From assembly GCA_037015955.1 (NCBI GenBank), contig CP143548.1, positions 1,916,001 to 1,980,000 of the forward strand: a DNA stretch of 64,000 nt, read 5' to 3'. Made by a program: the position numbers and the translations under genes. Below, one piece after another: positions 1 to 64,000 of this stretch. Under the pieces are notes generated by a model that had not been told where the DNA came from, searched no databases, and saw only the letters and a list, made by a program, of their open reading frames with translations. Within the stretch, counting starts at the first letter, position 1. Every line of letters starts with the position of its first letter. Origin of the DNA: Lachnospiraceae bacterium JLR.KK008. Its GTDB lineage: Bacteria > Bacillota > Clostridia > Lachnospirales > Lachnospiraceae.

Positions 1-297
1 CACACCGGAAGACTGGGAACGGACTTCGAACGTCACGTTCTGTCCTGTGGAAGCTGCGATCTCCTGATCCATCCTGGCGTTGACGACAACGTCTCTGGCG
101 ATCCGTATCTGTATTTCATTGCCGCTTTTGCCGACAATCTCACCACTGATCGTCTGTCCCGGTTCCAGGCTGCCCGTCTGAACAGGCGTCTGCGGCCTTC
201 CCCCATCGTTCGTCGTCGTATCTGTACGGGAAGGGACAGTATCTGTCCTCATATCCGATCCGTTCGTATAAAAAAGTCCCGATAAATTCAGCGCCAT
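1..297 (-). CDS. Hypothetical protein, C-terminus beyond window
   Basis: The frame is open from an ATG at 297 to the window edge, 99 codons, so the protein is truncated here. An AGGAG sequence just upstream supports the start. The first 45 residues are rich in Thr, Asp and Pro and look like a disordered linker. A short beta-rich stretch follows (GQTISGEIVGK, then alternating hydrophobic residues). It is the last gene seen of the rnhB/lepB operon. The layout recalls N-termini of FliK-like hook-length proteins found near rnhB in Clostridia, but that is only a suggestion; the function is unknown. Confidence 0.6.
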   Translation of the reverse strand, partial: MALNLSGLFYTNGSDMRTDTVPSRTDTTTNDGGRPQTPVQTGSLEPGQTISGEIVGKSGNEIQIRIARDVVVNARMDQEIAASTGQNVTFEVRSQSSGV

Positions 298-311
298 GAT
301 CTCTCCTGTCT

Positions 312-1145
312 TTACCTGCCCTGATCTCTGTCCTGTCCGCTCTGTTCGCCACCCGGCTGATCCACTCCGGAGCCTGATATATTTTTAATAAAAGTCTTTC
401 TGTGAATCGGGCTGGGCCCGAGTTTTCTCAGCGCGGCAATATGTTCCTGTGAGCCATAACCTTTGTTGGCAGCAAATCCATAGCCCGGCAGTACGGTGTC
501 ATAATCTGTCATCATCCGGTCTCTCGTTACCTTCGCTACAATACTCGCCGCTGCAATCGATATGCTTTTGGCATCTCCTTTGATGATCGGTATCTGCCTG
601 ATCTCCACCTGCGGTATCGTCACCGCATCGTTGAGTAAAAGATCCGGCTTTACCGTAAGCGCGCTGATCGCCTGCCGCATCGCCTCATAGGTAGCCTGCA
701 GAATATTGATTTCATCGATCCGCTCCGGAGATACAAAGCCAAGCCCCACACTCACAGCCTTTTCTATAATTATATCGTACAATTCTTCTCTTTTTTTAGC
801 GCTGAGCTGTTTGGAATCGTTAAGATACAAAATATCACAATTCTTTGGCAAAATAACAGCCCCCGCCACGACCGGCCCTGCCAGCGGCCCTCTGCCAACC
901 TCATCGATACCACAGATATAGGTGTACTGCCCATACTTTTTCTCGTAAGCCTGCATCGCCTCCGTGCGCTTTTTCTCTTTTTCCAGAGCCATGACCTGCC
1001 TGCGCGCCCGCTTCACAAGCGCCTGCACGCCCGCGCGCGCATCATTTTCATATTGTTTGACAAATGCAGGCAGCTTTTCCGTATCCGCTGCCTGCATTTC
1101 TTCTCTGATCACACTGACCGTAACCGCACTTATCTTCCGTTCCAT
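312..1145 (-). CDS. rnhB: Ribonuclease HII
   Basis: This enzyme cleaves the RNA strand of RNA-DNA hybrids and single ribonucleotides in DNA. The catalytic domain starts near residue 78 with CGIDEVGRGPLAGP, which carries the first Asp and Glu of the active site. KGDAKSISIAAASIVAKV and GYGFAANKGYGS follow as typical RNase HII blocks. An N-terminal extension of about 75 charged residues precedes the catalytic core, as in other Firmicutes RnhB. An upstream in-frame start at 1169 is possible, but AGGAG lies just before the ATG at 1145. The gene follows a signal peptidase gene. The C-terminal tail is Gly/Gln/Asp-rich. Confidence 0.95.
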   Translation of the reverse strand: MERKISAVTVSVIREEMQAADTEKLPAFVKQYENDARAGVQALVKRARRQVMALEKEKKRTEAMQAYEKKYGQYTYICGIDEVGRGPLAGPVVAGAVILPKNCDILYLNDSKQLSAKKREELYDIIIEKAVSVGLGFVSPERIDEINILQATYEAMRQAISALTVKPDLLLNDAVTIPQVEIRQIPIIKGDAKSISIAAASIVAKVTRDRMMTDYDTVLPGYGFAANKGYGSQEHIAALRKLGPSPIHRKTFIKNISGSGVDQPGGEQSGQDRDQGR

Positions 1146-1182
1146 GGATCTCCTTTTACCGATGATCATTTGTAACCGCCAT

Positions 1183-1722
1183 CTACTGATGCTTCAATAT
1201 CCCAAATTTACTGAACGGCCAGATCCGTATCCAGGCCCGGCCGATAATGTCCTGACGCCGGATATTCCCTACGCTTGGGTCCCGGCTGTCCGAACTGTTG
1301 TTTCGATTGTCACCGAGCACAAAATATTCATCTTCACCGAGTGCAATCTCTTCGTAAGCACGTCCCGGCGATTCCATGATCTCCCGGCCGTAAGACTCTT
1401 CCAGTACTTCGCCGTCGATATAAATCGTTCCTTCTTCATCGATCTGCACGGTTTCTCCCGGCATACCGATGATCCGCTTAATATAATAGGTATCCTCATC
1501 ATACCGGAACGGAAACACGATGATGTCAAACCGCCTGGGGTCACTGAACCGATATGTGATCTTATCTACGATCAGGTTATCGCTGTCGCTGAGCGTAGAC
1601 TCCATGGAACTGCCGCTCACCTCTGTCCTCTGCCCCACAAAGGTAATAACCAGATAAGTGAGTGCCAGTACGACTAACAGATAAATACTTGTATCCAATA
1701 GTTCTTTCACTGCTTTTTTCAT
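1183..1722 (-). CDS. lepB: Signal peptidase I (second copy)
   Basis: This type I signal peptidase removes signal peptides from exported proteins at the outer face of the membrane. It is 179 residues long with one N-terminal membrane segment (about residues 12-30). The catalytic Ser is in SGSSMEST (Ser39) and the Lys in YYIKRIIGMPGE (Lys82). The conserved GDNRNNSSDSR box is near the C-terminus. It is a short Gram-positive form. It lies one base from the rbgA stop codon, in the same operon as another signal peptidase at 2586-3170, so the locus has two paralogs around a GTPase gene. Confidence 0.95.
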   Translation of the reverse strand: MKKAVKELLDTSIYLLVVLALTYLVITFVGQRTEVSGSSMESTLSDSDNLIVDKITYRFSDPRRFDIIVFPFRYDEDTYYIKRIIGMPGETVQIDEEGTIYIDGEVLEESYGREIMESPGRAYEEIALGEDEYFVLGDNRNNSSDSRDPSVGNIRRQDIIGRAWIRIWPFSKFGILKHQ

Positions 1723-1723
1723 T

Positions 1724-2575
1724 TTATCTTACCTGCTCCGGTCTTTCCAGAGTAATCCTTCCCAGCTTTCCGCTTCTGAATTCTTCCATAAGTATGGAAG
1801 AGGCTTTTCGTATATCAGGTTGTTCTCCCTTTAAAAAGCATCTGCGTTTCACACAGATTTCCGTCAATATAGAATAATCGTCCCCCGTCTCCTCCACCGA
1901 GAAGCGGTCATATAAAATTCCCGGATACTGCTCCCGCAAAAAGGAGATCAGCTCGACCGCCAGTTCATCCATATGCAGAATTTCATCGTTCATGGAGCCA
2001 ATCAATGCCAGCCGCAGTCCTGCCCGCTGATCCTCGAATTTCGGCCAGAGGATTCCGGGAGTATCCAGCAGCTCCACGCCCCTGCCAAGCCGAATCCACT
2101 GTTTTCCCTTCGTCACCCCCGGCTTATTTCCGGTTTTGGTGCAGGCTCTGCCCGCAAATGCGTTGATAAAAGTCGACTTTCCGACATTGGGAATGCCCGC
2201 CACCATCGCACGCACCGGACGATTCAAAATCCCTCTTTTCCTGTCCCGTTCGATCTTTTCCCTGCACGCTTCCTGCACGGCTCCCTGAATCGACTTGACT
2301 CCGGCGCCGGTCTTGGCGTTCACTTCCACCGCCAGGATGCCTTGGCTCTTAAAATATTCCATCCACAACTGATTGACTGCCGCATCTGCCAAATCAGACT
2401 TATTCAGAAGGATCAGCCGATATTTATTTTTTCCAAGCGCATCGATGTCCGGATTTCGGCTGCTCTGCGGGATTCTCGCATCGACCAGCTCTATGATCAG
2501 ATCGATCAGTTTGCTATTCTCCTGCATCATACGCTTTGCTTTCGTCATATGACCTGGATACCATTGATAATTCAT
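1724..2575 (-). CDS. rbgA: Ribosome biogenesis GTPase RbgA (YlqF)
   Basis: RbgA is a circularly permuted GTPase needed for late maturation of the 50S subunit. The permuted motif order is visible: the G4 motif NKSD comes first (about residue 58), then the P-loop GIPNVGKST (about residue 128), then G3 as DTPG. The N-terminal YQWYPGHMTKA block is typical of YlqF. The length of 283 residues matches the family. It lies between two lepB genes and upstream of rnhB, an order close to Bacillus rplS-lepB-ylqF-rnhB. The ribosome-binding site is modest (AGGTG). Confidence 0.96.
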   Translation of the reverse strand: MNYQWYPGHMTKAKRMMQENSKLIDLIIELVDARIPQSSRNPDIDALGKNKYRLILLNKSDLADAAVNQLWMEYFKSQGILAVEVNAKTGAGVKSIQGAVQEACREKIERDRKRGILNRPVRAMVAGIPNVGKSTFINAFAGRACTKTGNKPGVTKGKQWIRLGRGVELLDTPGILWPKFEDQRAGLRLALIGSMNDEILHMDELAVELISFLREQYPGILYDRFSVEETGDDYSILTEICVKRRCFLKGEQPDIRKASSILMEEFRSGKLGRITLERPEQVR

Positions 2576-2585
2576 TGTCTCACAC

Positions 2586-3170
2586 CTATTTGATAAATCC
2601 CATACCGCTCTCCGCAGAGGCCATATGGAACCATGCTTTTCCTGTAATATTGTCGCGTTTTACCGGCCCGATGTTGCCGGAACGGCTGTCTTCACTGTTA
2701 TTGCGGTTATCACCGAGCACAAAATATTCGTCGTTTGCCAGCGTAATCTCATTTTCCGCAATGCCCGCATCGGCCATCTTATCGTAGATCTCGTCTTCTT
2801 CCACCATCACGCCGTTGATATACAATTTTTCATCCTGTATCTGTACCGTCTCACCTGGAAGCCCCACTACACGCTTGACGTAATAGTGAGTATTGGGATT
2901 GCCATTTGGCAGAAATACGATCACATCTCCCCGCTTGGGGCTGACAATTCCATAGATAAAATGATTGATCAGTATCTCCTGACCATTATACAGTCCCGGC
3001 TCCATCGACACACCGATCACACTCGTGCGCATTCCTACGGAAAGCACGAGCACTCCTGCAATCAAAACGGCAGTAAACAACAGGAAAAACCACTGCGCAA
3101 TTTCGCGGATCGCCGTGCTGCTGATTTTCTTTTTCTTCCGGTAAAAACTCAATCCCTTTTTTCTGCCCAT
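2586..3170 (-). CDS. lepB: Signal peptidase I (first copy)
   Basis: This is a second type I signal peptidase, 194 residues. A basic N-terminus (RKKKK) precedes one membrane helix at about residues 27-47. Ser55 sits in VIGVSMEPGL and Lys99 in YYVKRVVGLPGE; GDNRNNSEDSR is the box D motif. The Shine-Dalgarno site GGTGGAG sits just before the ATG. It is the first gene after rplS, the standard position of lepB in this operon. It differs enough from the copy at 1183-1722 to suggest an old duplication with possible division of substrates. Confidence 0.95.
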   Translation of the reverse strand: MGRKKGLSFYRKKKKISSTAIREIAQWFFLLFTAVLIAGVLVLSVGMRTSVIGVSMEPGLYNGQEILINHFIYGIVSPKRGDVIVFLPNGNPNTHYYVKRVVGLPGETVQIQDEKLYINGVMVEEDEIYDKMADAGIAENEITLANDEYFVLGDNRNNSEDSRSGNIGPVKRDNITGKAWFHMASAESGMGFIK

Positions 3171-3287
3171 CCGGCTCCACCACCATTTACCATTTTACAC
3201 AGATCATTGTAAGAGAACGGAAAATAAATTGTCATTTCCACAACAATGCCACGATTTCTCAATGATCTGATAAACGATATTATTTTA

Positions 3288-3328
3288 CCACAAAACAAAA
3301 ACAGGGGCAACTGCCGCCAGCTGCCCCT
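3288..3328 (-). terminator. Terminator downstream of rplS
   Basis: Just after the rplS stop codon, on the minus strand, GGGGCA and TGCCCC arms (3304-3309 and 3322-3327, extended by an inner CTG/CAG pair) form a stem. It is followed by a T-rich run (TGTTTTTGTTTTG). This should end or weaken transcription between rplS and the lepB-rbgA genes. Confidence 0.8.
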
Positions 3329-3341
3329 TTTCTCTCTTTTC

Positions 3342-3689
3342 TTATCTTACAAGTTCCTTTACTTTGGACTTCTTACCAACGCGGTCTCTCAGATAGTACA
3401 GTTTCGCACGTCTTACCTTACCCCTTCTCACGACTTCAATCTTCTCCACGTTAGGGGAATGCAACGGCCATGTCTTCTCAACGCCCACGCCATTGGATGT
3501 TTTTCTGACCGTAAATGTCTCACGGCTGCTTCCTCCCTGTCTCTTCAGTACCGTTCCCTCGAAGATCTGAATTCTCTCCCGGTTTCCCTCTTTGATCTTA
3601 CCATACACTTTTATGGTGTCACCTACGTGAAACTCCTGAACTTCTGCTTTTAACTGTTCCGCTTCAATACTTCTGATAATATCGTTCAT
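3342..3689 (-). CDS. rplS: 50S ribosomal protein L19
   Basis: L19 sits at the 30S-50S interface of the ribosome. The 115-residue protein shows family blocks [29 protein letters not shown] and [18 protein letters not shown], and it ends KSKVKELVR. The start at 3689 is set by AAGGAGG upstream; an in-frame extension to 3734 has no such support. It has its own promoter at 3766-3794 with a leader of about 70 bases, and a strong terminator directly downstream. Confidence 0.98.
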
Positions 3690-3765
3690 GTTGTGCCTCC
3701 TTGTATCTTCGGACGTTCTTAATGCACTTCGCAACAGAGGACCATCTCATCTTCGCAACATTAAT

Positions 3766-3794
3766 AATTTACCATACCTGGCCCGGAAATGCAA
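3766..3794 (-). promoter_or_regulatory. Promoter for rplS
   Basis: On the minus strand TTGCAT (3789-3794) and TAAATT (3766-3771) are 17 bases apart. This would start transcription in the trmD-rplS gap. The resulting leader of about 70 bases contains GTTGCGAAG twice. An L19 autoregulatory leader is known in Bacilli, but I cannot confirm one here. Confidence 0.55.
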
Positions 3795-3874
3795 GCTATT
3801 TTTCCGGAATCAGCCGGACGGAAACAGCCCGGCAGACAGATAAACAAACGGCATGTAAAAACACAAATATCAAA

Positions 3875-4573
3875 TCAATACTTCCTGTGGTTTTCCCTGT
3901 ATTTCTCATACAGATCGGGCCTGCGCTGTCTGGTACGATTGACAGCCTGCTCCATTCTCCACTCCTCAATCTTTTTATGATTGCCGGACAAAAGCACTTC
4001 CGGTACCTGTCGGCCATGCCAGACCGGTGGCCGGGAATACTGCGGATATTCCAAAAGTCCGTCCTGAAAGCTCTCCGTCTGCGCCGATTCCTCATTGTGA
4101 AGTACGCCCGGTACGAGTCTGGCGATGGCATCAATCATGACCAGAGCCGGGAGTTCACCGCCAGTCAGCACATAATCACCGACGGAAATGTAGTCCGTCA
4201 CTGTCTCCTCCAGCACTCGTTCGTCGATTCCCTCATAGTGTCCACACAAAAATATCAGTTCTCTCTCCCCGGCAAGTTCGCGGGCAAGCTCCTGCGTAAA
4301 AGTACTGCCCTGCGGCGTCACGTATATCGTGCGCACAGCTTTTTCTCCCTGAACCGCTTTCCAGGCATCATACACGGGCTGGGCCTGCATCAGCATACCG
4401 GCGCCGCCGCCATAAGTGTAATCGTCTACCTTTTTATGCTTATTCAGCGTATAATCTCTGATATTGACCGTATGAAAAGACAGACAGCCTTTCTCTGCCG
4501 CCCGCCCAAGAACGCTTGTTCTTAAACACGACTCCACCATGTCCGGAAACAACGTCAAAATATGGAATTCCAT
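3875..4573 (-). CDS. trmD: tRNA (guanine-N1-)-methyltransferase
   Basis: TrmD methylates G37 of tRNAs reading CNN and some GNN codons and prevents frameshifting. The protein is 232 residues. It shows MEFHILTLFPDM at the N-terminus, the knotted SAM-binding motifs LCGHYEGIDERV and ISVGDYVLTGGELPA, and the C-terminal block YPQYSRPPVWHG. The start at 4573 has AGGAG seven bases upstream; an in-frame extension to 4597 would overlap rimM. The gene lies between rimM and rplS in the conserved order. Confidence 0.98.
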   Translation of the reverse strand: MEFHILTLFPDMVESCLRTSVLGRAAEKGCLSFHTVNIRDYTLNKHKKVDDYTYGGGAGMLMQAQPVYDAWKAVQGEKAVRTIYVTPQGSTFTQELARELAGERELIFLCGHYEGIDERVLEETVTDYISVGDYVLTGGELPALVMIDAIARLVPGVLHNEESAQTESFQDGLLEYPQYSRPPVWHGRQVPEVLLSGNHKKIEEWRMEQAVNRTRQRRPDLYEKYRENHRKY

Positions 4574-4589
4574 CGCGATCTCCTGTCTG

Positions 4590-5102
4590 TCACTCATCGA
4601 CCAGTCCCGGCAGCAGATGGACGTGCATCTGTCCCTTTTCGATATTGATGTCCAGAATACAGTCTTTGATCGCGGGAAGCAGGATTTCCCCGCCCTCTTT
4701 TGTCGTCACACTGTAGACGTCATTGGCGCCCGTCCCGATCACATCACTGAGGATACCGATCTCCCTGTCCTCTTCATCCAGCACGGAAAGACCAAGCAGA
4801 TCAGCAATAAAATATTCATCCTTCTCCAGCGCGACCGCATGTTCTCTCGTCACATATAACTCTTTCCCTTTATAGATCTCGATCTCATTAATGCTGTCAT
4901 AGCCCTTGAATTTAAGGATCACAAACTTTTTAAAATATTTGACGCTCTCCACTTCCATCACTTTTTTTTCTGTTCCTGTATCCAGCAACAGTTCCCTGCA
5001 ATCCTGAAAACGTCCTGCATCATCTGTCAGAGGGAATATTTTGACTTCCCCTTTGATGCCATGTGTAGAAGTGATAACCCCTACTTTCAATACCTGTTCC
5101 AT
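4590..5102 (-). CDS. rimM: Ribosome maturation factor RimM
   Basis: RimM binds S19 and helps assemble the 30S head. The 170-residue protein begins MEQVLKVGVITSTHGIKGEV, a typical RimM N-terminus. It contains the PRC-barrel region with KDEYFIADLLGLSV and a C-terminal ILLPAIKDCILDI block. GGGAG lies six bases before the ATG at 5102; a longer reading to 5165 crosses an inverted repeat and is unlikely. Neighbours are khpA and trmD in the standard order. Confidence 0.97.
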   Translation of the reverse strand: MEQVLKVGVITSTHGIKGEVKIFPLTDDAGRFQDCRELLLDTGTEKKVMEVESVKYFKKFVILKFKGYDSINEIEIYKGKELYVTREHAVALEKDEYFIADLLGLSVLDEEDREIGILSDVIGTGANDVYSVTTKEGGEILLPAIKDCILDINIEKGQMHVHLLPGLVDE

Positions 5103-5138
5103 ATATTCTCCCTGCGCATGGTAAGAGACTAACAGACA

Positions 5139-5162
5139 GGGACGACTCTGCCGAGTCGTCCC
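5139..5162. repeat. Perfect hairpin between khpA and rimM
   Basis: GGGACGACT (5139-5147) and AGTCGTCCC (5154-5162) form a perfect 9-bp inverted repeat with a 6-base loop, with ACAG/CTGT nearby as a possible extension. No T-run follows on the minus strand, so it is not a classic terminator. It could be a processing or stability hairpin in the operon mRNA. Confidence 0.75.
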
Positions 5163-5168
5163 CACCTG

Positions 5169-5396
5169 TCAGATGATTTCTACATCCACTTTCTTATTGT
5201 CTTTCGATGATGCTGCTTTTACAACAGAGCGGATTGCTTTTGCAATTCTGCCTTGTTTCCCGATCACCTTTCCCATATCAGATGCTGCCACATGAAGTTC
5301 TACCGTCACATTTTTTCCGTTTTCCTTCTCTGTCACAACAACTTCGTCCGGACGATCCACAAGTGCTCTTGCAATCACTTCAACTAATTCTTTCAT
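5169..5396 (-). CDS. khpA: KH-domain RNA-binding protein KhpA
   Basis: KhpA (YlqC) is a small single-KH RNA-binding protein that pairs with KhpB (Jag) and affects cell elongation and division. The 75-residue sequence carries the KH signature VIGKQGRIAKAIRSVVKA. The start at 5396 has GGAGGTGG upstream; a longer reading to 5444 has no site. It sits between rpsP and rimM, its usual place in Firmicutes. Confidence 0.95.
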   Translation of the reverse strand: MKELVEVIARALVDRPDEVVVTEKENGKNVTVELHVAASDMGKVIGKQGRIAKAIRSVVKAASSKDNKKVDVEII

Positions 5397-5446
5397 AATC
5401 CACCTCCGGAAGTCTGCCCCACGCGGTATACGCAGTACAGACAAGT

Positions 5447-5692
5447 CTATTTTTCAATCCCTGCCTGCTTAAAGATCCTGCTGACAACTTCCGTAGGCTG
5501 TGCACCGTTTGCAAGCCATTTCTTCGCCAGTTCCTCATTTACCTTAAAAGTACTGGGCTCTGTGTTCGGATCATATGTGCCGATTTCCTCGATACATCTT
5601 CCATCTCTTGGAGAACGGGAATCCGCAACTACGATTCTATAAAAAGGAGCTTTCTTCTGTCCCATTCTTCTTAATCTGATTTTTACTGCCAC
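5447..5692 (-). CDS. rpsP: 30S ribosomal protein S16
   Basis: S16 is an early-binding 30S assembly protein. The 81-residue protein reads [20 protein letters not shown] and ends with a block containing [12 protein letters not shown], which are family signatures. It starts with GTG at 5692, preceded by GGAGGTGAAAGAAA. It follows ffh after a 130-base gap in which I see no other gene. Confidence 0.98.
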
Positions 5693-5822
5693 TTTCTTTC
5701 ACCTCCGAAAAATTTTCAATTCCTTACCATTGGGTTTCCACCCTGTATATCTAACGGGCAGGTACAGTTTCCTGACCGCTGCGCGGGACGCGCGCTGCCT
5801 TTGCAGCTCTTACCCCTGTGCA

Positions 5823-7178
5823 TTAAAAAGGAAATTTGAATCTTCCCTTTTTACTACCAAAACCACCCATCATGCCCGGAAGCTGTTTCATCATCTTCTG
5901 CGACTGTTCAAACTGTTTGATAAACCGGTTGACAACGCTGATGTCTACCCCCGCCCCTCTGGCAATCCGATGTTTGCGGCTGGGATTAAGCAGCTTTGGG
6001 TTTCTTCTCTCTTCTTTGGTCATGGAGAGCACAATCGCTTCCATGCGGGCCATCTGTTTGTCGTCGATCATCGACTCGATGTCACCCAGCTTACTGCCGC
6101 CCATGCCCGGCATCATCGACAACAGACTCGTAAGACCCCCCATTTTTTTCATCTGGGTCATACTCTCCAGGTAATCTTCAAAATCGAATTTCCCCTTTTT
6201 GAGACGGCCTGCCATCTCTTTGCCTTTCTCTTCATCTATATCAATACTGTTTTGCGCCTTCTCGATCAGGGAGAGCACATCTCCCATTCCAAGTATCCGG
6301 CTGGCCATCCTGTCCGGATAAAACTGCTCGAGATCGGATAATTTCTCGCCCATGCCGACATACAGGATCGGTCTGCCTGTCACAGCCTTGACCGAAAGTG
6401 CCGCACCGCCTCTGGAATCACCGTCCATCTTGGAAAGGATGACGCCGTCCACGCCTACTTTCTCATCAAAATCTTTGGCCACATTGACTGCATCCTGACC
6501 TGTCATCGCATCCACGACCAAAAGTGTCTGATGCACGTCTACATTCGCCTTTATATCCTGCAGCTCCTGCATCATCTCTTCATCGATATGCAGCCGCCCC
6601 GCAGTATCCAGTATCACAACATTATGTCCGTTTTTCAGAGCATGCTCCAGCGCTGCCTTCGCAATGTCCACCGGTTTATGCCGTTCTCCCATGGAAAAAA
6701 CATCGACCTGCTGTTTTTCCCCATTGACCTGAAGCTGTTTGATCGCCGCCGGTCTGTACACGTCACAAGCCACAAGAAGCGGCTTCTTGCCTTTCAGTTT
6801 CAGCTTTCCGGCAATCTTCGCCGTCGTTGTCGTCTTACCCGCACCCTGAAGGCCGCACATCATAATAACGGTGATGGCCTTACCTGGCTGAAGCGTGATC
6901 TCTGTCGTCTCCGAACCCATCAGAGCGACCATTTCCTCGTTTACGATCTTGATAACCATCTGCCCCGGATTAAGACCGTTCATCACATCCGCACCGATGG
7001 CGCGCGCTTCCACGGATTTAATAAACTGTTTCACGACTCTGAAGTTGACATCGGCCTCCAGCAGAGCCATCTTTACTTCTTTGAGCGCAGCCCTGACATC
7101 CTCCTCGGTAAGCCGTCCCTTGCCACGGAGCTTTTTGAATACATTCTGCAATTTATCAGTTAAACTCTCAAATGCCAT
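5823..7178 (-). CDS. ffh: Signal recognition particle protein Ffh
   Basis: Ffh binds signal sequences of nascent membrane and secreted proteins and docks with FtsY. The protein is 451 residues: an N-domain helical bundle (1-90), the G-domain with GLQGAGKTTTTAKIA and DTAGRLHID, SKMDGDSRGGAAL, and a Met-rich M-domain from about residue 300 (MTQMKKMGGL, MMPGMGG, MTKEERRNP). The ATG at 7178 abuts the ylxM stop codon, so the two are translationally coupled. Confidence 0.98.
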   Translation of the reverse strand: MAFESLTDKLQNVFKKLRGKGRLTEEDVRAALKEVKMALLEADVNFRVVKQFIKSVEARAIGADVMNGLNPGQMVIKIVNEEMVALMGSETTEITLQPGKAITVIMMCGLQGAGKTTTTAKIAGKLKLKGKKPLLVACDVYRPAAIKQLQVNGEKQQVDVFSMGERHKPVDIAKAALEHALKNGHNVVILDTAGRLHIDEEMMQELQDIKANVDVHQTLLVVDAMTGQDAVNVAKDFDEKVGVDGVILSKMDGDSRGGAALSVKAVTGRPILYVGMGEKLSDLEQFYPDRMASRILGMGDVLSLIEKAQNSIDIDEEKGKEMAGRLKKGKFDFEDYLESMTQMKKMGGLTSLLSMMPGMGGSKLGDIESMIDDKQMARMEAIVLSMTKEERRNPKLLNPSRKHRIARGAGVDISVVNRFIKQFEQSQKMMKQLPGMMGGFGSKKGRFKFPF

Positions 7179-7520
7179 CTATAACTCCTCTAAGATCTCC
7201 TCCGCAAGTCTGCCGATACGGCTCATCGTCTGACCATCTTCGCAGCCTTCTCCTGCGCTGAGCGCTTTGATCTGCGCCGCCCTCTGTCTGACATACACAA
7301 ATTTCTTCACCAGATGAAGTTTATTTTCATAGTCAGTCAGAATCTTATCACACCGTTTCAGCAGATCATGGACACCCTGTCTGCTGATGCCATTGCTCTG
7401 GGCGATCTCACTCAATGACAGGTCATGAAACACAACGTCCTCGTAAATCTGCCTCTGATGCGCCGTTAGAAGTTCTCCATAAAAATCATATAAAATTCCC
7501 TGTTCTACGATTTTTTCCAT
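7179..7520 (-). CDS. ylxM: YlxM-family SRP-associated DNA-binding protein
   Basis: This UPF0122 protein (113 residues) has a sigma-70 region 4-like helix-turn-helix: FYGELLTAHQRQIYEDVV, then LSLSEIAQSNGISRQGVHD. It is encoded before ffh in most Firmicutes and binds SRP in Streptococcus. AGGAG sits just before the ATG at 7520; a longer reading to 7547 lacks a site. It is the first gene of the operon and follows the promoter at 7553-7581. Confidence 0.92.
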   Translation of the reverse strand: MEKIVEQGILYDFYGELLTAHQRQIYEDVVFHDLSLSEIAQSNGISRQGVHDLLKRCDKILTDYENKLHLVKKFVYVRQRAAQIKALSAGEGCEDGQTMSRIGRLAEEILEEL

Positions 7521-7552
7521 AACTTCTCCTGCACTGCTTTGACACAAGTCCT

Positions 7553-7581
7553 ATCATAACGGAAATCACAGATAGTGTCAA
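7553..7581 (-). promoter_or_regulatory. Operon promoter for ylxM-ffh
   Basis: On the minus strand a consensus TTGACA (7576-7581) lies 17 bases from TATGAT (7553-7558). The start would be about 25 bases before the ylxM ATG. The -35 overlaps an inverted repeat, GTGTCAAG (7575-7582) and CTTGACAC (7591-7598), with an 8-base T-rich spacer, which could be an operator. Confidence 0.85.
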
Positions 7582-7638
7582 GTATTTTTTCTTGACACAC
7601 TCCTTTTTGTAAGATTTATGGTTTGTGATCACATACTG

Positions 7639-7740
7639 TCAGATTGCCGGTTCCATAATCTCCACCAATGCCTGACACATACTTTCATCTCCTCTCAATT
7701 CTTCTATCATCTGTTTATTCGCTCCGACACTTATTTTAAT
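7639..7740 (-). pseudogene. Possible remnant of a Rpn/PD-(D/E)XK nuclease-transposase gene
   Basis: A short minus-strand frame reads ANKQMIEELRGDESMCQALV and then VEIMEPAI before a stop. This resembles the middle of Rpn-family recombination-promoting nucleases, where a DEAMCQALMEIMEP-like block is common. No start and no flanking domain remain. The similarity is from memory and the piece is small. Confidence 0.3.
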
Positions 7741-7741
7741 A

Positions 7742-8017
7742 TGGAATCTGCAAGTTCCTTGTCAAATTTTTATCCATAGGCGTATATTATTGCATCGTGA
7801 AAGCAGGCATCCCCTATCAGGACCCGCCGTTGGAGTTACAGATACAGTATACTGTCAATATGAGGATTGGCGAAACACTGGTGAAGGATGGTTGCCTGCT
7901 TTCTATATGCGGAGGAATTGCCCGTTTGCTTTATAAATTGATGTTAAAGAAAAGGCACAGGAAATAGAACCCCGGTTTTCAGAATTGTAGTTACTCGAAT
8001 TTACCGCGTTATCAAAT
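7742..8017. other. Intergenic stretch with no recognised gene
   Basis: Between the ylxM promoter region and the IS21-like end I see only a plus-strand open frame of about 56 codons from a GTG near 7799 to a TAG at 7967-7969. It has no ribosome-binding site and no family I recognise. It may be debris left by the insertions next door. Confidence 0.4.
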
Positions 8018-8095
8018 TGAATATTATCCTCCTTGGGAGCCACCAGTTTCCCGCTTGAGAGCCACCTGGAAGTTTCCACCTTGAGAGCCACCCCG
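8018..8095 (-). repeat. IS21-like right end with three subrepeats
   Basis: GAGCCACC recurs three times within 60 bases, each next to a TTCCACC-like or CTTGAGA-like block. The same arrangement occurs inverted at 16670-16750. Such stacked repeats are the transposase-binding sites of IS21-family ends. Confidence 0.75.
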
Positions 8096-8116
8096 GACAC
8101 AAGATATAGTAGTACT

Positions 8117-8146
8117 GCCTCTGTTGCTTCAAAATACAACAGAGGC
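8117..8146 (-). terminator. Hairpin after istB fragment
   Basis: GCCTCTGTTG (8117-8126) and CAACAGAGGC (8137-8146) form a perfect 10-bp stem with a 10-base loop just past the istB stop. No clear T-run follows, so the terminator reading is tentative. Confidence 0.5.
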
Positions 8147-8173
8147 AATAACATGTATAGCTTATTCAGACGA

Positions 8174-8343
8174 TCATGATTCTATTTCGTCAACAAGCTT
8201 TTTCAGTTTCTTTGAATCATACAGCTTTCTCAGGTTTGTTTCATTTGTAGGGATTTCATAGGCATTATGGATAATCCTGTCCATGATGGAATCTGCCTGC
8301 GTTCCGCCGCCGAGCCTGCCATGCCATTCATCGAACGGAATCG
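8174..8343 (-). pseudogene. istB: IstB C-terminal fragment (IS21 helper ATPase)
   Basis: The last 55 codons of an IstB-type AAA+ transposition helper remain. IPFDEWHGRLGG is followed by SIMDRIIHNAYEI, the usual IstB C-terminal block, and then a lysine-rich tail. The frame is fused upstream, near 8343, to the C-terminal part of an IS110 transposase, so the rest of istB and all of istA were lost. It is inactive. Confidence 0.8.
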
Positions 8344-8470
8344 CAGCATTGAACAGTAACGCTCGCAGCTTACTTCGGCCTCTTTTACTAATGGTCGTCT
8401 GTCCCTTATGCTTTCCCGAACTATTTTCCCGTAATGAAAGTCCGGCCAGTTTTTGTATCTGCCTTGGTGA
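8344..8470 (-). pseudogene. IS110-family transposase, C-terminal part (split gene)
   Basis: This piece encodes SPRQIQKLAGLSLRENSSGK and then HKGQTTISKRGRSKLRALLF, the Transposase_20 domain of IS110 enzymes, including the ENSSGK serine region thought to be catalytic. It is the missing continuation of the N-terminal part at 15507-16453. Joining the two across one GGTGA core restores ...VKRFESPRQIQKL... in frame. The end of this domain is itself lost at the fusion to istB near 8344. Confidence 0.88.
8466..8470. other. attL core (GGTGA) of the serine-recombinase element
   Basis: GGTGA here is repeated at 15507-15511. The flanking sequence outside both copies is IS110 coding sequence, and deletion between them rebuilds that gene exactly. 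Inside, GGAAGATTGTAGTAAA (8480-8495) mirrors the other end with 14 of 16 matches. Confidence 0.85.
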
Positions 8471-8703
8471 AGCCAATCAGGAAGATTGTAGTAAATCAGA
8501 ACACGCACAACATAATCACTAAGACGCATACCCACACGAACCTCAAAGCTGTGGACTTCGGCTTTTGCACAAAAAGAAAGGACAAGCCTATAGTGCCAGT
8601 ATTCAGAGTAGAAAAAGTTAAAGATTATACAATCATGCCATGTCGAATCCCCCTTGGGCATTCGACTCTCGCGGCAGTCGTCAAGGTCAAGCCAGCTTGA
8701 CTT

Positions 8704-9063
8704 TGACTCGTTGCTCGCGGAAATACCCACTTACGCAACCGCCAGTTATCCCTGCGGGCAAAAGGATTGCTCTGTCAAATGCTCTCATTGCCCCCGGAAT
8801 GTAATTTTACCCTGCAAGGGTTAGCTTATATCAACAAAGAGGGGTTAGACGCTATTACAACGATTATACACGAACTGGAGCAGGCAGGATATATTACCCG
8901 CAACAGAATACGCGATGAAAAGGAACAGCTTCGGGAAATGGAATATACAGTCTATTCTTCTCCAAAACTGAATGTCAGCTATGGCAATAATTCAATCGTG
9001 GAAAACCCTACACCGGAAAATCCAACATTGGATCTTCCAACACAGGGAAAACCAACGCAATAA
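8704..9063 (+). pseudogene. Fragment of replication-initiator-like HTH protein
   Basis: An open frame without a proper start reads HLRNRQLSLRAKGLLCQMLS, then LPPECNFTLQGLAYINKEG and LDAITTIIHELEQAGYI. This is the winged-helix region of RepA-like proteins carried by clostridial integrative elements. The Pro/Thr-rich linker (NPTLDLPTQGKPTQ) that normally leads to the C-terminal domain ends in a stop at 9061-9063. Further in-frame stops with recognisable linker residues (NIDI, NTKE, ITE) follow, which indicates decay. The N-terminus is also missing after a TGA. It is probably non-functional. Confidence 0.7.
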
Positions 9064-9426
9064 AATATAGATATATAAAATACTAAAGAATAAATTACAG
9101 AATGATAAATTATCTATTCCTTTCCTATCCGTTCTTTTGATTTTTAATTAGATTATCCCTATCGCATGAGGGGAATGGAAGGGAAAAGAGGTTGATACAA
9201 CATAGATATTCATTTATGCCTTAATTACCCTTTATCAACGGCAGACAGCCAAGTCAAGGATTTACCGCTTTAGCGGCGTTTACGTCCTTGATTTGGCTGT
9301 TTGGCGTTGATAGTCTGGGAAAAGCATAAAGAAGAATTTGCGGGGCTTGTGTTCCTGCCTGCTGAAGATATGGCGTAATATTTATATTTTCTTTTTGCAA
9401 TTAACCTTAACATTTTAAAAAAACTA
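9064..9426. other. Non-coding stretch with long hairpin
   Basis: This region holds the decayed tail of the replication-initiator gene (to about 9170) and then the long inverted repeat described separately. I see no intact gene. Confidence 0.5.
9246..9299. repeat. Nested 15-bp inverted repeat (possible replication or transfer origin)
   Basis: CAGCCAAGTCAAGGA (9246-9260) pairs with TCCTTGATTTGGCTG (9285-9299) with one mismatch. The loop holds a second stem, CCGCT (9265-9269) and AGCGG (9272-9276). The structure lies just downstream of the replication-initiator remnant. It could be a single- or double-strand origin or an origin of transfer; no T-run follows, so a terminator is less likely. Confidence 0.6.
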
Positions 9427-9455
9427 TTGACAAGCAAAAAAAAAATCCTTATAAT
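9427..9455 (+). promoter_or_regulatory. Consensus promoter for the MATE operon
   Basis: TTGACA (9427-9432) and TATAAT (9450-9455) match consensus fully, with a 17-base A-rich spacer. The predicted start is near 9462, about 45 bases before the attenuator hairpin. Confidence 0.9.
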
Positions 9456-9493
9456 CTTTTTGTAAAATTTTGAGTGGACTTTTCCAGATTGAT

Positions 9494-9598
9494 ATGTCAT
9501 CTTTTTGCCACACAGTTATCAGTTTGATAACTGTGTGGCTTTTTGTTGTTATAATTCGGAAAATGTTTATCAAATTTTGGAGGATATATGATGGCTGA
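9494..9598 (+). CDS. Candidate 34-residue leader peptide
   Basis: An ATG at 9494 opens a 34-codon frame that runs through both arms of the terminator hairpin and stops at TGA 9596-9598, inside the first codons of the MATE gene. It reads MSSFCHTVISLITVW, then a hydrophobic LFVVIIRKM stretch and a basic tail. No strong ribosome-binding site precedes it (only GATT/CCAG sequence). Its position fits ribosome-mediated attenuation, but translation is unproven and the frame could be open by chance. Confidence 0.4.
   Translation: MSSFCHTVISLITVWLFVVIIRKMFIKFWRIYDG
9507..9550 (+). terminator. Leader terminator (attenuator) before the MATE operon
   Basis: GCCACACAGTTATCA (9507-9521) and TGATAACTGTGTGGC (9525-9539) make a perfect 15-bp stem with a 3-base loop, followed by TTTTTGTTGTT. 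It lies between the promoter at 9427-9455 and the MATE start at 9591. Most transcripts should therefore stop here unless an anti-terminator state forms. Confidence 0.85.
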
Positions 9599-10949
9599 AA
9601 ATAAAATGGAAGTTATGCCAGTTGGAAAGCTGATTTTTGAAATGTCATTACCGCCACTATTTTCCATGTTTCTTCAATATTCATACAATTTGTTAGACAG
9701 TGCTTTTGTCGCCCAGTTAAGCGAGAACGCATTAACGGCTGTTTCTCTGTCTTTTCCAATCACAACATTAATGAATGCGGTATCTATTTGGATTGGGGTT
9801 GGTATAAATGTCATAATTGCGGGACATCTTGGAAAACGTGAACAAGAAGAAGCAAATAAAACGGTTACTCTTGGACTGATCCTTTCCTTTTTGGTTGGCA
9901 TTATTTTAAATATAACGGTATTACTAATTATACCCCAATACTTCAAATCGTTTACTGAAAATAACGATATTTATACTTTGTGCATGGAGTATATGGGTGT
10001 TTGTTCTTTCATGCAGATACCAAACATGGTTCATATCGTTATTCAAAAAATGATACAGGCAACCGGGAACATGATTGAACCCATGTTGTTTCAACTGACG
10101 GGTGTTATAACCAATTTCATTTTTGACCCACTTCTTATTTTTGGAATAGGTTTTTTCCCGGCAATGGGTATTAAAGGAGCTGCTACGGCAACAGTTTTGG
10201 GATATTCTGTTTCAATGGTTTTGGCATTTATTATGTTTTTAAAAGCAAAACATAAAATAGCACTTAAAACAGTTGGATTTCGTATTGAATGGAGCATTGT
10301 ACAAAAAATAATTATTTTAGGGCTGCCTTCTTTTATTATGAATGCCCTAAACGCTTTTACCGTAACGATTGTAAATCTGTTTTTAGTCGCATATTCAGAT
10401 ACGAGCATTGCTTTTTTTGGAGCATATTTTAAAATACAGCAGTTAATTATTATGACTATTAATGGATTAATACAAGGCTGTTTGCCCATTATGCGATTTA
10501 ATTATGGAGCAGGAAATTTAAAAAGGCTTCAATCAGTTTTTCGATACAGTACAATTTTAGTAACTTCTCTAATGATGTTTGGAACATTAATTATCATGCT
10601 GTTTCCGACACAGATTTTGAGTTTGTTTATGGCTTCGGAAAAAATGCGTTCTTATGGGATTATGGCAATGCGGATTATGGCAACAGGTTATTTATTTTGC
10701 GGGCTTTCGACAATGATTTCGACTTATATGCAAGCGATTGAAAGAGTGTTGCCAAGCATTATGATACAAATATTCAGACAGATGTTTTTTTTGATACCTA
10801 TTATGTGGATTTTAGAAAAAGCATTACTAATCATTGGTATTTGGATTGCATTTCCAGTTACTGAATTATTGACGTTTGTTGCAGCAGTCATTCTATTTAT
10901 GAGATTGAAATTTCAAAATAATAATAAAGATATAGTTGGAGGTAAATAA
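9591..10949 (+). CDS. MATE family efflux transporter (first copy)
   Basis: This is a 452-residue, 12-helix multidrug and toxin extrusion protein, which exports drugs in exchange for sodium or protons. The MATE blocks LFSMFLQYSYNLLDSAFVAQ and FIFDPLLIFGIGFFPAMGIK mark the two homologous halves. GGAGG lies seven bases before the ATG at 9591, so this is preferred to the adjacent ATG at 9588. It opens the cargo operon; the GNAT gene starts two bases after its stop codon. The substrate is unknown. Codon use is AT-rich compared with host genes. Confidence 0.93.
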   Translation: MAENKMEVMPVGKLIFEMSLPPLFSMFLQYSYNLLDSAFVAQLSENALTAVSLSFPITTLMNAVSIWIGVGINVIIAGHLGKREQEEANKTVTLGLILSFLVGIILNITVLLIIPQYFKSFTENNDIYTLCMEYMGVCSFMQIPNMVHIVIQKMIQATGNMIEPMLFQLTGVITNFIFDPLLIFGIGFFPAMGIKGAATATVLGYSVSMVLAFIMFLKAKHKIALKTVGFRIEWSIVQKIIILGLPSFIMNALNAFTVTIVNLFLVAYSDTSIAFFGAYFKIQQLIIMTINGLIQGCLPIMRFNYGAGNLKRLQSVFRYSTILVTSLMMFGTLIIMLFPTQILSLFMASEKMRSYGIMAMRIMATGYLFCGLSTMISTYMQAIERVLPSIMIQIFRQMFFLIPIMWILEKALLIIGIWIAFPVTELLTFVAAVILFMRLKFQNNNKDIVGGK

Positions 10950-10951
10950 AA

Positions 10952-11359
10952 ATGTACAAGGAAGATACATCTTTTACAATTAAAACGGGGGGTGAAAATA
11001 TGTCCCCAAAAGAGGTAGTAAATCTTTTAAGGCAAACTGTATGGGCGAAAGACCGAAAAAAAGAGGCTATCATCAAATCATTAAATCATTCAATCTGCTA
11101 CGGTGCATTTACAAAAAACGGACAACAAGTTGGATTTGCCAGAGTGATTACTGATTATGCAACGCATTTTTACATTTGTGATGTAGTTGTAAAAAAAGAA
11201 TTTCGTAATAAAGGTATAGGCAGGCAGCTTCTTAAAACAATTACGGAAAATGAAGATTTAAAACCATTGTTAGGAATGCTGATAACCGAAAATGCAGAAA
11301 AATTTTATGAGCCTTTTGGTTTTACAAAAAATCCTATTTGTTTTATGACAAACAAATAG
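10952..11359 (+). CDS. GNAT family N-acetyltransferase
   Basis: The 135-residue protein has a GNAT fold: VGFARVITDYATHFYICDVV, then the acetyl-CoA binding motif EFRNKGIGRQLL (R-x-x-G-x-G type). It ends with FYEPFGFTKNP, typical of small acetyltransferases related to YjdJ/PaiA-like proteins. The Shine-Dalgarno GGAGG overlaps the end of the first MATE gene. It sits between two efflux pumps, so modification of the same toxic compound is plausible, but the substrate is not known. Confidence 0.88.
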   Translation: MYKEDTSFTIKTGGENMSPKEVVNLLRQTVWAKDRKKEAIIKSLNHSICYGAFTKNGQQVGFARVITDYATHFYICDVVVKKEFRNKGIGRQLLKTITENEDLKPLLGMLITENAEKFYEPFGFTKNPICFMTNK

Positions 11360-11401
11360 ATACACGTTTTTTTATGTTAGCAAATTAAGGGAGGAAATAA
11401 A

Positions 11402-12733
11402 ATGGACGAAAAATTTATGAAAGAAAAACCTGTATTGCCATTAATTTTATCAATGTCACTTCCTATGGTACTCTCAATGTTGGTAAATTCTTTATATAAC
11501 ATTGTAGACAGCTTTTTTGTAGCCCAAATTAGTGAGGACGCTATGACGGCATTGTCATTAGTCTTTCCTGTTCAGAATTTTATCAATGCTGTTGCTATTG
11601 GCTTTGCCATAGGAATTAACGCAGCAATAGCTTTTTATTTGGGTACAGAAGAATATTCAAGGGCAAATATGGCAGCTACACAAGGCATGGTATTTGCTGT
11701 TATACATAGTATCGTTATTACCGTTAGTGTAATTTCTATTATTCCAACTTTTTTAAGAGTATTTACATCATCAGAACCCGTTATTGATTTCGGTATTCGA
11801 TATTCTGTTATAGCCTTTTCTTTTACTTTTATCATTATTTTAGGCGGAACATTTGAAAAAATATTCCAAGCCGTAGGTAATATGAAAGTAACTATGATAA
11901 GTATGATGTGTGGGTGTATCGCAAATATTATCTTAGACCCGGTGCTTATTTTTGGGATTGGTTTTTTCCCCGCAATGGGAATAGAGGGAGCAGCATTGGC
12001 AACCGGCATTGGACAGACAATAACGCTTGCTATCTATTTAGTTATCTACTTTGTGCGCCCTATTCGTATTCGCATTAGCAGACAATTTCTTACTTTTGAT
12101 AAAAAAACAGCTTTCAAACTGTATTTTGTTGGTATACCCGCAACTTTAAATATGGCTTTGCCGTCTGTTTTAATTTCAGCATTAAATTCCATTCTGTCCT
12201 CATATTCAGAGGTATATATTTTAGTTTTAGGAATTTATTATAAATTGCAGACTTTCCTATATCTTCCTGCCAATGGTATCATTCAAGGAATGCGTCCTTT
12301 AATTGGTTATAATTATGGAGCTGGTGAACAAAAGCGTGTTAAGAAAATTTATAATATTGTTCTTTGCATGAGTAGCGTAATCATGGTTTTAGGCACTATT
12401 ATCTGTTTGCTCATTCCCGGTCAACTAATAAACCTGTTTACTCATGTGCCGGAAACAATTCATACTGGGGAAATTGCACTCCGTGTTATTAGCGCAGGCT
12501 TTCTTGTTTCAGCTATTTCAGTAACTTCATCAGGTGCGTTAGAAGGATTAGGAAAGGGTATGCCGTCATTAATTATTTCTCTATGTCGTTATATTATCAT
12601 TATCATTCCGTCCGCATTTTTGTTTAGCAGACTTTTTGGTGCAGTCGGCGTATGGAATGCTTTTTGGGTGGCTGAATTTATTACCGCAATTATTTCATTT
12701 TTTATTTATCACAGAATAATAAAATGTAATTAG
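11402..12733 (+). CDS. MATE family efflux transporter (second copy)
   Basis: This second MATE pump is 443 residues and clearly paralogous to the first: SLYNIVDSFFVAQISEDAMT and ILDPVLIFGIGFFPAMGIEG occupy the same positions. GGGAGG precedes the ATG. It lies 42 bases after the GNAT gene in the same transcript. Two divergent pumps in one operon could widen substrate range or form a pair, though MATE proteins normally act alone. Confidence 0.93.
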   Translation: MDEKFMKEKPVLPLILSMSLPMVLSMLVNSLYNIVDSFFVAQISEDAMTALSLVFPVQNFINAVAIGFAIGINAAIAFYLGTEEYSRANMAATQGMVFAVIHSIVITVSVISIIPTFLRVFTSSEPVIDFGIRYSVIAFSFTFIIILGGTFEKIFQAVGNMKVTMISMMCGCIANIILDPVLIFGIGFFPAMGIEGAALATGIGQTITLAIYLVIYFVRPIRIRISRQFLTFDKKTAFKLYFVGIPATLNMALPSVLISALNSILSSYSEVYILVLGIYYKLQTFLYLPANGIIQGMRPLIGYNYGAGEQKRVKKIYNIVLCMSSVIMVLGTIICLLIPGQLINLFTHVPETIHTGEIALRVISAGFLVSAISVTSSGALEGLGKGMPSLIISLCRYIIIIIPSAFLFSRLFGAVGVWNAFWVAEFITAIISFFIYHRIIKCN

Positions 12734-12763
12734 AAAGACAACCGCATACCGGGAGGTGGTAAC

Positions 12764-13177
12764 GTGGGAAAATTGTTACTACTGACACTTAACGAACAAG
12801 AAGAAAAAATGATTGACAAAATCATAACGGCAATATCTGATTATATACAAATTGAACCTATGGAGATTACGCCCGCTTCCATGTTATCTTTTCCGGGACT
12901 GGAAATAAGGCAGAGCCAACACAGAGTAATTCAAGGCGGGGAAGATGTAAACCTTACCCGCCTTGAATATAATACCCTTGTATTCCTTGCTTCCAATCCC
13001 GGCATTGCATTAACACGGACACAGATATTTGAAGCCGTCTGGAACATGGATAGTGATAGCTGCCATTCAAGCGTTGCTAACGTGATTTACAACCTACGGA
13101 GAAAGATAGAGCCGGACTGCAAAAACCCGACCTATATAAAAACCGTGTTAGGTGTCGGCTATAAATTTGACGGATAA
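12764..13177 (+). CDS. Orphan OmpR-type winged-helix regulator
   Basis: The 137-residue protein has only the Trans_reg_C DNA-binding domain (about residues 45-137): VNLTRLEYNTLVFLASNPG, TRTQIFEAVW, VANVIYNLRRKIEP and YIKTVLGVGYKF. The receiver domain of a normal response regulator is absent; the first 40 residues show no phospho-acceptor site. It starts with GTG after GGGAGGTGGTAAC. Such orphan regulators are common in clostridial integrative elements. It may control the pump operon or the recombinase. Confidence 0.88.
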   Translation: MGKLLLLTLNEQEEKMIDKIITAISDYIQIEPMEITPASMLSFPGLEIRQSQHRVIQGGEDVNLTRLEYNTLVFLASNPGIALTRTQIFEAVWNMDSDSCHSSVANVIYNLRRKIEPDCKNPTYIKTVLGVGYKFDG

Positions 13178-13224
13178 ACGCCGGTAAATGATGATAGATA
13201 CATTGTCATTCCCCGGCGTTTTTT
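13177..13224 (+). terminator. Terminator of the cargo operon
   Basis: AACGCCGG (13177-13184) pairs with CCGGCGTT (13213-13220), followed by TTTT. It overlaps the stop codon of the winged-helix gene and should end the MATE-GNAT-MATE-regulator transcript. The loop is long (28 bases). Confidence 0.7.
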
Positions 13225-13626
13225 CTGCCATTGTGGACGCTTAGAAGCCCGTTTCCGGGCGGCAATGGTTATTTCTTTGTTGCACTACAAAACGCCCCGG
13301 AAATGCCCTTAAAACGCTCTTTGCTCCTGTTCTATGTCTGTATTTGTTTTCCATTTTCGTTTTTCTATAAGGGTTTGGGAAACTTCCCAACAAATAAAAA
13401 TTCTATACATTACTTCTCATAAAGATAGAGAATTTTTCGGGATTGAGTACTCAATCCCTATGCTTGCTATTCCGCTATTCTAAACTTTTTATAAATTTTC
13501 CCGGAAACTTTGCCATTTTTTACCTCCCGTGCGTAGTAAGTAGTAAAGGGGGAGTTTACGCTATTCCTGTATAGTGTACTTGCCGCTTCTCATAAAATTT
13601 AGGGAAACCGTCAAAGGAGAAAGTTT
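13225..13626. other. Non-coding stretch before the recombinase module
   Basis: I see no convincing gene in this region. It contains a perfect 20-base palindrome (13439-13458) and an AGCCCG/CGGGC hairpin near 13246. An open frame at 13231-13422 has no ribosome-binding site and no family resemblance. Confidence 0.5.
13439..13458. promoter_or_regulatory. Perfect 20-bp palindrome, candidate operator
   Basis: GGGATTGAGTACTCAATCCC is a perfect two-fold palindrome in the gap upstream of the small gene and recombinase. It could be an operator for the winged-helix regulator or another dimeric repressor. No T-run follows. Confidence 0.5.
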
Positions 13627-13842
13627 ATGCCAAGACCTAATAACTCTCCTACACCCGATACTCAGATACGAATGGAAAGCCTTTCCAATGAAGAAAAGCA
13701 TTTTATAGAAGAAAGTCTTTCCATAGATAAAATGAGGCTGACCGTTACCAACGTCTACCCCGCCTTTCAGAAAAAATCAGAACAGGAAACCCGACAGGAA
13801 ATCGGGGCAAGGCTCTATCAGATTTTCAAAAAATATGCGTAA
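13627..13842 (+). CDS. Small protein upstream of the recombinase
   Basis: This 71-residue, charged protein (SLSNEEKHFIEESLSIDKMR, then VTNVYPAFQKKS) has AGGAG seven bases before its ATG. It ends 75 bases before the recombinase gene. I do not recognise the family. Its position next to a large serine recombinase makes a recombination directionality factor or other accessory role conceivable; small transposon-encoded proteins occupy similar places in Tn4451-type elements. There is no cysteine or membrane segment. Confidence 0.65.
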   Translation: MPRPNNSPTPDTQIRMESLSNEEKHFIEESLSIDKMRLTVTNVYPAFQKKSEQETRQEIGARLYQIFKKYA

Positions 13843-13917
13843 GCCCTTGCAAAACAGTCATGGAAACGATATGATTGTTTTGTGGATATGCGTCTTACGT
13901 TTTAGGAGGTAGATAGA

Positions 13918-15426
13918 ATGTACGACGCATTATATGCAAGACAGTCAATCGAAAAAAAGGACAGCATATCCGTAGAAAGCCAGCTTGAGTATTGCAGATA
14001 CGAAACCCACGGGGAAGCCTGTATTGAATATACGGACAGAGGTTTTTCGGGCAAAGACACCAACCGTCCCGGCTTTGAAAAAATGATGAATGATATTCGT
14101 GCAGGAAAAATCAAACGGGTTATTGTCTACAAACTCGACCGTATCAGCCGTTCCATTTTGGATTTTGCAAACATGATGGAGATATTTCAAAAGTATCATG
14201 TGGAGTTTGTTTCTTCCACTGAAAAATTTGACACGTCCACACCAATCGGCAGGGCAATGTTAAATATCTGTATCGTGTTCGCCCAACTGGAACGGGAAAC
14301 TATACAAAAGCGGGTAACGGACGCTTATTATGCAAGGTGCAAGCGCGGTTTTTACATGGGCGGGCGTATTCCCTACGGCTACCGTCTGACGAACACGGTC
14401 ATTGACAATATCCGCACGTCCATGTACGAGGAAGTCCAAGAGGAAAGCGAACAGCTAAAGCTGATTTACTCCATGTATGCGGACACGGACAATTCACTTG
14501 GGGATATTGTACGATACTTGAACGAACACCAGATTAAAAATCTGCGCGGCGCAAACTGGAATACCGCCCGTATCAGTGAAATGCTCCGCAATCCCGTGTA
14601 TGTGCAAGCCGATATTGACGTGTACCAGTTTTTCCAAAGTCAAGGTGCAAACATCTATAACCCGGCAAGTGACTTCACGGGTTACAATGCCTGCTATCTC
14701 TACAAAGGTACGGTTTCCACTTCAAGAAAACAGAGCGACCTGTCCGACAAAGAGATTGTGCTTGCGCCGCATAAGGGTTTTATCCCCTCTAAGACATGGT
14801 TAGCCTGCCGTATACGGTGTCTAAATAACCGACAGTCAACAAAGACTTGCAAGCCGAAAAACTCATGGCTTGTTGGTAAGGTAAAATGCGGCAAATGCGG
14901 TTATGCGCTAACAATCCGTAAGGCGAAAACAAAGTGGGGACGCTACTTTGTTTGCAGCCAGTCGGGAAGCCGCGGAAGCAACTGCACCGGGGCAGGCTGT
15001 ACGGTTTATGCAGACGTTTTAGAGGAATATATGCTTGGTGCAATTAAGGATAGACTGTCAGAGTTTCAGAAACTTTCCTGTCTATCTGAAACAGGAGAAG
15101 AACAAAAGCAAATGACGAAAAAAATCCGTCTGACACAGATTGAGGAAGAAATCGAAGAACTTCTCTCCAAAGTGTCCGGGGCAAGCGGCGTTCTGATGAA
15201 ATACATAGATGAAAAAGTATCAGAACTGGACGCAGAGCGGAAAGCCTTGCAGGAAGAAATCGTTACGGCAAATGTCACAGACACAGAGGACAGATTGAAG
15301 CAGATAACCAATCATGTAAAAACATGGGAAACGCTTTCTTTCGAGGACAGACAGGCGGTAGTCGATACGCTTATCAAAGTTATCCGCATTGCAGACGGAA
15401 ACATTGAAATCACTTGGAACATATAA
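13918..15426 (+). CDS. Large serine recombinase (site-specific integrase)
   Basis: This 502-residue enzyme catalyses integration and excision by serine-mediated strand exchange. The catalytic domain has LYARQS with the nucleophile near Ser10, then YTDRGFSGKDTNRPGFEKMM and VYKLDRISRS. The Recombinase domain follows with YARCKRGFYMGGRIPYGYRL. A zinc ribbon (CGKCGYALTIRK, FVCSQSGSRGSNCTG) and a C-terminal coiled coil (about residues 400-470) complete the TnpX/TndX-like layout. AGGAGG precedes the ATG. The gene ends 80 bases from the attR core at 15507, the usual arrangement. Confidence 0.95.
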   Translation: MYDALYARQSIEKKDSISVESQLEYCRYETHGEACIEYTDRGFSGKDTNRPGFEKMMNDIRAGKIKRVIVYKLDRISRSILDFANMMEIFQKYHVEFVSSTEKFDTSTPIGRAMLNICIVFAQLERETIQKRVTDAYYARCKRGFYMGGRIPYGYRLTNTVIDNIRTSMYEEVQEESEQLKLIYSMYADTDNSLGDIVRYLNEHQIKNLRGANWNTARISEMLRNPVYVQADIDVYQFFQSQGANIYNPASDFTGYNACYLYKGTVSTSRKQSDLSDKEIVLAPHKGFIPSKTWLACRIRCLNNRQSTKTCKPKNSWLVGKVKCGKCGYALTIRKAKTKWGRYFVCSQSGSRGSNCTGAGCTVYADVLEEYMLGAIKDRLSEFQKLSCLSETGEEQKQMTKKIRLTQIEEEIEELLSKVSGASGVLMKYIDEKVSELDAERKALQEEIVTANVTDTEDRLKQITNHVKTWETLSFEDRQAVVDTLIKVIRIADGNIEITWNI

Positions 15427-15441
15427 CCATTAGCCATGAAA

Positions 15442-15496
15442 GATTGAAGTACGGCATTTTGAGGGAAATATTTTATGAGATATTTTTACTTCAATC
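15442..15496. repeat. Inverted repeat at the right end of the element
   Basis: GATTGAAGT (15442-15450) and ACTTCAATC (15488-15496) flank a 37-base AT-rich spacer. The outer arm is part of the 16-base TTTACTTCAATCCTCC (15485-15500) that mirrors the left end. This may be a recombinase-binding site or the recombinase gene terminator. Confidence 0.6.
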
Positions 15497-15506
15497 CTCC
15501 CGTTTC

Positions 15507-15511
15507 GGTGA
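15507..15511. other. attR core (GGTGA) of the serine-recombinase element
   Basis: This is the second copy of the core found at 8466-8470. To its right the sequence resumes the IS110 gene (TTCGAAACG...), continuous in frame with the piece left of 8470. Confidence 0.85.
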
Positions 15512-16453
15512 TTCGAAACGCTTCACATCACCAACCTCCGCCAAAAATCCGGCTACCGTGATTACTCCTATCCCTTTGATGGCAAGCATCTGCTCGCTTT
15601 CGGGTATCTTTTTACACAAACCTGTTATCTCGTCCATTATGGAATCAAGCTGTGCCATCTTGTATTCATAATCCGCAAGCAATAACTTCATTTCATACTC
15701 AGCAGCCGAAGAGCCTTTCCTTAAGCCAATGCTTCGTCTGGCTGTTTCACACAGGGTCGTTGCCCGTTTCATTCCAACAGCTCTTAACTTTGCATCACGC
15801 CAGATTTGATTGATTCTTTCCGCTCCAAGCTCCATGATTGCCTTCGGAGTACAAGCAACTTTCAAAAGCAACATACTGCTTTGTGCTTCATAGTCCCCAA
15901 AAACTTCCTTGTATTCAGGAAAATATCTGGCAAACCATCTGGCAAATCTGTTTTTGATCTGGGTAAGTTCCCTAGTGAGTCTCTTACGATTGGCCACCAT
16001 AATTCTTAAATCTGCATACACACCATCCGGTGTATACGGTGCAGAATATCTTCCCTCAATGACAAGCTTCTCTATCACCTTAGGGTCTTTTCTGTCATTC
16101 TTACTTTGGCTGTTGTCATCCAGTTCCTTGGTCTGCTTTACCGCATAGGGGTTAACCATAACCAGAAGGATGCCCTCATCCTCAAGATAAGCGCCAAGGT
16201 CAAACCAGTAATGACCTGTTGGTTCGATTCCTACTATTGCATCTGACTTTTTGTTTTTGTCCTGTAACCTCTGCATCCAGCTTTTGAAGTTTTCGAAACC
16301 TTCCCTGCTGTTACTGAATTTAAAGACTTTCCCAAGTTCAATGCCGCGCCAGTCAAAAGCCCTGGCATACTGTGTAGTACTTCCAATATCAATTCCAACT
16401 ACCAAAGTTGATTCTTTTACTTGATTGATTCTCTGATTTTGTTTACAATTCAT
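15507..16453 (-). pseudogene. IS110-family transposase, N-terminal part (split gene)
   Basis: The DEDD RuvC-like domain opens with VVGIDIGSTTQYARAFDW. It continues with AIVGIEPTGHYWFDLGAYL, VNPYAVKQTKE and NDRKDPKVIEKL, the standard IS110 blocks. A coiled stretch and the start of Transposase_20 (LAIKGIGVITVAGFLAEVGD) follow. At 15511 the gene is interrupted by the serine-recombinase element; the frame then reads SPKRED and stops at 15491. The continuation lies at 8344-8470. AGGAG lies 12 bases before the ATG. The enzyme is inactive because the catalytic serine region is on the far side of the insertion. Confidence 0.92.
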
Positions 16454-16474
16454 TTATGGGTGTCTCCTTTGAAC

Positions 16475-16509
16475 AATGATTTTTATTAACCGCCAAGTTA
16501 ACAATCATT
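16475..16509 (-). ncRNA. Stem-loop in IS110 5' non-coding end
   Basis: AATGATT (16475-16481) pairs with AATCATT (16503-16509), and inside TTAAC (16486-16490) pairs with GTTAA (16497-16501). The two stems are separated by a small internal loop. It lies 22 bases before the transposase ATG and, with the larger structure at 16567-16626, forms a candidate bridge RNA region. Confidence 0.4.
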
Positions 16510-16566
16510 ATTCTATGGGTGACACTCATTTTTTGCAAATCTGTTATTTGTTACTTAACAGGAATG

Positions 16567-16626
16567 CTCCTTATAGATTATTTGGTGATACTGCATTTGC
16601 AGTTCTCCAGAAATAACTATAAGGAG
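16567..16626 (-). ncRNA. Candidate IS110 bridge RNA stem with internal loop
   Basis: CTCCTTATAG (16567-16576) pairs with CTATAAGGAG (16617-16626), extended across one bulged base by TTATTT (16578-16583) and AAATAA (16611-16616). Inside, ACTGCA (16590-16595) and TGCAGT (16598-16603) form a capped stem, leaving an internal loop. IS110-group elements are known to encode a bridge RNA in the non-coding end upstream of the transposase gene, with guide sequences in such internal loops. Assignment here is inference from position and fold. Confidence 0.45.
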
Positions 16627-16669
16627 ATCCATAATAAAATCAAATATACATGGCAGCACAATATGTTGT

Positions 16670-16750
16670 GGTGGCTCTGAAGGTGGAAAATATCCATTCC
16701 GGATGGCTCTCAAGCGGGAAACTGGTGGCTCCCAAGGAGGATAATATTCA
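16670..16750 (+). repeat. IS21-like left end with subrepeats
   Basis: GGTGGCTCTGAAGGTGG, ATGGCTCTCAAGCGGG and GGTGGCTCCCAAGGAGG are three related copies ending in ATAATATTCA. It is the inverted counterpart of 8018-8095. It stops three bases before the stop codon of the next gene. Confidence 0.75.
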
Positions 16751-16753
16751 CCG

Positions 16754-17026
16754 TTACTTTTTCCAGCGCTTTAATGTCGGGAACCATTCCTTCATACGTC
16801 TTCTTGCCTCTTCTTCACCCATATCAGGGTTGGCGTCCGCCATATTGGGGACACACAGTTCGATCAGCTCTTCCATTGTCCCCTGAAAAGTAAACGCGCC
16901 ATCCACAAAGCAATACTTGCAGTATTCCTCATTTTTGCTGCCATCTTCATTTGTTCCACACAGTTCGTCGGTGTCTCCCATAGGCATACCGCAGCTCTGA
17001 CAAAATTTCTGATTACTCTCCTTCAT
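16754..17026 (-). CDS. Putative zinc-ribbon protein
   Basis: The 90-residue protein has two cysteine pairs near the N-terminus, FCQSCGMPM and EYCKYCFVDGAF. This is the layout of the Zn_ribbon_2 family, often annotated as a putative zinc ribbon domain protein. The C-terminal part (MEELIELCVPNMADANPD, then RMKEWFPTLKRWKK) is also typical. The stop codon lies three bases from the IS21-like end, so the gene is intact but its downstream context was replaced. The function is unknown. Confidence 0.8.
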   Translation of the reverse strand: MKESNQKFCQSCGMPMGDTDELCGTNEDGSKNEEYCKYCFVDGAFTFQGTMEELIELCVPNMADANPDMGEEEARRRMKEWFPTLKRWKK

Positions 17027-17118
17027 TTTCCAGCCTCCGTTCTTCCGAATATTTCGGATTTATATATCGTTATCTTGTTCTCGCATTTATGATAGCACAA
17101 ATAACCTGACACCTTTTG

Positions 17119-18015
17119 TCAGGATTTATTTTTTTCATAAATTGCCTTCGCCTGCCGTGCGATCTCTTCCCGCAGATCAGCAGGGGAAAGGATGTCGATC
17201 TGCGTTCCAAACGACAACAGAAACCCTGTCAGCCACGCATCCTCCGGCAATCTGGCACAGACAAGCAAGTCTCCATTTTCCTGTTTTTGTACCTGCGCTC
17301 TGTCAAACTCATCATAGACACGATATGTCATCTCTTTCGGAAAGCGCAGCGTAATCTGACGATAAGTTCTCTCGAATGGTTCTGCCGGTTCTGAAAGCGC
17401 ATGGCGCACAAACCGTTCCTCCATAACCTCCAGATCTAAGATACGATTCAGTTTGAAAATTCTCAGATCCTGTTTCTCCGTACAGAACGCTTTCAAATAC
17501 CATGCGCTTGCCTTGTATACGAGTTTCCATGGCTGGACAACCCTTACGCTGATCGCTCCACAGACGCCCGCATAATGAATCTTAACACTTCTGCAATGAA
17601 TGACCGCTGATTTCAGCAGCTCAAACTTCTCATTGTCGGCTCCCTCATTGCCCCACCGGGAAAAGTCCACTTCCAGCCAGTCCTCCGAACGCAGATGAAA
17701 GATCGCCGAAAGTTTCCGTAAGATATAGCCGCCGTCGTCATTCCGTATGGCAGACACGCTCTGTAACGCCGTGAGAATCTCCCGCTTCTCTTCTTCCGAA
17801 AGCACAACCTTATCCAGCACAAAATCATTCATCAGGTGAATGCCGCCATTTCTTCCTGCTTCCGTATAGACAGGAATCCCTGCCGCACTCAACGCATCTA
17901 TATCTCTGTAGATTGTTCTCACCGACACCTCAAACAGTTCCGCCAACTGTGGAGCGCTCGCCTGTCCCTTGTCAAGTAAGTAATAGAGAATCTTGAATAA
18001 TCTGCTTTCCTGCAA
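17119..18015 (-). CDS. YafY-type transcriptional regulator (HTH-WYL)
   Basis: The 298-residue protein has an N-terminal HTH_11 domain (LFKILYYLLDKGQASAPQLA, then ELFEVSVRTIYRDIDALSAA). A WYL domain follows in the middle (VYKASAWYLKAFCTEKQDLR), with a C-terminal WCX-like region. WYL proteins sense ligands, sometimes nucleic-acid derived, and control stress or metabolic genes. It ends 93 bases from the zinc-ribbon gene on the same strand and is divergent from azlCD, so it might regulate either. An ATG at 18015 is used. Confidence 0.9.
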   Translation of the reverse strand: MQESRLFKILYYLLDKGQASAPQLAELFEVSVRTIYRDIDALSAAGIPVYTEAGRNGGIHLMNDFVLDKVVLSEEEKREILTALQSVSAIRNDDGGYILRKLSAIFHLRSEDWLEVDFSRWGNEGADNEKFELLKSAVIHCRSVKIHYAGVCGAISVRVVQPWKLVYKASAWYLKAFCTEKQDLRIFKLNRILDLEVMEERFVRHALSEPAEPFERTYRQITLRFPKEMTYRVYDEFDRAQVQKQENGDLLVCARLPEDAWLTGFLLSFGTQIDILSPADLREEIARQAKAIYEKNKS

Positions 18016-18081
18016 TCTGTCTCCTCCTTTCTGCTCCGGCCTTCTCTTACTTCTTGATGCCCGGATTTTATGTTCTTCAGA

Positions 18082-18110
18082 TTGTCGAAATCTTCTGTCT
18101 GTGATACGAT
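18082..18110 (+). promoter_or_regulatory. Promoter upstream of DUF1848 remnant and azlCD
   Basis: TTGTCG (18082-18087) and TACGAT (18105-18110) are separated by 17 bases. The transcript would cover the broken DUF1848 frame and then azlC and azlD. Confidence 0.5.
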
Positions 18111-18152
18111 AAGGTTATTGTTATCACTACTTTTTCCAGGGAGGGAAGTCCT

Positions 18153-18298
18153 ATGATCATCAACACAGGCGGGCGGACAATACCGTACAGTATTACACAC
18201 AATGGCTGCTTCACCGTTTTGCAGAAGGTTATGTGCTCTCGCACAATCCGCTTTTTCCAGACAAAATGATGCACTGTGAATCCGGGTGCCGGTCATGA
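18153..18298 (+). pseudogene. Frameshifted N-terminal remnant of a DUF1848 gene
   Basis: ATG at 18153, after GGGAGGGAAG, reads MIINTGGRTIP. After a shift, the frame from 18188 continues QYYTQWLLHRFAEGYVLSHN and PLFPDKM. This is the conserved N-terminus of DUF1848 proteins (pattern MI..T..RTDIPA-YY..W...R..EGYV..RNP). The Asp codon is missing and the frame is broken by a small indel. The rest of the gene, some 250 codons, is gone. The second frame ends in TGA overlapping the azlC ATG. Confidence 0.75.
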
Positions 18299-19005
18299 AT
18301 AATCCGGCAACAGTAAAAAATGCCCTCAAGGCAGCTTTTCCCCATACAATACCGATCTTTGCGGGCTTTTGGTTTCTTGGTATTACTTACGGCATTTATA
18401 TGAAAACTTCGGGCTTTTCCTTTCTGTTTCCGGCAGCCATGAGTCTCACGATCTTTGGCGGTTCTCTGGAATTTTTAGCAGTGAAGATGCTGCTCTCCGC
18501 CTTTGCTCCGGTGCAGACGCTTGTCATGGCGCTGATGATACAGGCGAGACATTTGTTCTATGGCATTTCCATGCTGGACCGTTTCAGGGGACTTGGCTGG
18601 AAGAAATATTACCTTATTTTCGGTATGTGCGATGAAAGTTTCTCCATCAACTATTCCGCACAAATACCGGATCGGATCGACAAAGGCTGGTTTATGTTTT
18701 TTGTGACCCTGTTCAATCATTTTTACTGGTTTTCAGGCGCCGTCATCGGCGGACTTCTCGGATCCCTGATTTCTTTTAACACAAGCGGGCTGGATTTTGT
18801 AATGACAGCAATGTTCGTCGTCATTTTCCTTGAGCAATGGCTGAAAGAAAAGAGACACGATACGGCGTTGATTGGCATTGCCGTCTCTCTCATCTGTCTG
18901 CTCTGTTTTGGCGCCGATGCCTTCCTGCTTCCAACTATGATGGGTATTTTAGTCATCCTCACCCTGTTTCGCGGCCCGATCAGAAAGGCAGGTGAAAAAG
19001 AATGA
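18295..19005 (+). CDS. azlC: AzlC family branched-chain amino acid exporter, large subunit
   Basis: AzlC and AzlD form a two-part exporter for branched-chain amino acids and analogues such as azaleucine. This 236-residue protein has [20 protein letters not shown] near the N-terminus, [16 protein letters not shown] and [12 protein letters not shown], all AzlC signatures, with about seven membrane helices. The ATG at 18295 overlaps the stop of the DUF1848 remnant; a GTG nine bases earlier is an alternative and neither has a strong ribosome-binding site. It overlaps azlD by four bases (ATGA). Confidence 0.9.
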
Positions 19006-19328
19006 CACTGACTCAGCAGATTATCACGATCGCCCTCTGTGCGCTCGGCACCATGGCGACAAGATTTTTACCATTTCTGGTATTTTCTTCCAGGAAGCCG
19101 ACGCCGGAATACATCCGATATTTGGGAAGGGCGCTTCCCTCCGCAATTTTCGGTATGTTAGTCGTCTATTGCCTGAAAAATGTTTCGATTTTATCAGGCA
19201 GTCATGGACTGCCTGAGTGCATTGCAATCGTAGCCGTAGTTGCTCTGCATTTGTGGAAACGGCAGATGTTGCTGTCGATTGCCGCCGGAACTGTCTGCTA
19301 CATGCTGCTCGTTCAATTTGTATTTTAA
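19002..19328 (+). CDS. azlD: AzlD family branched-chain amino acid exporter, small subunit
   Basis: The 108-residue membrane protein has four predicted helices and the AzlD blocks [15 protein letters not shown] and [19 protein letters not shown]. It starts within the azlC stop codon, so the two are translationally coupled and likely made in equal amounts. It forms the transporter with AzlC. Confidence 0.9.
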
Positions 19329-19352
19329 TTCTAACCGATCAGGAGGAATCAT

Positions 19353-20393
19353 ATGCTCACTACTATTGTTCGTCGTAAACCAAACAGTGTACCGTCCATT
19401 TTCAGTCTCAGATGGCTGTCCCTGGCAGCAGCAGTATGGGGCGCATTATCGCTGGCACTTTTCATATCTGTGACAGCACAGGCCGCCGAAACAAAAGCTG
19501 TCACTGTCTCCTCCAGTAACAACAGTCTGGGCGCTGTGTTCTGTACCCACAACGAAACTTCGTTTGAACATTACACCTACGCGGAACCTGCAGATTATAT
19601 TTCCGTGACTGCGCTGCCGGTCAACAAGAACTATCATTTCCTGCACTGGACTGACAATGGTGTCATCGTCAGCAACGACAGCACCTATTCGTTTGCCGTC
19701 AAAGATCAGAATCATATGCTTGTCGCCCACTTTGATGCCAAGCCGGAGATGAAGCATAAGCGATATGATCCGGACAAGAACATTTCTTCCATTACCCGCA
19801 ACACAAATGCCTGTGTCTTCGCTCCGGGATATAAGATCGATGGTATGACAATCAATACTGCCCTCATTCCCGTCGACGAAACAACGGAAAATGCCGTCGA
19901 AACCATGACCGGAGGCAATTTTACTGGCGCGTTCCGCATTCAGTTTACCTTCGGATATGATGGAAAAGAAAAGCAGACGCTCGATCAGCCGACAAGGATC
20001 ATACTCAAACTTCCTGTCGCTCAGGCCGGAACCTGCCGTATCGTATCTCTTGCCGGCGCCGCACCTGTCGTCCTTGACGATCTGGACACAGAAGAACAGA
20101 CCGTGACATTCGAGATCAGCGACAGCGGACTGTACATCGTGACCTGTACAAACACCAGTACGGCGACGCCTCTCCAGCCGACTGCACCTCTGCCGCCGGT
20201 CATCCCGCCCCAGCCGGCTGTTCCTCTGCAGCCGACCATCCCGGCTCAGCCGGCTGCATCTCCTCTGCCGCCGGTCAGCTCATCCCAGCCAGCCGCCCCT
20301 GTCACCCCTGTCGTTCCGGCGCCGTCCGTGACGACTTCTGTTAAATCGTACAGTCCGTACAATATCCGTACACTTCAATCTTGTGTCCGGTGA
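19353..20393 (+). CDS. Secreted proline-rich protein with InlB-like repeat
   Basis: This 346-residue protein has a signal peptide (hydrophobic WLSLAAAVWGALSLALFISV, likely cleavage after AQA near residue 45). A segment at about residues 75-130 (YHFLHWTDNGVIVSNDSTYS, then LVAHFD) resembles a divergent InlB B-repeat. A beta-rich region with ILKLPVAQAG and a Pro-rich tail with repeats such as PLQPT, PLPPV and PAQPA follow. There is no sortase motif or anchor. AGGAGG precedes the ATG. The last 53 bases overlap the 3' end of the opposing fur gene, so the C-terminus may be truncated. Confidence 0.75.
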   Translation: MLTTIVRRKPNSVPSIFSLRWLSLAAAVWGALSLALFISVTAQAAETKAVTVSSSNNSLGAVFCTHNETSFEHYTYAEPADYISVTALPVNKNYHFLHWTDNGVIVSNDSTYSFAVKDQNHMLVAHFDAKPEMKHKRYDPDKNISSITRNTNACVFAPGYKIDGMTINTALIPVDETTENAVETMTGGNFTGAFRIQFTFGYDGKEKQTLDQPTRIILKLPVAQAGTCRIVSLAGAAPVVLDDLDTEEQTVTFEISDSGLYIVTCTNTSTATPLQPTAPLPPVIPPQPAVPLQPTIPAQPAASPLPPVSSSQPAAPVTPVVPAPSVTTSVKSYSPYNIRTLQSCVR

Positions 20394-20757
20394 TCTGAAA
20401 TGTCCCTTCCGTCTCTTGCAGATGAATGTCATGGAAGGGACATTCCTTTAAAGGAATCCTTTTGTGACATTTGAGGCAGATCGCATAATGCTGATGACAG
20501 CCTGTATTCCACTCATACAAAGCCACATCGGTATCCGGCAGGCTCATCCTGCAGATCAGTCCCTGCTCCTCGAACGCCTGCAGTGCACGATAGACGGTAG
20601 ACACCGCATAGCCACAGACCCCGTCCTCACGCAGCAGCGCCTGATAAATATCCGCTGCGCTCATCGGTCTTTCCGCCGCTGTCAGTATCTGACAGACCCG
20701 TTCTCTTTGCTTTGTCTTTTTCATTCTCTTCCAGATCATTTCCTGCCGCTCTTCCAC
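20341..20757 (-). CDS. Fur family metalloregulator
   Basis: The 138-residue protein has the Fur winged helix (AERPMSAADIYQALLRED, AVSTVYRALQAFEEQGLI). A C-terminal metal domain follows with HQHYAICLKCHKR and YGYCTDC; the two CxxC pairs form the structural zinc site. It starts with GTG after GAGGAGG. It lies 15 bases downstream of an ArsP_2-type permease gene in one operon, and a Fur-box-like sequence precedes that operon. This suggests metal-dependent autoregulation; Zur, Fur or Mur cannot be told apart. Confidence 0.9.
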   Translation of the reverse strand: MEERQEMIWKRMKKTKQRERVCQILTAAERPMSAADIYQALLREDGVCGYAVSTVYRALQAFEEQGLICRMSLPDTDVALYEWNTGCHQHYAICLKCHKRIPLKECPFHDIHLQETEGTFQITGHKIEVYGYCTDCTI

Positions 20758-20772
20758 TCATGCCCCTCCTCT

Positions 20773-21633
20773 CTACATTCCCACTGTACTCACCATAATA
20801 CCGCAAATGACCCCCACCAGATAGAGGCTGGCTGTAATACACACATTTTCTTTCCAGTGATGGTTGACCCGGTATAAGACAAGCAGTCCAATGCCAGAGC
20901 CTGTCAGCAGCCCGCTGAGCAGAGCGCCAAATGACAGCGCGCCCTTCAGATAAAGCTGTGTGAGCACGACAGAGGAAGCACAGTTGGGGATCAGGCCGAT
21001 CAGGCCTGCCGTCAGCTCCCCCACGACAGGGTACTGAATAAACAGACCGGCCAGTGCATCTCCGCCAATCTGCTCCAGCAGCAAATTCAAACAAAGACTG
21101 ACCAGGAAAATAAAAAAGAACACTTGCAGTGTGTGACTGGCCGCAGACCGCAGAATTCCTTTCCCACAGCCGCAGTGCGAATGTCCGTCTGACTCACTTA
21201 TCCCCCTGAGCAATCTTCTTTTCTTCTCTTCGCCGCGCCGGCGCAGTAACAGATCGACAGACAGACCGACACACAGCCCGATTACGATCTTACATAAAAG
21301 TATCCTGCCGATGAGCGCCATTGGCGCCGCCTCGGAGATCAGGATCGGCAGCATCTCATCGGAGGTGGACAGATAGATCGAAAAAAGTGTGCCCAGTGTG
21401 ATGACTCTGCCCGCATAGAGACTGCTTCCGGCGGCTGAAAACCCGCACTGCGGAAAGGCACCCGCCACCGCTCCAAACAATGGTCCCAGTCTTCCCGACT
21501 TTTGTACCGCCTGCCTTGCCACCTTCCCGGTTTTATGCTCCAGCCACTCCATCAACAGATATGTGACAAATAAAAACGGGACCAATCTGACACTGTCTGT
21601 CGCCGTATCCAAAAGAATCTCTTTCATATCCAT
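20773..21633 (-). CDS. ArsP_2-like multi-pass metal transporter
   Basis: The 286-residue protein has about eight to ten membrane helices and conserved blocks GAVAGAFPQCGFSAAGSSLY, STSDEMLPILISEAAP and LTAGLIGLIPNCASSVVLTQ. These match the putative heavy-metal or manganese exporter family PF11449. A His/Cys-rich cytoplasmic loop, DGHSHCGCGKG, could bind metal. It is coupled to a Fur-family gene 15 bases downstream. The transported ion is unknown; manganese, zinc or iron are candidates given the regulator. Confidence 0.75.
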   Translation of the reverse strand: MDMKEILLDTATDSVRLVPFLFVTYLLMEWLEHKTGKVARQAVQKSGRLGPLFGAVAGAFPQCGFSAAGSSLYAGRVITLGTLFSIYLSTSDEMLPILISEAAPMALIGRILLCKIVIGLCVGLSVDLLLRRRGEEKKRRLLRGISESDGHSHCGCGKGILRSAASHTLQVFFFIFLVSLCLNLLLEQIGGDALAGLFIQYPVVGELTAGLIGLIPNCASSVVLTQLYLKGALSFGALLSGLLTGSGIGLLVLYRVNHHWKENVCITASLYLVGVICGIMVSTVGM

Positions 21634-21703
21634 ACTCTCATTTCCTTCACCATACTTATTTTGACTGTCTTGTCAATCTTCCTCGACATAGCGTAGTTGC
21701 AAC

Positions 21704-21718
21704 TGCTATTGATTCGCA
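21704..21718 (-). promoter_or_regulatory. Candidate Fur-type 7-1-7 box
   Basis: TGCGAATCAATAGCA on the minus strand is a 7-1-7 imperfect palindrome (5 of 7 pairs), about 70 bases upstream of the permease ATG. The layout is that of Fur/Zur/PerR operators. A TATACT hexamer lies just upstream. Confidence 0.4.
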
Positions 21719-21762
21719 TTTAGAGAGTATAACACATTTTTAATCAATGAGAAAGAGCGAAT

Positions 21763-22329
21763 TTAATACCGTTGTCCATATTCTTTTCTGGCTATGTCCG
21801 TGTACATTTTCACAAACTCGCTTTTCGCCGCCGTATACCCATCTCTGTGATACCGGAAAGTTTCCGCCAGAGCCAACTTCCGCCTTTCATATTCCTCCGC
21901 AACAGCCGGATTCTCCCGCAGGTAATCTCTGAAATACAACTCATCATTATCTCCCCATAACCGGAGATGGAGATGGAACACACGATCCGCAAAACCACTC
22001 TCCGTATATCCTTTGTTCAATGAAATTCTATGCTGTTTCCGGTCCATACACAGCCAGCCATGATCCAAAAGAATGTCCGACACCGTCAGCATATTTCCCC
22101 TGTCTTCCACCTCCAGTAAAAGATCGACGATATTTTTAGCCCATAGATTCGCAACTGCGGTGCTGCCGATATGAGAAAGCCTCATCGCCGTTTTCTCCGG
22201 TACCAAAGACCTGATCGCTGCTGCCTCGCATTCGTACCACGTTTTCCATTCCTGCCTGTGAGAGACAAGACTGATTGGAAATAACTGCCACAGCTCTTCC
22301 AGACTCCTTTCGTTTAACGGCTTTCCCAT
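21763..22329 (-). CDS. GrpB family (UPF0157) nucleotidyltransferase-like protein
   Basis: The 188-residue protein has the GrpB/UPF0157 pattern: MRLSHIGSTAVANLWAKNIV, a nucleotidyltransferase-like core ending in a DLLLEV block, then FHLHLRLWGDNDELYFRDYL. GGAGG precedes the ATG at 22329; a longer reading to 22515 overlaps rnfB and has no support. The family is widespread but its substrate is unsettled. It follows the Rnf operon after a terminator. Confidence 0.85.
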   Translation of the reverse strand: MGKPLNERSLEELWQLFPISLVSHRQEWKTWYECEAAAIRSLVPEKTAMRLSHIGSTAVANLWAKNIVDLLLEVEDRGNMLTVSDILLDHGWLCMDRKQHRISLNKGYTESGFADRVFHLHLRLWGDNDELYFRDYLRENPAVAEEYERRKLALAETFRYHRDGYTAAKSEFVKMYTDIARKEYGQRY

Positions 22330-22370
22330 ACATCCTCCACACGCTTCCTCTACGTACCCCTGCACATCAC

Positions 22371-22400
22371 AAAACGCCGCCCAGTCTCCCGGACGGCGCT
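22371..22400 (-). terminator. Terminator of the rnf operon
   Basis: Plus-strand CGCCGCCC (22375-22382) pairs with GGACGGCG (22391-22398) with one mismatch, with TTTTG on the minus-strand side and a T-run on the plus side. It lies 22 bases after the rnfB stop codon. Confidence 0.7.
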
Positions 22401-22420
22401 GCTTTTTTCTATGATCTCCA

Positions 22421-23212
22421 TTACAATATAACTTTCTTCGGACACTTCTCCTGGCAAATGCCGCATCCCGTACATTTGTCATAATCAATCCTGGCATGGA
22501 ACTCTTCGATGACAATCGCGTCGCTCGGACAGTTCTTCTTACAGAGCTGGCAGGCGATACAGCCGGCCTGACAGGCTTTCATCGTCACAGGACCCTTATC
22601 TTTGGAGCTGCATGCCACCATATGTTTGGCGTCATAAGGGATCAGCTCGATCAAATGTTTCGGACAGGCTTCCACGCACTTACCGCAGGCCTTGCAGGCT
22701 TCTCTGTCCACGACCGCCACGCCGTCCACGACATGAATCGCATCAAACGGACAGGCCCTGACACAGCTTCCATAACCAAGGCAGCCATAATTGCAGCTCT
22801 TCGGACCGCCATTGGGCACAAAAGACAGCATACGGCAGTCCTCGCTTCCGTGATATTCGTAGTCGACTCCCGCTTTTTCGCAGGTACCGATACATTTGAC
22901 AAAAGCGACCTTTTTCACGCCTGCCTGCGCTTCCACGCCCATGATCGCAGCAATCTTGTTGCCGACAGGTTCTCCGCCTACCGGGCAGGCATTCACCGGC
23001 GCCTCCCCTTTGGCGATTGCCGCCGCCAGACCGGAACAGCCCGCATACCCGCAGCCGCCGCAGTTATTACCCGGAAGGGCCGCCAGAACAGCTTCCTCCT
23101 TCTCGTCCACCTTCACTTCAAACTTGATCGCCGCGATTCCAAGAAACAGACCGATAAACAGACCAACGGCTCCCACCACAAGTGTCGCTATGATAATTGC
23201 TGAAACTTCCAT
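22421..23212 (-). CDS. rnfB: Rnf complex iron-sulfur subunit RnfB
   Basis: RnfB passes electrons from reduced ferredoxin into the membrane Rnf complex. The 263-residue protein has an N-terminal membrane helix. The Fe-S domain has Cys51, Cys54, Cys59 and Cys76 (NNCGGCGYAGCSG). Further ferredoxin motifs follow, including CKACGKCVEACPK, CQLCKKNCPS and a C-terminal CTGCGICQEKCPK. It is the last gene of the operon, followed by a terminator. The start is close behind the rnfA stop codon. Confidence 0.96.
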   Translation of the reverse strand: MEVSAIIIATLVVGAVGLFIGLFLGIAAIKFEVKVDEKEEAVLAALPGNNCGGCGYAGCSGLAAAIAKGEAPVNACPVGGEPVGNKIAAIMGVEAQAGVKKVAFVKCIGTCEKAGVDYEYHGSEDCRMLSFVPNGGPKSCNYGCLGYGSCVRACPFDAIHVVDGVAVVDREACKACGKCVEACPKHLIELIPYDAKHMVACSSKDKGPVTMKACQAGCIACQLCKKNCPSDAIVIEEFHARIDYDKCTGCGICQEKCPKKVIL

Positions 23213-23216
23213 CTGT

Positions 23217-23810
23217 CTACCCCCTTATCAGTCCCGCAAACCCGCAGAACGCTATGGCCATCAGCCCCGCCGTCACAAGTACAATCGGCATCCCCTTAAA
23301 TGACTGTGGCACATCGTTGTATTCCATCTTCTCCCGAATGCCGGCGAGAATCACGATCGCAATCGTAAACCCGGCAGCAGTGGCAAAACCGTTGACGATC
23401 CCGGCCACAATTCCGTAATTTTTCTGCACATTATTCAGCGCCACACCGAGTACGGCACAGTTCGTGGTAATCAGAGGCAGGTAAACGCCGAGCGCCGTAT
23501 AGAGCGCCGGCATAAATTTCTTCAGCACCATCTCTACGAACTGTACAAGCGCCGCGATAACGAGAATGAAGACGATCGTCTGCAAATATGTAATATCCAG
23601 AGGAACCAGTACAAATTTATAGATCAGCCCGGCCACCGCAGAGGCCAGCGTAATTACGAAGATAACGGCAGTTCCCATACCGGCCGCGGTCTCCACCTTT
23701 TTGGACACACCAAGAAAGGGACACAAGCCTAAAAACTGGCTGAGCACTACATTGCTCACAAGACTGGAGCTGATCAGTATAATGAGTAAATCTTTCCACG
23801 TCGATGCCAT
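23217..23810 (-). CDS. rnfA: Rnf complex membrane subunit RnfA
   Basis: This integral membrane subunit has 197 residues and six helices. SNVVLSQFLGLCPFLGVSKK and YLPLITTNCAVLGVALNN are strictly conserved in RnfA/NqrE and include the Cys residues that hold an intramembrane Fe-S centre. It lies between rnfE and rnfB, spaced by one and four bases. Confidence 0.97.
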   Translation of the reverse strand: MASTWKDLLIILISSSLVSNVVLSQFLGLCPFLGVSKKVETAAGMGTAVIFVITLASAVAGLIYKFVLVPLDITYLQTIVFILVIAALVQFVEMVLKKFMPALYTALGVYLPLITTNCAVLGVALNNVQKNYGIVAGIVNGFATAAGFTIAIVILAGIREKMEYNDVPQSFKGMPIVLVTAGLMAIAFCGFAGLIRG

Positions 23811-23811
23811 C

Positions 23812-24570
23812 CTACTTTACCTCCCCCTTCTGTTCTCCCGGCTTTGCCGTCGATACTGCGTTCGTGCTCTCTTTGCCGCTCTCTCCGTAAAATCTGCGTG
23901 AACAGCCGCTGTCACCGCAGTTCATACAGTCGGAGTTACAGCCGGACTGGATTTTGGACATATCTTTGCCCTTTTTCTCACCATTTATTTTCACTTTGTT
24001 CTGTAAAGCAGTCAGACAGGCCAGCACAAAGAACGCTCCCGGCGCCATGATGAAAATGTTAAACGGCACATAAGAAGCCGGCATAAAATGAAATCCGAAG
24101 ATCTCACCCGCACCGAGGATCTCTCGGATGCCGCCGATACAGGTCAGAGCCAGGGAAAATCCCAGTCCCATACCTACCCCGTCAAAAAAGGACGGGATCA
24201 CCGGATTTTTCGATGCATACGATTCCGCTCTGCCAAGGATGATACAGTTTACAACGATCAGCGGAATATAGATGCCGAGCGCATCGTATAAGAAAGGCAG
24301 ATAAGCCTGCAAAGCCATCTGTACGACCGTCACAAATGAGGCGATGATAACAATAAACGCCGGAATCCTCACCTTATCCGGAATGATATTGCGCAGCAGT
24401 GCAATGATTGCATTGCTCAGCGCCAGTACAACCATCGTCGTCAGGCCCATACCGAGACCGTTGATGGCCGAAGTCGTAACTGCCAGAGTCGGGCACATGC
24501 CCAGCATAAGCACTAAGGTAGGATTTTCCTTGACAATACCGTTATAAAGCCGTTCTCCTGCACTATTCAT
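23812..24570 (-). CDS. rnfE: Rnf complex membrane subunit RnfE
   Basis: RnfE is a six-helix paralog of RnfA: MCPTLAVTTSAINGLGMGL, then YIPLIVVNCIILGRAESYAS. The 252-residue form has an additional C-terminal tail of about 45 residues with GCNSDCMNCGDSGC, a Cys-rich motif that could bind metal. The ATG at 24570 overlaps the end of rnfG by eight bases; a longer reading to 24618 is not needed. Confidence 0.94.
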   Translation of the reverse strand: MNSAGERLYNGIVKENPTLVLMLGMCPTLAVTTSAINGLGMGLTTMVVLALSNAIIALLRNIIPDKVRIPAFIVIIASFVTVVQMALQAYLPFLYDALGIYIPLIVVNCIILGRAESYASKNPVIPSFFDGVGMGLGFSLALTCIGGIREILGAGEIFGFHFMPASYVPFNIFIMAPGAFFVLACLTALQNKVKINGEKKGKDMSKIQSGCNSDCMNCGDSGCSRRFYGESGKESTNAVSTAKPGEQKGEVK

Positions 24571-25174
24571 TGCCACTGCCCCCTTCCAAAGCCGTATGGA
24601 AATAATAGAGTCCTGCATTGACTGTATTAGTCATTGCATTGGTCGTGATTGTCGCGCTGCTGATAGCGTCGATCTGGTCATCGGATACGGCTCCTGTCTT
24701 TGTATAAGTAAACTGCGCTACCTGCTTTTCGGCAAACTGCGGCTGCAGCACTTCTTCTGCGCGCATACCGAGACCGGGCGTCTCTGCGATCGAAAGAATA
24801 GAAATGCCGTTCAGCGTTCCATCCATGCGCACTCCCATTGAGAACTGAATATCCCCGCCATAACCTTCATGAGAAGTAATTGTAATCACATATCCAAGGT
24901 CATTGCCGGCCGTGTCCTGTGCCCGCATCACCTGATTGACAGAAGATTTCTCATAACCGCCCGCCGCCAGGACTACAACCGTCTCTTCCTCATTTACCTC
25001 CATAGCCTCAAACGCTGCCGCATCCGCAAATACTTCCTGACAGGCCTCCTGTTTCTTCTTCTCTTCCTGTTCCGCGATCGGCTCCTTTGTCACACTGTAA
25101 ACAGACCCGAGGATCGCCCCTGCGACAACTGTTATGACAAAAAGGATCGCAGCATCTCTCAACATATTTTTCAT
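24563..25174 (-). CDS. rnfG: Rnf complex FMN-binding subunit RnfG
   Basis: RnfG carries a covalent FMN on a Thr in an extracytoplasmic domain. The 203-residue protein has one N-terminal helix (ILFVITVVAGAILGSVY). The FMN site is in DDQIDAISSATITTNAMTN, where the SSATITT motif holds the Thr acceptor. ATGA overlap with the rnfD stop suggests translational coupling. Confidence 0.95.
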   Translation of the reverse strand: MKNMLRDAAILFVITVVAGAILGSVYSVTKEPIAEQEEKKKQEACQEVFADAAAFEAMEVNEEETVVVLAAGGYEKSSVNQVMRAQDTAGNDLGYVITITSHEGYGGDIQFSMGVRMDGTLNGISILSIAETPGLGMRAEEVLQPQFAEKQVAQFTYTKTGAVSDDQIDAISSATITTNAMTNTVNAGLYYFHTALEGGSGNE

Positions 25175-26103
25175 GCCCTCTCCCCTCCTTTGCCAAATGC
25201 TTTCGGAAGCGTCACTTTCTCGATCAGAGGTACCAGCAGATTACCAATGATGATTGCATAGGAGACACCCTCCGCTCCCGGACCGAAAAGCCGGAAAATA
25301 CCGGTCATAATCCCGAGGAAAATCCCAAACACATACTGTCCCCTCTTAGTAATGGGCCGCGTCACATAGTCGGTGGCCATGAAAAAGGCACCCAGCATCA
25401 GACCGCCGCCCGCAAGCTGTGCCGATATGTAAGCGCTGTCAAACCCCCGTCCGCTGAATAAGACGAGAAAGATTACAAAGCTGACAATATAACTCCCGGG
25501 AATGCGCAGGTCAATAATATCAAGCATAATCAGAATACACGCCCCCAATACGATGGCAATCATCGACGTCTCACCGATCGTACCGCCCGTGCGTCCGATA
25601 ATCATATTCATCACATTGACGCTCTCTCCCGCCTTCAGAGCTGCCAGCGGTGTCGCTCCTGTATAAGCATCACAGTCAAAATTGGTCATAATAGAGGCAA
25701 AAGAGATCAGAAGAAAACACCTGGCTCCCAGCGCCGGGTTCATAAAGTTCTGCCCCAGACCTCCAAACAGCATCTTTACGACAAGAATCGCAAATACACC
25801 GCCGACCACTCCAATCCACAGCGGTGCATTCGGCGGCAGGTTCAAAGCCAGCAAAATTCCTGTCACAGTAGCCGACAAATCGGATACCGTCACCGGTTTC
25901 TTCATCAAAAGTTCATAGATATATTCCGTAAGCACAGTGGATGCCACTGTCACCAGAACAAGGATCAGCGCCCGCAGTCCAAAATTATACACACCGAAAA
26001 ACACCGCCGGAAGCAGTGCCAGCACGACCGCCCCCATAATACTGCCGGTCGTCGCTTTGGAGCGTATATGCGGATTGGATGACACCTTCATCAAATCGCT
26101 CAT
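25171..26103 (-). CDS. rnfD: Rnf complex membrane subunit RnfD
   Basis: RnfD is a membrane subunit with a covalent FMN. The 310-residue protein has about eight to nine helices. The flavin acceptor motif is CDAYTGATPLAALK, with the Thr in GAT. SSNPHIRSKATTGSIM at the N-terminus and GVSYAIIIGNLLVPLIE near the C-terminus are typical. AGGAGG precedes the ATG, 11 bases after rnfC. Confidence 0.96.
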   Translation of the reverse strand: MSDLMKVSSNPHIRSKATTGSIMGAVVLALLPAVFFGVYNFGLRALILVLVTVASTVLTEYIYELLMKKPVTVSDLSATVTGILLALNLPPNAPLWIGVVGGVFAILVVKMLFGGLGQNFMNPALGARCFLLISFASIMTNFDCDAYTGATPLAALKAGESVNVMNMIIGRTGGTIGETSMIAIVLGACILIMLDIIDLRIPGSYIVSFVIFLVLFSGRGFDSAYISAQLAGGGLMLGAFFMATDYVTRPITKRGQYVFGIFLGIMTGIFRLFGPGAEGVSYAIIIGNLLVPLIEKVTLPKAFGKGGERA

Positions 26104-26114
26104 TGCAGTACCTC

Positions 26115-27431
26115 CTATTTCTTTCTTTTTGCAAGCTGTATTTTACGCATGGACTTAATCTCCTGTGTCAGCGGTCTCTTGGCCGGACACACATAGCTGC
26201 AGCATCCACATTCACAGCATTCCATCCCGTTATGCGCAAGGAACTTCTCATCGTCCCCGTGCTCCGCGAAGTCCGCCAGCTTGCTCGGCATCACCCTGCC
26301 GGGACACACTTCCACACATCTGCCACAGTTGATACATGCGCTCGGTTCGTACCGGGACACTTCATCTTCCGTCATACATAAAAGCGCTGAGGAAGTCTTC
26401 GTCGTCGGTACATCAAGTCCGAACAGCGCAAATCCCATCATTGGACCACCGGACACGATCTTCGCCGGCTCACTCTGAAAACCGCCGGCCTCCTCGATCA
26501 GCTCATGATAATTGGTGCCGATCCGCACAATAAAATTGCAGGGGTCTGTCACTGCATCTCCCGTTACCGTGACGATCCGGTGCATCAGAGGCTTTCCCTC
26601 CCGCACTGCCTGATTGATCGCCACGACCGTATCTACATTGTCCACGATACAGCCCGCGTCCGCCGGAAGCATACCGGAATTGATTGCCCGCCCTGTCGCC
26701 GCATAGATCAGCTGCCGCTCCGCACCCTGGGGGTATTTTGTCTGCAATGCCTTCACAGTGATATTCGGCTCGTCCGCCGTCAGCTTCTTCAGTGCTTCCA
26801 CACAGTCCGGTTTATTGTCTTCCACCGCAAGAATACCCTTGGCATTGTCAAACAGACGCAGCATGACTTTCATGCCGTCCACTATCTTCTCCGGCTCTTC
26901 AACCATCCTCCGATAGTCGGACGTCAGATAAGGCTCACACTCCGCACAGTTCGCGATCACATATTCGATCTTGTCCGGTTCCTTCGGCGACAGTTTTACA
27001 TGTGTCGGAAATCCGGCGCCGCCCATGCCGACGACTCCGGCTTCCCTGACCATATCCACGATTTCTTTTTTACTCAGTTCTTCCAGCGGTTTTACCGGAC
27101 CATAATCCCGTTCTTCATAAAGACCGTCGTTCTCTATCACGATACAAGTGACCATATCTCCGGTTACAACGCGACGCGGCTCGACCGCTTTCACAGTGCC
27201 GGATACGGTGGCATAGATCGGAGCAGACACAAAACCGCCTGCCTCCGCGATCTTCTGTCCGGTAATGACACGGTCTCCTTTGGCTACCACAGGCACGGCC
27301 GGCGCACCGATATGCTGAGACATCGGATAGACAAGATCTCCCTTCGGCAATATGGACCTGATCGGTTTATCCTTTGACAGATTTTTCCCGTCATATGGAT
27401 GGATACCGCCCATAAATGTCAATTTCGCCAT
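26115..27431 (-). CDS. rnfC: Rnf complex peripheral subunit RnfC
   Basis: RnfC is the NADH-binding subunit facing the cytoplasm. The 438-residue protein starts MAKLTFMGGIHPYDGKNLSK. GMGGAGFPTHVKL is the FMN/NADH-binding loop. Two ferredoxin motifs, CINCGRCVEVCPG and CCECGCCSYVCPAKRPL, lie near the C-terminus. GGGGAG precedes the ATG at 27431. It leads the operon rnfCDGEAB, which couples ferredoxin:NAD+ oxidoreduction to sodium or proton pumping. Confidence 0.97.
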   Translation of the reverse strand: MAKLTFMGGIHPYDGKNLSKDKPIRSILPKGDLVYPMSQHIGAPAVPVVAKGDRVITGQKIAEAGGFVSAPIYATVSGTVKAVEPRRVVTGDMVTCIVIENDGLYEERDYGPVKPLEELSKKEIVDMVREAGVVGMGGAGFPTHVKLSPKEPDKIEYVIANCAECEPYLTSDYRRMVEEPEKIVDGMKVMLRLFDNAKGILAVEDNKPDCVEALKKLTADEPNITVKALQTKYPQGAERQLIYAATGRAINSGMLPADAGCIVDNVDTVVAINQAVREGKPLMHRIVTVTGDAVTDPCNFIVRIGTNYHELIEEAGGFQSEPAKIVSGGPMMGFALFGLDVPTTKTSSALLCMTEDEVSRYEPSACINCGRCVEVCPGRVMPSKLADFAEHGDDEKFLAHNGMECCECGCCSYVCPAKRPLTQEIKSMRKIQLAKRKK

Positions 27432-27521
27432 GTTCTCCCCTTCTTTCTTTCTATTTCGATAACTTTCATCCTCTTCCAATCATACTATTTTTTCGACAAA
27501 AATACCACTACAAATTTTTCC

Positions 27522-27751
27522 GGCAGTGTGATATACTATGAGCACTTAGTGAGGTATTTTCGAACTTAGTGCGAATGCATACCGCAACTCTTGATGAGGT
27601 ATTTTCGAGTCTAGTGTTCCGGTATACTATGAGCAACCAGGTATTTTCGAACTTAGTGCGAATGCATACCGCAACTCTTGATGAGGTATTTTCGAGTCTA
27701 GTGTTCCGGTATACTATGAGCAACCAGGTATTTTCGAACTACCACACTGCC
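27522..27751. repeat. 87-bp tandem repeat array bracketed by an inverted repeat
   Basis: GGTATTTTCGA recurs with a period of 87 bp at 27553, 27640 and 27727. Within each unit a second copy lies 45 bp on (27598, 27685), giving a two-level structure. TATACTATGAG is repeated at the unit joints. The array is bracketed by GGCAGTGTG (27522-27530) and CACACTGCC (27743-27751). It lies between the divergent rnfC and yprB-like genes and ends about 25 bases before the nuclease ribosome-binding site. Confidence 0.9.
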
Positions 27752-27778
27752 ACAGCATTTTACACCCGGGAGGTTATC

Positions 27779-28882
27779 ATGCGTACAATTCGCAAAAAAC
27801 TGACAGAGATCCGCCTGTCCTATCCACTTGAAAAAGAGGCGCCTTTATCGAATGTGCTCTTTATTGATATAGAAACGACCGGCTTTTCCGCTCAAAATTC
27901 CATCCTTTATCTGATCGGCTGTGCCTATTATGAGGAAGAAACATGGCATACGATCCAGTGGCTCGCCACTTCTTATGAGGAGGAAAAAGAAGTTGTAAAA
28001 GCCTTTTTTAAATTTGCATCCGGACACTACACACACCTGATCCATTTTAACGGAAATCAGTTCGATCTTCCTTTTATTTTGCAAAAATGCACCCAGTACC
28101 GGTTGCCCTATGACTTTTCCTGCTTCTCGGGAATCGACATCTACCGGCGTGTCACACCCTTTAAAAATTTTCTGAAACTGCCGGATTGTAAGCAGAAAAC
28201 ACTGGAGCGATTCATGGGTATTCACAGGGAAGATCCTTATGATGGCGGCCAGTTAATCTCTCTCTATCATGATTATGTAAAGAATCAGACAGATAGCACT
28301 TACAACGCCATCCTTGACCATAATTGCTCTGATCTCACAGGTATGTTTCATATCCTGCCGATTCTGGCCTACGGTGACATTTTCCTGAATCGGACCAAGG
28401 TAAAAAAAGTCCAGGCCAATTATTATCGTGACCTGGACGGCAACAAGCGGCAGGAACTGTACATGAAACTGACACTTCCCACGCCGCTCCCCAAAGAGAT
28501 TTCTTACTGTGCCAACAGTTGTTATTTCAGCGGAAACGGGACGGAAGGTACGATCAAAGTGCCCCTCTATGAGGAGGAATTGAAATATTTTTATGCCAAC
28601 TATAAAGACTATTACTATCTGCCTCTGGAAGACATGGCAGTCCATAAATCGATTGCTTCTTTTGTAGACCGGGAACACCGCACGCAGGCGAAAGCCCACA
28701 CTTGCTATACGAGAAAGCAATCGGCTTATCTCCCACAGTGGGATGTCCTGTTTGAGCCTTTTTTTAAACGAGACTACAAAGATTCCGCTCTCTTTTTTGA
28801 GATCACTGACTCCTTCAAAAAAGACCGCAAAGCGTTCCAGACTTATGCACTCCATGTCCTGAAAATGCTCTCTGAAAACTGA
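27779..28882 (+). CDS. YprB-like ribonuclease H-fold exonuclease
   Basis: This 367-residue protein has a DEDD-type RNase H-like nuclease domain: NVLFIDIETTGFSAQNSILY carries the first Asp-x-Glu, and HLIHFNGNQFDLPFI and ILDHNCSDLTGMFHILPIL supply later acidic residues. YprB-type proteins are predicted 3'-5' exonucleases. GGGAGG sits before the ATG at 27779; the frame is open upstream through the tandem repeats because 87 is a multiple of three, but that part is not credible coding sequence. The second half (about residues 200-367) is family-specific. Confidence 0.85.
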   Translation: MRTIRKKLTEIRLSYPLEKEAPLSNVLFIDIETTGFSAQNSILYLIGCAYYEEETWHTIQWLATSYEEEKEVVKAFFKFASGHYTHLIHFNGNQFDLPFILQKCTQYRLPYDFSCFSGIDIYRRVTPFKNFLKLPDCKQKTLERFMGIHREDPYDGGQLISLYHDYVKNQTDSTYNAILDHNCSDLTGMFHILPILAYGDIFLNRTKVKKVQANYYRDLDGNKRQELYMKLTLPTPLPKEISYCANSCYFSGNGTEGTIKVPLYEEELKYFYANYKDYYYLPLEDMAVHKSIASFVDREHRTQAKAHTCYTRKQSAYLPQWDVLFEPFFKRDYKDSALFFEITDSFKKDRKAFQTYALHVLKMLSEN

Positions 28883-28923
28883 TGAGCTTGTTATCAAGAA
28901 GCATCGCAGGAGGTAAGCGAACC

Positions 28924-30060
28924 ATGAAATCTGTTCAATCATATATCATTCCTTCGGTCCTTTTCCTGATACCATTTTTTTTGTGTGCCTGTGGCTATTC
29001 GAGAGAAGAAAAACAGCAGATGAAAGAGATCGCAGCTCTTGGTGAAGAAAATGCCATCCGTTATATCGAGGAAAAATATGGCTTCACACCGAAAACTCTG
29101 GGCATTGAAGTCTGCAAAGACCATGATGACAACACATCCTATCCACCTGCCAACGGCTACGTGCTCGCCAATATGGAATATGGCGGCCGACAGTTTCAGG
29201 TCTATATCAATGGCCAGACACCCTCACAGACAGGCATCGATGATTATCAGCACGACGAAATCGTCAGAGATGCCAGAGAATTTTTTGAATCATTACTGGA
29301 CTACGAGATCTATGATCTCTATCTGGAATATAAAGAAAACAAAATCGAAGGCGATCCCTATGCAGACAATCAACAAGATAATCTGATCAGTGAGACATAT
29401 GAATCCGGCAGTTTTGAGACTTTTTTGCAGCGGCATCCATCCAGTATCCGCATCGACGACTGCCTGAATCAAAATTTGACAATGTTGTCACAAATAAATG
29501 CCACTGCCACTGCCTTTCTGGATAAACAGGCTAAAGATCATCAGATGAAAGCCATACTTATCTCCTACCGGAGCGAACAGGACTACGAAAATGGTTATTC
29601 CCACACGTATGGGCACCATCGTCTGACTGACTATGAAATATATTATGACGGTCTCTATATCCATTCCTACTACACTTTTGAGGAAGACAAAAGTAAGGCA
29701 AACCGCTTTCTATTACAGGAATGTGAAGACCTCATCTTCAGCTACGCTGACAGTGAAAACAGCAAAGACCTTGCGATCACTGTCGGAGCAAACACATGGA
29801 TGGAACTCGGAGAGACCGACAAAACGCCCGCTTCCAGCGTTTACTCTGTGGCAGCCGAAACCCGCGGTGAGGTCACCGTCTATCTGCCCAAAACCTGGCT
29901 TGCCAGATACGGCCGCCATCCGGCTGTCTATATCCAGCATTACACAAATGACAAGTGGCGGCAATATGATCCAACCAGGAACGAAACAAAAGATGAACAA
30001 TATATCTTTGTCACCTACCACGGTGTCCATGGCTGCAGCTTTGATCTCGCAGTATTTTGA
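28924..30060 (+). CDS. Lipoprotein of unknown function
   Basis: The 378-residue protein has a lipobox, FFLCAC, after a hydrophobic stretch, so it is anchored at the outer membrane face by Cys near residue 22. AGGAGGT precedes the ATG at 28924. The mature part is acidic with many Tyr and Asp (RYIEEKYGF, YEIYDLYLEYKENK). No family is recognised. It lies 41 bases after the nuclease gene on the same strand and may share its transcript. Confidence 0.75.
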   Translation: MKSVQSYIIPSVLFLIPFFLCACGYSREEKQQMKEIAALGEENAIRYIEEKYGFTPKTLGIEVCKDHDDNTSYPPANGYVLANMEYGGRQFQVYINGQTPSQTGIDDYQHDEIVRDAREFFESLLDYEIYDLYLEYKENKIEGDPYADNQQDNLISETYESGSFETFLQRHPSSIRIDDCLNQNLTMLSQINATATAFLDKQAKDHQMKAILISYRSEQDYENGYSHTYGHHRLTDYEIYYDGLYIHSYYTFEEDKSKANRFLLQECEDLIFSYADSENSKDLAITVGANTWMELGETDKTPASSVYSVAAETRGEVTVYLPKTWLARYGRHPAVYIQHYTNDKWRQYDPTRNETKDEQYIFVTYHGVHGCSFDLAVF

Positions 30061-30135
30061 ATGAAAAAGAAACCGGGTATCGAAAGACATTCGGCTTCCA
30101 ATATATAATATATAAGGAAAACGGAGGAAACACAA

Positions 30136-30669
30136 ATGGGACTATTTTCAAAAAAACCGAAAGAACTGGTGTATGACGCCGCGGAATGTCAGCGCAAAAA
30201 AGAGCTGATGCGGCAGATGTTCAATGAGACACTCGCCGACGGAGACAGCTACGAGATACTCCATGCCACGGAAACGACAACCAAATTTGAACATGGGTTC
30301 GTATTTGATACCAATACGACGAGTTTCTATCACTACATACTCGGTTATCGCAAAAGCGACGACAGCATCGTTCTCGTGCAGGTCGATCAGCAGCTGACCC
30401 AGCACAGCGAAGCCTGCTACGTCGATATGCCCGCAGTCGTAGGTGTACACTACAATCCCAAATATTCACAGGCGGTTCTGACTTACCGCAAAAATTATCC
30501 GCAGTACGCCGAGATCCTGGATATCGGCGATACCGGCAGCCAGACAATGGCCGGAATTACCAACACCGTACAGAAAGAAGAACGGGAAGCCTTTCTCGAC
30601 TATCTGGAAGTTCTTCGGGAGAAGCTGTTACAGCAAGGACATAAACAGGAAAAATGGAAACGTTCCTGA
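30136..30669 (+). CDS. Hypothetical protein, 177 residues
   Basis: The 177-residue soluble protein starts MGLFSKKPKELVYDAAECQR with GGAGG upstream. It contains GFVFDTNTTSFYHYILGYRK and IVLVQVDQQLTQHSE, an alpha/beta pattern without catalytic motifs I can name. It ends in a helical KEEREAFLDYLEVLREKLLQ segment. It sits between the lipoprotein gene and a terminator shared with cheR. The function is unknown. Confidence 0.75.
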   Translation: MGLFSKKPKELVYDAAECQRKKELMRQMFNETLADGDSYEILHATETTTKFEHGFVFDTNTTSFYHYILGYRKSDDSIVLVQVDQQLTQHSEACYVDMPAVVGVHYNPKYSQAVLTYRKNYPQYAEILDIGDTGSQTMAGITNTVQKEEREAFLDYLEVLREKLLQQGHKQEKWKRS

Positions 30670-30670
30670 A

Positions 30671-30715
30671 AAAACAAAGAACCCGGTGCCATCTGCTCCG
30701 GGTCCTGCTATTTTT
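30671..30715. terminator. Bidirectional terminator between the 177-residue gene and cheR
   Basis: ACCCGG (30681-30686) pairs with CCGGGT (30698-30703), with an A-run before and TATTTTT after. It can end transcripts of both converging genes. Confidence 0.7.
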
Positions 30716-30740
30716 CTTATAACTTTTCGATTGTTCTGCT

Positions 30741-31517
30741 CTATACTTTCTCGTAATAAAAAGAACTTTTCTTTTCCAAGCCAATCTCTTTGTAATTGAT
30801 AATCTGCTCCGTACTGCCGATGAATAAAAATCCACCTTTCGCAAGAGACTTCTGAAATTTCACATAAATCTCATCCTTTGCCTCTTCCGTAAAATAAATC
30901 AGTACATTTCTACATACGATCATATGATAACTGGTCGGATATGTATCTTTTAAAAGATTATGCTCCTTAAATTCCACCCTGGATTTGATCTCATCGGAAA
31001 TCTGAAAGGAAGGCCCTACCTTTGTAAAGTATTTCTTTTTCAGATCTGCCGGAACAGCCGCAATGCTCTTTGCAGAATACAGACCGACTTTGGCTTTGGC
31101 AATGACCTGTTTATCCAAATCTGTGGCATATATTTTGATCCGGTTTAAAGGAATATGTCTGGACAACGCCATGACAAGCGAGTACGGCTCGTCCCCGGTG
31201 GAACATGCCGCGCTCCAGATCTTCAGATTACTGCCAAACTTTCGGATCAATTCCGGAACAATATCCTTTTCCATCATCTCCCACTGACCGGGATTTCTGT
31301 AAAATTCCGACACATTAATCGTCAGATAATTGACAAATTCTTCAAATCTCTCCTTATTTGTCTTCAGGACCTGAACATACTTATCATATCCCGTTATGCC
31401 GTGCTTTGCAATCAAAGTATTGATGCGCCGCTTCATCTGCTTTTCTTTGTATGCGTTCAGATCGATCTTTGTCAGATCAAATACTGCTTTTTTAAAATAC
31501 TCATAATCGTATGCCAA
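30741..31517 (-). CDS. cheR: CheR-type protein-glutamate methyltransferase
   Basis: CheR methylates glutamates of chemoreceptors using S-adenosylmethionine. The 258-residue protein has the N-terminal CheR helical domain and the SAM site KIWSAACSTGDEPYSLVM. HMIVCRNVLIYFTEEAK and FLFIGSTEQI follow near the C-terminus. It lies 24 bases after rpsA, so it is probably co-transcribed. No other chemotaxis gene is in the window; it might serve another methylation pathway. Confidence 0.93.
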   Translation of the reverse strand: MAYDYEYFKKAVFDLTKIDLNAYKEKQMKRRINTLIAKHGITGYDKYVQVLKTNKERFEEFVNYLTINVSEFYRNPGQWEMMEKDIVPELIRKFGSNLKIWSAACSTGDEPYSLVMALSRHIPLNRIKIYATDLDKQVIAKAKVGLYSAKSIAAVPADLKKKYFTKVGPSFQISDEIKSRVEFKEHNLLKDTYPTSYHMIVCRNVLIYFTEEAKDEIYVKFQKSLAKGGFLFIGSTEQIINYKEIGLEKKSSFYYEKV

Positions 31518-31541
31518 TATTTTGCACCTCGAAACTATTCT

Positions 31542-32687
31542 TTATTCCGCTGACTGCTCCTGGGCAATCACCGCGTCAATATCAACCGAAACAGTATCTG
31601 CATCGTCGTCATCTCTTGCTGTTTCCTTCTGTCCCTGTGCAAGAAGCGCTTTAATACTCAGACTGATCTTTTTGCTCTCTTCATTGAAATCAACGACTTT
31701 TGCCGTAATACTTTCTCCGATCTTAAGGACATCCGACGGTTTCTCCACATGCTCCTTCGAAATCTGAGATACATGCAGCAACGCATCCACGCCGGTCTCC
31801 AGCTCCACAAATGCCCCAAAATCAGTCATCCTGGCTACGGTTCCTGTCACTACACTGCCTGTCGCATACTTGGAAGCCGCGTCTTTCCACGGATTAGCAT
31901 CGGCAAACTTCAAACTGAGAGCAATCTTCGTGCCTGAAATCTCCTTGATCAGTACTTTCAGTTCTTCACCGACTTTGAATACCTTCTTGGGATTTTCCAC
32001 TCTGCCCCAGGACATCTCTGAAATATGAAGCAGACCGTCGATACCACCCAGATCGATAAACGCACCGAAATCCGTAACATTCTTTACCGTACCTGTAATC
32101 GTGTCTCCTTCTTTGATCTTCTCAAACAGTTCTTTCTGAAGTTCTGCTTTCTTTGCAACGATCAGCTGCTTGCGGTCACCGATATATCTCCTTCTCTTAG
32201 GATTATATTCGCTGATTACAAATTCAATCTCCTGATCCGCATATTTCGTCAGATCTTTTTCATACGTATCCGATACAAGACTTGCTGGAATAAAAATTCT
32301 TACTTCCTCTACGATCACACTCAGGCCGCCGTCCAGCACCTGTGCAACTTTCGCTTTGAGCACCTCTTTGTTATTGTATGCTTCTTCGATACGCTTATTT
32401 CCTCTGTCTGCCGCAAGTCTCTTATAAGTCAGAAGAACTTGTCCTTCTCCGTCGTTTACCTTAAACACTTTCACTTCCATCGTATCTCCAACATGCAGTA
32501 CCGATGTCAGATCAACATTAGATTCATTTGTGTACTCGTTCTTCGTAAGAATACCATCTGACTTATATCCGATATTAAGAACCGCTTCATCCGGTTTCAC
32601 ATCAATGATCGTGCCCTCGACTACCTCTCCTGCATGTATTGTCTTAAACGACTCGTCTAACATTTGTTCAAAAGTTAACTCTGACAT
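31542..32687 (-). CDS. rpsA: 30S ribosomal protein S1-like RNA-binding protein
   Basis: The 381-residue protein has four S1 domains, for instance GTVKNVTDFGAFIDLGGIDG and GTVARMTDFGAFVELETG, separated by helical linkers. S1 helps translation initiation of weakly structured mRNAs; Firmicutes forms with four domains are shorter than the six-domain E. coli protein. GGAGG precedes the ATG at 32687. It overlaps the 3' end of ispH by 20 bases. The C-terminal tail is acidic (DDDDADTVSVDID). Confidence 0.94.
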   Translation of the reverse strand: MSELTFEQMLDESFKTIHAGEVVEGTIIDVKPDEAVLNIGYKSDGILTKNEYTNESNVDLTSVLHVGDTMEVKVFKVNDGEGQVLLTYKRLAADRGNKRIEEAYNNKEVLKAKVAQVLDGGLSVIVEEVRIFIPASLVSDTYEKDLTKYADQEIEFVISEYNPKRRRYIGDRKQLIVAKKAELQKELFEKIKEGDTITGTVKNVTDFGAFIDLGGIDGLLHISEMSWGRVENPKKVFKVGEELKVLIKEISGTKIALSLKFADANPWKDAASKYATGSVVTGTVARMTDFGAFVELETGVDALLHVSQISKEHVEKPSDVLKIGESITAKVVDFNEESKKISLSIKALLAQGQKETARDDDDADTVSVDIDAVIAQEQSAE

Positions 32688-33516
32688 AATTTTGAACCTC
32701 CTCAATAATATTATTCGGGGTCGATGCCCCTGCAGTAATACCCACTCGAAAAACAGAATTAGGAAAGTCTAATTGCACGTTATCCAGTGTCTGTATAAAA
32801 CAGGTGTTCTCACATTCCTTCCTGCATATTTCATACAGTTTTCTTGTATTGGAACTGTGAGTTCCTCCGATTACTATCATAGCATCAACTTGGGAGGCGA
32901 TTGCTGCCGCTTCCGCCTGTCTCTCCTCAGTTGCGTTACATATAGTGTTCACAACACTAATATTGTAACCTTTTTTTTTCATAATTTCAACTAAATCTTG
33001 AAATTTATTGTAGTTAAATGTCGTCTGCGACACGAGACAGATGTCTTTTCCGTCCAGACACACAAAATTTTCCGCCTCTTCCTCAGACTCAATGACGATC
33101 GCAGGTGTCTCGGACCAGCCCATGATCCCCTTCACCTCCGGGTGCCGGGAATTGCCGATGATCACGATCTGCTTCCCTTCCCTGCTCTCTCTCTCCACAA
33201 TCTTATGGATTCGCTTGACAAAGGGGCAGGTCGCATCGACGCATTCCAGCCCTTTCTCTTCTATTATACGGCAGATCTCTTTTGACACGCCGTGAGAACG
33301 GATGACGACCGTCCCACTCTCCAGCGCCTCCAGATCAGAGTTGTCCCGCAGCATCTTCACACCTTTTTTCTCAAGGTCACTTACGACTTCTTCATTATGA
33401 ATAATCGGACCATACGTGTAAATATCCCTGCCACTCTCAGCCAGTTCATAGACGGTATCCACCGCCCGTTTGACGCCAAAACAAAATCCGGCGCTCTGTG
33501 CAAGAATCACTTCCAT
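32668..33516 (-). CDS. ispH: 4-hydroxy-3-methylbut-2-enyl diphosphate reductase
   Basis: IspH makes IPP and DMAPP in the last step of the MEP isoprenoid pathway with a 4Fe-4S cluster. The 282-residue enzyme holds the three cluster cysteines in AGFCFGVKRAV, DATCPFVKR and VNTICNATEERQ. THSSNTRKLYEICRK is the substrate-binding block. GGAGG precedes the ATG at 33516. It overlaps cmk upstream and rpsA downstream; the cmk-ispH-rpsA order is common in Clostridia, where ispH and S1 can be fused. Confidence 0.97.
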   Translation of the reverse strand: MEVILAQSAGFCFGVKRAVDTVYELAESGRDIYTYGPIIHNEEVVSDLEKKGVKMLRDNSDLEALESGTVVIRSHGVSKEICRIIEEKGLECVDATCPFVKRIHKIVERESREGKQIVIIGNSRHPEVKGIMGWSETPAIVIESEEEAENFVCLDGKDICLVSQTTFNYNKFQDLVEIMKKKGYNISVVNTICNATEERQAEAAAIASQVDAMIVIGGTHSSNTRKLYEICRKECENTCFIQTLDNVQLDFPNSVFRVGITAGASTPNNIIEEVQNYVRVNF

Positions 33517-34178
33517 CCTTTTCCTCCGCACAGCCGTATGACCGCCTCCGCCGCTTCCGTGACATTCAGATCGGAAGAATCGATCAATATGGCATCCTCC
33601 GCCTGTCTCAGTGGTGAAATGTCGCGTGTCATATCACGACGGTCTCTCTCCCGGATTTCCGCCTCGATCTCCGGCAGACTGCACGACTCTCCTTTGGCGA
33701 TCAGCTCATCAAACCGACGCTTTGCCCGGACAGCCACACTGGCGGTCAGGTAAACCTTTACCTCTGCCTGCGGCAGCACACAGGTTCCGATGTCCCGCCC
33801 ATCCATAACGACATTTTCCCGTTCTGCAAGCTGTTGCTGCAGACGGACAAGTTTTTCCCGCACACGCGGATGCGCCGAACTGACCGAGGCCATGTTACTC
33901 ACTTCCTGTGTCCGTATCAGCCCGTTCACATTCTCACCATTTAAGAGAACGACCTGTTCTCCATTTTCGTAGCGGATTGTTATGTCCGCCTCCTCACATT
34001 TCTCACCAATCCTTTCCGGCTCCTGCGGACTGATGCCGCTTCTGATCATAAACAGAGCCATCGCCCGATACATGGCGCCCGTATCGACATAAATATAATT
34101 CAGTTCCTTTGCGATTATTTTTGCGACAGTACTCTTCCCTGCTCCCGCAGGACCATCGATCGCCACATTATGACTCAT
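33507..34178 (-). CDS. cmk: Cytidylate kinase
   Basis: Cmk phosphorylates CMP and dCMP. The 223-residue protein opens with the P-loop NVAIDGPAGAGKSTVAKIIA. YVDTGAMYRAMALF and VMDGRDIGTCVLPQAEVKVY are typical CMP-binding blocks, and RRDMTRDISPLRQAED is in the lid region. GGAGGCGG precedes the start. It overlaps ispH by ten bases. Confidence 0.97.
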   Translation of the reverse strand: MSHNVAIDGPAGAGKSTVAKIIAKELNYIYVDTGAMYRAMALFMIRSGISPQEPERIGEKCEEADITIRYENGEQVVLLNGENVNGLIRTQEVSNMASVSSAHPRVREKLVRLQQQLAERENVVMDGRDIGTCVLPQAEVKVYLTASVAVRAKRRFDELIAKGESCSLPEIEAEIRERDRRDMTRDISPLRQAEDAILIDSSDLNVTEAAEAVIRLCGGKGWK

Positions 34179-34229
34179 CTTCCGCCTCCTGTATGCTCAT
34201 TCTTACCATATCTTCCGTATCCCGTTATG

Positions 34230-34247
34230 TTGTCCCTTTTGGGACAA
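34230..34247. repeat. Short perfect hairpin upstream of cmk
   Basis: TTGTCCC and GGGACAA (34230-34236 and 34241-34247) with a TTTT loop form a 7-bp perfect stem in the 113-base gap between the oxidoreductase and cmk genes. No T-run follows on the minus strand. Confidence 0.55.
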
Positions 34248-34291
34248 GCCTTCCTTCTCCGGCCGCAGCGCCCTTTGCAGCGAACACTGTC

Positions 34292-35548
34292 TCACCGGTC
34301 TGCACTTGTCACAGCGGCATGTTCTCCTGCCAGATACCCGGTCGACCAAGCGATCTGCAGATTAAACCCTCCTGTCAGCGCATCAAGATCTAAAACCTCT
34401 CCTGCAAAATAGAGTCCCTTTACTTTTCTGGATTCCATCGTAGAAGGATTTACTTCCTTTACCCGAATCCCTCCCCTTGTAACAATCGCTTCCGCGTAAT
34501 CTCTCGTTCCCCTGACCTCTAATTTCCAGTTCTTAATCACAGAGACAAACTGTTTTCGCTCTTCCTTCGTGATCTCATTAACCGCCTTGTCCGGAGAGAT
34601 GCCGGACAGCTCTATCATAACATGAATCAGTTTAGACGGAAATAGCCCTCCCAGTACATTTTTAAACTGTTTATTCTGATTCTCAGTAAAATCCCGCAAG
34701 ATCCGCTTATCCAACTGCTCTTCCGTCAGAGACGGTTTTAAATCCAACGTTATATAACATTTGCTATTTTTATCTTTTGTGTCATGATAATAACAGCTGG
34801 CACTTAATATCAGCGGCCCGCTCAAGCCAAAGTGTGTGAACAGCATTTCTCCAAACCCCTGATAGAGAGGTTTTGCATTTCCTTCGCAGTGCAGTGCCAC
34901 GCTTACATTCTTCAAAGATAACCCCTGTAATTCCTGCGGGTACTTTCCAGCGACCTCAAAGGGAACGAGAGAAGGCGACAGCTCCGCTATGCTATGCCCC
35001 AATTTCTCTGCCATTTGATAACCGTCTCCGGTAGAACCGGTGGTCGGATAAGAAAGTCCTCCCGTAGCGATCACAACAGCGTCCGCAGCGATCCGTTCCC
35101 CGTTCTTTAACACTACTACTGTTATTTTATCTTCCTCCTGCAGAACTTCTCTGACCTCCGTATGCAGACGAATCTGCACCTGCTTTTCTCTCAATGTCCT
35201 CTCCAGGGTACGAATCACATCGGAGGCATGATCAGATACCGGAAACACCCGTTCTCCACGCTCTGTCTTCAGAGGACAGCCGTTATGCTCAAAAAAATCC
35301 ATCACCATGAAATTAGAAAATCCATAAAAGGCACTGTACAGAAACTTTGCATTACGGGTCACATGGGCAAACAGAGCCTCCGTATCACAGGCGTTAGTCA
35401 GATTACATCTTCCCTTACCGGTAATGTATATCTTCTTCCCCATCTTTTCGTTTTTTTCCAGCACAATTACTTGTGCCCCACATTCTGCTGCGCGCAAAGC
35501 CGCCATCATCCCTGCCGCCCCTGCGCCGATCACGATCACTCTACTCAT
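34292..35548 (-). CDS. BaiN/HI0933-like flavoprotein oxidoreductase
   Basis: The 418-residue protein binds FAD through VIVIGAGAAGMMAALRAAEC at the N-terminus. KKIYITGKGRCNLTNACD and a GLSYPTTGSTGDGYQMAEKL block are HI0933-family signatures, and GFNLQIAWSTGYLAGEHAA closes the FAD domain at the C-terminus. Relatives include BaiN of bile-acid-converting clostridia, but most are uncharacterised. It overlaps the rpiR-type gene by eight bases and leads into cmk. Confidence 0.9.
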   Translation of the reverse strand: MSRVIVIGAGAAGMMAALRAAECGAQVIVLEKNEKMGKKIYITGKGRCNLTNACDTEALFAHVTRNAKFLYSAFYGFSNFMVMDFFEHNGCPLKTERGERVFPVSDHASDVIRTLERTLREKQVQIRLHTEVREVLQEEDKITVVVLKNGERIAADAVVIATGGLSYPTTGSTGDGYQMAEKLGHSIAELSPSLVPFEVAGKYPQELQGLSLKNVSVALHCEGNAKPLYQGFGEMLFTHFGLSGPLILSASCYYHDTKDKNSKCYITLDLKPSLTEEQLDKRILRDFTENQNKQFKNVLGGLFPSKLIHVMIELSGISPDKAVNEITKEERKQFVSVIKNWKLEVRGTRDYAEAIVTRGGIRVKEVNPSTMESRKVKGLYFAGEVLDLDALTGGFNLQIAWSTGYLAGEHAAVTSADR

Positions 35549-36482
35549 CTTTTTCCTTTTTCAGGGAATAGTTCAAAATCGGTTCTTCCCGTATATAATT
35601 GATCTCGTCGTTCATCGATACCTGATACGTATCCCACACAGCTTCCAGTGTCTCAAGTCCCCGCTTCACTTCCTCCGGTCGTTTGAGGCAAAGCGCCACC
35701 ACCAGTGCATTGATCACACTCAGGGGAGCCACTAGAGAATCCACAATCGACACCATATCGCTGCGCGCCAGCAGGTTACAGGACGAATAGAGATTCATCG
35801 GGGAATGTACGCTGTCCGTAATTGCGATCACTTTGGCATTTCTGTCGTTTGCAAACTCCATCGCTTTCAATGTACGCATGGAATACCTGGGAAAACTGAT
35901 ACCGACGACCGCATCCTTTTCATCGACCCGTATCATCTGCTCAAATATCTCACTGATATTGGTTGTGCTGATCAGACGAACATTTCCCCGTATCATATGC
36001 AGATAAAAGCTCAGGAAATCAGCCAGCGGTCCGCAGCTTCTGATGCCTATAATATAGACATTCCTGGCCTCCAAGATGGTGTCCACTGCAGTCTCAAAGG
36101 CGACCGGGTCCAGATTATCCATTGTATCCTGAATCTTTTCCATGTCCGCAGAGAGAACAGCGCTTAAAATTTCAGACTGTGTACTTTTTCCATACTTGAC
36201 TCTGATCTTCTGTACCGTACTGAGCTTATTCTGTACCCATTCCTCCAGCGCTTTCTGAAATTCCGGATAGCCCTCATAGCCAAGCCCGGAAGCAAAACGA
36301 ACAACCGTGGATTCACTGATCCCCAGCTTCTCTCCCAGTTTTGCCGCCGTCATAAATACCGCCTGATCATAGTGATCCATGATAAAAGCGGCAATCCGCT
36401 TATGGCTCTTACTCATATGAGGGAATCTTTCATTCATTCGTGCGATAATATCATGTCTGCTCTGTTCCATTCCACCTCTCAC
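35541..36482 (-). CDS. RpiR/MurR family transcriptional regulator
   Basis: The 313-residue protein has an N-terminal HTH_6 domain (SKSHKRIAAFIMDHYDQAVF, then AAKLGEKLGISESTVVRFAS). A C-terminal SIS sugar-phosphate domain follows, with NVYIIGIRSCGPLADFLSFY and AVVGISFPRYSMRTLKAMEF. Such regulators respond to phosphosugars. The start is uncertain: GTG at 36482 overlaps the TetR-type stop, while an ATG at 36470 also fits the family length but has its AGGTGG too close. No sugar-metabolism gene is adjacent. Confidence 0.9.
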   Translation of the reverse strand: MRGGMEQSRHDIIARMNERFPHMSKSHKRIAAFIMDHYDQAVFMTAAKLGEKLGISESTVVRFASGLGYEGYPEFQKALEEWVQNKLSTVQKIRVKYGKSTQSEILSAVLSADMEKIQDTMDNLDPVAFETAVDTILEARNVYIIGIRSCGPLADFLSFYLHMIRGNVRLISTTNISEIFEQMIRVDEKDAVVGISFPRYSMRTLKAMEFANDRNAKVIAITDSVHSPMNLYSSCNLLARSDMVSIVDSLVAPLSVINALVVALCLKRPEEVKRGLETLEAVWDTYQVSMNDEINYIREEPILNYSLKKEKDE

Positions 36483-37036
36483 TCCACCACTTCTGCATAC
36501 GCACGATAGGAATTCACCAATAAAGTCAATGTCTCTTCCTCCGTCAGATCAAAATCGCCTGTCAGAGACATACAGGCTGCTCCGTGGATAAAAATCCACA
36601 TTTTCATAAACAGTTCCCCCGGACTTCTGACACCCGCTGCCTTCGCCTTGGCAGCGTCTTTGCTGACAACTCCCTGACTGCCGTTCAGAAGCTCATACAT
36701 ACTGCGTTCTCCGCGATGTTCCGACAAAAATAACAGACGAAACATATTTTTCTCCACCGTAGCAAAACGAATATAAGCCATTCCCAGATTAATAAAAGGA
36801 AGTTCCTCATTCCATGGACAGGCCGTATAAAAATCTTCGAAATATGTAATCGCTTTTTGATATACATTGCTGACCACTTCTTCCATATTTTCATACATAC
36901 GGAATATCGGCTGTGTGGAGCAGCCTGCCTTCGCCGCCAGCTTTCTCGCCGTCACCTGTTCAAAGCCTTCCTCCCGCATCAGCGCAAAAGCGCTGTCCAG
37001 AATCATATCTTCCGTAACAGTTGCTTTCCTTGCCAT
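36479..37036 (-). CDS. TetR/AcrR family regulator
   Basis: The 185-residue protein has the TetR helix-turn-helix: EDMILDSAFALMREEGFEQV, then TARKLAAKAGCSTQPIFRMY. A variable ligand-binding part with WIFIHGAACMSLTG follows. AAGGAG precedes the ATG at 37036. It overlaps the downstream rpiR-type gene by four bases, and an inverted repeat in its own promoter suggests autoregulation. Confidence 0.92.
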   Translation of the reverse strand: MARKATVTEDMILDSAFALMREEGFEQVTARKLAAKAGCSTQPIFRMYENMEEVVSNVYQKAITYFEDFYTACPWNEELPFINLGMAYIRFATVEKNMFRLLFLSEHRGERSMYELLNGSQGVVSKDAAKAKAAGVRSPGELFMKMWIFIHGAACMSLTGDFDLTEEETLTLLVNSYRAYAEVVE

Positions 37037-37050
37037 AATTTCTCCTTAGA

Positions 37051-37081
37051 ATCATAACCCCAGTAACACATGTTATGTTAA
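37051..37081 (-). promoter_or_regulatory. TetR-type promoter with operator
   Basis: TTAACA (37076-37081) and TATGAT (37051-37056) are 19 bases apart. In the spacer, TAACACATGTTA (37064-37075) is an inverted repeat of 5-base arms. The position between the promoter elements fits repression by the encoded TetR-type protein. Confidence 0.5.
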
Positions 37082-37147
37082 TACAGATCCCAGAAAATGT
37101 CAAGATACCTCCCGCGTTTACCAGGATTTTATCATGGAATACAGACA

Positions 37148-37190
37148 ATAAAACTCCGGGCTGTCTGTTGACAACCCGGAGTTTTTCCCC
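37148..37190. terminator. Terminator downstream of the PepSY gene
   Basis: AACTCCGGG (37152-37160) and CCCGGAGTT (37175-37183) form a perfect 9-bp stem, with TTTTA on the minus side and TTTTT on the plus side. Confidence 0.8.
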
Positions 37191-37235
37191 TGTTTATTCA
37201 CGTTTTATCTTTATACTCCCTTTTTCCGCAGACCC

Positions 37236-37826
37236 TCAGTCATCAATGTCATAGGAAAGAATCGTTCCGTTTACTGCATGGATCTCGTATTCATATTCCA
37301 GTTGACCTACCACAAAATCAATCTCATAAACCGGAACCCCATCCTCATAATCAAATTTGACCTCTAATTTTCTGACGCTGTCTGCACTGACTCTCGCATG
37401 ACTTGTTGCGATCTGTACAGCTTTATCTTTCTCTATGTTGGCAGTCTGCGCCGGCTTCTCCGTTGATGTTCCCGGAGGCGTCGGTACCGGTGTCACCGTT
37501 GTCGGGGGCACGGTATTTTGCATCTCGAACTCTCCCTTTACAACGACGCCGCTGGCGCTGTCCACATCGTACTCAAATTTATAGTTTCCCGCCAGAAACT
37601 TTACTTCGTATCGTTTTAATCCATCGTCGTAGTCCTCTTTGATCTCCAGAAAGGTGATCTGATCTGCCGTAAGCCCACTACATGTATAGACCGCCTGCTT
37701 TGCTCCCTCTGTTCCAATGTCCGCCGCCGGAGCTGCCAATATCCGCTGCCCGGAAACCAGAAGCGCCGCTCCAAAGCTCAAAAGTATACCTGCCGCTGCT
37801 AATCTTTTTCTGTTTCTTCCCTTCAT
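37236..37826 (-). CDS. Secreted PepSY-domain protein
   Basis: The 196-residue protein has a signal peptide (LAAAGILLSFGAALLVSG, cleavage near ILA-AP). Two PepSY repeats follow: ITFLEIKEDYDDGLKRYEVK with FLAGNYKFEYDVD, and VRKLEVKFDYEDGVPVYEID with GQLEYEYEIHA. They are separated by a Pro/Thr linker. PepSY domains are thought to inhibit peptidases or sense envelope ligands. GGAGG precedes the ATG. The gene is alone between terminators. Confidence 0.88.
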   Translation of the reverse strand: MKGRNRKRLAAAGILLSFGAALLVSGQRILAAPAADIGTEGAKQAVYTCSGLTADQITFLEIKEDYDDGLKRYEVKFLAGNYKFEYDVDSASGVVVKGEFEMQNTVPPTTVTPVPTPPGTSTEKPAQTANIEKDKAVQIATSHARVSADSVRKLEVKFDYEDGVPVYEIDFVVGQLEYEYEIHAVNGTILSYDIDD

Positions 37827-38093
37827 ATTTCTATTCCTCCTTTTAAATACTCCCCTCTTTGCTTATCTTATGCTCCATATCACATATTTTGCATAGTTTC
37901 TTTTGATAATCTTATCATACGACAGAAAGATTAAAAGAACATTAAAGGGGAATAAAAAATATAGTGAAATAAAAGAGTCAAATTTTCCAAATTCATATCG
38001 GTTTCCACCAGAGAAAGTGACGCGATGCTTGTCGCGCCTGTCTATCTGCGATATAATAAAAGAAGAATTTTACGAATGAAAGGAAACCGCTTT

Positions 38094-38423
38094 ATGGAAT
38101 CTATTTTAGTGTCACTTCTAAATACCATCGTATCCTATGCCATCTTATTGTTTGAGTTTGTGGGTGTATTCATTATCATCATCGCCTGTCTCCATGGTAT
38201 TGTGGACTACATCCGCAAAAATTCAGATATTCGTCTGAACCTCGCCAAGGGGCTGGCCATGGGCCTGGAATTTAAGCTCGGCAGTGAGATCCTCAGAACG
38301 GTAGCCGTAAGAGAATTTCGGGAAATCCTTATCGTAGCCAGCATTATCGCCCTGAGGGCGCTGTTGACTTTCCTCATCCACTGGGAAATCAAAAACGAGG
38401 AACATGACAAGGAAGAAAAATAG
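38094..38423 (+). CDS. DUF1622 family membrane protein
   Basis: The 109-residue protein has three membrane helices, with IVSYAILLFEFVGVFIIIIA first. LAKGLAMGLEFKLGSEILRT and IALRALLTFLIHWEIK match DUF1622. AAGGA lies nine bases before the ATG at 38094; upstream ATGs in frame (38076, 38025) lack better sites. The function is unknown. It is monocistronic and ends before a bidirectional terminator. Confidence 0.82.
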   Translation: MESILVSLLNTIVSYAILLFEFVGVFIIIIACLHGIVDYIRKNSDIRLNLAKGLAMGLEFKLGSEILRTVAVREFREILIVASIIALRALLTFLIHWEIKNEEHDKEEK

Positions 38424-38529
38424 TCGCACATACGCAATTTGCTGCGTGTGAACAGACTGCCTCCGTAGTAATTTCCACTCCGCGAGCTGCGTAGTATGTT
38501 TGTTATCGTATAAGAAATTCCTGTACGAC

Positions 38530-38582
38530 AAAAAATCCGCCGACCCTGGCTTTTGCCAAAGGCAGGCGGATTTCTTTTTTAT
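38530..38582. terminator. Bidirectional terminator after oadA and the DUF1622 gene
   Basis: AAATCCGCC (38533-38541) pairs with GGCGGATTT (38565-38573), with an A-run before and CTTTTTT after. It serves both converging transcripts. TGGC/GCCA inside extends the stem. Confidence 0.8.
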
Positions 38583-40001
38583 TTATACCGGATAAGCGCC
38601 GTTTTTCGTATCGGCCTCTGTCATATCCACTTTTTCCTGCTGCGCCTGACGATACTTAAAGAAGTCAGTTGCAACCTGCGGGAACAGTGCGTAGGACAAC
38701 ACGTCCTCATCCTGCTGTTTCCATTCTTTCATTTCGGATTCCAGTTTATCCATCTCATTCTCGATCAAGTCAGCCGGACGGCAGGTAATTCTCTTCTCAC
38801 CCGGAATAACCTTATCGATAACTTCCTGACTCATCGGTTTTACTGTCTGGCCATATTCACCGCGGAGCACTGCTTTCGTCTCCTTTGTCGCCATCTTGTA
38901 TCTCTCACCCATCAGTACGTTAAATACAGCCTGGGTACCAACGATCTGAGAAGACGGTGTAACGAGAGGCGGCTCACCGAGGTCTTTCCGTACGGCCGGA
39001 ATCTCCCGAAGCACATCATAGTATTTATCTTCCGCATTCTGCTCTTTCAACTGGCTCACCATATTGGACAGCATACCGCCCGGTACCTGGTAGAGAAGCG
39101 TCTTAATATCCACGCCCATCACCTTCGGATTGAGCAGGCCGTTTGCCAGACACTCGTCTCTGTACGGTCTGAAGTAATCAGCGATCTCAGCGAGAATATT
39201 CTGGTCATACCCGGTATCATACGGCGTACCCTTAAATGTCTCAACCAACACTTCCGTTGCCGGCTGGGAAGTTCCCATCGCAAACGGAGAAATCGCACAG
39301 TCAATCACATCAACGCCTGCTTCCACCGCCTTCAGATATGTCATGGAAGCGACGCCGGAAGTATAATGCGTATGTAACTGGATCGGCAGCTTCGTCGCGC
39401 CCTTCATAGCTGCAATCATCTCGGATGCCTTATAAGGCACTAGCAGACCGGCCATATCTTTGATACAGATAGAATCCGCGCCCATCTCCTCGATCTTCTT
39501 CGCCATATCCACCCAGTACTCCATCGTATAGGCATCACCGAGCGTATAGGAAAGCGCTACCTGAGCATGGCCTCTGCCTTCCTGTTTCTTAATCTTGTTT
39601 GTCGCATTGACTGCCGCCTGCAGATTGCGCAGATCGTTCAGGCAGTCAAAAATACGGATAATATCGATACCGTTGGCGATCGACTTCTCAACGAAGCTGT
39701 CTACCACGTCATCTGCATATGGTCTGTAACCGAGAATATTCTGTCCACGGAACAGCATCTGCAATTTTGTATTTTTAAAGCCGTCACGCAGCTTGCGCAG
39801 TCTGTCCCACGGATCTTCCTTCAGGAAACGCAGCGATGCGTCAAACGTAGCGCCTCCCCAGCACTCTACTGCATGGTAGCCGACCTGATCCATCTTTTCC
39901 ACGATCGGAAGCATCATGTCGGTAGGCATTCTCGTCGCAATCAGTGACTGATGCGCGTCACGCAAAACGGTTTCCATTATTTTAATTGGTTTCTTTTCCA
40001 T
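38583..40001 (-). CDS. oadA: Oxaloacetate decarboxylase alpha-type carboxyltransferase
   Basis: This 472-residue enzyme carries the HMGL-like TIM barrel of pyruvate carboxylase/oxaloacetate decarboxylase: RDAHQSLIATRM and CIKDMAGLLVPYKASEMI near the metal-binding site, and QLHTHYTSGVASMTYLKA. The conserved carboxylase domain follows. The usual C-terminal biotinyl domain is absent; the biotin carrier is a separate gene at 41215-41589. It would transfer CO2 from oxaloacetate (or pyruvate) to biotin. It is the last gene of the operon. Confidence 0.93.
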   Translation of the reverse strand: MEKKPIKIMETVLRDAHQSLIATRMPTDMMLPIVEKMDQVGYHAVECWGGATFDASLRFLKEDPWDRLRKLRDGFKNTKLQMLFRGQNILGYRPYADDVVDSFVEKSIANGIDIIRIFDCLNDLRNLQAAVNATNKIKKQEGRGHAQVALSYTLGDAYTMEYWVDMAKKIEEMGADSICIKDMAGLLVPYKASEMIAAMKGATKLPIQLHTHYTSGVASMTYLKAVEAGVDVIDCAISPFAMGTSQPATEVLVETFKGTPYDTGYDQNILAEIADYFRPYRDECLANGLLNPKVMGVDIKTLLYQVPGGMLSNMVSQLKEQNAEDKYYDVLREIPAVRKDLGEPPLVTPSSQIVGTQAVFNVLMGERYKMATKETKAVLRGEYGQTVKPMSQEVIDKVIPGEKRITCRPADLIENEMDKLESEMKEWKQQDEDVLSYALFPQVATDFFKYRQAQQEKVDMTEADTKNGAYPV

Positions 40002-40020
40002 TTTTCATTTTCCTCCTGTC

Positions 40021-41172
40021 TTAGAATACGCCAAATACGGCCATAAATGTTCCGGCTGCCACTGCGGTACCAATAACGCCGGCTACGTTAGGTCCCATAG
40101 CGTGCATCAGCAGGAAGTTGGTAGGATCTGACTCCGCACCGACTTTCTGAGAGACTCTGGCTGCCATCGGCACTGCGGACACACCTGCGGAACCGATCAG
40201 AGGATTCACCTTACCACCCGACATCTTACACATGATCTTACCAAAGATAACGCCTGCCGCCGTACCGAAAGCAAAGGCAATCAGACCTAAAATGACGATC
40301 TTGATCGTATCCCAGTTCAGGAATGCCTCCGCACTTGTCGTTGCGCCTACGGAAGTACCGAGCAAAATAACGACAATATACATCAGTGCATTGGATGCCG
40401 TATCGGTCAACTGTCTGACAACGCCCGACTCCCGGAACAGATTACCGAGCATCAGCATACCAACCAAAGGCGCCGTCGTCGGAAGGATCATACATACGAC
40501 GATCGTAACGATAATTGGGAAAAGGATCTTCTCCAGTTTGGATACCGGACGAAGCTGCCCCATCTTGATCTTTCTCTCCTGCTCCGTCGTCAGCAGCTTC
40601 ATAATCGGTGGCTGAATAATCGGAACGAGAGACATATAGGAATATGCCGCAACTGCGATCGGTCCGAGCAGAGACGTCTGTCCCAGCTTACCTGCAAGGA
40701 AAATAGACGTCGGGCCGTCCGCTCCACCGATGATGGAGATAGCGGCGGCTGCCTTGTCGTTGAAATTCATTGCAATCGCACCAAAATACGCCGCAAAAAT
40801 ACCAAACTGCGCCGCTGCGCCGAGCAGAAAGCTCTTCGGATTCGCAATGAGAGGACCGAAATCAGTCATAGCGCCTACTCCCATGAAGATCAGGGAAGGA
40901 AGGATCGCCCATTCATCTAATAAATAGAAATAATACAGTAAGCCGCCTGCGCCGTTAGCAGAATCTTCGATTGACATCATAATGTCAGGATAGATGTTGA
41001 CGAGCAGCATACCGAATGCTATCGGAGTCAAAAGGAGCGGTTCAAATCCTTTTGCAATAGCAAGATAAAGAAATACACAAGCCACTGCAATCATAACGTA
41101 ATTTCCAATCGTCAGATTGAAAAATGCCGTCTGATGCACCAGATTGTCTAATGTTGTTGCTATATAAGACAT
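40021..41172 (-). CDS. oadB: Sodium-pumping decarboxylase beta subunit
   Basis: The 383-residue membrane subunit decarboxylates carboxybiotin and pumps sodium out. It has about nine to eleven helices. The conserved [20 protein letters not shown] lies in the sodium/carboxybiotin site, and [20 protein letters not shown] and [20 protein letters not shown] are further OadB signatures. It can be shared by oxaloacetate, methylmalonyl-CoA or glutaconyl-CoA decarboxylases, so the family alone does not reveal the substrate. Confidence 0.96.
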
Positions 41173-41214
41173 TTTATCGACCTCCTGTTGTCATTCGCGC
41201 TCACGTGACAGTAA

Positions 41215-41589
41215 TTAATTTAATGTTGCAAGCAAAGCGCCTGCCTCAACAGGATCACCCACTGCCACATCAATACTTGCCACCGTGCCGTCAGAAGGAG
41301 CGACAACCGGAATCTCCATCTTCATAGCTTCCAGGATTACAACAGGATTACCAGCCTTTAACGCCTGTCCCACACTTGCCTCGATCTTGAACACCTTACC
41401 TGCCGCACCGGCCTCTACCTTAATGCTGCCTGCTGCGCCGGATGCCTTGGGTGCTGCCGCCGGAGCTGCCTTGGGTGCTGCTTTCGGTGCAGCCTTCGGA
41501 GCCGCTGCAGGTGCTGCACCTGTGGATGCTCCCTCCTCTACTACTACATCATATACGTTTCCATTTACGGTAATGGTATAATTTTTCAT
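41215..41589 (-). CDS. Biotin carboxyl carrier protein (decarboxylase gamma)
   Basis: The 124-residue protein has an N-terminal beta strand, a flexible Ala/Pro/Lys linker (APAAAPKAAPKAAPKAAP), and a biotinyl domain with ILEAMKMEIPVVAP, where the Lys of AMKM is biotinylated. It carries the carboxyl group between the carboxyltransferases and OadB. The linker is encoded by low-complexity GCN/CCN codons. Confidence 0.94.
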   Translation of the reverse strand: MKNYTITVNGNVYDVVVEEGASTGAAPAAAPKAAPKAAPKAAPAAAPKASGAAGSIKVEAGAAGKVFKIEASVGQALKAGNPVVILEAMKMEIPVVAPSDGTVASIDVAVGDPVEAGALLATLN

Positions 41590-41608
41590 CTCAATATCCT
41601 CCTGTTCG

Positions 41609-42376
41609 TTAGGCTCTCTGCCATTTATTCGTATTTGCTCTTCTGATACTCCTTACCACAAATCCGTCTGTGGAAGCAGCGCCCTCGCTGGCAGCAATGG
41701 CTGCTGCGATCACGGCAACAAGTTCCAGATCGTCTGTCAGATCTTCTTCCTCTGCAGCGACCGGTGCAGCGGCTACTGCCGCTGGTGCTTCTTTCTTCTC
41801 CTCAGGCTGTTTGCTCTTTTTAGAGAATGCCGCCTGGATCTTCGGTATATATACAAATGCAGAAATGATGATGCTGATCAGAATCAGTACGGTAAACACG
41901 GTGCCCATACCGATCACGGTGTTCAGCGCCGCCGTTGTCATCAATTCCCCAAAAGAATATTCCACATTCGTGGCGATGCTCGTCGCCTCGATCGTTCCGT
42001 TCTTTTTGTCGATCTCCCAGATGATCTCCACTTTCGCATCTCTGACAGAGCCGTGTACCGATACGGTGTCGGTGACTGTCATGTTGTCATACTCTATCTC
42101 GTGGCCTGTGATCTCCTGGAAAGTACCCATATCATCCTGTGCGGACTTCCAGCCTCTGATCGCTGCGGCATACATATCGTCCGTCAGTTCCAGATCCTCT
42201 TCCGTCACTTCGATCAGGGTGAAGCCACTGAGCTGTTGTATCTCCCGCTCCGCCAGGGCGATCACTTGTTCCTTCGGGACCATCCGCATCGCCGCCGGCT
42301 CTTTCTCCTCGGAGCCGCAGGCCGTAAGACCCAGAACACAGGCAATCATACCTAATACTAACAGCAATTTTTTCAT
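41609..42376 (-). CDS. OadG-like subunit with lipoprotein-type N-terminus
   Basis: The 255-residue protein starts with a lipoprotein signal (LVLGMIACVLGLTACGSE). About 110 residues of extracytoplasmic domain follow, then a membrane helix (TVFTVLILISIIISAFVYIP), and an Ala/Glu-rich tail (EEKKEAPAAVAAAPVAAEEE). The last residues VVRSIRRANTNKWQRA resemble a C-terminal OadG/MmdD tail. OadG normally has some 80-130 residues, so the exported domain is an addition. GGATGA precedes the ATG at 42376. Confidence 0.75.
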   Translation of the reverse strand: MKKLLLVLGMIACVLGLTACGSEEKEPAAMRMVPKEQVIALAEREIQQLSGFTLIEVTEEDLELTDDMYAAAIRGWKSAQDDMGTFQEITGHEIEYDNMTVTDTVSVHGSVRDAKVEIIWEIDKKNGTIEATSIATNVEYSFGELMTTAALNTVIGMGTVFTVLILISIIISAFVYIPKIQAAFSKKSKQPEEKKEAPAAVAAAPVAAEEEDLTDDLELVAVIAAAIAASEGAASTDGFVVRSIRRANTNKWQRA

Positions 42377-42398
42377 ATTAAGTATCATCCTTTCTTAA

Positions 42399-43829
42399 TT
42401 ATACTGTTCCATGCTTCTTAGCCGGACGATCTTCTCTCTTTGTAAACAGCATCTCAAAAGCGCCAATTATGTACTTTCTCGTCTCTGCCGCTTCCACGAT
42501 CTCATCCACATATCCTCTTCTGGCTGCACTTTCCACGCTCGTCTGCAGCTTGGCATATTCTGCCGCACATGCGTCGATCGCCTCCGCACCCTGTCCGTCG
42601 CAGATGATCTTCGCTGCCAGTTTGGCATCCATCATGCCGATCTCGGCATCCGGCCAGGCGATCGTAATGTCTGCGCCGATTGCTTTGGAATTCATTGTCA
42701 CATAAGCACTGCCATATGCTTTGCCGATGATCACATTGACTTTCGGAACAGTAGCGCCCGCAAATGCCGCCGTCAGTTTTGCCGCTGCTTTGGCAATCCC
42801 TTTTTCGGAGCACAGTGTCGCTTCATATCCCTTTACGTTAGTCAGCGACAATACCGGAATTTCAAACGCATCACAGAAATTGACAAAATCAGCCGCTTTC
42901 TCACAGCCCTTTTTGGTCAGGACAGCGTCAAACTTGTCCGCCACTTTGCCTTCTTCATCATAGACTTCCGTCCTGTTGGCAACGGCTCCTACCGTCATCC
43001 CGTTTAACTTAATAAATCCTGTCACCATTTCTTTCGCATAGTTCTCTTTGATCTCAAAGAAGACATTGTTGTCGGAAATCGTCGACAGGGCAATGGAGGT
43101 ATCTCCCACACAGTTTGCAAGGTCTTCACACGCTCTGTTCAAATCATCCGTGCACTCTGTGTAAGAGCTGTCGTCTTCATTGTTCGCCGGCAGCATGGAA
43201 ACAAGTTCACGAATCTTAGCCAGTACGGTCGCCTCATCAGCAACGACATCTGCCACGCCTGTCTCTCCGCTCTGGAATGCCGCAGACGCACTGTCACATT
43301 TCTGTGTCGTATTGCCTTCCAGCGCATTCGGTGCATTGACAAACAGTTTTGCTTTCTTTTCTTCCATAAAAGTGAAATCCACAAGGCTGGAAGCAACGGC
43401 AAGCCCGCCGCCGCACACGCCAAAAACAGCGTTGATCTGCGGAATCACGCCCGATGCCATCACCTGTTTTTTATAGATCTCGCCAAAACCGTTCAAAGCG
43501 TCCGTCGCTTCCTGCAGTCTGAGTCCCGCAGACTCGATCAGTCCGATGACAGGTGCGCCTGTCTTTAACGCCAGATCGTAGAGGTTTGCAATTTTCTTTG
43601 CATGCATTTCGCCGACACTGCCGTTTAATACGGAAGCGTCCTGACTGTATACATACACAAGACTGCCGTCGATCACTCCGTAACCGGTGACAACACCGTC
43701 AGAAGGAGTTTCCGTCTGTTTCAGATTAAAATCTGTGGCTCTGGCAGTAATGCGCGCACCGATTTCAACGAAACTGTTTTCATCGAGCAAAGCTGTGATT
43801 CTTTGACTCGCTTGTGAAGTAGTACTCAT
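42399..43829 (-). CDS. Acyl-CoA carboxyltransferase (MmdA/PccB-like)
   Basis: The 476-residue protein is a crotonase-fold carboxyltransferase: GAPVIGLIESAGLRLQEATD in the N-terminal half and IIGKAYGSAYVTMNSKAIGA with ITIAWPDAEIGMM in the C-terminal half. Such subunits remove CO2 from methylmalonyl-, malonyl- or glutaconyl-CoA and load it on biotin. GGAGGG precedes the ATG at 43829; a longer reading to 43895 has no site. It leads the operon, ahead of OadG-like, BCCP, OadB and OadA genes. Confidence 0.9.
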   Translation of the reverse strand: MSTTSQASQRITALLDENSFVEIGARITARATDFNLKQTETPSDGVVTGYGVIDGSLVYVYSQDASVLNGSVGEMHAKKIANLYDLALKTGAPVIGLIESAGLRLQEATDALNGFGEIYKKQVMASGVIPQINAVFGVCGGGLAVASSLVDFTFMEEKKAKLFVNAPNALEGNTTQKCDSASAAFQSGETGVADVVADEATVLAKIRELVSMLPANNEDDSSYTECTDDLNRACEDLANCVGDTSIALSTISDNNVFFEIKENYAKEMVTGFIKLNGMTVGAVANRTEVYDEEGKVADKFDAVLTKKGCEKAADFVNFCDAFEIPVLSLTNVKGYEATLCSEKGIAKAAAKLTAAFAGATVPKVNVIIGKAYGSAYVTMNSKAIGADITIAWPDAEIGMMDAKLAAKIICDGQGAEAIDACAAEYAKLQTSVESAARRGYVDEIVEAAETRKYIIGAFEMLFTKREDRPAKKHGTV

Positions 43830-44001
43830 TTTTTCAGCCCTCCATTTTATATAAATAGTAAATAATAAAACGTTTTTTGTGGAAAAAGATAACAAGCCGT
43901 TCTCCCACGTATATAAAAGTATATCATAAAAGGAAGGGTCTGCCTAGTTCCAATCACACGAAATTTGCAAAAATTAGAGAGTCATTTTCCCGACACTTCT
44001 G

Positions 44002-45492
44002 TCATAACAGGTATTGCTTCCATAGGTAAGTAACTACAAATAAAAAGTCTTTCTGTTCCACTGAGGCTCCGGCACATATCGCCTCTTCGGCCAGATATTG
44101 CCGCTCGCCGCTGCCATCGACAAGATAATAAGTGATGCACCCTACCTCTTCCCCCTCTTTCACCGGCGCCTGAAGAACCTTTCTGATCTCTGCCTGCGCC
44201 ACTACTTCTTCCCCCTCCGCCGTCAACAGGCGAACCGGCAGTACTTCTTCCTGCTTCCGCACTGTGACAGCCACCTCATGGAACGGATTCCCATCCTCCG
44301 CGGCCCCGTCCATGACCGGAATCGGCGCCAATGCTGTCTGTGGTGCAAACTCCCGGTACTGATAATTTTCCAGCCCATACGTAAACAAAGCTCTGCTGTC
44401 AGACCATTTCCATGTCTTATGATTCGGCCAGCCGCAGGCAAGCAGCGCCAGAGCAAACTGTTTCCCGTCCCGCTCCAGAGCGCCCACATAACAATAGCCT
44501 GCCTGGTTCGTGAACCCGGTCTTGCCGGACAGCACGCCATCCATCATCGTCAGGAACGCATTGTGATTGTTACAGGAATAGTTTCTCTTACCTTCCGTAT
44601 CTGTAAAAGCCCAGGAGGCAGACTGCGTGATCTCCAGAAATTCGTCTCTGCACTCAGACTGCGTAATACAGTAGCGCATGATCCTCGCCAGATCCTCCGC
44701 CGTAGTCGAATGGACGATCATTTCCCCGTCTGTCCCTTCCGCCTCTGCATCGAGGCCGTTCGGTGTCAGAAAACAGGTATGCTCACAGCCAATCTCTCTG
44801 GCCTTTTCTGTCATTTTGTCGCAGAAAACTTTGACCGCCTCCCTGCTCTCTTCCTTCGTCCGTTCACTCGCCTCCGGCAGGCCAAGCTCTTTAGCTCCCA
44901 GATGTTCCGCAATCGCAACTGCAGAATCATTGTGTGACTCTAACATAAGAGAATGCAGAAGGTCGTCCATTTGATAAGACATTCCTTTCTGCATTCCCAA
45001 GTGCACTTTCGGCTGTCCTGCCGCATAAGCGGATGCCGTCACTGTCTCCTCTCTGTCCCCGAGTTCAAGCGCCATGATACAAGTCATGATCTTCGTCGTA
45101 CTGGCCATCGGAAGCACATCTGTCCCGTTTTTCTCATAGAGTACTCTTCCGCTGTCCATATCGATCAGCACCGCTGCTCTGGCATACAGCTTGTTTGTCA
45201 GCGCCTGCTTCTGTTCCTCCCTCTGTGCGCTGGCCGCCTGCTGATCTGTCTCGCCGGTAACCGTCTGCCCCTGCTCTGTCTCTCCGATGACCGTCTGCTC
45301 CTGCTCCGCCTCTCCGGTGACTGTCTGCTCCTGCTCCGCCTCTCCGGTGATCGTCTGTTCCAGCTCTGTCTCTCCGGTGACTGTCTGCTCCTGCTTCCTC
45401 TCTTCGGTATTTTCCACCGCTGACGTCGACGCCGTCCAAAACGCCAGACAAAGCAGCAAAAGAATGATTGCAACCTGATATTTCCTGCCCAT
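44002..45492 (-). CDS. dacF: D-alanyl-D-alanine carboxypeptidase with repeat linker
   Basis: This penicillin-binding protein trims pentapeptide stems of peptidoglycan. The 496-residue protein has a signal peptide. About 50 residues follow built from a 10-residue repeat (E-x-E-Q-x-Q-T-V-x-G, roughly five copies). The S11 peptidase domain has PMASTTKIMTCIMAL, ESHNDSAVAIAEHL and VLSGKTGFTNQAGYCY as SxxK, SxN-like and KTG motifs, and a C-terminal PBP5-like domain with YLVDGSGE follows. A 3-codon minicistron precedes the ATG. Confidence 0.92.
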   Translation of the reverse strand: MGRKYQVAIILLLLCLAFWTASTSAVENTEERKQEQTVTGETELEQTITGEAEQEQTVTGEAEQEQTVIGETEQGQTVTGETDQQAASAQREEQKQALTNKLYARAAVLIDMDSGRVLYEKNGTDVLPMASTTKIMTCIMALELGDREETVTASAYAAGQPKVHLGMQKGMSYQMDDLLHSLMLESHNDSAVAIAEHLGAKELGLPEASERTKEESREAVKVFCDKMTEKAREIGCEHTCFLTPNGLDAEAEGTDGEMIVHSTTAEDLARIMRYCITQSECRDEFLEITQSASWAFTDTEGKRNYSCNNHNAFLTMMDGVLSGKTGFTNQAGYCYVGALERDGKQFALALLACGWPNHKTWKWSDSRALFTYGLENYQYREFAPQTALAPIPVMDGAAEDGNPFHEVAVTVRKQEEVLPVRLLTAEGEEVVAQAEIRKVLQAPVKEGEEVGCITYYLVDGSGERQYLAEEAICAGASVEQKDFLFVVTYLWKQYLL

Positions 45493-45493
45493 C

Positions 45494-45505
45494 TTATCCG
45501 TCCAT
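45494..45505 (-). other. 3-codon minicistron (Met-Asp-Gly) before dacF
   Basis: GGAGGTAAGGAAGC lies before ATG GAC GGA TAA, and the TAA is separated by one base from the dacF ATG at 45492. The dacF start itself has only a weak site, so it may depend on termination and reinitiation. Translation of the minicistron is unproven. Confidence 0.45.
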
Positions 45506-45529
45506 ATGCTTCCTTACCTCCATATATAT

Positions 45530-45573
45530 GAAAAGAGCATACCATTTCATTCCTTTCGAATGGTATGCTCTCA
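45530..45573 (-). terminator. Terminator of the scpA-scpB transcript
   Basis: AGAGCATACCATT (45534-45546) and AATGGTATGCTCT (45559-45571) form a perfect 13-bp stem overlapping the scpB stop. TTTTC follows on the minus strand. Confidence 0.85.
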
Positions 45574-46164
45574 GACATCTACCTTCAGATCAATCTCTTC
45601 CTCCGCCTGATGCCGGAAATCGTCGATCTGTTCTTCATTCAGGGCCGGAAGCTCATCCAGCGAGCGAACCCCGAAGCTGCGCAGAAATTCCTGTGTCGTG
45701 CCAAATAACAGGGGCTTTCCCGGCGCATCCAGCCTGCCCACTTCTTCCACCAGCCCGAATTCCACGAGACGGTTCACCGCATGATCACTGTTGACGCCTC
45801 TGACCTTTTCTACCTCCAGCCTTGTGATTGGCTGTTTATAGGCCACGATCGATAATGTCTCCAGCAGAGCGTCCGTCATCACATATTTCTTTGGTGTTTT
45901 GGCAATCTGCAACAGGTACTCGTACAGTTCCCCCTTCGTACACATCTGATATGCGTTTTCCAGCTCAATGATGGAGATCCCTCGCCCTTCATCCTCCAGC
46001 TTTTGCATCATCCCGGTTACAATCTCTCTCGTCGTCTTTGGATCTTCTCCGATCACCTCTGCCAGTTTGGAAATCTCCACAGACTCGCCCATCGTAAACA
46101 AGACCGCCTCGATCACCGCTTCCGCCTTTTTTCTGTCCAAATCTTCCGTACCTCTACTTTCCAT
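45571..46164 (-). CDS. scpB: Segregation and condensation protein B
   Basis: ScpB is a winged-helix kite subunit of the SMC-ScpAB condensin that organises the chromosome. The 197-residue protein shows VIEAVLFTMGESVEISKLA and LSIVAYKQPITRLEVEKVRG, and GTTQEFLRSFGVRSLDELP near the C-terminus. It follows scpA by nine bases and ends in a terminator. Confidence 0.96.
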   Translation of the reverse strand: MESRGTEDLDRKKAEAVIEAVLFTMGESVEISKLAEVIGEDPKTTREIVTGMMQKLEDEGRGISIIELENAYQMCTKGELYEYLLQIAKTPKKYVMTDALLETLSIVAYKQPITRLEVEKVRGVNSDHAVNRLVEFGLVEEVGRLDAPGKPLLFGTTQEFLRSFGVRSLDELPALNEEQIDDFRHQAEEEIDLKVDV

Positions 46165-46173
46165 TCCAAAGCA

Positions 46174-46923
46174 TTAAGCCGCTTCCACATATTCAATCAG
46201 AATATCGTCAAAAATATCTTCCTGTTCGATTCGTATCTTTCCTGTCTTAATCAGCTCCAGAATCACGAGGAAAGTGACAATCATCTCCATCTTACTGCCC
46301 CGCTTCTGCAGCAGACTGCGAAAGCTCAGCTTCCTGCGCTCTCTGATACAGGTCTCAATATACGCGGACTTTTCATCCATATTGATCTCATCTTTTTCGA
46401 TCTTGCCGTACTTACTCCTGATTGGATCGATACGGTCCTCCTGTCGCCTGATCATATCCCGAAAGACCGTGTGCAGACGGGTGAGTGTCAGACTGCTGAG
46501 AAGCTGTTCATAGTCGACCGGCGGCTGATATTCTGCAATCTCTTTTGGCAGCGTTCTCTTCTTAAACAGACTGCGTCCCGCATCGATCTGCCGGTCTTTC
46601 AGCTCATAAGACATATATTTATACATCTTATACTCCAACAGCTTTTCCACCAGCTCCGCTCTCGGGTCTTCTTCCTCTCCCTCTTCATTGACCTCTTTCG
46701 GAAGCAGCATTTTGCACTTGATATCGAGCAGAGTAGCCGCCATCACGAGAAACTCACTCATCACATTCATATCTGCCTGCTCCATCTGCCGGATATAGTC
46801 CAGATACTGCTCTGTGATTTCCACGATCGGAATATCATAAATATCTACTTTGTTTTTATCAATCAGATGCAGAAGAAGATCCAGCGGACCTTCAAACGCC
46901 TGCAGCTTTACTAACAGCGCCAT
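46174..46923 (-). CDS. scpA: Segregation and condensation protein A
   Basis: ScpA is the kleisin of the SMC complex. The 249-residue protein shows FEGPLDLLLHLIDKNKVDIY, then DIPIVEITEQYLDYI, and a middle with EFLVMAATLLDIKCKMLLPK, the hallmark blocks. The C-terminus binds the SMC cap. Its start overlaps the end of the metallophosphoesterase gene by 32 bases. Confidence 0.96.
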   Translation of the reverse strand: MALLVKLQAFEGPLDLLLHLIDKNKVDIYDIPIVEITEQYLDYIRQMEQADMNVMSEFLVMAATLLDIKCKMLLPKEVNEEGEEEDPRAELVEKLLEYKMYKYMSYELKDRQIDAGRSLFKKRTLPKEIAEYQPPVDYEQLLSSLTLTRLHTVFRDMIRRQEDRIDPIRSKYGKIEKDEINMDEKSAYIETCIRERRKLSFRSLLQKRGSKMEMIVTFLVILELIKTGKIRIEQEDIFDDILIEYVEAA

Positions 46924-47788
46924 GCTTTTCCCTTCTTTCCTCCGGCAGCAACGTCACCAGCACGATTTCCCCCGGATTCCACATCCGCACGGGCAACGTA
47001 TGAGTCCCCAGTCCCCTGCCGAGCAGCATCGTACTGCCGGCTCTCTCAAACCGACCGCCGTCATACTTCGGAAACAGAGTAAACGCCGGAGAGACGGCGC
47101 CGCCCAGAAACGGCAGCCTGACAATACCGCCGTGCACATGACCGGAAAGGACCAGATCAGCGCCCCACCCGGCATATTCTTCAAAATAAAGGGGATTGTG
47201 CGCCAGTAGTATCTGGAACCTGTCTCTGCTTGCCTTGCCCGTCAGGTTTTCCATATAGCCTTCCGGCATCTCTCTTTTCCTGAAATGCTGAAAATATTTG
47301 CGCTCGATCTGGCAGCCGCACAGATCAATATTGTAATCGGGCAAAGACACATGTTCATTGACAAGCGTGCGGATTCCACATGCGTGCAGCCGCTCCATAT
47401 AGCGGTCATACAGATCCCCGAATGCCTTACGACTCTCGCTTGTCTTGTGTTCATGATTACCGTTTGCAACATAAACAGGAAACCGCTTTGACAACGCCTC
47501 CAGCAATGCCAGCGCATTGTCAAACCCAGTTCCCTCTTTGGATGTATACATATCTCCCGCCGTCATGACACTGTCCGGCTGGCAATCCATGATCGCCCGG
47601 ACCAGCTTCTCATTGTCCCTGCCATACGATTTATTGTGCAGGTCCGAGAGCATGACAAACGTATACTTATGTTTTATTTTACGCGACCGTATCTCATAGG
47701 GAACGATCACAAAGCGGTTCATGTCGCGGACAATTACAGCGACACCCCAGAAAATGACGATAAACAATATCGATAATAAATACCACAT
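46892..47788 (-). CDS. YkuE-like metallophosphoesterase
   Basis: The 298-residue protein has an N-terminal membrane helix (LLSILFIVIFWGVAVIV) and a calcineurin-type phosphoesterase domain. Its metal-binding motifs are VMLSDLHNKSYG, MTAGDMYTS, YVANGNHEHKT and LVLSGHVHGGIVRLP. Relatives hydrolyse phosphoesters at the membrane, some in lipid metabolism. The substrate is unknown. It is upstream of scpA and overlaps it. Confidence 0.9.
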   Translation of the reverse strand: MWYLLSILFIVIFWGVAVIVRDMNRFVIVPYEIRSRKIKHKYTFVMLSDLHNKSYGRDNEKLVRAIMDCQPDSVMTAGDMYTSKEGTGFDNALALLEALSKRFPVYVANGNHEHKTSESRKAFGDLYDRYMERLHACGIRTLVNEHVSLPDYNIDLCGCQIERKYFQHFRKREMPEGYMENLTGKASRDRFQILLAHNPLYFEEYAGWGADLVLSGHVHGGIVRLPFLGGAVSPAFTLFPKYDGGRFERAGSTMLLGRGLGTHTLPVRMWNPGEIVLVTLLPEERREKHGAVSKAAGV

Positions 47789-47830
47789 GCCTGTTAGTAT
47801 ATCATGGATTCCTGAATTATAAAAGTACCA

Positions 47831-49042
47831 TCAAAAGAAAAGTTGAAATACCTTTTTCACATAATCACGGTATGTCGCTTTCTCCACCGTATCGGTAAAA
47901 AGAATATCCACCGTACCGATTTCTTTTCCTCCCAGCGTATAGACTGCCTTACCCGCTATGTCTCCTGCTCTCACAGGCGCCTGTACTTCCTCCGGCAGCC
48001 GGATCTCTTTCTGGATCTGGCTCATGTCACTGCCTTTGACGTCAAGATAGCGGAACGCCTCTTTGTAGGCCGTTCCAGCCGTTTCCGTCACACCGCCGGA
48101 TACCTTCACGGCAGAAAGCTGCTCTTTGTTCTCGTCCGTATAGACACTGCTGACCGCAAATCCATAGTTCAGCAGTTTGATCGCGTCCTGAAAACGGATT
48201 TTGTAATCCGGCGCCGCCATTACGACCGCGATCAGATCAATGCCGTCTTTATTGGCCGTGGCTGACAGACAATATTTGGCCTTGTCTGTGGAACCGGTCT
48301 TCAGTCCGGTCGTGTAAGGATATTGTTTCAACAGTTTATTCGTGCTTGACAACGTGAACTGACTGCTCCCCTGTTTGGTTGTATGAGTAATATCCTCCAT
48401 CCATATTTTCGTATATTGATAAATTTCCGGATGCTCCGTGATCAGCGCCCTCGACATGAGTGCCACATCTCTTGCCGTCGTGTAATGGTTATCCGAGTTG
48501 GTCAGGCCGCAGCAGTCCTCAAAATGAGTGTCCACCATGCCGAGTTCTTCCGCCTTTTTGTTCATCATCGCCACGAATTCTTCTTCCGATCCGGCGATAT
48601 GTTCCGCCATCGCCACAGAAGCGTCATTGCCGCTGGCCACCGTGATACATTTGATCAATGTATCGACCGTCTGTACCTCTCCTTCTTCCAGGAATACCTG
48701 AGACCCGCCCATCGACTTGGCATGGGCGCTCGTGATAACCTCGTCTTCCAGACGAATCCTGCCCGCCTCCAGACTGTCAAAGATCAGCAACAAAGTCATG
48801 ATCTTTGTAATGCTGGCCGGACTTCTGCGCTCCTGTGCATCCCGTTCAAAGATCGCCTGCCCGGTAGACGCCTCCATCAGGATCGCTGAGGGCGCCGCAA
48901 TATCCACACTTGCGGATTCCGTCTCTTCTGTATCCTCCGCAGCTCCGGCAGCATATGTATCCGGACAACGAAATGTCAGACTGCTCAGCATGACTGAAAA
49001 ACAGACTGCCAAAGCCAAAATCCTGTATTTGTTTCGTTTCAC
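47831..49042 (-). CDS. dacF: D-alanyl-D-alanine carboxypeptidase (second, DacF type)
   Basis: The 403-residue S11 peptidase has a signal peptide (residues about 8-32). SxxK is in RRSPASITKIMTLLLIF, SxN in ITVASGNDASVAMAEHI and KTG in TTGLKTGSTDKAKYCLSATA. The C-terminal PBP5-like domain follows (VRAGDIAGKAVYTLGG). It starts at a GTG (49042) after AGGAG with a 7-base spacer; a GTG at 49072 has no site. It trims peptidoglycan stems and may matter in sporulation. It is followed by the phosphoesterase gene. Confidence 0.93.
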   Translation of the reverse strand: MKRNKYRILALAVCFSVMLSSLTFRCPDTYAAGAAEDTEETESASVDIAAPSAILMEASTGQAIFERDAQERRSPASITKIMTLLLIFDSLEAGRIRLEDEVITSAHAKSMGGSQVFLEEGEVQTVDTLIKCITVASGNDASVAMAEHIAGSEEEFVAMMNKKAEELGMVDTHFEDCCGLTNSDNHYTTARDVALMSRALITEHPEIYQYTKIWMEDITHTTKQGSSQFTLSSTNKLLKQYPYTTGLKTGSTDKAKYCLSATANKDGIDLIAVVMAAPDYKIRFQDAIKLLNYGFAVSSVYTDENKEQLSAVKVSGGVTETAGTAYKEAFRYLDVKGSDMSQIQKEIRLPEEVQAPVRAGDIAGKAVYTLGGKEIGTVDILFTDTVEKATYRDYVKKVFQLFF

Positions 49043-49132
49043 AACATCACTCCTGCTCGTGAGTTCTGTCACATATATATGAATTTTCCCGAAACATTAT
49101 ACACAAATTTCCGCGGGCAGTCCGCACACAAT

Positions 49133-49711
49133 TTAATACCAGCGAGCACGAAACATTTCGTACTTTTCTTTTATCTTCTCATAATATTTCCCGACATTCC
49201 ATCCCAGCGCCTGTGCCAGATGGAATAAAAGGTCAAACGAAGCCACTATCACAAGAATCGTACACACTTTGATTCCTGACTCATACGAATACCTGTCGAT
49301 AAACCCCATGATCTTTCTGTTGAGAAACATAATAATGATCACCGCATAAAACCCCCAGGCAATCGTACTCTCCAGGCATACGATTCCTTTGTAATTAAAC
49401 GGTTTTTCATTGTAATCCCACCAGAGCTCTCCAAATGCCGCCAGCATCAGTTTCCCGACGAGAAACTCAAACAAAGTGGCAATCACCGCTCCGGCCAGAT
49501 AAAGTTGTATGTATTTTCCCTCCAGAGGATGTAAAATCAAATAGCCGATGACACCGCCAAATCCATAAATCGGACAAAACGGCCCTTTGGCAAACCCCCG
49601 GTTCGTAATTTTTTTGTTACAGACAGACATATAGATTGATTCCACAAGCCATCCCAATATACTGTATATGATAAAGGATGCTATAATGTGGTAAATGTCT
49701 GTCCCAAACAT
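49133..49711 (-). CDS. CmpB-like ABC transporter type IV membrane protein
   Basis: The 192-residue protein has about six membrane helices and matches PF06541 by pattern: FIIYSILGWLVESIYMSVCN, NRGFAKGPFCPIYGFGGVIG and LMLAAFGELWWDYNEKPFNY. The family is called putative ABC-transporter type IV, but no ATPase gene is adjacent and the role is unclear. GTGGAGG precedes the ATG at 49711. It is next to rpsU on the same strand. Confidence 0.85.
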   Translation of the reverse strand: MFGTDIYHIIASFIIYSILGWLVESIYMSVCNKKITNRGFAKGPFCPIYGFGGVIGYLILHPLEGKYIQLYLAGAVIATLFEFLVGKLMLAAFGELWWDYNEKPFNYKGIVCLESTIAWGFYAVIIIMFLNRKIMGFIDRYSYESGIKVCTILVIVASFDLLFHLAQALGWNVGKYYEKIKEKYEMFRARWY

Positions 49712-49763
49712 CTCCTTCCTCCACATATTCTCCTCCCCTTTCCATGGACATATTTCCCGAGTG

Positions 49764-49800
49764 ACAAAAAGTCCCCGGTATTCACCAAGGACTTTTCAGA
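49764..49800 (-). terminator. Terminator of rpsU
   Basis: AAGTCCCCGG (49769-49778) pairs with CCAAGGACTT (49785-49794) with G-T pairs near the loop, followed on the minus strand by TTTTTG. It lies just past the rpsU stop. Confidence 0.8.
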
Positions 49801-49804
49801 TTCA

Positions 49805-49981
49805 TTAATTATATTTGCGCTTTCTTGCCGCTTCAGATTTCTTTTTACGTTTTACGCTTGGTTTCTCATAATGCTCTCTTTTACGGATCTCCTGCTGGAT
49901 ACCGGCTTTTGCACAGCTTCTTTTGAAACGACGTAAAGCGCTATCTAAAGTCTCGTTTTCTTTTACGATGACGTTCGACAT
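49805..49981 (-). CDS. rpsU: 30S ribosomal protein S21
   Basis: S21 is a small basic 30S protein near the anti-Shine-Dalgarno region. The 58-residue sequence reads [20 protein letters not shown], then [20 protein letters not shown], and ends in a Lys/Arg tail. GGAGG lies about 13 bases upstream of the ATG at 49981; a GTG at 49990 is an alternative start. It has its own promoter at 50067-50094 and a terminator downstream. Confidence 0.96.
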
Positions 49982-50066
49982 AAACCACACCTGACCTCCC
50001 TTCAGTCCCTTCGAATCAACACGACTGACCGGGTAATTTTTTTATGCACTCTCATGCACATATATT

Positions 50067-50094
50067 ATTATAGCACATTTCGTACAGACGTCAA
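50067..50094 (-). promoter_or_regulatory. Promoter of rpsU
   Basis: TTGACG (50089-50094) and TATAAT (50067-50072) are 16 bases apart on the minus strand. The transcript would have a leader of about 80 bases. Confidence 0.75.
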
Positions 50095-50159
50095 CCATTT
50101 TTCCTATTTCTTTTTGCAAATCTTCCATATTTTTCATATTTACAGGAAAATACAAAGAT

Positions 50160-52796
50160 TTAAAGCTGGCTTTCCAACACTTTGGCCGCCTCCGCAACGG
50201 CATTGTCGATGCCTGCCGGATTTTTGCCGCCTGCCTGCGCCATATTAGGCCTGCCGCCACCACCGCCGCCGACCAGTCCTGCAATGCCCTTGATCAGATT
50301 TCCTGCATGAGCACCCGCTTTCTGCGCCGCTTCCGTAGCCATGACAACAATGTTCACCTTGCCGCTCTGCTCAGAGAGAAGTACGACCACGCCCTCGCCC
50401 AGCTTGTCCTTGAGCTGATCTCCCAGCTCTCTCAGCCCATTCATGTCGACATCTTTCACCTTGGAGGCAAGCAGTTTCACTCCCTTGATCTCACACACCT
50501 GATCCATGACATCACCAAGGGCATCCTTTGCCGCCTTGCTCTTAAGCGCCTCATTTTCACTCTGTAAGCTCTTCACTTCCGCAAGCAGATGCCGGATTTT
50601 ATCCGTCAGGTCAGCAGGTGTCGTCTTCGCCAGTCTGGCCGCCTCTTTCACCGTCGCTTCCAGTCCGTCATAATAATGAAGAAGCCCCTTGCCGGTCAGC
50701 GCCTCGATTCTTCTGACACCGGCAGCCACGCCGCTCTCGGAGATAATTTTAAAGGCAGTGATCGTTCCCGTGTTCGCCACATGCGTACCGCCGCACAGTT
50801 CCACAGAGAAATCTCCCATCGTGACCACGCGCACCGTCTCTCCATATTTTTCACCGAACAGAGCCATCGCACCTGTCTTCTTCGCCTCTTCAATCGTCAT
50901 TTCCTTCGTCAGGACAGGCAGAGAGGCCGCGATCTCTTCGTTGACGATCGCTTCTGCTCTGGCCAGCTCTTCCTCTGTCATCGCCGAGAAATGGCTGAAG
51001 TCAAACCGCAGTCGCTCGCCGTCCACATAGGAACCTGCCTGCTCCACATGCGTCCCCAGCACAATACGCAGCGCTTTCTGCAACAGATGGGTGGCACTGT
51101 GGTTTTTGCACGTATCCACACGATTCCCCGCATCAACGGACAGCGTGACCTGATCCCCCTTGCGCAGCATACCTTTTGTGACCGTACCGATATGACCGAT
51201 CTTTCCACCGAGCAGCTTCACGGTATCCTTCACCCGGAACTCGCCTTCCGGACCGCATATAACACCAGTATCTCCGTTCTGTCCGCCCATCGTCGCATAA
51301 AACGGTGTCTCATCTACGATCACCGTGCCATTTTCTCCCTCTGTGACCGCCTCCACGATCTCCGTCTCCGTCGTGATCACAGAAATCTCCGACGAATGCT
51401 CCAGACTGTCATATCCTACGAAAGCAGAGGTGACCGCAGGGTCAATCGACTCATAGACTGTCACATCGGCACCCATATAATTTGTCACTTTGCGGGCCGC
51501 TCTCGCCTTTTCCTTCTGCTCCTTCATCGCAGCCGTAAAGCCGTCTTCATCCACGCAGAACCCTTTTTCTTCCAGTATTTCCTTCGTCAGATCAAGAGGG
51601 AAGCCATACGTATCATAGAGTTTAAAGGCATCCGCTCCCGAAAGCTCCTTCTTCCCCGACTTTTCCATCAGACTCTCCATTTCCGAGAGGATAGTAAGTC
51701 CCTGATCGATCGTCTTGTTAAATTTGTTTTCTTCCTGTGTCAATACATTGAAAATAAATTCTTTCTTTTCTTCCAGCTCCGGATAGCCGTCCTTGCTGCC
51801 CTCGATCACCGTATTACTCAGATTTGCGAGGAACACACCGCCGATACCGAGCAGTCTGCCATGTCGTGCAGCGCGGCGGATGATCCGGCGCAGCACATAT
51901 CCTCTGCCCTCATTGGAAGGCATGATGCCGTCGGAAATCATAAAGGTCGCGGAGCGGATATGATCGGTCACGATACGAATCGACACGTCCCACTCGTATT
52001 TCTTTTTATATTCTTTGCCGGCCAGTTCACAGACACGACTGCTCAGCGCCCGGATTGTATCTACATCGAATATGGAATCCACATCCTGAACAACGGTTGC
52101 CAGACGTTCCAGTCCCATACCGGTATCGATATTTTTCTGCTCAAGCTCCGTATAATTGCCTTTGCCGTCATTGTCAAACTGGGTAAACACGTTGTTCCAA
52201 ATCTCAATATAACGGTCACACTCACAGCCTACCGTGCAGTCCGGTTTTCCGCAGCCGTACTTTTCTCCGCGGTCATAGTACACTTCCGAACAGGGACCAC
52301 AGGGGCCGGAACCGTGTTCCCAGAAATTATCTGCCTTGCCAAACCGGAAAATGCGCTCCGGCGCAATCCCGATCTCATTTTTCCATATCTCAAAAGCCTC
52401 TTCGTCGTTTTCATAAATGGACGGATATAATCTGTCCGGATCCAGTCCTACCACTTCCGTGAGAAACTCCCATGTCCAGCCGATCGCTTCCCGCTTGAAA
52501 TAGTCCCCGAAAGAAAAGTTGCCGAGCATCTCGAAAAAGGTGCCGTGTCTGGCTGTCTTACCGATATTCTCAATATCGCCGGTACGGATACACTTCTGGC
52601 AGGTCGTCACTCTCCTGCGCGGCGGGATCTCCTGACCGGTAAAATAAGGCTTCAAAGGAGCCATACCGGAATTGATGAGCAGCAGGCTATTGTCATTGTG
52701 TGGTACGAGTGAAAAACTCTTCATCGCCAGATGCCCTTTGCTCTCGAAAAATTCCAAAAACATTTTACGCAGTTCATTTACACCGTATGCTTTCAC
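50160..52796 (-). CDS. alaS: Alanyl-tRNA synthetase
   Basis: AlaRS charges tRNA-Ala and edits Ser and Gly. The 878-residue enzyme has the class II core (YGVNELRKMFLEFFESKGHL; RVTTCQKCIRTGDIENIGKT), the editing domain with CKNHSATHLLQKAL and ELCGGTHVANTG for zinc, and a C-terminal C-Ala domain ending GGGGGGRPNMAQAGG. It starts with GTG at 52796, set by AGGAGG seven bases upstream. No T-box leader is present; the gap to glyS is 34 bases. Confidence 0.97.
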   Translation of the reverse strand: MKAYGVNELRKMFLEFFESKGHLAMKSFSLVPHNDNSLLLINSGMAPLKPYFTGQEIPPRRRVTTCQKCIRTGDIENIGKTARHGTFFEMLGNFSFGDYFKREAIGWTWEFLTEVVGLDPDRLYPSIYENDEEAFEIWKNEIGIAPERIFRFGKADNFWEHGSGPCGPCSEVYYDRGEKYGCGKPDCTVGCECDRYIEIWNNVFTQFDNDGKGNYTELEQKNIDTGMGLERLATVVQDVDSIFDVDTIRALSSRVCELAGKEYKKKYEWDVSIRIVTDHIRSATFMISDGIMPSNEGRGYVLRRIIRRAARHGRLLGIGGVFLANLSNTVIEGSKDGYPELEEKKEFIFNVLTQEENKFNKTIDQGLTILSEMESLMEKSGKKELSGADAFKLYDTYGFPLDLTKEILEEKGFCVDEDGFTAAMKEQKEKARAARKVTNYMGADVTVYESIDPAVTSAFVGYDSLEHSSEISVITTETEIVEAVTEGENGTVIVDETPFYATMGGQNGDTGVICGPEGEFRVKDTVKLLGGKIGHIGTVTKGMLRKGDQVTLSVDAGNRVDTCKNHSATHLLQKALRIVLGTHVEQAGSYVDGERLRFDFSHFSAMTEEELARAEAIVNEEIAASLPVLTKEMTIEEAKKTGAMALFGEKYGETVRVVTMGDFSVELCGGTHVANTGTITAFKIISESGVAAGVRRIEALTGKGLLHYYDGLEATVKEAARLAKTTPADLTDKIRHLLAEVKSLQSENEALKSKAAKDALGDVMDQVCEIKGVKLLASKVKDVDMNGLRELGDQLKDKLGEGVVVLLSEQSGKVNIVVMATEAAQKAGAHAGNLIKGIAGLVGGGGGGRPNMAQAGGKNPAGIDNAVAEAAKVLESQL

Positions 52797-52830
52797 GTCA
52801 TTTCCTCCTAATATGCGATCATTTCTATAA

Positions 52831-54225
52831 TCAGAATGTAAACTTATCGGCAAAATAAGCATCCAGTTCTGCGATCGCTACACGCTCCTGCTCCATGGAA
52901 TCGCGGAAACGAACTGTGACACAGTTGTCAGTTTCAGAATCAAAATCGTATGTAACGCAAAACGGCGTACCGATCTCGTCCTGACGGCGGTATCTCTTCC
53001 CGATATTTCCCCTGTCGTCAAATTCACAGTTATATTTTTTCGAGAGCTGCGTGAACACCTTCTCCGCCCCCTCGTTCAGCTTTTTCGACAGCGGCAGCAC
53101 ACCGATCTTCACCGGCGCCAATGCGGGATGGAAATGGAGCACCGTCCGCACATCACCTTCCCCAATCTCTTCCTCGTCATAAGCGGCGCAAAGGAAAGCA
53201 AGCACTACCCTGTCAGCGCCAAGCGACGGCTCGATGACATAAGGAATATATTTCTGGTTTTTCTGATCGTCAAAATAGGTCATATCCTGACCGGACGTAT
53301 TCTGGTGCTGTGTGAGATCATAGTCCGTTCTGTCCGCGATCCCCCAAAGCTCGCCCCAGCCAAACGGGAACAAAAATTCGATGTCGCTCGTAGCCTTGGA
53401 ATAGAAGGAGAGTTCTGCCGCATCATGGTCACGCACCCGCATCTCCTCATCTTTCATGCCAAGGTCTTTCAGCCAGCGAATACAAAATTCTTTCCAGTAG
53501 CGGAACCATTCCAGATCCGTATCCGGCTCACAGAAAAATTCCAGCTCCATCTGTTCAAATTCTCTTGTGCGGAATGTAAAGTTACCCGGCGTGATCTCGT
53601 TGCGGAATGATTTTCCAATCTGTCCGATCCCGAACGGAATCTTCTTGCGGGAAGTTCTCTGTACATTCTTGAAGTTGACAAAAATGCCCTGCGCGGTCTC
53701 CGGACGCAGATATACCGTATTCTTGGCATCCTCTGTAACACCCTGGAATGTCTTGAACATCAGATTAAACTGACGAATGTCTGTAAAGTTATGTTTGCCG
53801 CATGTCGGGCAGGCGATATTCTGCTCTTCGATAAAGGCTTTCATCTTCTCCTGACTCCAGCCATCGATGCTTTCCTCCAGTGTAATCCCTTTCTCCTGAC
53901 AATAATCCTCTATGATCTTGTCCGCCCGGAAACGCTCATGGCACTCCTTGCAGTCCATCAGCGGATCGGAAAATCCGCCCAGATGTCCGGAAGCCACCCA
54001 TGTCTGCGGATTCATCAGGATCGCACAGTCGACACCTACATTATAAGGATTTTCCATGATGAACTTCTGCCACCACGCCTTTTTCACATTATTTTTCAGT
54101 TCCACACCAAGGTTGCCGTAGTCCCAGGTATTGGCAAGCCCGCCATAAATATCAGACCCCGGATACACAAATCCTCTCGCCTTTGCCAGTGCCACGATCT
54201 TCTCCATTGTCTTTTCCACACTCAT
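52831..54225 (-). CDS. glyS: Glycyl-tRNA synthetase (archaeal/eukaryotic-type homodimer)
   Basis: The single-chain class II GlyRS (464 residues) has [20 protein letters not shown] and a tRNA-binding insertion with [14 protein letters not shown] and CPTCGKHNF zinc pairs. [19 protein letters not shown] is motif 2 and [20 protein letters not shown] motif 3; the anticodon-binding domain is at the C-terminus. GAGAGGAA precedes the ATG at 54225. No T-box is seen; the gene follows a lipoprotein gene by 25 bases. Confidence 0.96.
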
Positions 54226-54250
54226 GATCCATTTCCTCTCATAAATCAGA

Positions 54251-54883
54251 TTATTTTTGTTTATATACAAGATAGACCGGCGACGCCCCGTCCCCGGATA
54301 TTACCGCTGTTGCTTTTTCCACCGACTCCGCACCGCTCTGATACAGTATCTTACCACTCGTTTTCACTGTCAGACGTTCTCCCGCCTGCAGTCCGATGAT
54401 CACGATTCCCCGGCTTCCCATCTCCAGGAGCTGATCTCTTGTGATAACATCACCTTCGGTATCCACATCATCCAGCGTTACCTGCAGATCAAATCCTGCT
54501 TCATAGGCCTCCGCCACCGTGCCGCTGAACATTGTATAGCCGTTGAATGCTGCAAAATCTTCCGCGCTCTGGAACTGCATCGTCAGCCTGGCCGTGTCCT
54601 TTTTCACTTCCAGTTTCTTGACTGTAATCCGGTCCTCCCCCACTCTGCTGTTATACCGGCCTGCTTCCATCAGTATAAATTCTTTCAAAGACTCTTCGTC
54701 ATAATATTCGGAGGCAAATGCTTCTTCTATATTGCTTGTGACAATGCCGTCTTTTCCGATCTCCGCCGTATAGCTGTCCACTGCAGCCGCTTCCTGTCCT
54801 TTGCCTTCGCTTTTCCCACATCCTGCAAGGCCGCAGGCGAACAGGAAAAGTACGCACGATAATAACACGATTTTTCTGTTCAT
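54251..54883 (-). CDS. Lipoprotein of unknown function
   Basis: The 210-residue protein has a lipoprotein signal ending in LAGCGKS (Cys near residue 22). The mature part is acidic: [20 protein letters not shown], then [20 protein letters not shown] and a C-terminal beta-rich domain ([18 protein letters not shown]). GGAGG precedes the ATG at 54883; a longer reading to 54937 has no site. No known family is recognised. It lies between recO and glyS in the operon. Confidence 0.78.
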
Positions 54884-54917
54884 GACTTTCCTCCTTAACT
54901 TTTTCATTATAGCGGAG

Positions 54918-55583
54918 TTACTGCAGATTTTCAACATACAATTTATCCAATACTTCCAGACTCTTAAAATTCCTGTCCATCACCCGTTTCCGTGCCTTAC
55001 CCGCGATTTTGCCCAGTTCTGCAAGAACTTCGGGAGTCACGGTAAACGTATAGAGTTTTTCGATCGGCGACTGCACAATATGGGAAACGGCGTAGCGAGT
55101 AGACACATCTATCGCCTCCGTTTCCAATGTATCGGAAAATTCTCCATTGACAGCCATCGCCCTGATCTCAAATATGTACCGGATCAGCAAGTTCAAAAGA
55201 TGTTCGTTCTGCAACGCCCGCATCGATTGATACAAGAGTTTTAACATTTCTCTTTCGTCATTATTCTCTCTTGCATAATAATCCGAAATCTCCAAAAAAT
55301 AAATGCCATAATAGGCACCCTCAAAATCTGCCCGCAGGCCTTCAAAATAATTGCTGATGTCAGCTTCCATTACATTATAGGAAGTCTTTCCCGGAAACAA
55401 CTTGAACGTACCAAAAGAGAAAGGATTCGCTGCTGCCGAGAAGCGGCTCGTCTGCCGCCTCGCTCCCTTTGCAAATGCAGAAATCTTTCCTCTTTCCTTT
55501 GTCAGTATCGTAATCTTTCTGTCGTACTCACCGACAGGCATCGTCTTGATTACCATCCCTGTCACGACAATAAACTCCTGCAT
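54918..55583 (-). CDS. recO: DNA repair protein RecO
   Basis: RecO promotes RecA loading at gaps in the RecFOR pathway. The 221-residue protein has an N-terminal OB fold (VVTGMVIKTMPVGEYDRKIT, then LTKERGKISAFAKGARRQTS) and a helical C-terminal domain. It is short compared with E. coli RecO (242) but similar to other clostridial forms. Its start overlaps the small yqzL-like gene, and era is upstream, the usual order. Confidence 0.94.
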   Translation of the reverse strand: MQEFIVVTGMVIKTMPVGEYDRKITILTKERGKISAFAKGARRQTSRFSAAANPFSFGTFKLFPGKTSYNVMEADISNYFEGLRADFEGAYYGIYFLEISDYYARENNDEREMLKLLYQSMRALQNEHLLNLLIRYIFEIRAMAVNGEFSDTLETEAIDVSTRYAVSHIVQSPIEKLYTFTVTPEVLAELGKIAGKARKRVMDRNFKSLEVLDKLYVENLQ

Positions 55584-55701
55584 AATACTGCTCTCCTGCC
55601 CTGCCGCCGGCCTTCTGCGCTGTTTCCTTATCCTTAAATTCCAGATAATCTGTGACTTTGCCGGAACAGGTAAACCGTTCCCATTCTTCTTCTGCTCTCA
55701 T
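55528..55701 (-). CDS. Small YqzL-like protein
   Basis: A 57-codon frame from ATG 55701, with AGGGGG seven bases upstream, reads MRAEEEWERFTCSGKVTDYL, then EFKDKETAQKAGG. The W-x-x-F-x-x-S-G-K-V-x-D-Y-L pattern matches YqzL, a small protein encoded between era and recO in Bacillus. It overlaps the start of recO by 56 bases in another frame. The role of YqzL is unknown. Confidence 0.7.
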   Translation of the reverse strand: MRAEEEWERFTCSGKVTDYLEFKDKETAQKAGGRAGEQYYAGVYCRDRDGNQDDACR

Positions 55702-55814
55702 CTTGCGCCCCCTGTCTTCAGTATAGGATTAGAGTCTGCACATTTCCGTTTTCTATGCGCAGGGGATGCCGTCAATTCCTTCCAAATTTTTCTTAGCCGT
55801 TATGATCCTGTCAT

Positions 55815-56720
55815 TCACTCTTCCTGCCGATAACCGAAATTTTTCAAGAGAAAATCACTGTCCCGCCAGTCTTTTTTCACCTTCACCCACAACTGTAGAT
55901 TGACCTTACTCTGTAAGAGGTCTTCGATGTCAAGGCGGGCCTGAGAACCGATCTTCTTTAACATGCTGCCATTCTTGCCAATGATAATCCCCTTGTGGGA
56001 GTCTCTCTCGCAGATGATCGTCGCCTCAATATCCATGATCTCCTTCCTGCGCTTCATCCGCTCGACAGAGACCGCAACGCCGTGCGGTATCTCATCCTCG
56101 AGACAGCGCAGCGCCTTCTCCCGGATCAGTTCCGCCACAATCTGGCGTTCCGGCTGGTCCGTCACCGTGTCCTCATCATAGAACGCAGGCCCATATGGCA
56201 GATATTTCATAATACAGGAGACGAGAACATCCGTATTATCGCCCCTGAGCGCGGAAACCGGAACGATCTCCTCAAACTCCATCTCTTTGCGGTAAGTATC
56301 GATAAAGAGCAGCACCTCTTCTCTCTTTACCGTGTCCGTCTTATTGATGACCAGAATCACCGGCGTACTGCACTTTTTAAGGATTTCGATTATATGCCGT
56401 TCTCCTGCACCGATAAAAGTCGTCGGCTCCACAAGCCAGAGCACGACATCCACATCCGCGATCGTATGCTCCGCCACATGGACCATGTAATTGCCGAGTT
56501 TATTTTTGGCCTTGTGGATTCCCGGCGTGTCCAGAAATACAATCTGCCCTTCCTCCGAAGTATAGACCGTCTGTATCCGGTTCCTTGTCGTCTGCGGCTT
56601 CTTGGATGTGATGGCGATCTTTTGCCCGATGATCTGGTTCATCAACGTGGATTTCCCTACGTTAGGCCGACCGATCAACGCCGCAAATCCCGCTTTATAC
56701 TGCTTTTCCGTTTTATCCAT
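55815..56720 (-). CDS. era: GTPase Era
   Basis: Era binds 16S rRNA and aids 30S maturation. The 301-residue protein has P-loop GFAALIGRPNVGKSTLMNQI, FLDTPGIHKAKNKLG (G3) and LVINKTDTVKREEVLLFID (G4). A C-terminal KH domain follows with GIIIGKNGSMLKKIGSQARL. It overlaps the DUF4349 gene by eight bases and precedes the small yqzL-like gene and recO. Confidence 0.97.
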   Translation of the reverse strand: MDKTEKQYKAGFAALIGRPNVGKSTLMNQIIGQKIAITSKKPQTTRNRIQTVYTSEEGQIVFLDTPGIHKAKNKLGNYMVHVAEHTIADVDVVLWLVEPTTFIGAGERHIIEILKKCSTPVILVINKTDTVKREEVLLFIDTYRKEMEFEEIVPVSALRGDNTDVLVSCIMKYLPYGPAFYDEDTVTDQPERQIVAELIREKALRCLEDEIPHGVAVSVERMKRRKEIMDIEATIICERDSHKGIIIGKNGSMLKKIGSQARLDIEDLLQSKVNLQLWVKVKKDWRDSDFLLKNFGYRQEE

Positions 56721-57918
56721 TCTGTCCGTCCTTTTCTTTCCCAGCTCCCGTTCCCGGTCCTGCTTTTCCTTCCTGCTCCGGCTCTTTGTCCCCTGTCGGC
56801 GCCGATGCCGGTTTCACTCCCGCCGCGGCCCCGTCAGACTCATTGCCGGTCGGAATGATCTCGTAATCATCCTGCCCACGTGCAGCCACCGCTTTCTGCC
56901 TGCGCGCCTGCCGGCCCGCCGCCCATCTTGTCTTTCTCTTCCCGAGAATCCTGCAAAACAGCACCACTGCAAAAAGCAGAATAAGGATAAAGACAATCCA
57001 CACGATGAGATAAGGCAGACTGATGATAAACCCGATGACCAGATTCTCCAGATCGTCCAGCACACGGTATACATTATTGCCAAATCCGTCCGCGATCTTA
57101 TCCCAGACGCTTTTCTCGGCTGCCGGAGTATAAATCTTCACTTCATAAATACTTATGTAAACGGTGCTGTATGTCACCTGATTGTCGATCGTGCGCAGTC
57201 TGGCCTCCAGACTCTCGATCTCATAATTGATCTCAGACAGGCGGCTTTCGATCTCAATGATGTCCGCTACTGTCTCCGCCCGCTCAAGCAGCTCCAGCAG
57301 ACGGTCCCGCTCCACGATCATCGCTTTCTTGCGGGTATCGAGATCCACATATTGCAAAGTCACGTCATCGACCGACTCATTCCGGTATACGACATTCGAC
57401 TCCTGCGCTACCTTGTCCAGAAAGCCGTCGAGCGCCTCGCTCGGTATTCTGGCAACAATGCTCGCAGTTCTCGCATCTTCCGCCGAATAGTTGCTGCTGC
57501 TGTAATTCTCCACATAACCACCAAGCGCCGCCACCTCGGAAGTGAGATTGCCGAGCAGATTGTCAAACTCTGTCGTCTCCACTTCCAGATTCACATTGCG
57601 GATCAGCTTTTTCTCCACGGCGGTCTGCTCCGGCAGAGTTTCCCCGCCCCCGGCTGCTCCCTCGCTCCCGGCTGCATCGTTCGCCTCCGGATATTCCATG
57701 ACTTCCCCGGCTTCCTCTGCCGCCGCTGCCTCCTCCGGCCAGGCTTCATAGGTGTCCGCCGCCGCGCTCTTGGTATAGACTGCTCCGTCGTCCGTCGCCA
57801 TACCCGCCTCGGCTGTCTCCTCATAATATACCATATTTCTGCTGCCGCAGGCAGTCAGGCAGGTTGCCGCCATGACTAGGACTGCCGCCGACCACAAATG
57901 AATTCTCCTCTGTCTCAT
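56713..57918 (-). CDS. DUF4349 lipoprotein
   Basis: The 401-residue protein has a lipoprotein signal (MAATCLTACGSRNMVYYEE). A Glu/Ala-rich linker follows, then the DUF4349 domain (LIRNVNLEVETTEFDNLLGN, then SEVAALGGYVENYSSS) with a coiled coil around residues 220-270. A membrane helix (LPYLIVWIVFILILLFAVVL) and a basic cytoplasmic tail close it. Such proteins may act at the envelope; the mechanism is unknown. GGAGGGG precedes the ATG at 57918. It overlaps era by eight bases. Confidence 0.87.
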   Translation of the reverse strand: MRQRRIHLWSAAVLVMAATCLTACGSRNMVYYEETAEAGMATDDGAVYTKSAAADTYEAWPEEAAAAEEAGEVMEYPEANDAAGSEGAAGGGETLPEQTAVEKKLIRNVNLEVETTEFDNLLGNLTSEVAALGGYVENYSSSNYSAEDARTASIVARIPSEALDGFLDKVAQESNVVYRNESVDDVTLQYVDLDTRKKAMIVERDRLLELLERAETVADIIEIESRLSEINYEIESLEARLRTIDNQVTYSTVYISIYEVKIYTPAAEKSVWDKIADGFGNNVYRVLDDLENLVIGFIISLPYLIVWIVFILILLFAVVLFCRILGKRKTRWAAGRQARRQKAVAARGQDDYEIIPTGNESDGAAAGVKPASAPTGDKEPEQEGKAGPGTGAGKEKDGQNG

Positions 57919-58013
57919 ATTCCCCTCCGTTTCTGCCTGTTCTTGACAGGTATTCGCGAATTTTCTTCTGCAAAAGCAAGTAAACATCATGTGACCGCTA
58001 TGAAAATGAGCAA

Positions 58014-60953
58014 TCACGCTCCTTCTGTTTCCCCTTTTGACAAATGCTCCAGATGCAGGAACAGTTCGCTCTGCTCTCTGATCTTCCCTTCATTGCCGAC
58101 GACGCAAAGACAATCGTCTGATAAAAATGCTTCCACATAATCTGCCAGCCTGCGAATGTCGTCTGCCCGCGCATCAAGCAGTTCATCCCGCTCCTTCTGT
58201 GTCTCCTCATAGGTAGTATTTGTCAGGTAGGCCGTCAGCGAACGGGCCCCCCTGGCTGATGGCGTCAGCGGCATGTCAAGCTCACTGACCGCACCGATCA
58301 TAAACTTCGTCATCGTCCGTTCATCGGCATCAAAATTTCTGATATACTCACAGGCGCTCTCATATGCCTCGATCGTCCGCTCCAGATTGGGATCACGGTA
58401 TGAGACAAAATAACTGTCTCCCGATCTGCCAAAGCTGCACATACAGCCATAGGCGCCACCTTTTACACGTACCTGATTCCAGAGATATTCATATCCCATA
58501 ATCACTTTCAACATCCGCAGCGCGCCCGTATACGGAAATCCCTTTTTGATAAAATTACCTGCCCGGCACACGTACTGGATCTGTGCGGATGATAGAAATC
58601 CTTCGTTTTTCTTCTCCACCTGCGGCACATAGCACTCTTTTTCCACCGGTCCCTGCGGGAGTGCCATCTTTAATTTTTTGACCAATTCGGTCAATCCTTT
58701 ATTTCCGCGCTCTTCTGCCGTATAATCCACAAGCAGGTTTTCCGGACGGAAGATCATTCCGGTCAATGTTTTGAGCTTATCGACCACGTCGCGCGCGCGC
58801 ATCTCAAAATGATCATCAATATCTTCCAGCAGGCGATACAGCGGCAGTCCGCTGAACTGCTCCGAGATAGCCGCCGCCCTGGAAAAATACGACATTGCCC
58901 GCAGCGCAGCCAGCGTATGTCCGGCGTTCATAAAGCCCGCCTGCACCCGTGAGCGGGCCTCACTGATAATCTCATGGAGCCGTTTCTCATCATCCAAAAC
59001 GGTATGCAGTATCATCTCCTGCATCAGTGCAAAGGCTTTATCCAGATTCTCGTACAATACCTTTGCCCGAATCTCGAATTTGATCTGGTATTCATCGAGA
59101 TTTTTGGAATTGGTATAAGTCGTAACCGTCGTCCCTATGCCGCCCGTACAGAGATTGATCTCGTTAAAAAGATCACCATAACTGTAGCGCTCCGTGCTCA
59201 TCAGGCCGAGAACAGCCTTATAGATGCCAATATACGGAAACAGCTCCCGCGGCACATTGCCGACATCAAACAAGAGCTTCACATAGCCAATGCCGTTCGT
59301 AAACAGATCATGATGTAAAATGACAGTATCGTCACATTTTTCTTCCCGATTGCAAAAGCCTTCCGCTTTCCTTGTCATATCTTCCCGGCGAAGGAGCGGG
59401 ATCGTCTCCACAGCTTCTTTCGTATCCGGTGTCTCCTGGTATGCCTCCAGCGCTTTCGTCTCTCTGACAAGCGCTGCCAGCGCCTCCGCGCTCATGGAGT
59501 CTTTGAGGGCAGCCAAGCGCTCCCTCTGCTTCCTTTCTTCCTTCGCAGCCAGATTGCGCACCGGCTCCACAAGCACAACCGATCTGTGTGTATTGGCGAG
59601 CAGGTAATCACGGATCAGTGTTTCAAAATAATCGCTCTCTGCCTTTTCTTTCATACTGAGAAAGACAGCGTCGGCCTCCACATGGAGAAACGGTCTCTCC
59701 TCATCATAGAGCCAACTGTCAAGCGCCTGCAGTCCATACATCAATCCCTTAGGGTAAGATCCGAAATCGGCCTCCTTATACTTAAATTCATAATAATTGA
59801 CCGCCGCTTTCAGCGCCTTCTTATCGATACCGTCACGGCATAATCCCTCCAACGTCTTTCTGATCGTCTCCAGAAACGCATCTTTCTGAGAGATGTCCGC
59901 GTTTTTAGAAACAATACTGAAATAAGGCTGGCGAATGCCGTTTTCATATACACTGTAAATATCCTTGCCGATGCCCGCATCAGTCAGCGCCTGTTTGACA
60001 GGAGCCCCCGGAGCCGAACAGAGCACATAATCGAGAATCTGAAACGCCACATACAGCTCCCGGTCCAGGACATCGCCGACAACCGTATTATAGGACAGAT
60101 ATGCGTTCCCCCGGAGCGGCTCACTGTCCGTCACCGGATATTCCTTTTTCACTTCCACCGGCTCTGTGAAATGTGGCTGCAGTCTGATCTCGGAATCGAT
60201 CGTCAGCGCATCAAAATGAGACAGATACTGCTCATCCAGCCAGTTCAGTCTCTCCGCCATATCCATATTGCCATACAGATAAATATAACTGTTCGCCGGA
60301 TGATAATATCTGCCATGAAAATCCAGAAAGTTCTCATACGTCAGATCCGGAATGCAGGCCGGATCCCCGCCGGACTCTACTCCGTAAGGCGTATCCGGAA
60401 ACAGAGAATTGAACACCTCCCGGTCCAGCACATCATCCGGAGAAGAAAAGGCACCCTTCATTTCATTGTAAACGACACCGTTGATCTTCAGCTCATCCGC
60501 CTCATTTTCAAGTTGATAATGCCATCCTTCCTGCCGGAAGATCTTTTCTTCGTTATAGATATTCGGATAAAATACCGCGTCCAGATATACGTTCATCAGA
60601 TTTTGAAAATCTTTGTCGTTACAGCTCGCAACCGGATAGACTGTCTTGTCCGGGTACGTCATCGCATTTAAAAAGGTATTCAGAGAACCCTGAGCCAGCT
60701 CGATAAACGGGTCTTTGACCGGAAACTGCCTAGAACCGCAGAGAACGGAATGTTCCAAAATATGAGCCACGCCCGTACTGTCCGCCGGAGGGGTACGGAA
60801 CCCGATATAAAAAACTTTATTCTCATCGTCATTGGACAGGAGCGCCACTCTCGCGCCTGTCTTTTTATGTCTCAGCAGACACCCCTCACTGTTCAATTCC
60901 GGAATCATCCGCTGCTCTGTCACTTCATATGCACTGCACGATCTTAAATCCAT
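58014..60953 (-). CDS. M16C metallopeptidase (PreP/Cym1-like)
   Basis: This 979-residue zinc peptidase of the M16C family has the inverted motif HILEH (His64, Glu67, His68) after RTPPADSTGVA. The distal Glu lies in GVVYNEMKGAFSSPDDV. A second inactive M16 domain (LFDVGNVPRELFPYIG) and a C-terminal region with GYEYLWNQVRVKGGAYGCMC complete the clamshell. It probably degrades unfolded peptides in the cytoplasm; no signal peptide is seen. GGAGG lies five bases before the ATG at 60953; a longer start at 60965 is less likely. Confidence 0.93.
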   Translation of the reverse strand: MDLRSCSAYEVTEQRMIPELNSEGCLLRHKKTGARVALLSNDDENKVFYIGFRTPPADSTGVAHILEHSVLCGSRQFPVKDPFIELAQGSLNTFLNAMTYPDKTVYPVASCNDKDFQNLMNVYLDAVFYPNIYNEEKIFRQEGWHYQLENEADELKINGVVYNEMKGAFSSPDDVLDREVFNSLFPDTPYGVESGGDPACIPDLTYENFLDFHGRYYHPANSYIYLYGNMDMAERLNWLDEQYLSHFDALTIDSEIRLQPHFTEPVEVKKEYPVTDSEPLRGNAYLSYNTVVGDVLDRELYVAFQILDYVLCSAPGAPVKQALTDAGIGKDIYSVYENGIRQPYFSIVSKNADISQKDAFLETIRKTLEGLCRDGIDKKALKAAVNYYEFKYKEADFGSYPKGLMYGLQALDSWLYDEERPFLHVEADAVFLSMKEKAESDYFETLIRDYLLANTHRSVVLVEPVRNLAAKEERKQRERLAALKDSMSAEALAALVRETKALEAYQETPDTKEAVETIPLLRREDMTRKAEGFCNREEKCDDTVILHHDLFTNGIGYVKLLFDVGNVPRELFPYIGIYKAVLGLMSTERYSYGDLFNEINLCTGGIGTTVTTYTNSKNLDEYQIKFEIRAKVLYENLDKAFALMQEMILHTVLDDEKRLHEIISEARSRVQAGFMNAGHTLAALRAMSYFSRAAAISEQFSGLPLYRLLEDIDDHFEMRARDVVDKLKTLTGMIFRPENLLVDYTAEERGNKGLTELVKKLKMALPQGPVEKECYVPQVEKKNEGFLSSAQIQYVCRAGNFIKKGFPYTGALRMLKVIMGYEYLWNQVRVKGGAYGCMCSFGRSGDSYFVSYRDPNLERTIEAYESACEYIRNFDADERTMTKFMIGAVSELDMPLTPSARGARSLTAYLTNTTYEETQKERDELLDARADDIRRLADYVEAFLSDDCLCVVGNEGKIREQSELFLHLEHLSKGETEGA

Positions 60954-61028
60954 AAATGCCTCCATACCTGTTAATTTAAACTTAATATAGTATAACACTT
61001 TGCCTATGTTTTATAAAGACAATTCACC

Positions 61029-61057
61029 TTGTTTTCATACCGTTTTCGTGCTATTCT
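61029..61057 (+). promoter_or_regulatory. Promoter of the DMT transporter gene
   Basis: TTGTTT (61029-61034) and TATTCT (61052-61057) are 17 bases apart. The leader contains an 8-bp inverted repeat, CAGGTTTT (61077-61084) and AAAACCTG (61095-61102), which is a possible regulatory hairpin. Confidence 0.5.
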
Positions 61058-61143
61058 GATTTATGGTCTCCCAGACCAGGTTTTAAAGATCTGCAAAACC
61101 TGTCAATTTGGCAGATACACAAAGACAAAGTGAGGAATCTGAC

Positions 61144-62040
61144 ATGAAAGAAAAGCACAAAAGAAACGGTATTTTTCTGGCCCTGGCAGGCGGATGCCTG
61201 TGGGGGCTTTCCGGCACCTGCGGGCAATTCCTGTTCGTAGAAAAAAACGCCTGCTCTGACTGGCTCGTACCGATCCGTCTCGTCATCGCCGGCACTTTGC
61301 TGACAGTCTTTTATCTTTTCGCGCATCCGTCTTATAGCAGACAGATATGGACCAACAAAAAAAGCGCCGTCACTCTTGTGTGCTACGGCATTTTCGGCTT
61401 GATGCTCTGTCAGTATTCTTATTTCAAATCCATAGAATTTTCCAATGCGGGAACGGCAACCGTACTGCAATACCTCTCGCCCGTACTGATCATGGTCACT
61501 ATGTGCATCATCGAAAAGCGGCTCCCCGGTCTGATCGACATCATAGCCATCCTTCTCGCCCTGTCAGGCATCTTCCTGTTGGCGACCCACGGACAGCCGG
61601 GCCAGCTCGTTGTCTCCGGGCAAGCCTTATCCTGGGGATTGTTCTCCGCTTTCACCGTCGTCCTCTACAATCTGATTCCGCGGGGACTGATGAAGAGCTT
61701 TCCCACTCCGTTTCTGCTTGGTTGGGCCATGCTGATCGGCGGCCTGCTGCTCTGTATCGTCCGCAGACCATGGCAGTATCATCCCAACATCGACGCAGGC
61801 ACCATAGTTTGTTTCGCCGTGATCATCTTATTGGGTACGATCGCATCCTTTTCCTTCTATATGCAGGGTGTTAAACTGATCGGACCGGAAAAAGCCAGTC
61901 TCTACGCCTGTGTGGAGCCGGTCGCCGCCACCCTGTTTTCCTTTCTGTGGCTGCATGTATCTTTCACCCCGATCGATTTGCTCGGCTTTGCCTGCATCCT
62001 CTCCACCCTGTTTCTGATCACGCTATTTGGCAGGCATTAG
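61144..62040 (+). CDS. DMT superfamily (EamA) transporter
   Basis: The 298-residue protein has ten membrane helices in two EamA repeats: GIFLALAGGCLWGLSGTCGQ near the N-terminus and SLYACVEPVAATLFSFLWLH near the C-terminus. EamA proteins export amino acids or other metabolites; the substrate here is unknown. GAGGA lies nine bases before the ATG at 61144; an in-frame ATG at 61108 has no site. The stop codon lies inside a GGCAGGCA/TGCCTGCC hairpin. Confidence 0.9.
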   Translation: MKEKHKRNGIFLALAGGCLWGLSGTCGQFLFVEKNACSDWLVPIRLVIAGTLLTVFYLFAHPSYSRQIWTNKKSAVTLVCYGIFGLMLCQYSYFKSIEFSNAGTATVLQYLSPVLIMVTMCIIEKRLPGLIDIIAILLALSGIFLLATHGQPGQLVVSGQALSWGLFSAFTVVLYNLIPRGLMKSFPTPFLLGWAMLIGGLLLCIVRRPWQYHPNIDAGTIVCFAVIILLGTIASFSFYMQGVKLIGPEKASLYACVEPVAATLFSFLWLHVSFTPIDLLGFACILSTLFLITLFGRH

Positions 62041-62076
62041 TGCCTGCCCCCCCACATCCTTCCGGATGAGTCCGCC

Positions 62077-62493
62077 CTACAGGCTCATCAGCATCATCTG
62101 CAGTTTGCCGATCACCATCTCTTCCACGACAATCCGGTCTTTATCGGCCTGCCATTTCTCTCCCCCGACAATCTCCTCAATCGTATGGTATGAGCTCTGA
62201 TACTGCCAGACGCTCTTTCTCGACAGCACCGGGACATGCAGCTTGAATTTGATCTTCATCTGCCGGTACACCATATAAGAAAGATCCGTATCTTTCATAT
62301 AAAAAATATGATTTTCCGGCGTTGTGTCTCCCGCGACCTCCTTGAGGATATAATGGCTGAGAATCGCCTTCCACTTAAAGGGCACGTCCTCCGCCTCCAT
62401 CATCTCCTGATACGAATAACGGGCACCGATATAGATCCTTGACGGGTCCTGTAGCACATATTTAAAATCTCTGTTTTCCGTTTCCACGTTCAT
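62077..62493 (-). CDS. Conserved hypothetical protein
   Basis: The 138-residue basic and aromatic-rich protein reads DPSRIYIGARYSYQEMMEAE, then DVPFKWKAILSHYILKEVAG, and ends VVEEMVIGKLQMMLMSL. I do not recognise the family and see no catalytic motif or membrane helix. Its start overlaps the end of the sigma-like gene by 32 bases, so the two are probably translationally coupled and functionally linked. Confidence 0.75.
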   Translation of the reverse strand: MNVETENRDFKYVLQDPSRIYIGARYSYQEMMEAEDVPFKWKAILSHYILKEVAGDTTPENHIFYMKDTDLSYMVYRQMKIKFKLHVPVLSRKSVWQYQSSYHTIEEIVGGEKWQADKDRIVVEEMVIGKLQMMLMSL

Positions 62494-63223
62494 CTTCTAT
62501 CTCTTCGATCTTTCTGGCCGACAGTCGCAGCGCCTCCTGAATCTCTTCAGCCGAAAACCCTGATTCCGCCGCCAGTTCCCCGACCGTCACCTTTCTCAGA
62601 AGTGCATCGGATAGCTCCTTCGCCGCATCCCTCACCTTATTGACCCGCTCCGCAGCTTGTTTCCCGATATTTCCTGACTGCATATTCTCCGCAATATGAG
62701 CCTCCATGGCATCCATCACTGCCCTCGCTAGCATTCCCTGCACCTCCGATGCCTGTTCAAGTGCGCCGAGCATCTCCACAGCGCAGGCAAGAGCCACATT
62801 CCCCTCGCCGATCAAGTCTTCCAGAAAGACGCCCTGGCCCGTATACAGTTTGGCAATATCCACGACCGAAGGAAGATAGAGAGTGATCAGCTTCTTTTTT
62901 GCCTTCGTCTCCCCTGCCATCGCAGACAGTGTCACAGCCTCTCTTTCTCCCTCGCTGACTGTGTCTGACAGGGCAAGCTCCTGTAAATAGAACGCCAGAT
63001 ATTTTTTATCTTTGTTATCCAGATAATCATCCGGATCGGATGGTTCTCCCACACCGATCCCGTGTTTTTTCAGATAATCATAGATGAGAACAAGCTGCGC
63101 TTCCTCCAGTGCAAGCGAGGAAAACGCCTCTCTCACATCCTCCTGCGAGATCACATTGCCCTGCTCCCTGGCCTTCTTTCTCACCGCTTCCAGTGTCTGC
63201 CCAAAAACAACTTTTCTGTCCAT
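62462..63223 (-). CDS. Sigma-70-like protein lacking region 4
   Basis: The 253-residue protein resembles primary sigma factors. An N-terminal region 1.1-like helical domain (NVISQEDVREAFSSLALEEA) and a 1.2/2-like block (AKKKLITLYLPSVVDIAKLY, then FLEDLIGEGNVALACAVEML) come first. A region 3-like part (RKVTVGELAAESGFSAEEIQ) follows. It ends at residue 253 with KIEEIEDERGNGKQRF; there is no region 4. GGGAGG precedes the ATG. It may be an anti-sigma-like competitor or a partial sigma factor. Confidence 0.8.
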   Translation of the reverse strand: MDRKVVFGQTLEAVRKKAREQGNVISQEDVREAFSSLALEEAQLVLIYDYLKKHGIGVGEPSDPDDYLDNKDKKYLAFYLQELALSDTVSEGEREAVTLSAMAGETKAKKKLITLYLPSVVDIAKLYTGQGVFLEDLIGEGNVALACAVEMLGALEQASEVQGMLARAVMDAMEAHIAENMQSGNIGKQAAERVNKVRDAAKELSDALLRKVTVGELAAESGFSAEEIQEALRLSARKIEEIEDERGNGKQRF

Positions 63224-63234
63224 ACTGCCTCCCG

Positions 63235-64000
63235 TCAATGCCGCCTCACATGCTCATGCGTAAACAAATGGTCCTGACAGTATTCATAATTGCCCTCACA
63301 TTTGGAACAGAACCGGAATTCCAGATTGCCATCCGCCTCCGTGCGCCCGCAAATCGCACATTTATGCCTTGTCGTGCCTGTGCTCCTCCTCATCTCCTGC
63401 CGGAACACCTGACGCCTGCGAATCTGTTTCGGACTCATCCGCATGACACTTCTTGTCGCCAGGAAAAAGATTACCACATTGAGCAGTGAAGCGCCGATCA
63501 CAATCCTGATCGCAGGACCACCGAGGAAAAAGCCATATAAAGTGAGCGCCACATCAAAAAGTCCCAGCCATTTCACTTTGATCGGAATCACAAAAAACAG
63601 CCGCACCTGTACTTCCGGAAAGGTAAGCGCAAAAGCGAGAAAAATCGACAGATTCACATAATAGGTGCTGAACAGGCTGAACGAATTCCGAATTTCATGA
63701 AAAAAGGCCGTGGAACCCAGAACCGCGATCTCCGGCGCATACTGGATGTAACAAAATGCCAGAAGCACAAAACTGCCCAAAATCGTAAAGAAAATACCAC
63801 CCAGCAAAAACAAATTATAGCGAAATGTCCCCCATGTCCGCTCCAGTGTCGTACCCAGCCAGTAATAAAAATAAAGGGAAATCAGGGTAAAGAAAATATC
63901 AAAACCTGCCGGCGGTATGATAATCCAGGTGACAAGCCGCCATACCTGTCCGCGCAGGATCAGATAAGAATTGAGCGTCAGATAGTTCAGAAATCCCGGA
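63235..64000 (-). CDS. Rhomboid-like membrane protein with zinc ribbon, N-terminus beyond window
   Basis: The frame is open to the window edge, 255 codons; the start is upstream of the window. RGQVWRLVTWIIIPPAGFDI, then LYFYYWLGTTLERTWGTFRY resemble the first part of a rhomboid fold, with several more helices. A catalytic GxSG is not visible in the expected helix, so it may be an inactive relative. The C-terminus has a zinc-binding segment (CAICGRTEADGNLEFRFCSK, then YCQDHLFTHEHV). It ends 12 bases before the sigma-like gene. Confidence 0.7.
   Translation of the reverse strand, partial: PGFLNYLTLNSYLILRGQVWRLVTWIIIPPAGFDIFFTLISLYFYYWLGTTLERTWGTFRYNLFLLGGIFFTILGSFVLLAFCYIQYAPEIAVLGSTAFFHEIRNSFSLFSTYYVNLSIFLAFALTFPEVQVRLFFVIPIKVKWLGLFDVALTLYGFFLGGPAIRIVIGASLLNVVIFFLATRSVMRMSPKQIRRRQVFRQEMRRSTGTTRHKCAICGRTEADGNLEFRFCSKCEGNYEYCQDHLFTHEHVRRH

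Follow-up and report, generated by a model that had tools for sequence, protein, structure and literature searches.

Five genes lie close together on the minus strand of the window (the whole 64,000-nt stretch of DNA analysed), with intergenic gaps of 10, 19, 42 and 19 nt. In the order of transcription they are:

42399..43829, minus strand: acyl-CoA-type carboxyltransferase of a divergent subfamily, 476 aa (PF01039, 347 bits)
41609..42388, minus strand: OadG/MmdD-like membrane anchor, 259 aa (PF04277, 77.6 bits)
41215..41589, minus strand: biotin carboxyl carrier protein (BCCP), 124 aa, with the motif EAMKM (PF00364, 59.8 bits)
40021..41172, minus strand: OadB, predicted Na+-translocating carboxybiotin decarboxylase, 383 aa (PF03977, 511.8 bits)
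38583..40001, minus strand: OadA/5S-type carboxyltransferase (oxaloacetate/pyruvate), 472 aa, no biotin domain (HMGL-like and PF02436; NF008985)

The profile matches, together with the shared strand and short gaps, confirm the sodium-pump operon of five genes and two carboxyltransferases that had been claimed in the initial annotation. The gene order, whose conservation was named there as a check, is complete in 70 of 80 loci of the closest relatives, and the other 10 stop 5.5 kb or less behind the first gene, to which their incompleteness is apparently due. OadG is present in the relatives' loci L039 and L021. An Rfam scan of the window gave no matches.

Like the Na+-translocating oxaloacetate, methylmalonyl-CoA and glutaconyl-CoA decarboxylases, the operon combines OadB, OadG and BCCP with a carboxyltransferase, and its OadA passes the cut-off of NF008985, the oxaloacetate decarboxylase alpha model (744.7 versus 718 bits). 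OadA scores below the cut-offs of TIGR01108 oadA (660 bits, cut-off 756.5), a model that includes a biotin domain, and of the transcarboxylase 5S model NF008984 (542.6 bits, cut-off 827), and thus falls outside the curated 5S family. Its best PDB matches are 2nx9, 5ks8 and 1rqb, and the alignment to 2nx9 and 1rqb, read by eye, retains the Asp, Lys and His-x-His that we take to be the active-site residues (metal ligands and active-site lysine); it appears to hold the carboxyltransferase domain of an oxaloacetate decarboxylase alpha subunit. Clusters of BCCP, OadB and OadA occur in five genomes (G030, G042, G176, G196 and G238) that have no PF01039 acyl-CoA carboxyltransferase match at all, which supports the view that OadA would feed BCCP and OadB. 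OadG has a lipoprotein-type N-terminus, an additional N-terminal domain and a C-terminal VVRSIRR motif; Cys24, the membrane segment and the C-terminal VRS are kept across 27 aligned relatives. Six residues, including Asp203, Ser382 and Asn412, are given as essential for Salmonella OadB in the excerpted text of PMC7274780. Five of those listed in that excerpt are retained here as E44 (read from the alignment by eye), D152, N261, S332 and N362, with D152, S332 and N362 corresponding to Asp203, Ser382 and Asn412, and the sixth, R304, is replaced by Q254. The operon therefore encodes an OadB-type subunit with the Na+-site residues, apart from the change of R304 to Q, alongside its carrier (BCCP with EAMKM) and membrane anchor (OadG). 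It differs from the known Na+-translocating decarboxylases in joining two carboxyltransferase classes in one operon, and in having the biotin domain separate from OadA, on what is the sole carrier detected genome-wide.

The acyl-CoA-type enzyme of the operon is less easily named. It reaches 410.6 bits against the TIGR01117 (mmdA) cut-off of 998.8, so that 'methylmalonyl-CoA decarboxylase alpha' is unwarranted, and the MmdC and MmdD equivalog models also remain under their cut-offs (84.5 versus 200 and 27.6 versus 150 bits). Its PDB neighbours are the propionyl-CoA carboxylase (PCC) beta and 12S proteins, and the predicted structure (mean pLDDT 72) points to a PCC-beta/12S fold and nothing further. 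The protein starts at the position matching residue 43 of the canonical 12S-type protein of the same genome, which is encoded outside the operon at C1:480925-482592, and it differs at approximately 30 positions that are nearly invariant among 18 canonical 12S-type proteins. Because it is divergent and is also found in genomes without FabD, it is not clearly the acyl-CoA partner of the carrier; from sequence, that partner is most likely the 12S at C1:480925-482592.

The genome is a single contig of 3.19 Mb with a completeness of 99.17%. Biotin_lipoyl (PF00364) has one match in it, the operon BCCP, and the 'single BCCP' of the initial annotation thus holds genome-wide. Separate carriers elsewhere, which that annotation had named as evidence against sharing, did not appear in the same genome-wide PF00364 search, and since no other carrier was detected, the one carrier must serve all carboxyltransferases. 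These comprise two Carboxyl_trans (PF01039) matches and one OadA-type match; the OadA-type search found no pyruvate carboxylase, and there is no AccDA in the genome. Biotin_carb_C (PF02785) has no match in this genome and is positive in 13 of 14 control genomes, and an AccC protein query of the genome returned weak ATP-grasp-like matches only (best E 9e-11, in a 1070-aa frame), leaving the biotin carboxylase subunit of an AccABCD acetyl-CoA carboxylase undetected. Fatty-acid genes are present as a contiguous fabK-fabD-fabG-fabF-fabZ-fabK-fabH (names assigned by eye, fabF excepted) with no acc genes among them. Subunits of 12S, 5S and carrier type therefore coexist in one genome without a detected biotin carboxylase, the canonical 12S lying outside the operon. 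With fatty-acid genes present and no biotin carboxylase found, the transcarboxylase-like cycle suggested in the initial annotation is favoured. Its shared carrier is upheld; its assumption that the operon's own enzyme is the acyl-CoA partner stands in part, with the 12S or, in relatives, AccDA being the likelier partner.

We then considered 250 genomes of the family, about one per genus, of which 82 lack biotin carboxylase by profile. Failure of the profile itself was ruled out: in the 44 FabD-positive genomes among these, an AccC protein query gave nothing better than E=1e-16, while five positive controls gave E<1e-200, and the best matches, mostly frames of approximately 1,070 aa, are read as carbamoyl-phosphate synthase. 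Among the biotin-carboxylase-less genomes (G076 left out, G000 judged from separate profile searches), AccDA or a 12S is found in 42/44 with FabD versus 4/37 without, under a 450-bit rule for 12S (Fisher 6e-16, uncorrected for relatedness). Counting the 12S-type protein of G080, which is cut by a contig end and is 51% identical to 12S versus 31% to the operon enzyme, this becomes 43/44 versus 4/37 (Fisher 4e-17, likewise uncorrected for relatedness), with AccDA in 28 of the 43 and a 12S-type enzyme in 15, one of them the truncated protein. The remaining genome, G114, has FabD and neither AccDA nor 12S. G025 counts among the 43 through its 12S, whose gene shares 4 nt with the end of fabD; a split pair in this genome was rejected as AccD/AccA because its neighbours (a carrier, OadB and a 556-aa ORF) suggest a malonate-decarboxylase cluster.

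The fab clusters of relatives point in the same direction. AccDA lies by coordinates within 4 kb of fabD in 26 of 28 genomes, 9 of the 28 calls being based on score and nearness to fabD only. In 17 of 20 biotin-carboxylase-positive fab loci the fabF-fabZ gap is 435-707 nt, and accC and accDA follow behind fabZ. In the negative loci the gap is 160 nt or less in 23 of 24 (the exception, G103, is rearranged), accC occurs in none of the 24, and accDA is kept without accB or accC in 17. Ahead of the AccD zinc ribbon, the Gly of a P-x-G motif is present in 16/16 positive versus 0/17 negative AccDA proteins; the positive AccDA of G087, in which masked bases gave a frame of more than 1,000 aa, was left out. 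In a tree of Fab proteins, from which the positive loci G160, G149 and G208 were omitted for having too few fab genes, the starred branches force at least six switches, whereas the AccDA tree alone forces only two.

Presence of the operon does not mark the genomes without biotin carboxylase. By counts cut by E-value and by hand, its acyl-CoA-type enzyme occurs in 71/82 negatives versus 151/168 positives (p=0.52) and OadA in 80/82 versus 152/168 (p=0.065). OadA has a full score in 43/44 FabD-positive biotin-carboxylase-less genomes versus 152/168 positives, with p=0.05 when G031, whose OadA match is weak and whose operon is truncated by a contig end, is excluded and p=0.21 when it is counted as lacking. 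The link of biotin carboxylase loss to OadA is therefore weak, OadA being near-universal. Because the operon is also present in most biotin-carboxylase-positive genomes and in FabD-less genomes, its general function, or its original one, cannot be the supply of malonyl-CoA.

Taken together, we find it reasonably probable that the operon encodes a biotin decarboxylase that pumps Na+, and that its carrier also charges an acetyl-CoA carboxylase free of biotin carboxylase, so that the cluster would probably also supply, from oxaloacetate, carboxyl groups for fatty-acid building. OadA would transfer CO2 from oxaloacetate onto the biotin of BCCP and release pyruvate. Carboxybiotin would then have two outlets: decarboxylation by OadB/OadG with Na+ pumping, or an acyl-CoA carboxyltransferase that carboxylates acetyl-CoA to malonyl-CoA for fatty-acid synthesis. 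The latter enzyme would most likely be the canonical 12S in this genome and, in related genera, the AccDA whose gene stayed in the fab cluster when accB and accC were lost; the operon's own acyl-CoA-type enzyme may be a further acceptor or donor. Each catalytic step, the direction of flux and the acetyl-CoA specificity of the 12S are predictions from sequence, and the acetyl-CoA role of the 12S in this genome is proposed by analogy with relatives.

A different use of the same parts would be a Na+-driven acetyl-CoA carboxylase, in which a reversed OadB carboxylates BCCP with CO2, AccDA or 12S makes malonyl-CoA and OadA is dispensable for fatty acids. Dimroth and Hilpert reportedly achieved in-vitro reversal of such pumps in 1984, including acetyl-CoA carboxylation. 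OadB adjoins the carrier in the 19 examined operon loci where a carrier was recognised, and keeps five of the six residues given as essential in the excerpt of PMC7274780, both of which suit a reversed pump. The distribution of OadA (full-score in 43/44 as above, absent in 16/168 positives) is a hint against it and no stronger, at p=0.05 or 0.21, and we regard this reading as unlikely. A plain dual-substrate pump, the first option offered in the initial annotation, in which OadA and the operon's acyl-CoA enzyme both load BCCP for OadB and malonyl-CoA comes from an unrecognised source, would agree with the five genes staying together in relatives and with the operon's occurrence in FabD-less genomes. 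However, it leaves unexplained both the tracking of FabD by AccDA/12S in biotin-carboxylase-less genomes and the fab clusters with accDA but without accB/accC, and the operon enzyme is unlike canonical 12S at the nearly invariant positions; we hold it to be quite improbable. Least credible is that the operon's own enzyme is the acetyl-CoA carboxyltransferase and the 12S serves another acyl-CoA. G114, with FabD and only this carboxyltransferase type, would fit, but the biotin-carboxylase-less genomes examined that have the operon enzyme and no AccDA/12S nearly always lack FabD, which tracks AccDA/12S instead.

The preferred reading, an oxaloacetate-fed acetyl-CoA carboxylase sharing the pump's carrier, has partial counterparts among known systems. 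Propionibacterium transcarboxylase consists of a 12S acyl-CoA carboxyltransferase, a 5S 2-oxoacid carboxyltransferase and a 1.3S biotin carrier, and needs no biotin carboxylase. The present genome likewise has a 12S-type protein (outside the operon), a 5S/OadA-type enzyme that lacks a biotin domain, and a carrier that is a small protein of its own, although the 5S model cut-off is not reached, the carrier and 5S-type enzyme share an operon with the membrane pump (OadB/OadG) and another acyl-CoA-type enzyme, a divergent one, and the predicted acceptor is not propionyl-CoA but acetyl-CoA, for fatty-acid synthesis. Relatives resemble the bacterial heteromeric acetyl-CoA carboxylase (AccABCD) in retaining AccDA within the fab cluster, but no biotin carboxylase or AccB was found, and the predicted donor is oxaloacetate instead of bicarbonate and ATP. 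Thermotoga maritima, the one control genome of the 14 without a biotin carboxylase match, is positive for Carboxyl_trans, Biotin_lipoyl, ketoacyl synthase and FabD; it belongs to a different phylum, and the likeness seen here is one of profile matches. Absence of the ACC-type biotin carboxylase domain in Thermotogales is stated in the excerpted text of PMC3199775. A search of open-licence PMC papers found no description of such a system, which is weak evidence of novelty. We lean towards the view that 44 of the 250 genomes, and perhaps Thermotoga, have a natural acetyl-CoA carboxylase that dispenses with biotin carboxylase and is fed by oxaloacetate through a shared carrier, which would have led to several losses of accB and accC.

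ATP-dependent biotin carboxylation is the taught entry step of fatty-acid synthesis and a drug target. If the proposal is true, about one sixth of the sampled genera in a major gut family bypass it via oxaloacetate and the carrier of a sodium pump. Such bacteria should not respond to biotin-carboxylase inhibitors, and genome-based metabolic models would be mistaken in scoring them as having no acetyl-CoA carboxylase. The proposal is directly testable with purified proteins. One carrier would be common to energy conservation and membrane-lipid synthesis, and lipid synthesis would be coupled both to the Na+ gradient and to the ratio of oxaloacetate to pyruvate.

The initial annotation's five-gene operon was borne out in full: all genes lie on the - strand, with intergenic gaps of 10 to 42 nt.

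38583-40001, - strand: OadA
40021-41172, - strand: OadB
41215-41589, - strand: biotin carrier (BCCP)
41609-42388, - strand: OadG
42399-43829, - strand: acyl-CoA-type carboxyltransferase

OadA clears the curated oxaloacetate-decarboxylase-alpha model (744.7 bits, cut-off 718), falls below the curated 5S cut-off and has no biotin domain in a domain search of the protein; OadB and OadG each match their own family by profile search, and BCCP has the EAMKM motif. By the tests made, these four proteins belong to the decarboxylase Na+ pumps. The five-gene order is complete by script in 69 of the 80 closest loci, which are the top-ranking 80 out of at least 584, are biased toward near relatives and come mostly from records titled Lachnospiraceae. 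In one further locus (L039) OadG is present but was missed by the script, and in the remaining 10 the sequence ends ≤5.5 kb behind the first gene. OadG has a lipoprotein-like start with a conserved Cys24 and an additional, poorly conserved domain of ~120 aa ahead of its membrane segment (alignment of 27 relatives). Elsewhere in the window, a low-GC island looks like a mobile element.

38025-38423, + strand: DUF1622 membrane-protein gene, convergent to the operon 3' end
about 8000-16500: low-GC island (33% GC at 10-12 kb) with two MATE multidrug-exporter-like proteins and an acetyltransferase (by eye)
13918-15426: large serine recombinase (by eye)
15491-16453: IS110-like transposase (by eye)

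The genome (single contig, 3.19 Mb, 99.17% complete) has one biotin/lipoyl domain, that of the operon BCCP (PF00364 profile search), as the proposal of a single shared carrier implied. Biotin carboxylase (PF02785) gave no match in this genome and matched in 13 of 14 control genomes; the OadA protein query found OadA itself and no pyruvate carboxylase. PF01039 has two matches, the operon enzyme and a canonical 12S-like protein. The fab cluster, with genes named by eye from ORFs except fabF, contains no acc genes.

C1:480925-482592: canonical 12S-like carboxyltransferase (PF01039, 612 bits), adjoining flagellar and ribosomal-protein genes (by eye)
C1:21976 (ketoacyl synthase match): contiguous fabK-fabD-fabG-fabF-fabZ-fabK-fabH

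Because FabD uses malonyl-CoA, a supply of this compound should be required, yet the genome has no recognisable acetyl-CoA carboxylase. From relatives we infer that its 12S-like protein would act on acetyl-CoA.

Across 250 Lachnospiraceae genomes, about one per genus, biotin carboxylase was undetected in 82 (negative genomes) and detected in 168 (positive genomes). FabD was present in 43 of 80 negatives examined further (39 above cut-off) and absent from 37, giving 44 versus 37 once the window's genome was added. An AccC protein query confirmed the absence in the 44: the best E-values lay between 1e-16 and 4e-6, and most of these hits fell within ~1070-aa frames, against E < 1e-200 in five positive controls. 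AccDA, fused or split, occurs in 28 of the 44 and canonical 12S (>450 bits) in 14, so that 42 have one or the other, or 43 counting G080, where a 12S-type protein (409 bits, 51% identity to 12S) is truncated by a contig end. Only 4 of the 37 FabD-less negatives do (12S in G092, G121 and G190, an AccA piece in G223; Fisher 6e-16 with 42, 4e-17 with 43, uncorrected for relatedness). Nineteen of the 28 AccDA were fetched and recognised by BLAST; those of G056, G074, G089, G098, G136, G185, G206, G221 and G230 were assigned by score and nearness to fabD. The 37 FabD-less genomes (≥90% complete) have an OadA-type protein in all but G181 (36/37) and, judging by their genes, may depend on external fatty acids.

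By coordinates, fabD lies within 4 kb of 26 of the 28 AccDA; the exceptions are G081 (~12 kb apart) and G031 (contig ends). Among fetched positive loci, 17 of 20 hold the fab cluster, with fabF and fabZ spaced 435-707 nt apart, leaving room for accB (recognised by BLAST in 3 of 17), and accC and accDA after fabZ. In fetched negative loci the spacing is ≤160 nt in 23 of 24 (the rearranged G103 has 836 nt), accC is found in 0 of 24 and AccDA is kept in 17. Of the seven without it, the window's genome, G065, G091, G111 and G157 carry 12S elsewhere, G080 has its truncated 12S and G114 has neither enzyme; in G025 the 12S gene overlaps the fabD end by 4 nt. The presence of accDA without accB and accC indicates a carboxyltransferase retained for fatty-acid synthesis after its own carrier and biotin carboxylase had gone. 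A tree of fab proteins from 23 negative and 17 positive loci, built by a quick method with SH-aLRT as the sole support measure and with G103 on one long branch, needs seven switches, at least six forced by starred branches, and the AccDA tree needs four, two forced. Switch counts are silent on direction; the change reads as loss because accDA stays in place without accB and accC.

With the negatives divided into four clades, two of the 231 AccDA columns conserved in positives change in three or more of these clades, and both belong to a P-x-G motif preceding the zinc ribbon (its P and its G). All 16 positive AccDA retain the Gly, against 0 of 17 negative ones, and the Pro is lost in 14/17 negatives, a possible sign of a changed partner. 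The zinc-ribbon cysteine pattern matches in 17/17 negatives; for two glycine motifs, a few of the negatives do not fit the exact patterns. Across FabD-containing negatives with AccDA or 12S, 36 of 42 have exactly one carrier (E < 1e-10), on the same contig and a few kb at most from an operon enzyme or OadA; G187, G105, G185, G246, G058 and G025 have more than one. At one G025 locus (L190, G025:C14:327001-339000), OadB and a carrier lie with a 556-aa ORF and two small genes that look like carboxyltransferases; by eye the cluster resembles a biotin-dependent malonate decarboxylase.

What charges this carrier can be narrowed by co-occurrence. Five genomes (G030, G042, G176, G196, G238) have a BCCP-OadB-OadA cluster and zero Carboxyl_trans proteins, so an operon-type OadA serves that carrier unaided. 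OadA is found in 80/82 negatives and 152/168 positives and, being near-universal, is no marker by itself of biotin carboxylase loss. A full-score OadA is present in 43 of 44 FabD-containing negatives; in G031 the match is weak (E=3e-55) and the contig end cuts the operon within oadB. Compared with the positives, p is 0.05 if G031 is excluded and 0.21 if it is scored as having no OadA, at most a hint that OadA may be the donor. Alternatively, OadB running in reverse may charge the carrier.

The operon's acyl-CoA-type enzyme is a Carboxyl_trans protein (347 bits) with the PCC-beta/12S fold, fails the mmdA test (410.6 bits, cut-off 998.8) and begins at the equivalent of 12S residue 43. About 30 positions nearly invariant in 18 12S-type proteins differ in 89 members of its family, including Gly445->Ser (KAYGGAY motif), Arg440->Gly and GGARI->AGLRL. 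High-scoring in 71/82 negatives and 151/168 positives, it too is near-universal and no marker of the loss by itself, occurring both in FabD-less genomes and alongside acetyl-CoA carboxylase genes. It cannot be the general donor because G187 and G246 lack it; both carry a glutaconyl-CoA-type enzyme, possibly another donor. In G114, the single FabD-containing negative with neither AccDA nor 12S, malonyl-CoA synthesis would fall to the operon enzyme or to some unrecognised source. The match to the operon enzyme's gene has one in-frame stop in G206:C132 and two in G227:C17, both with a carrier present, and the gene may be decaying there.

Gene content, gene order, the undetected biotin carboxylase and the co-occurrence are direct observations; the proposed system would resemble Propionibacterium transcarboxylase and the decarboxylase Na+ pumps in the way it works. 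Thermotogales are described as without an ACC-type BC domain, and the parts of that account available to us propose no replacement donor (PMC3199775). The cultured Thermotoga maritima was our sole control genome without a PF02785 match; its Carboxyl_trans, Biotin_lipoyl, ketoacyl synthase and FabD all match by profile search, the gene pattern of the FabD-containing negatives in a different phylum. In the literature, covered in part, we found no description of a natural acetyl-CoA carboxylase that is fed by oxaloacetate and works without biotin carboxylase. A value of -34 kJ/mol is reported for the decarboxylation of oxaloacetate (PMC8100219), which makes carboxyl transfer from oxaloacetate to acetyl-CoA without ATP plausible.
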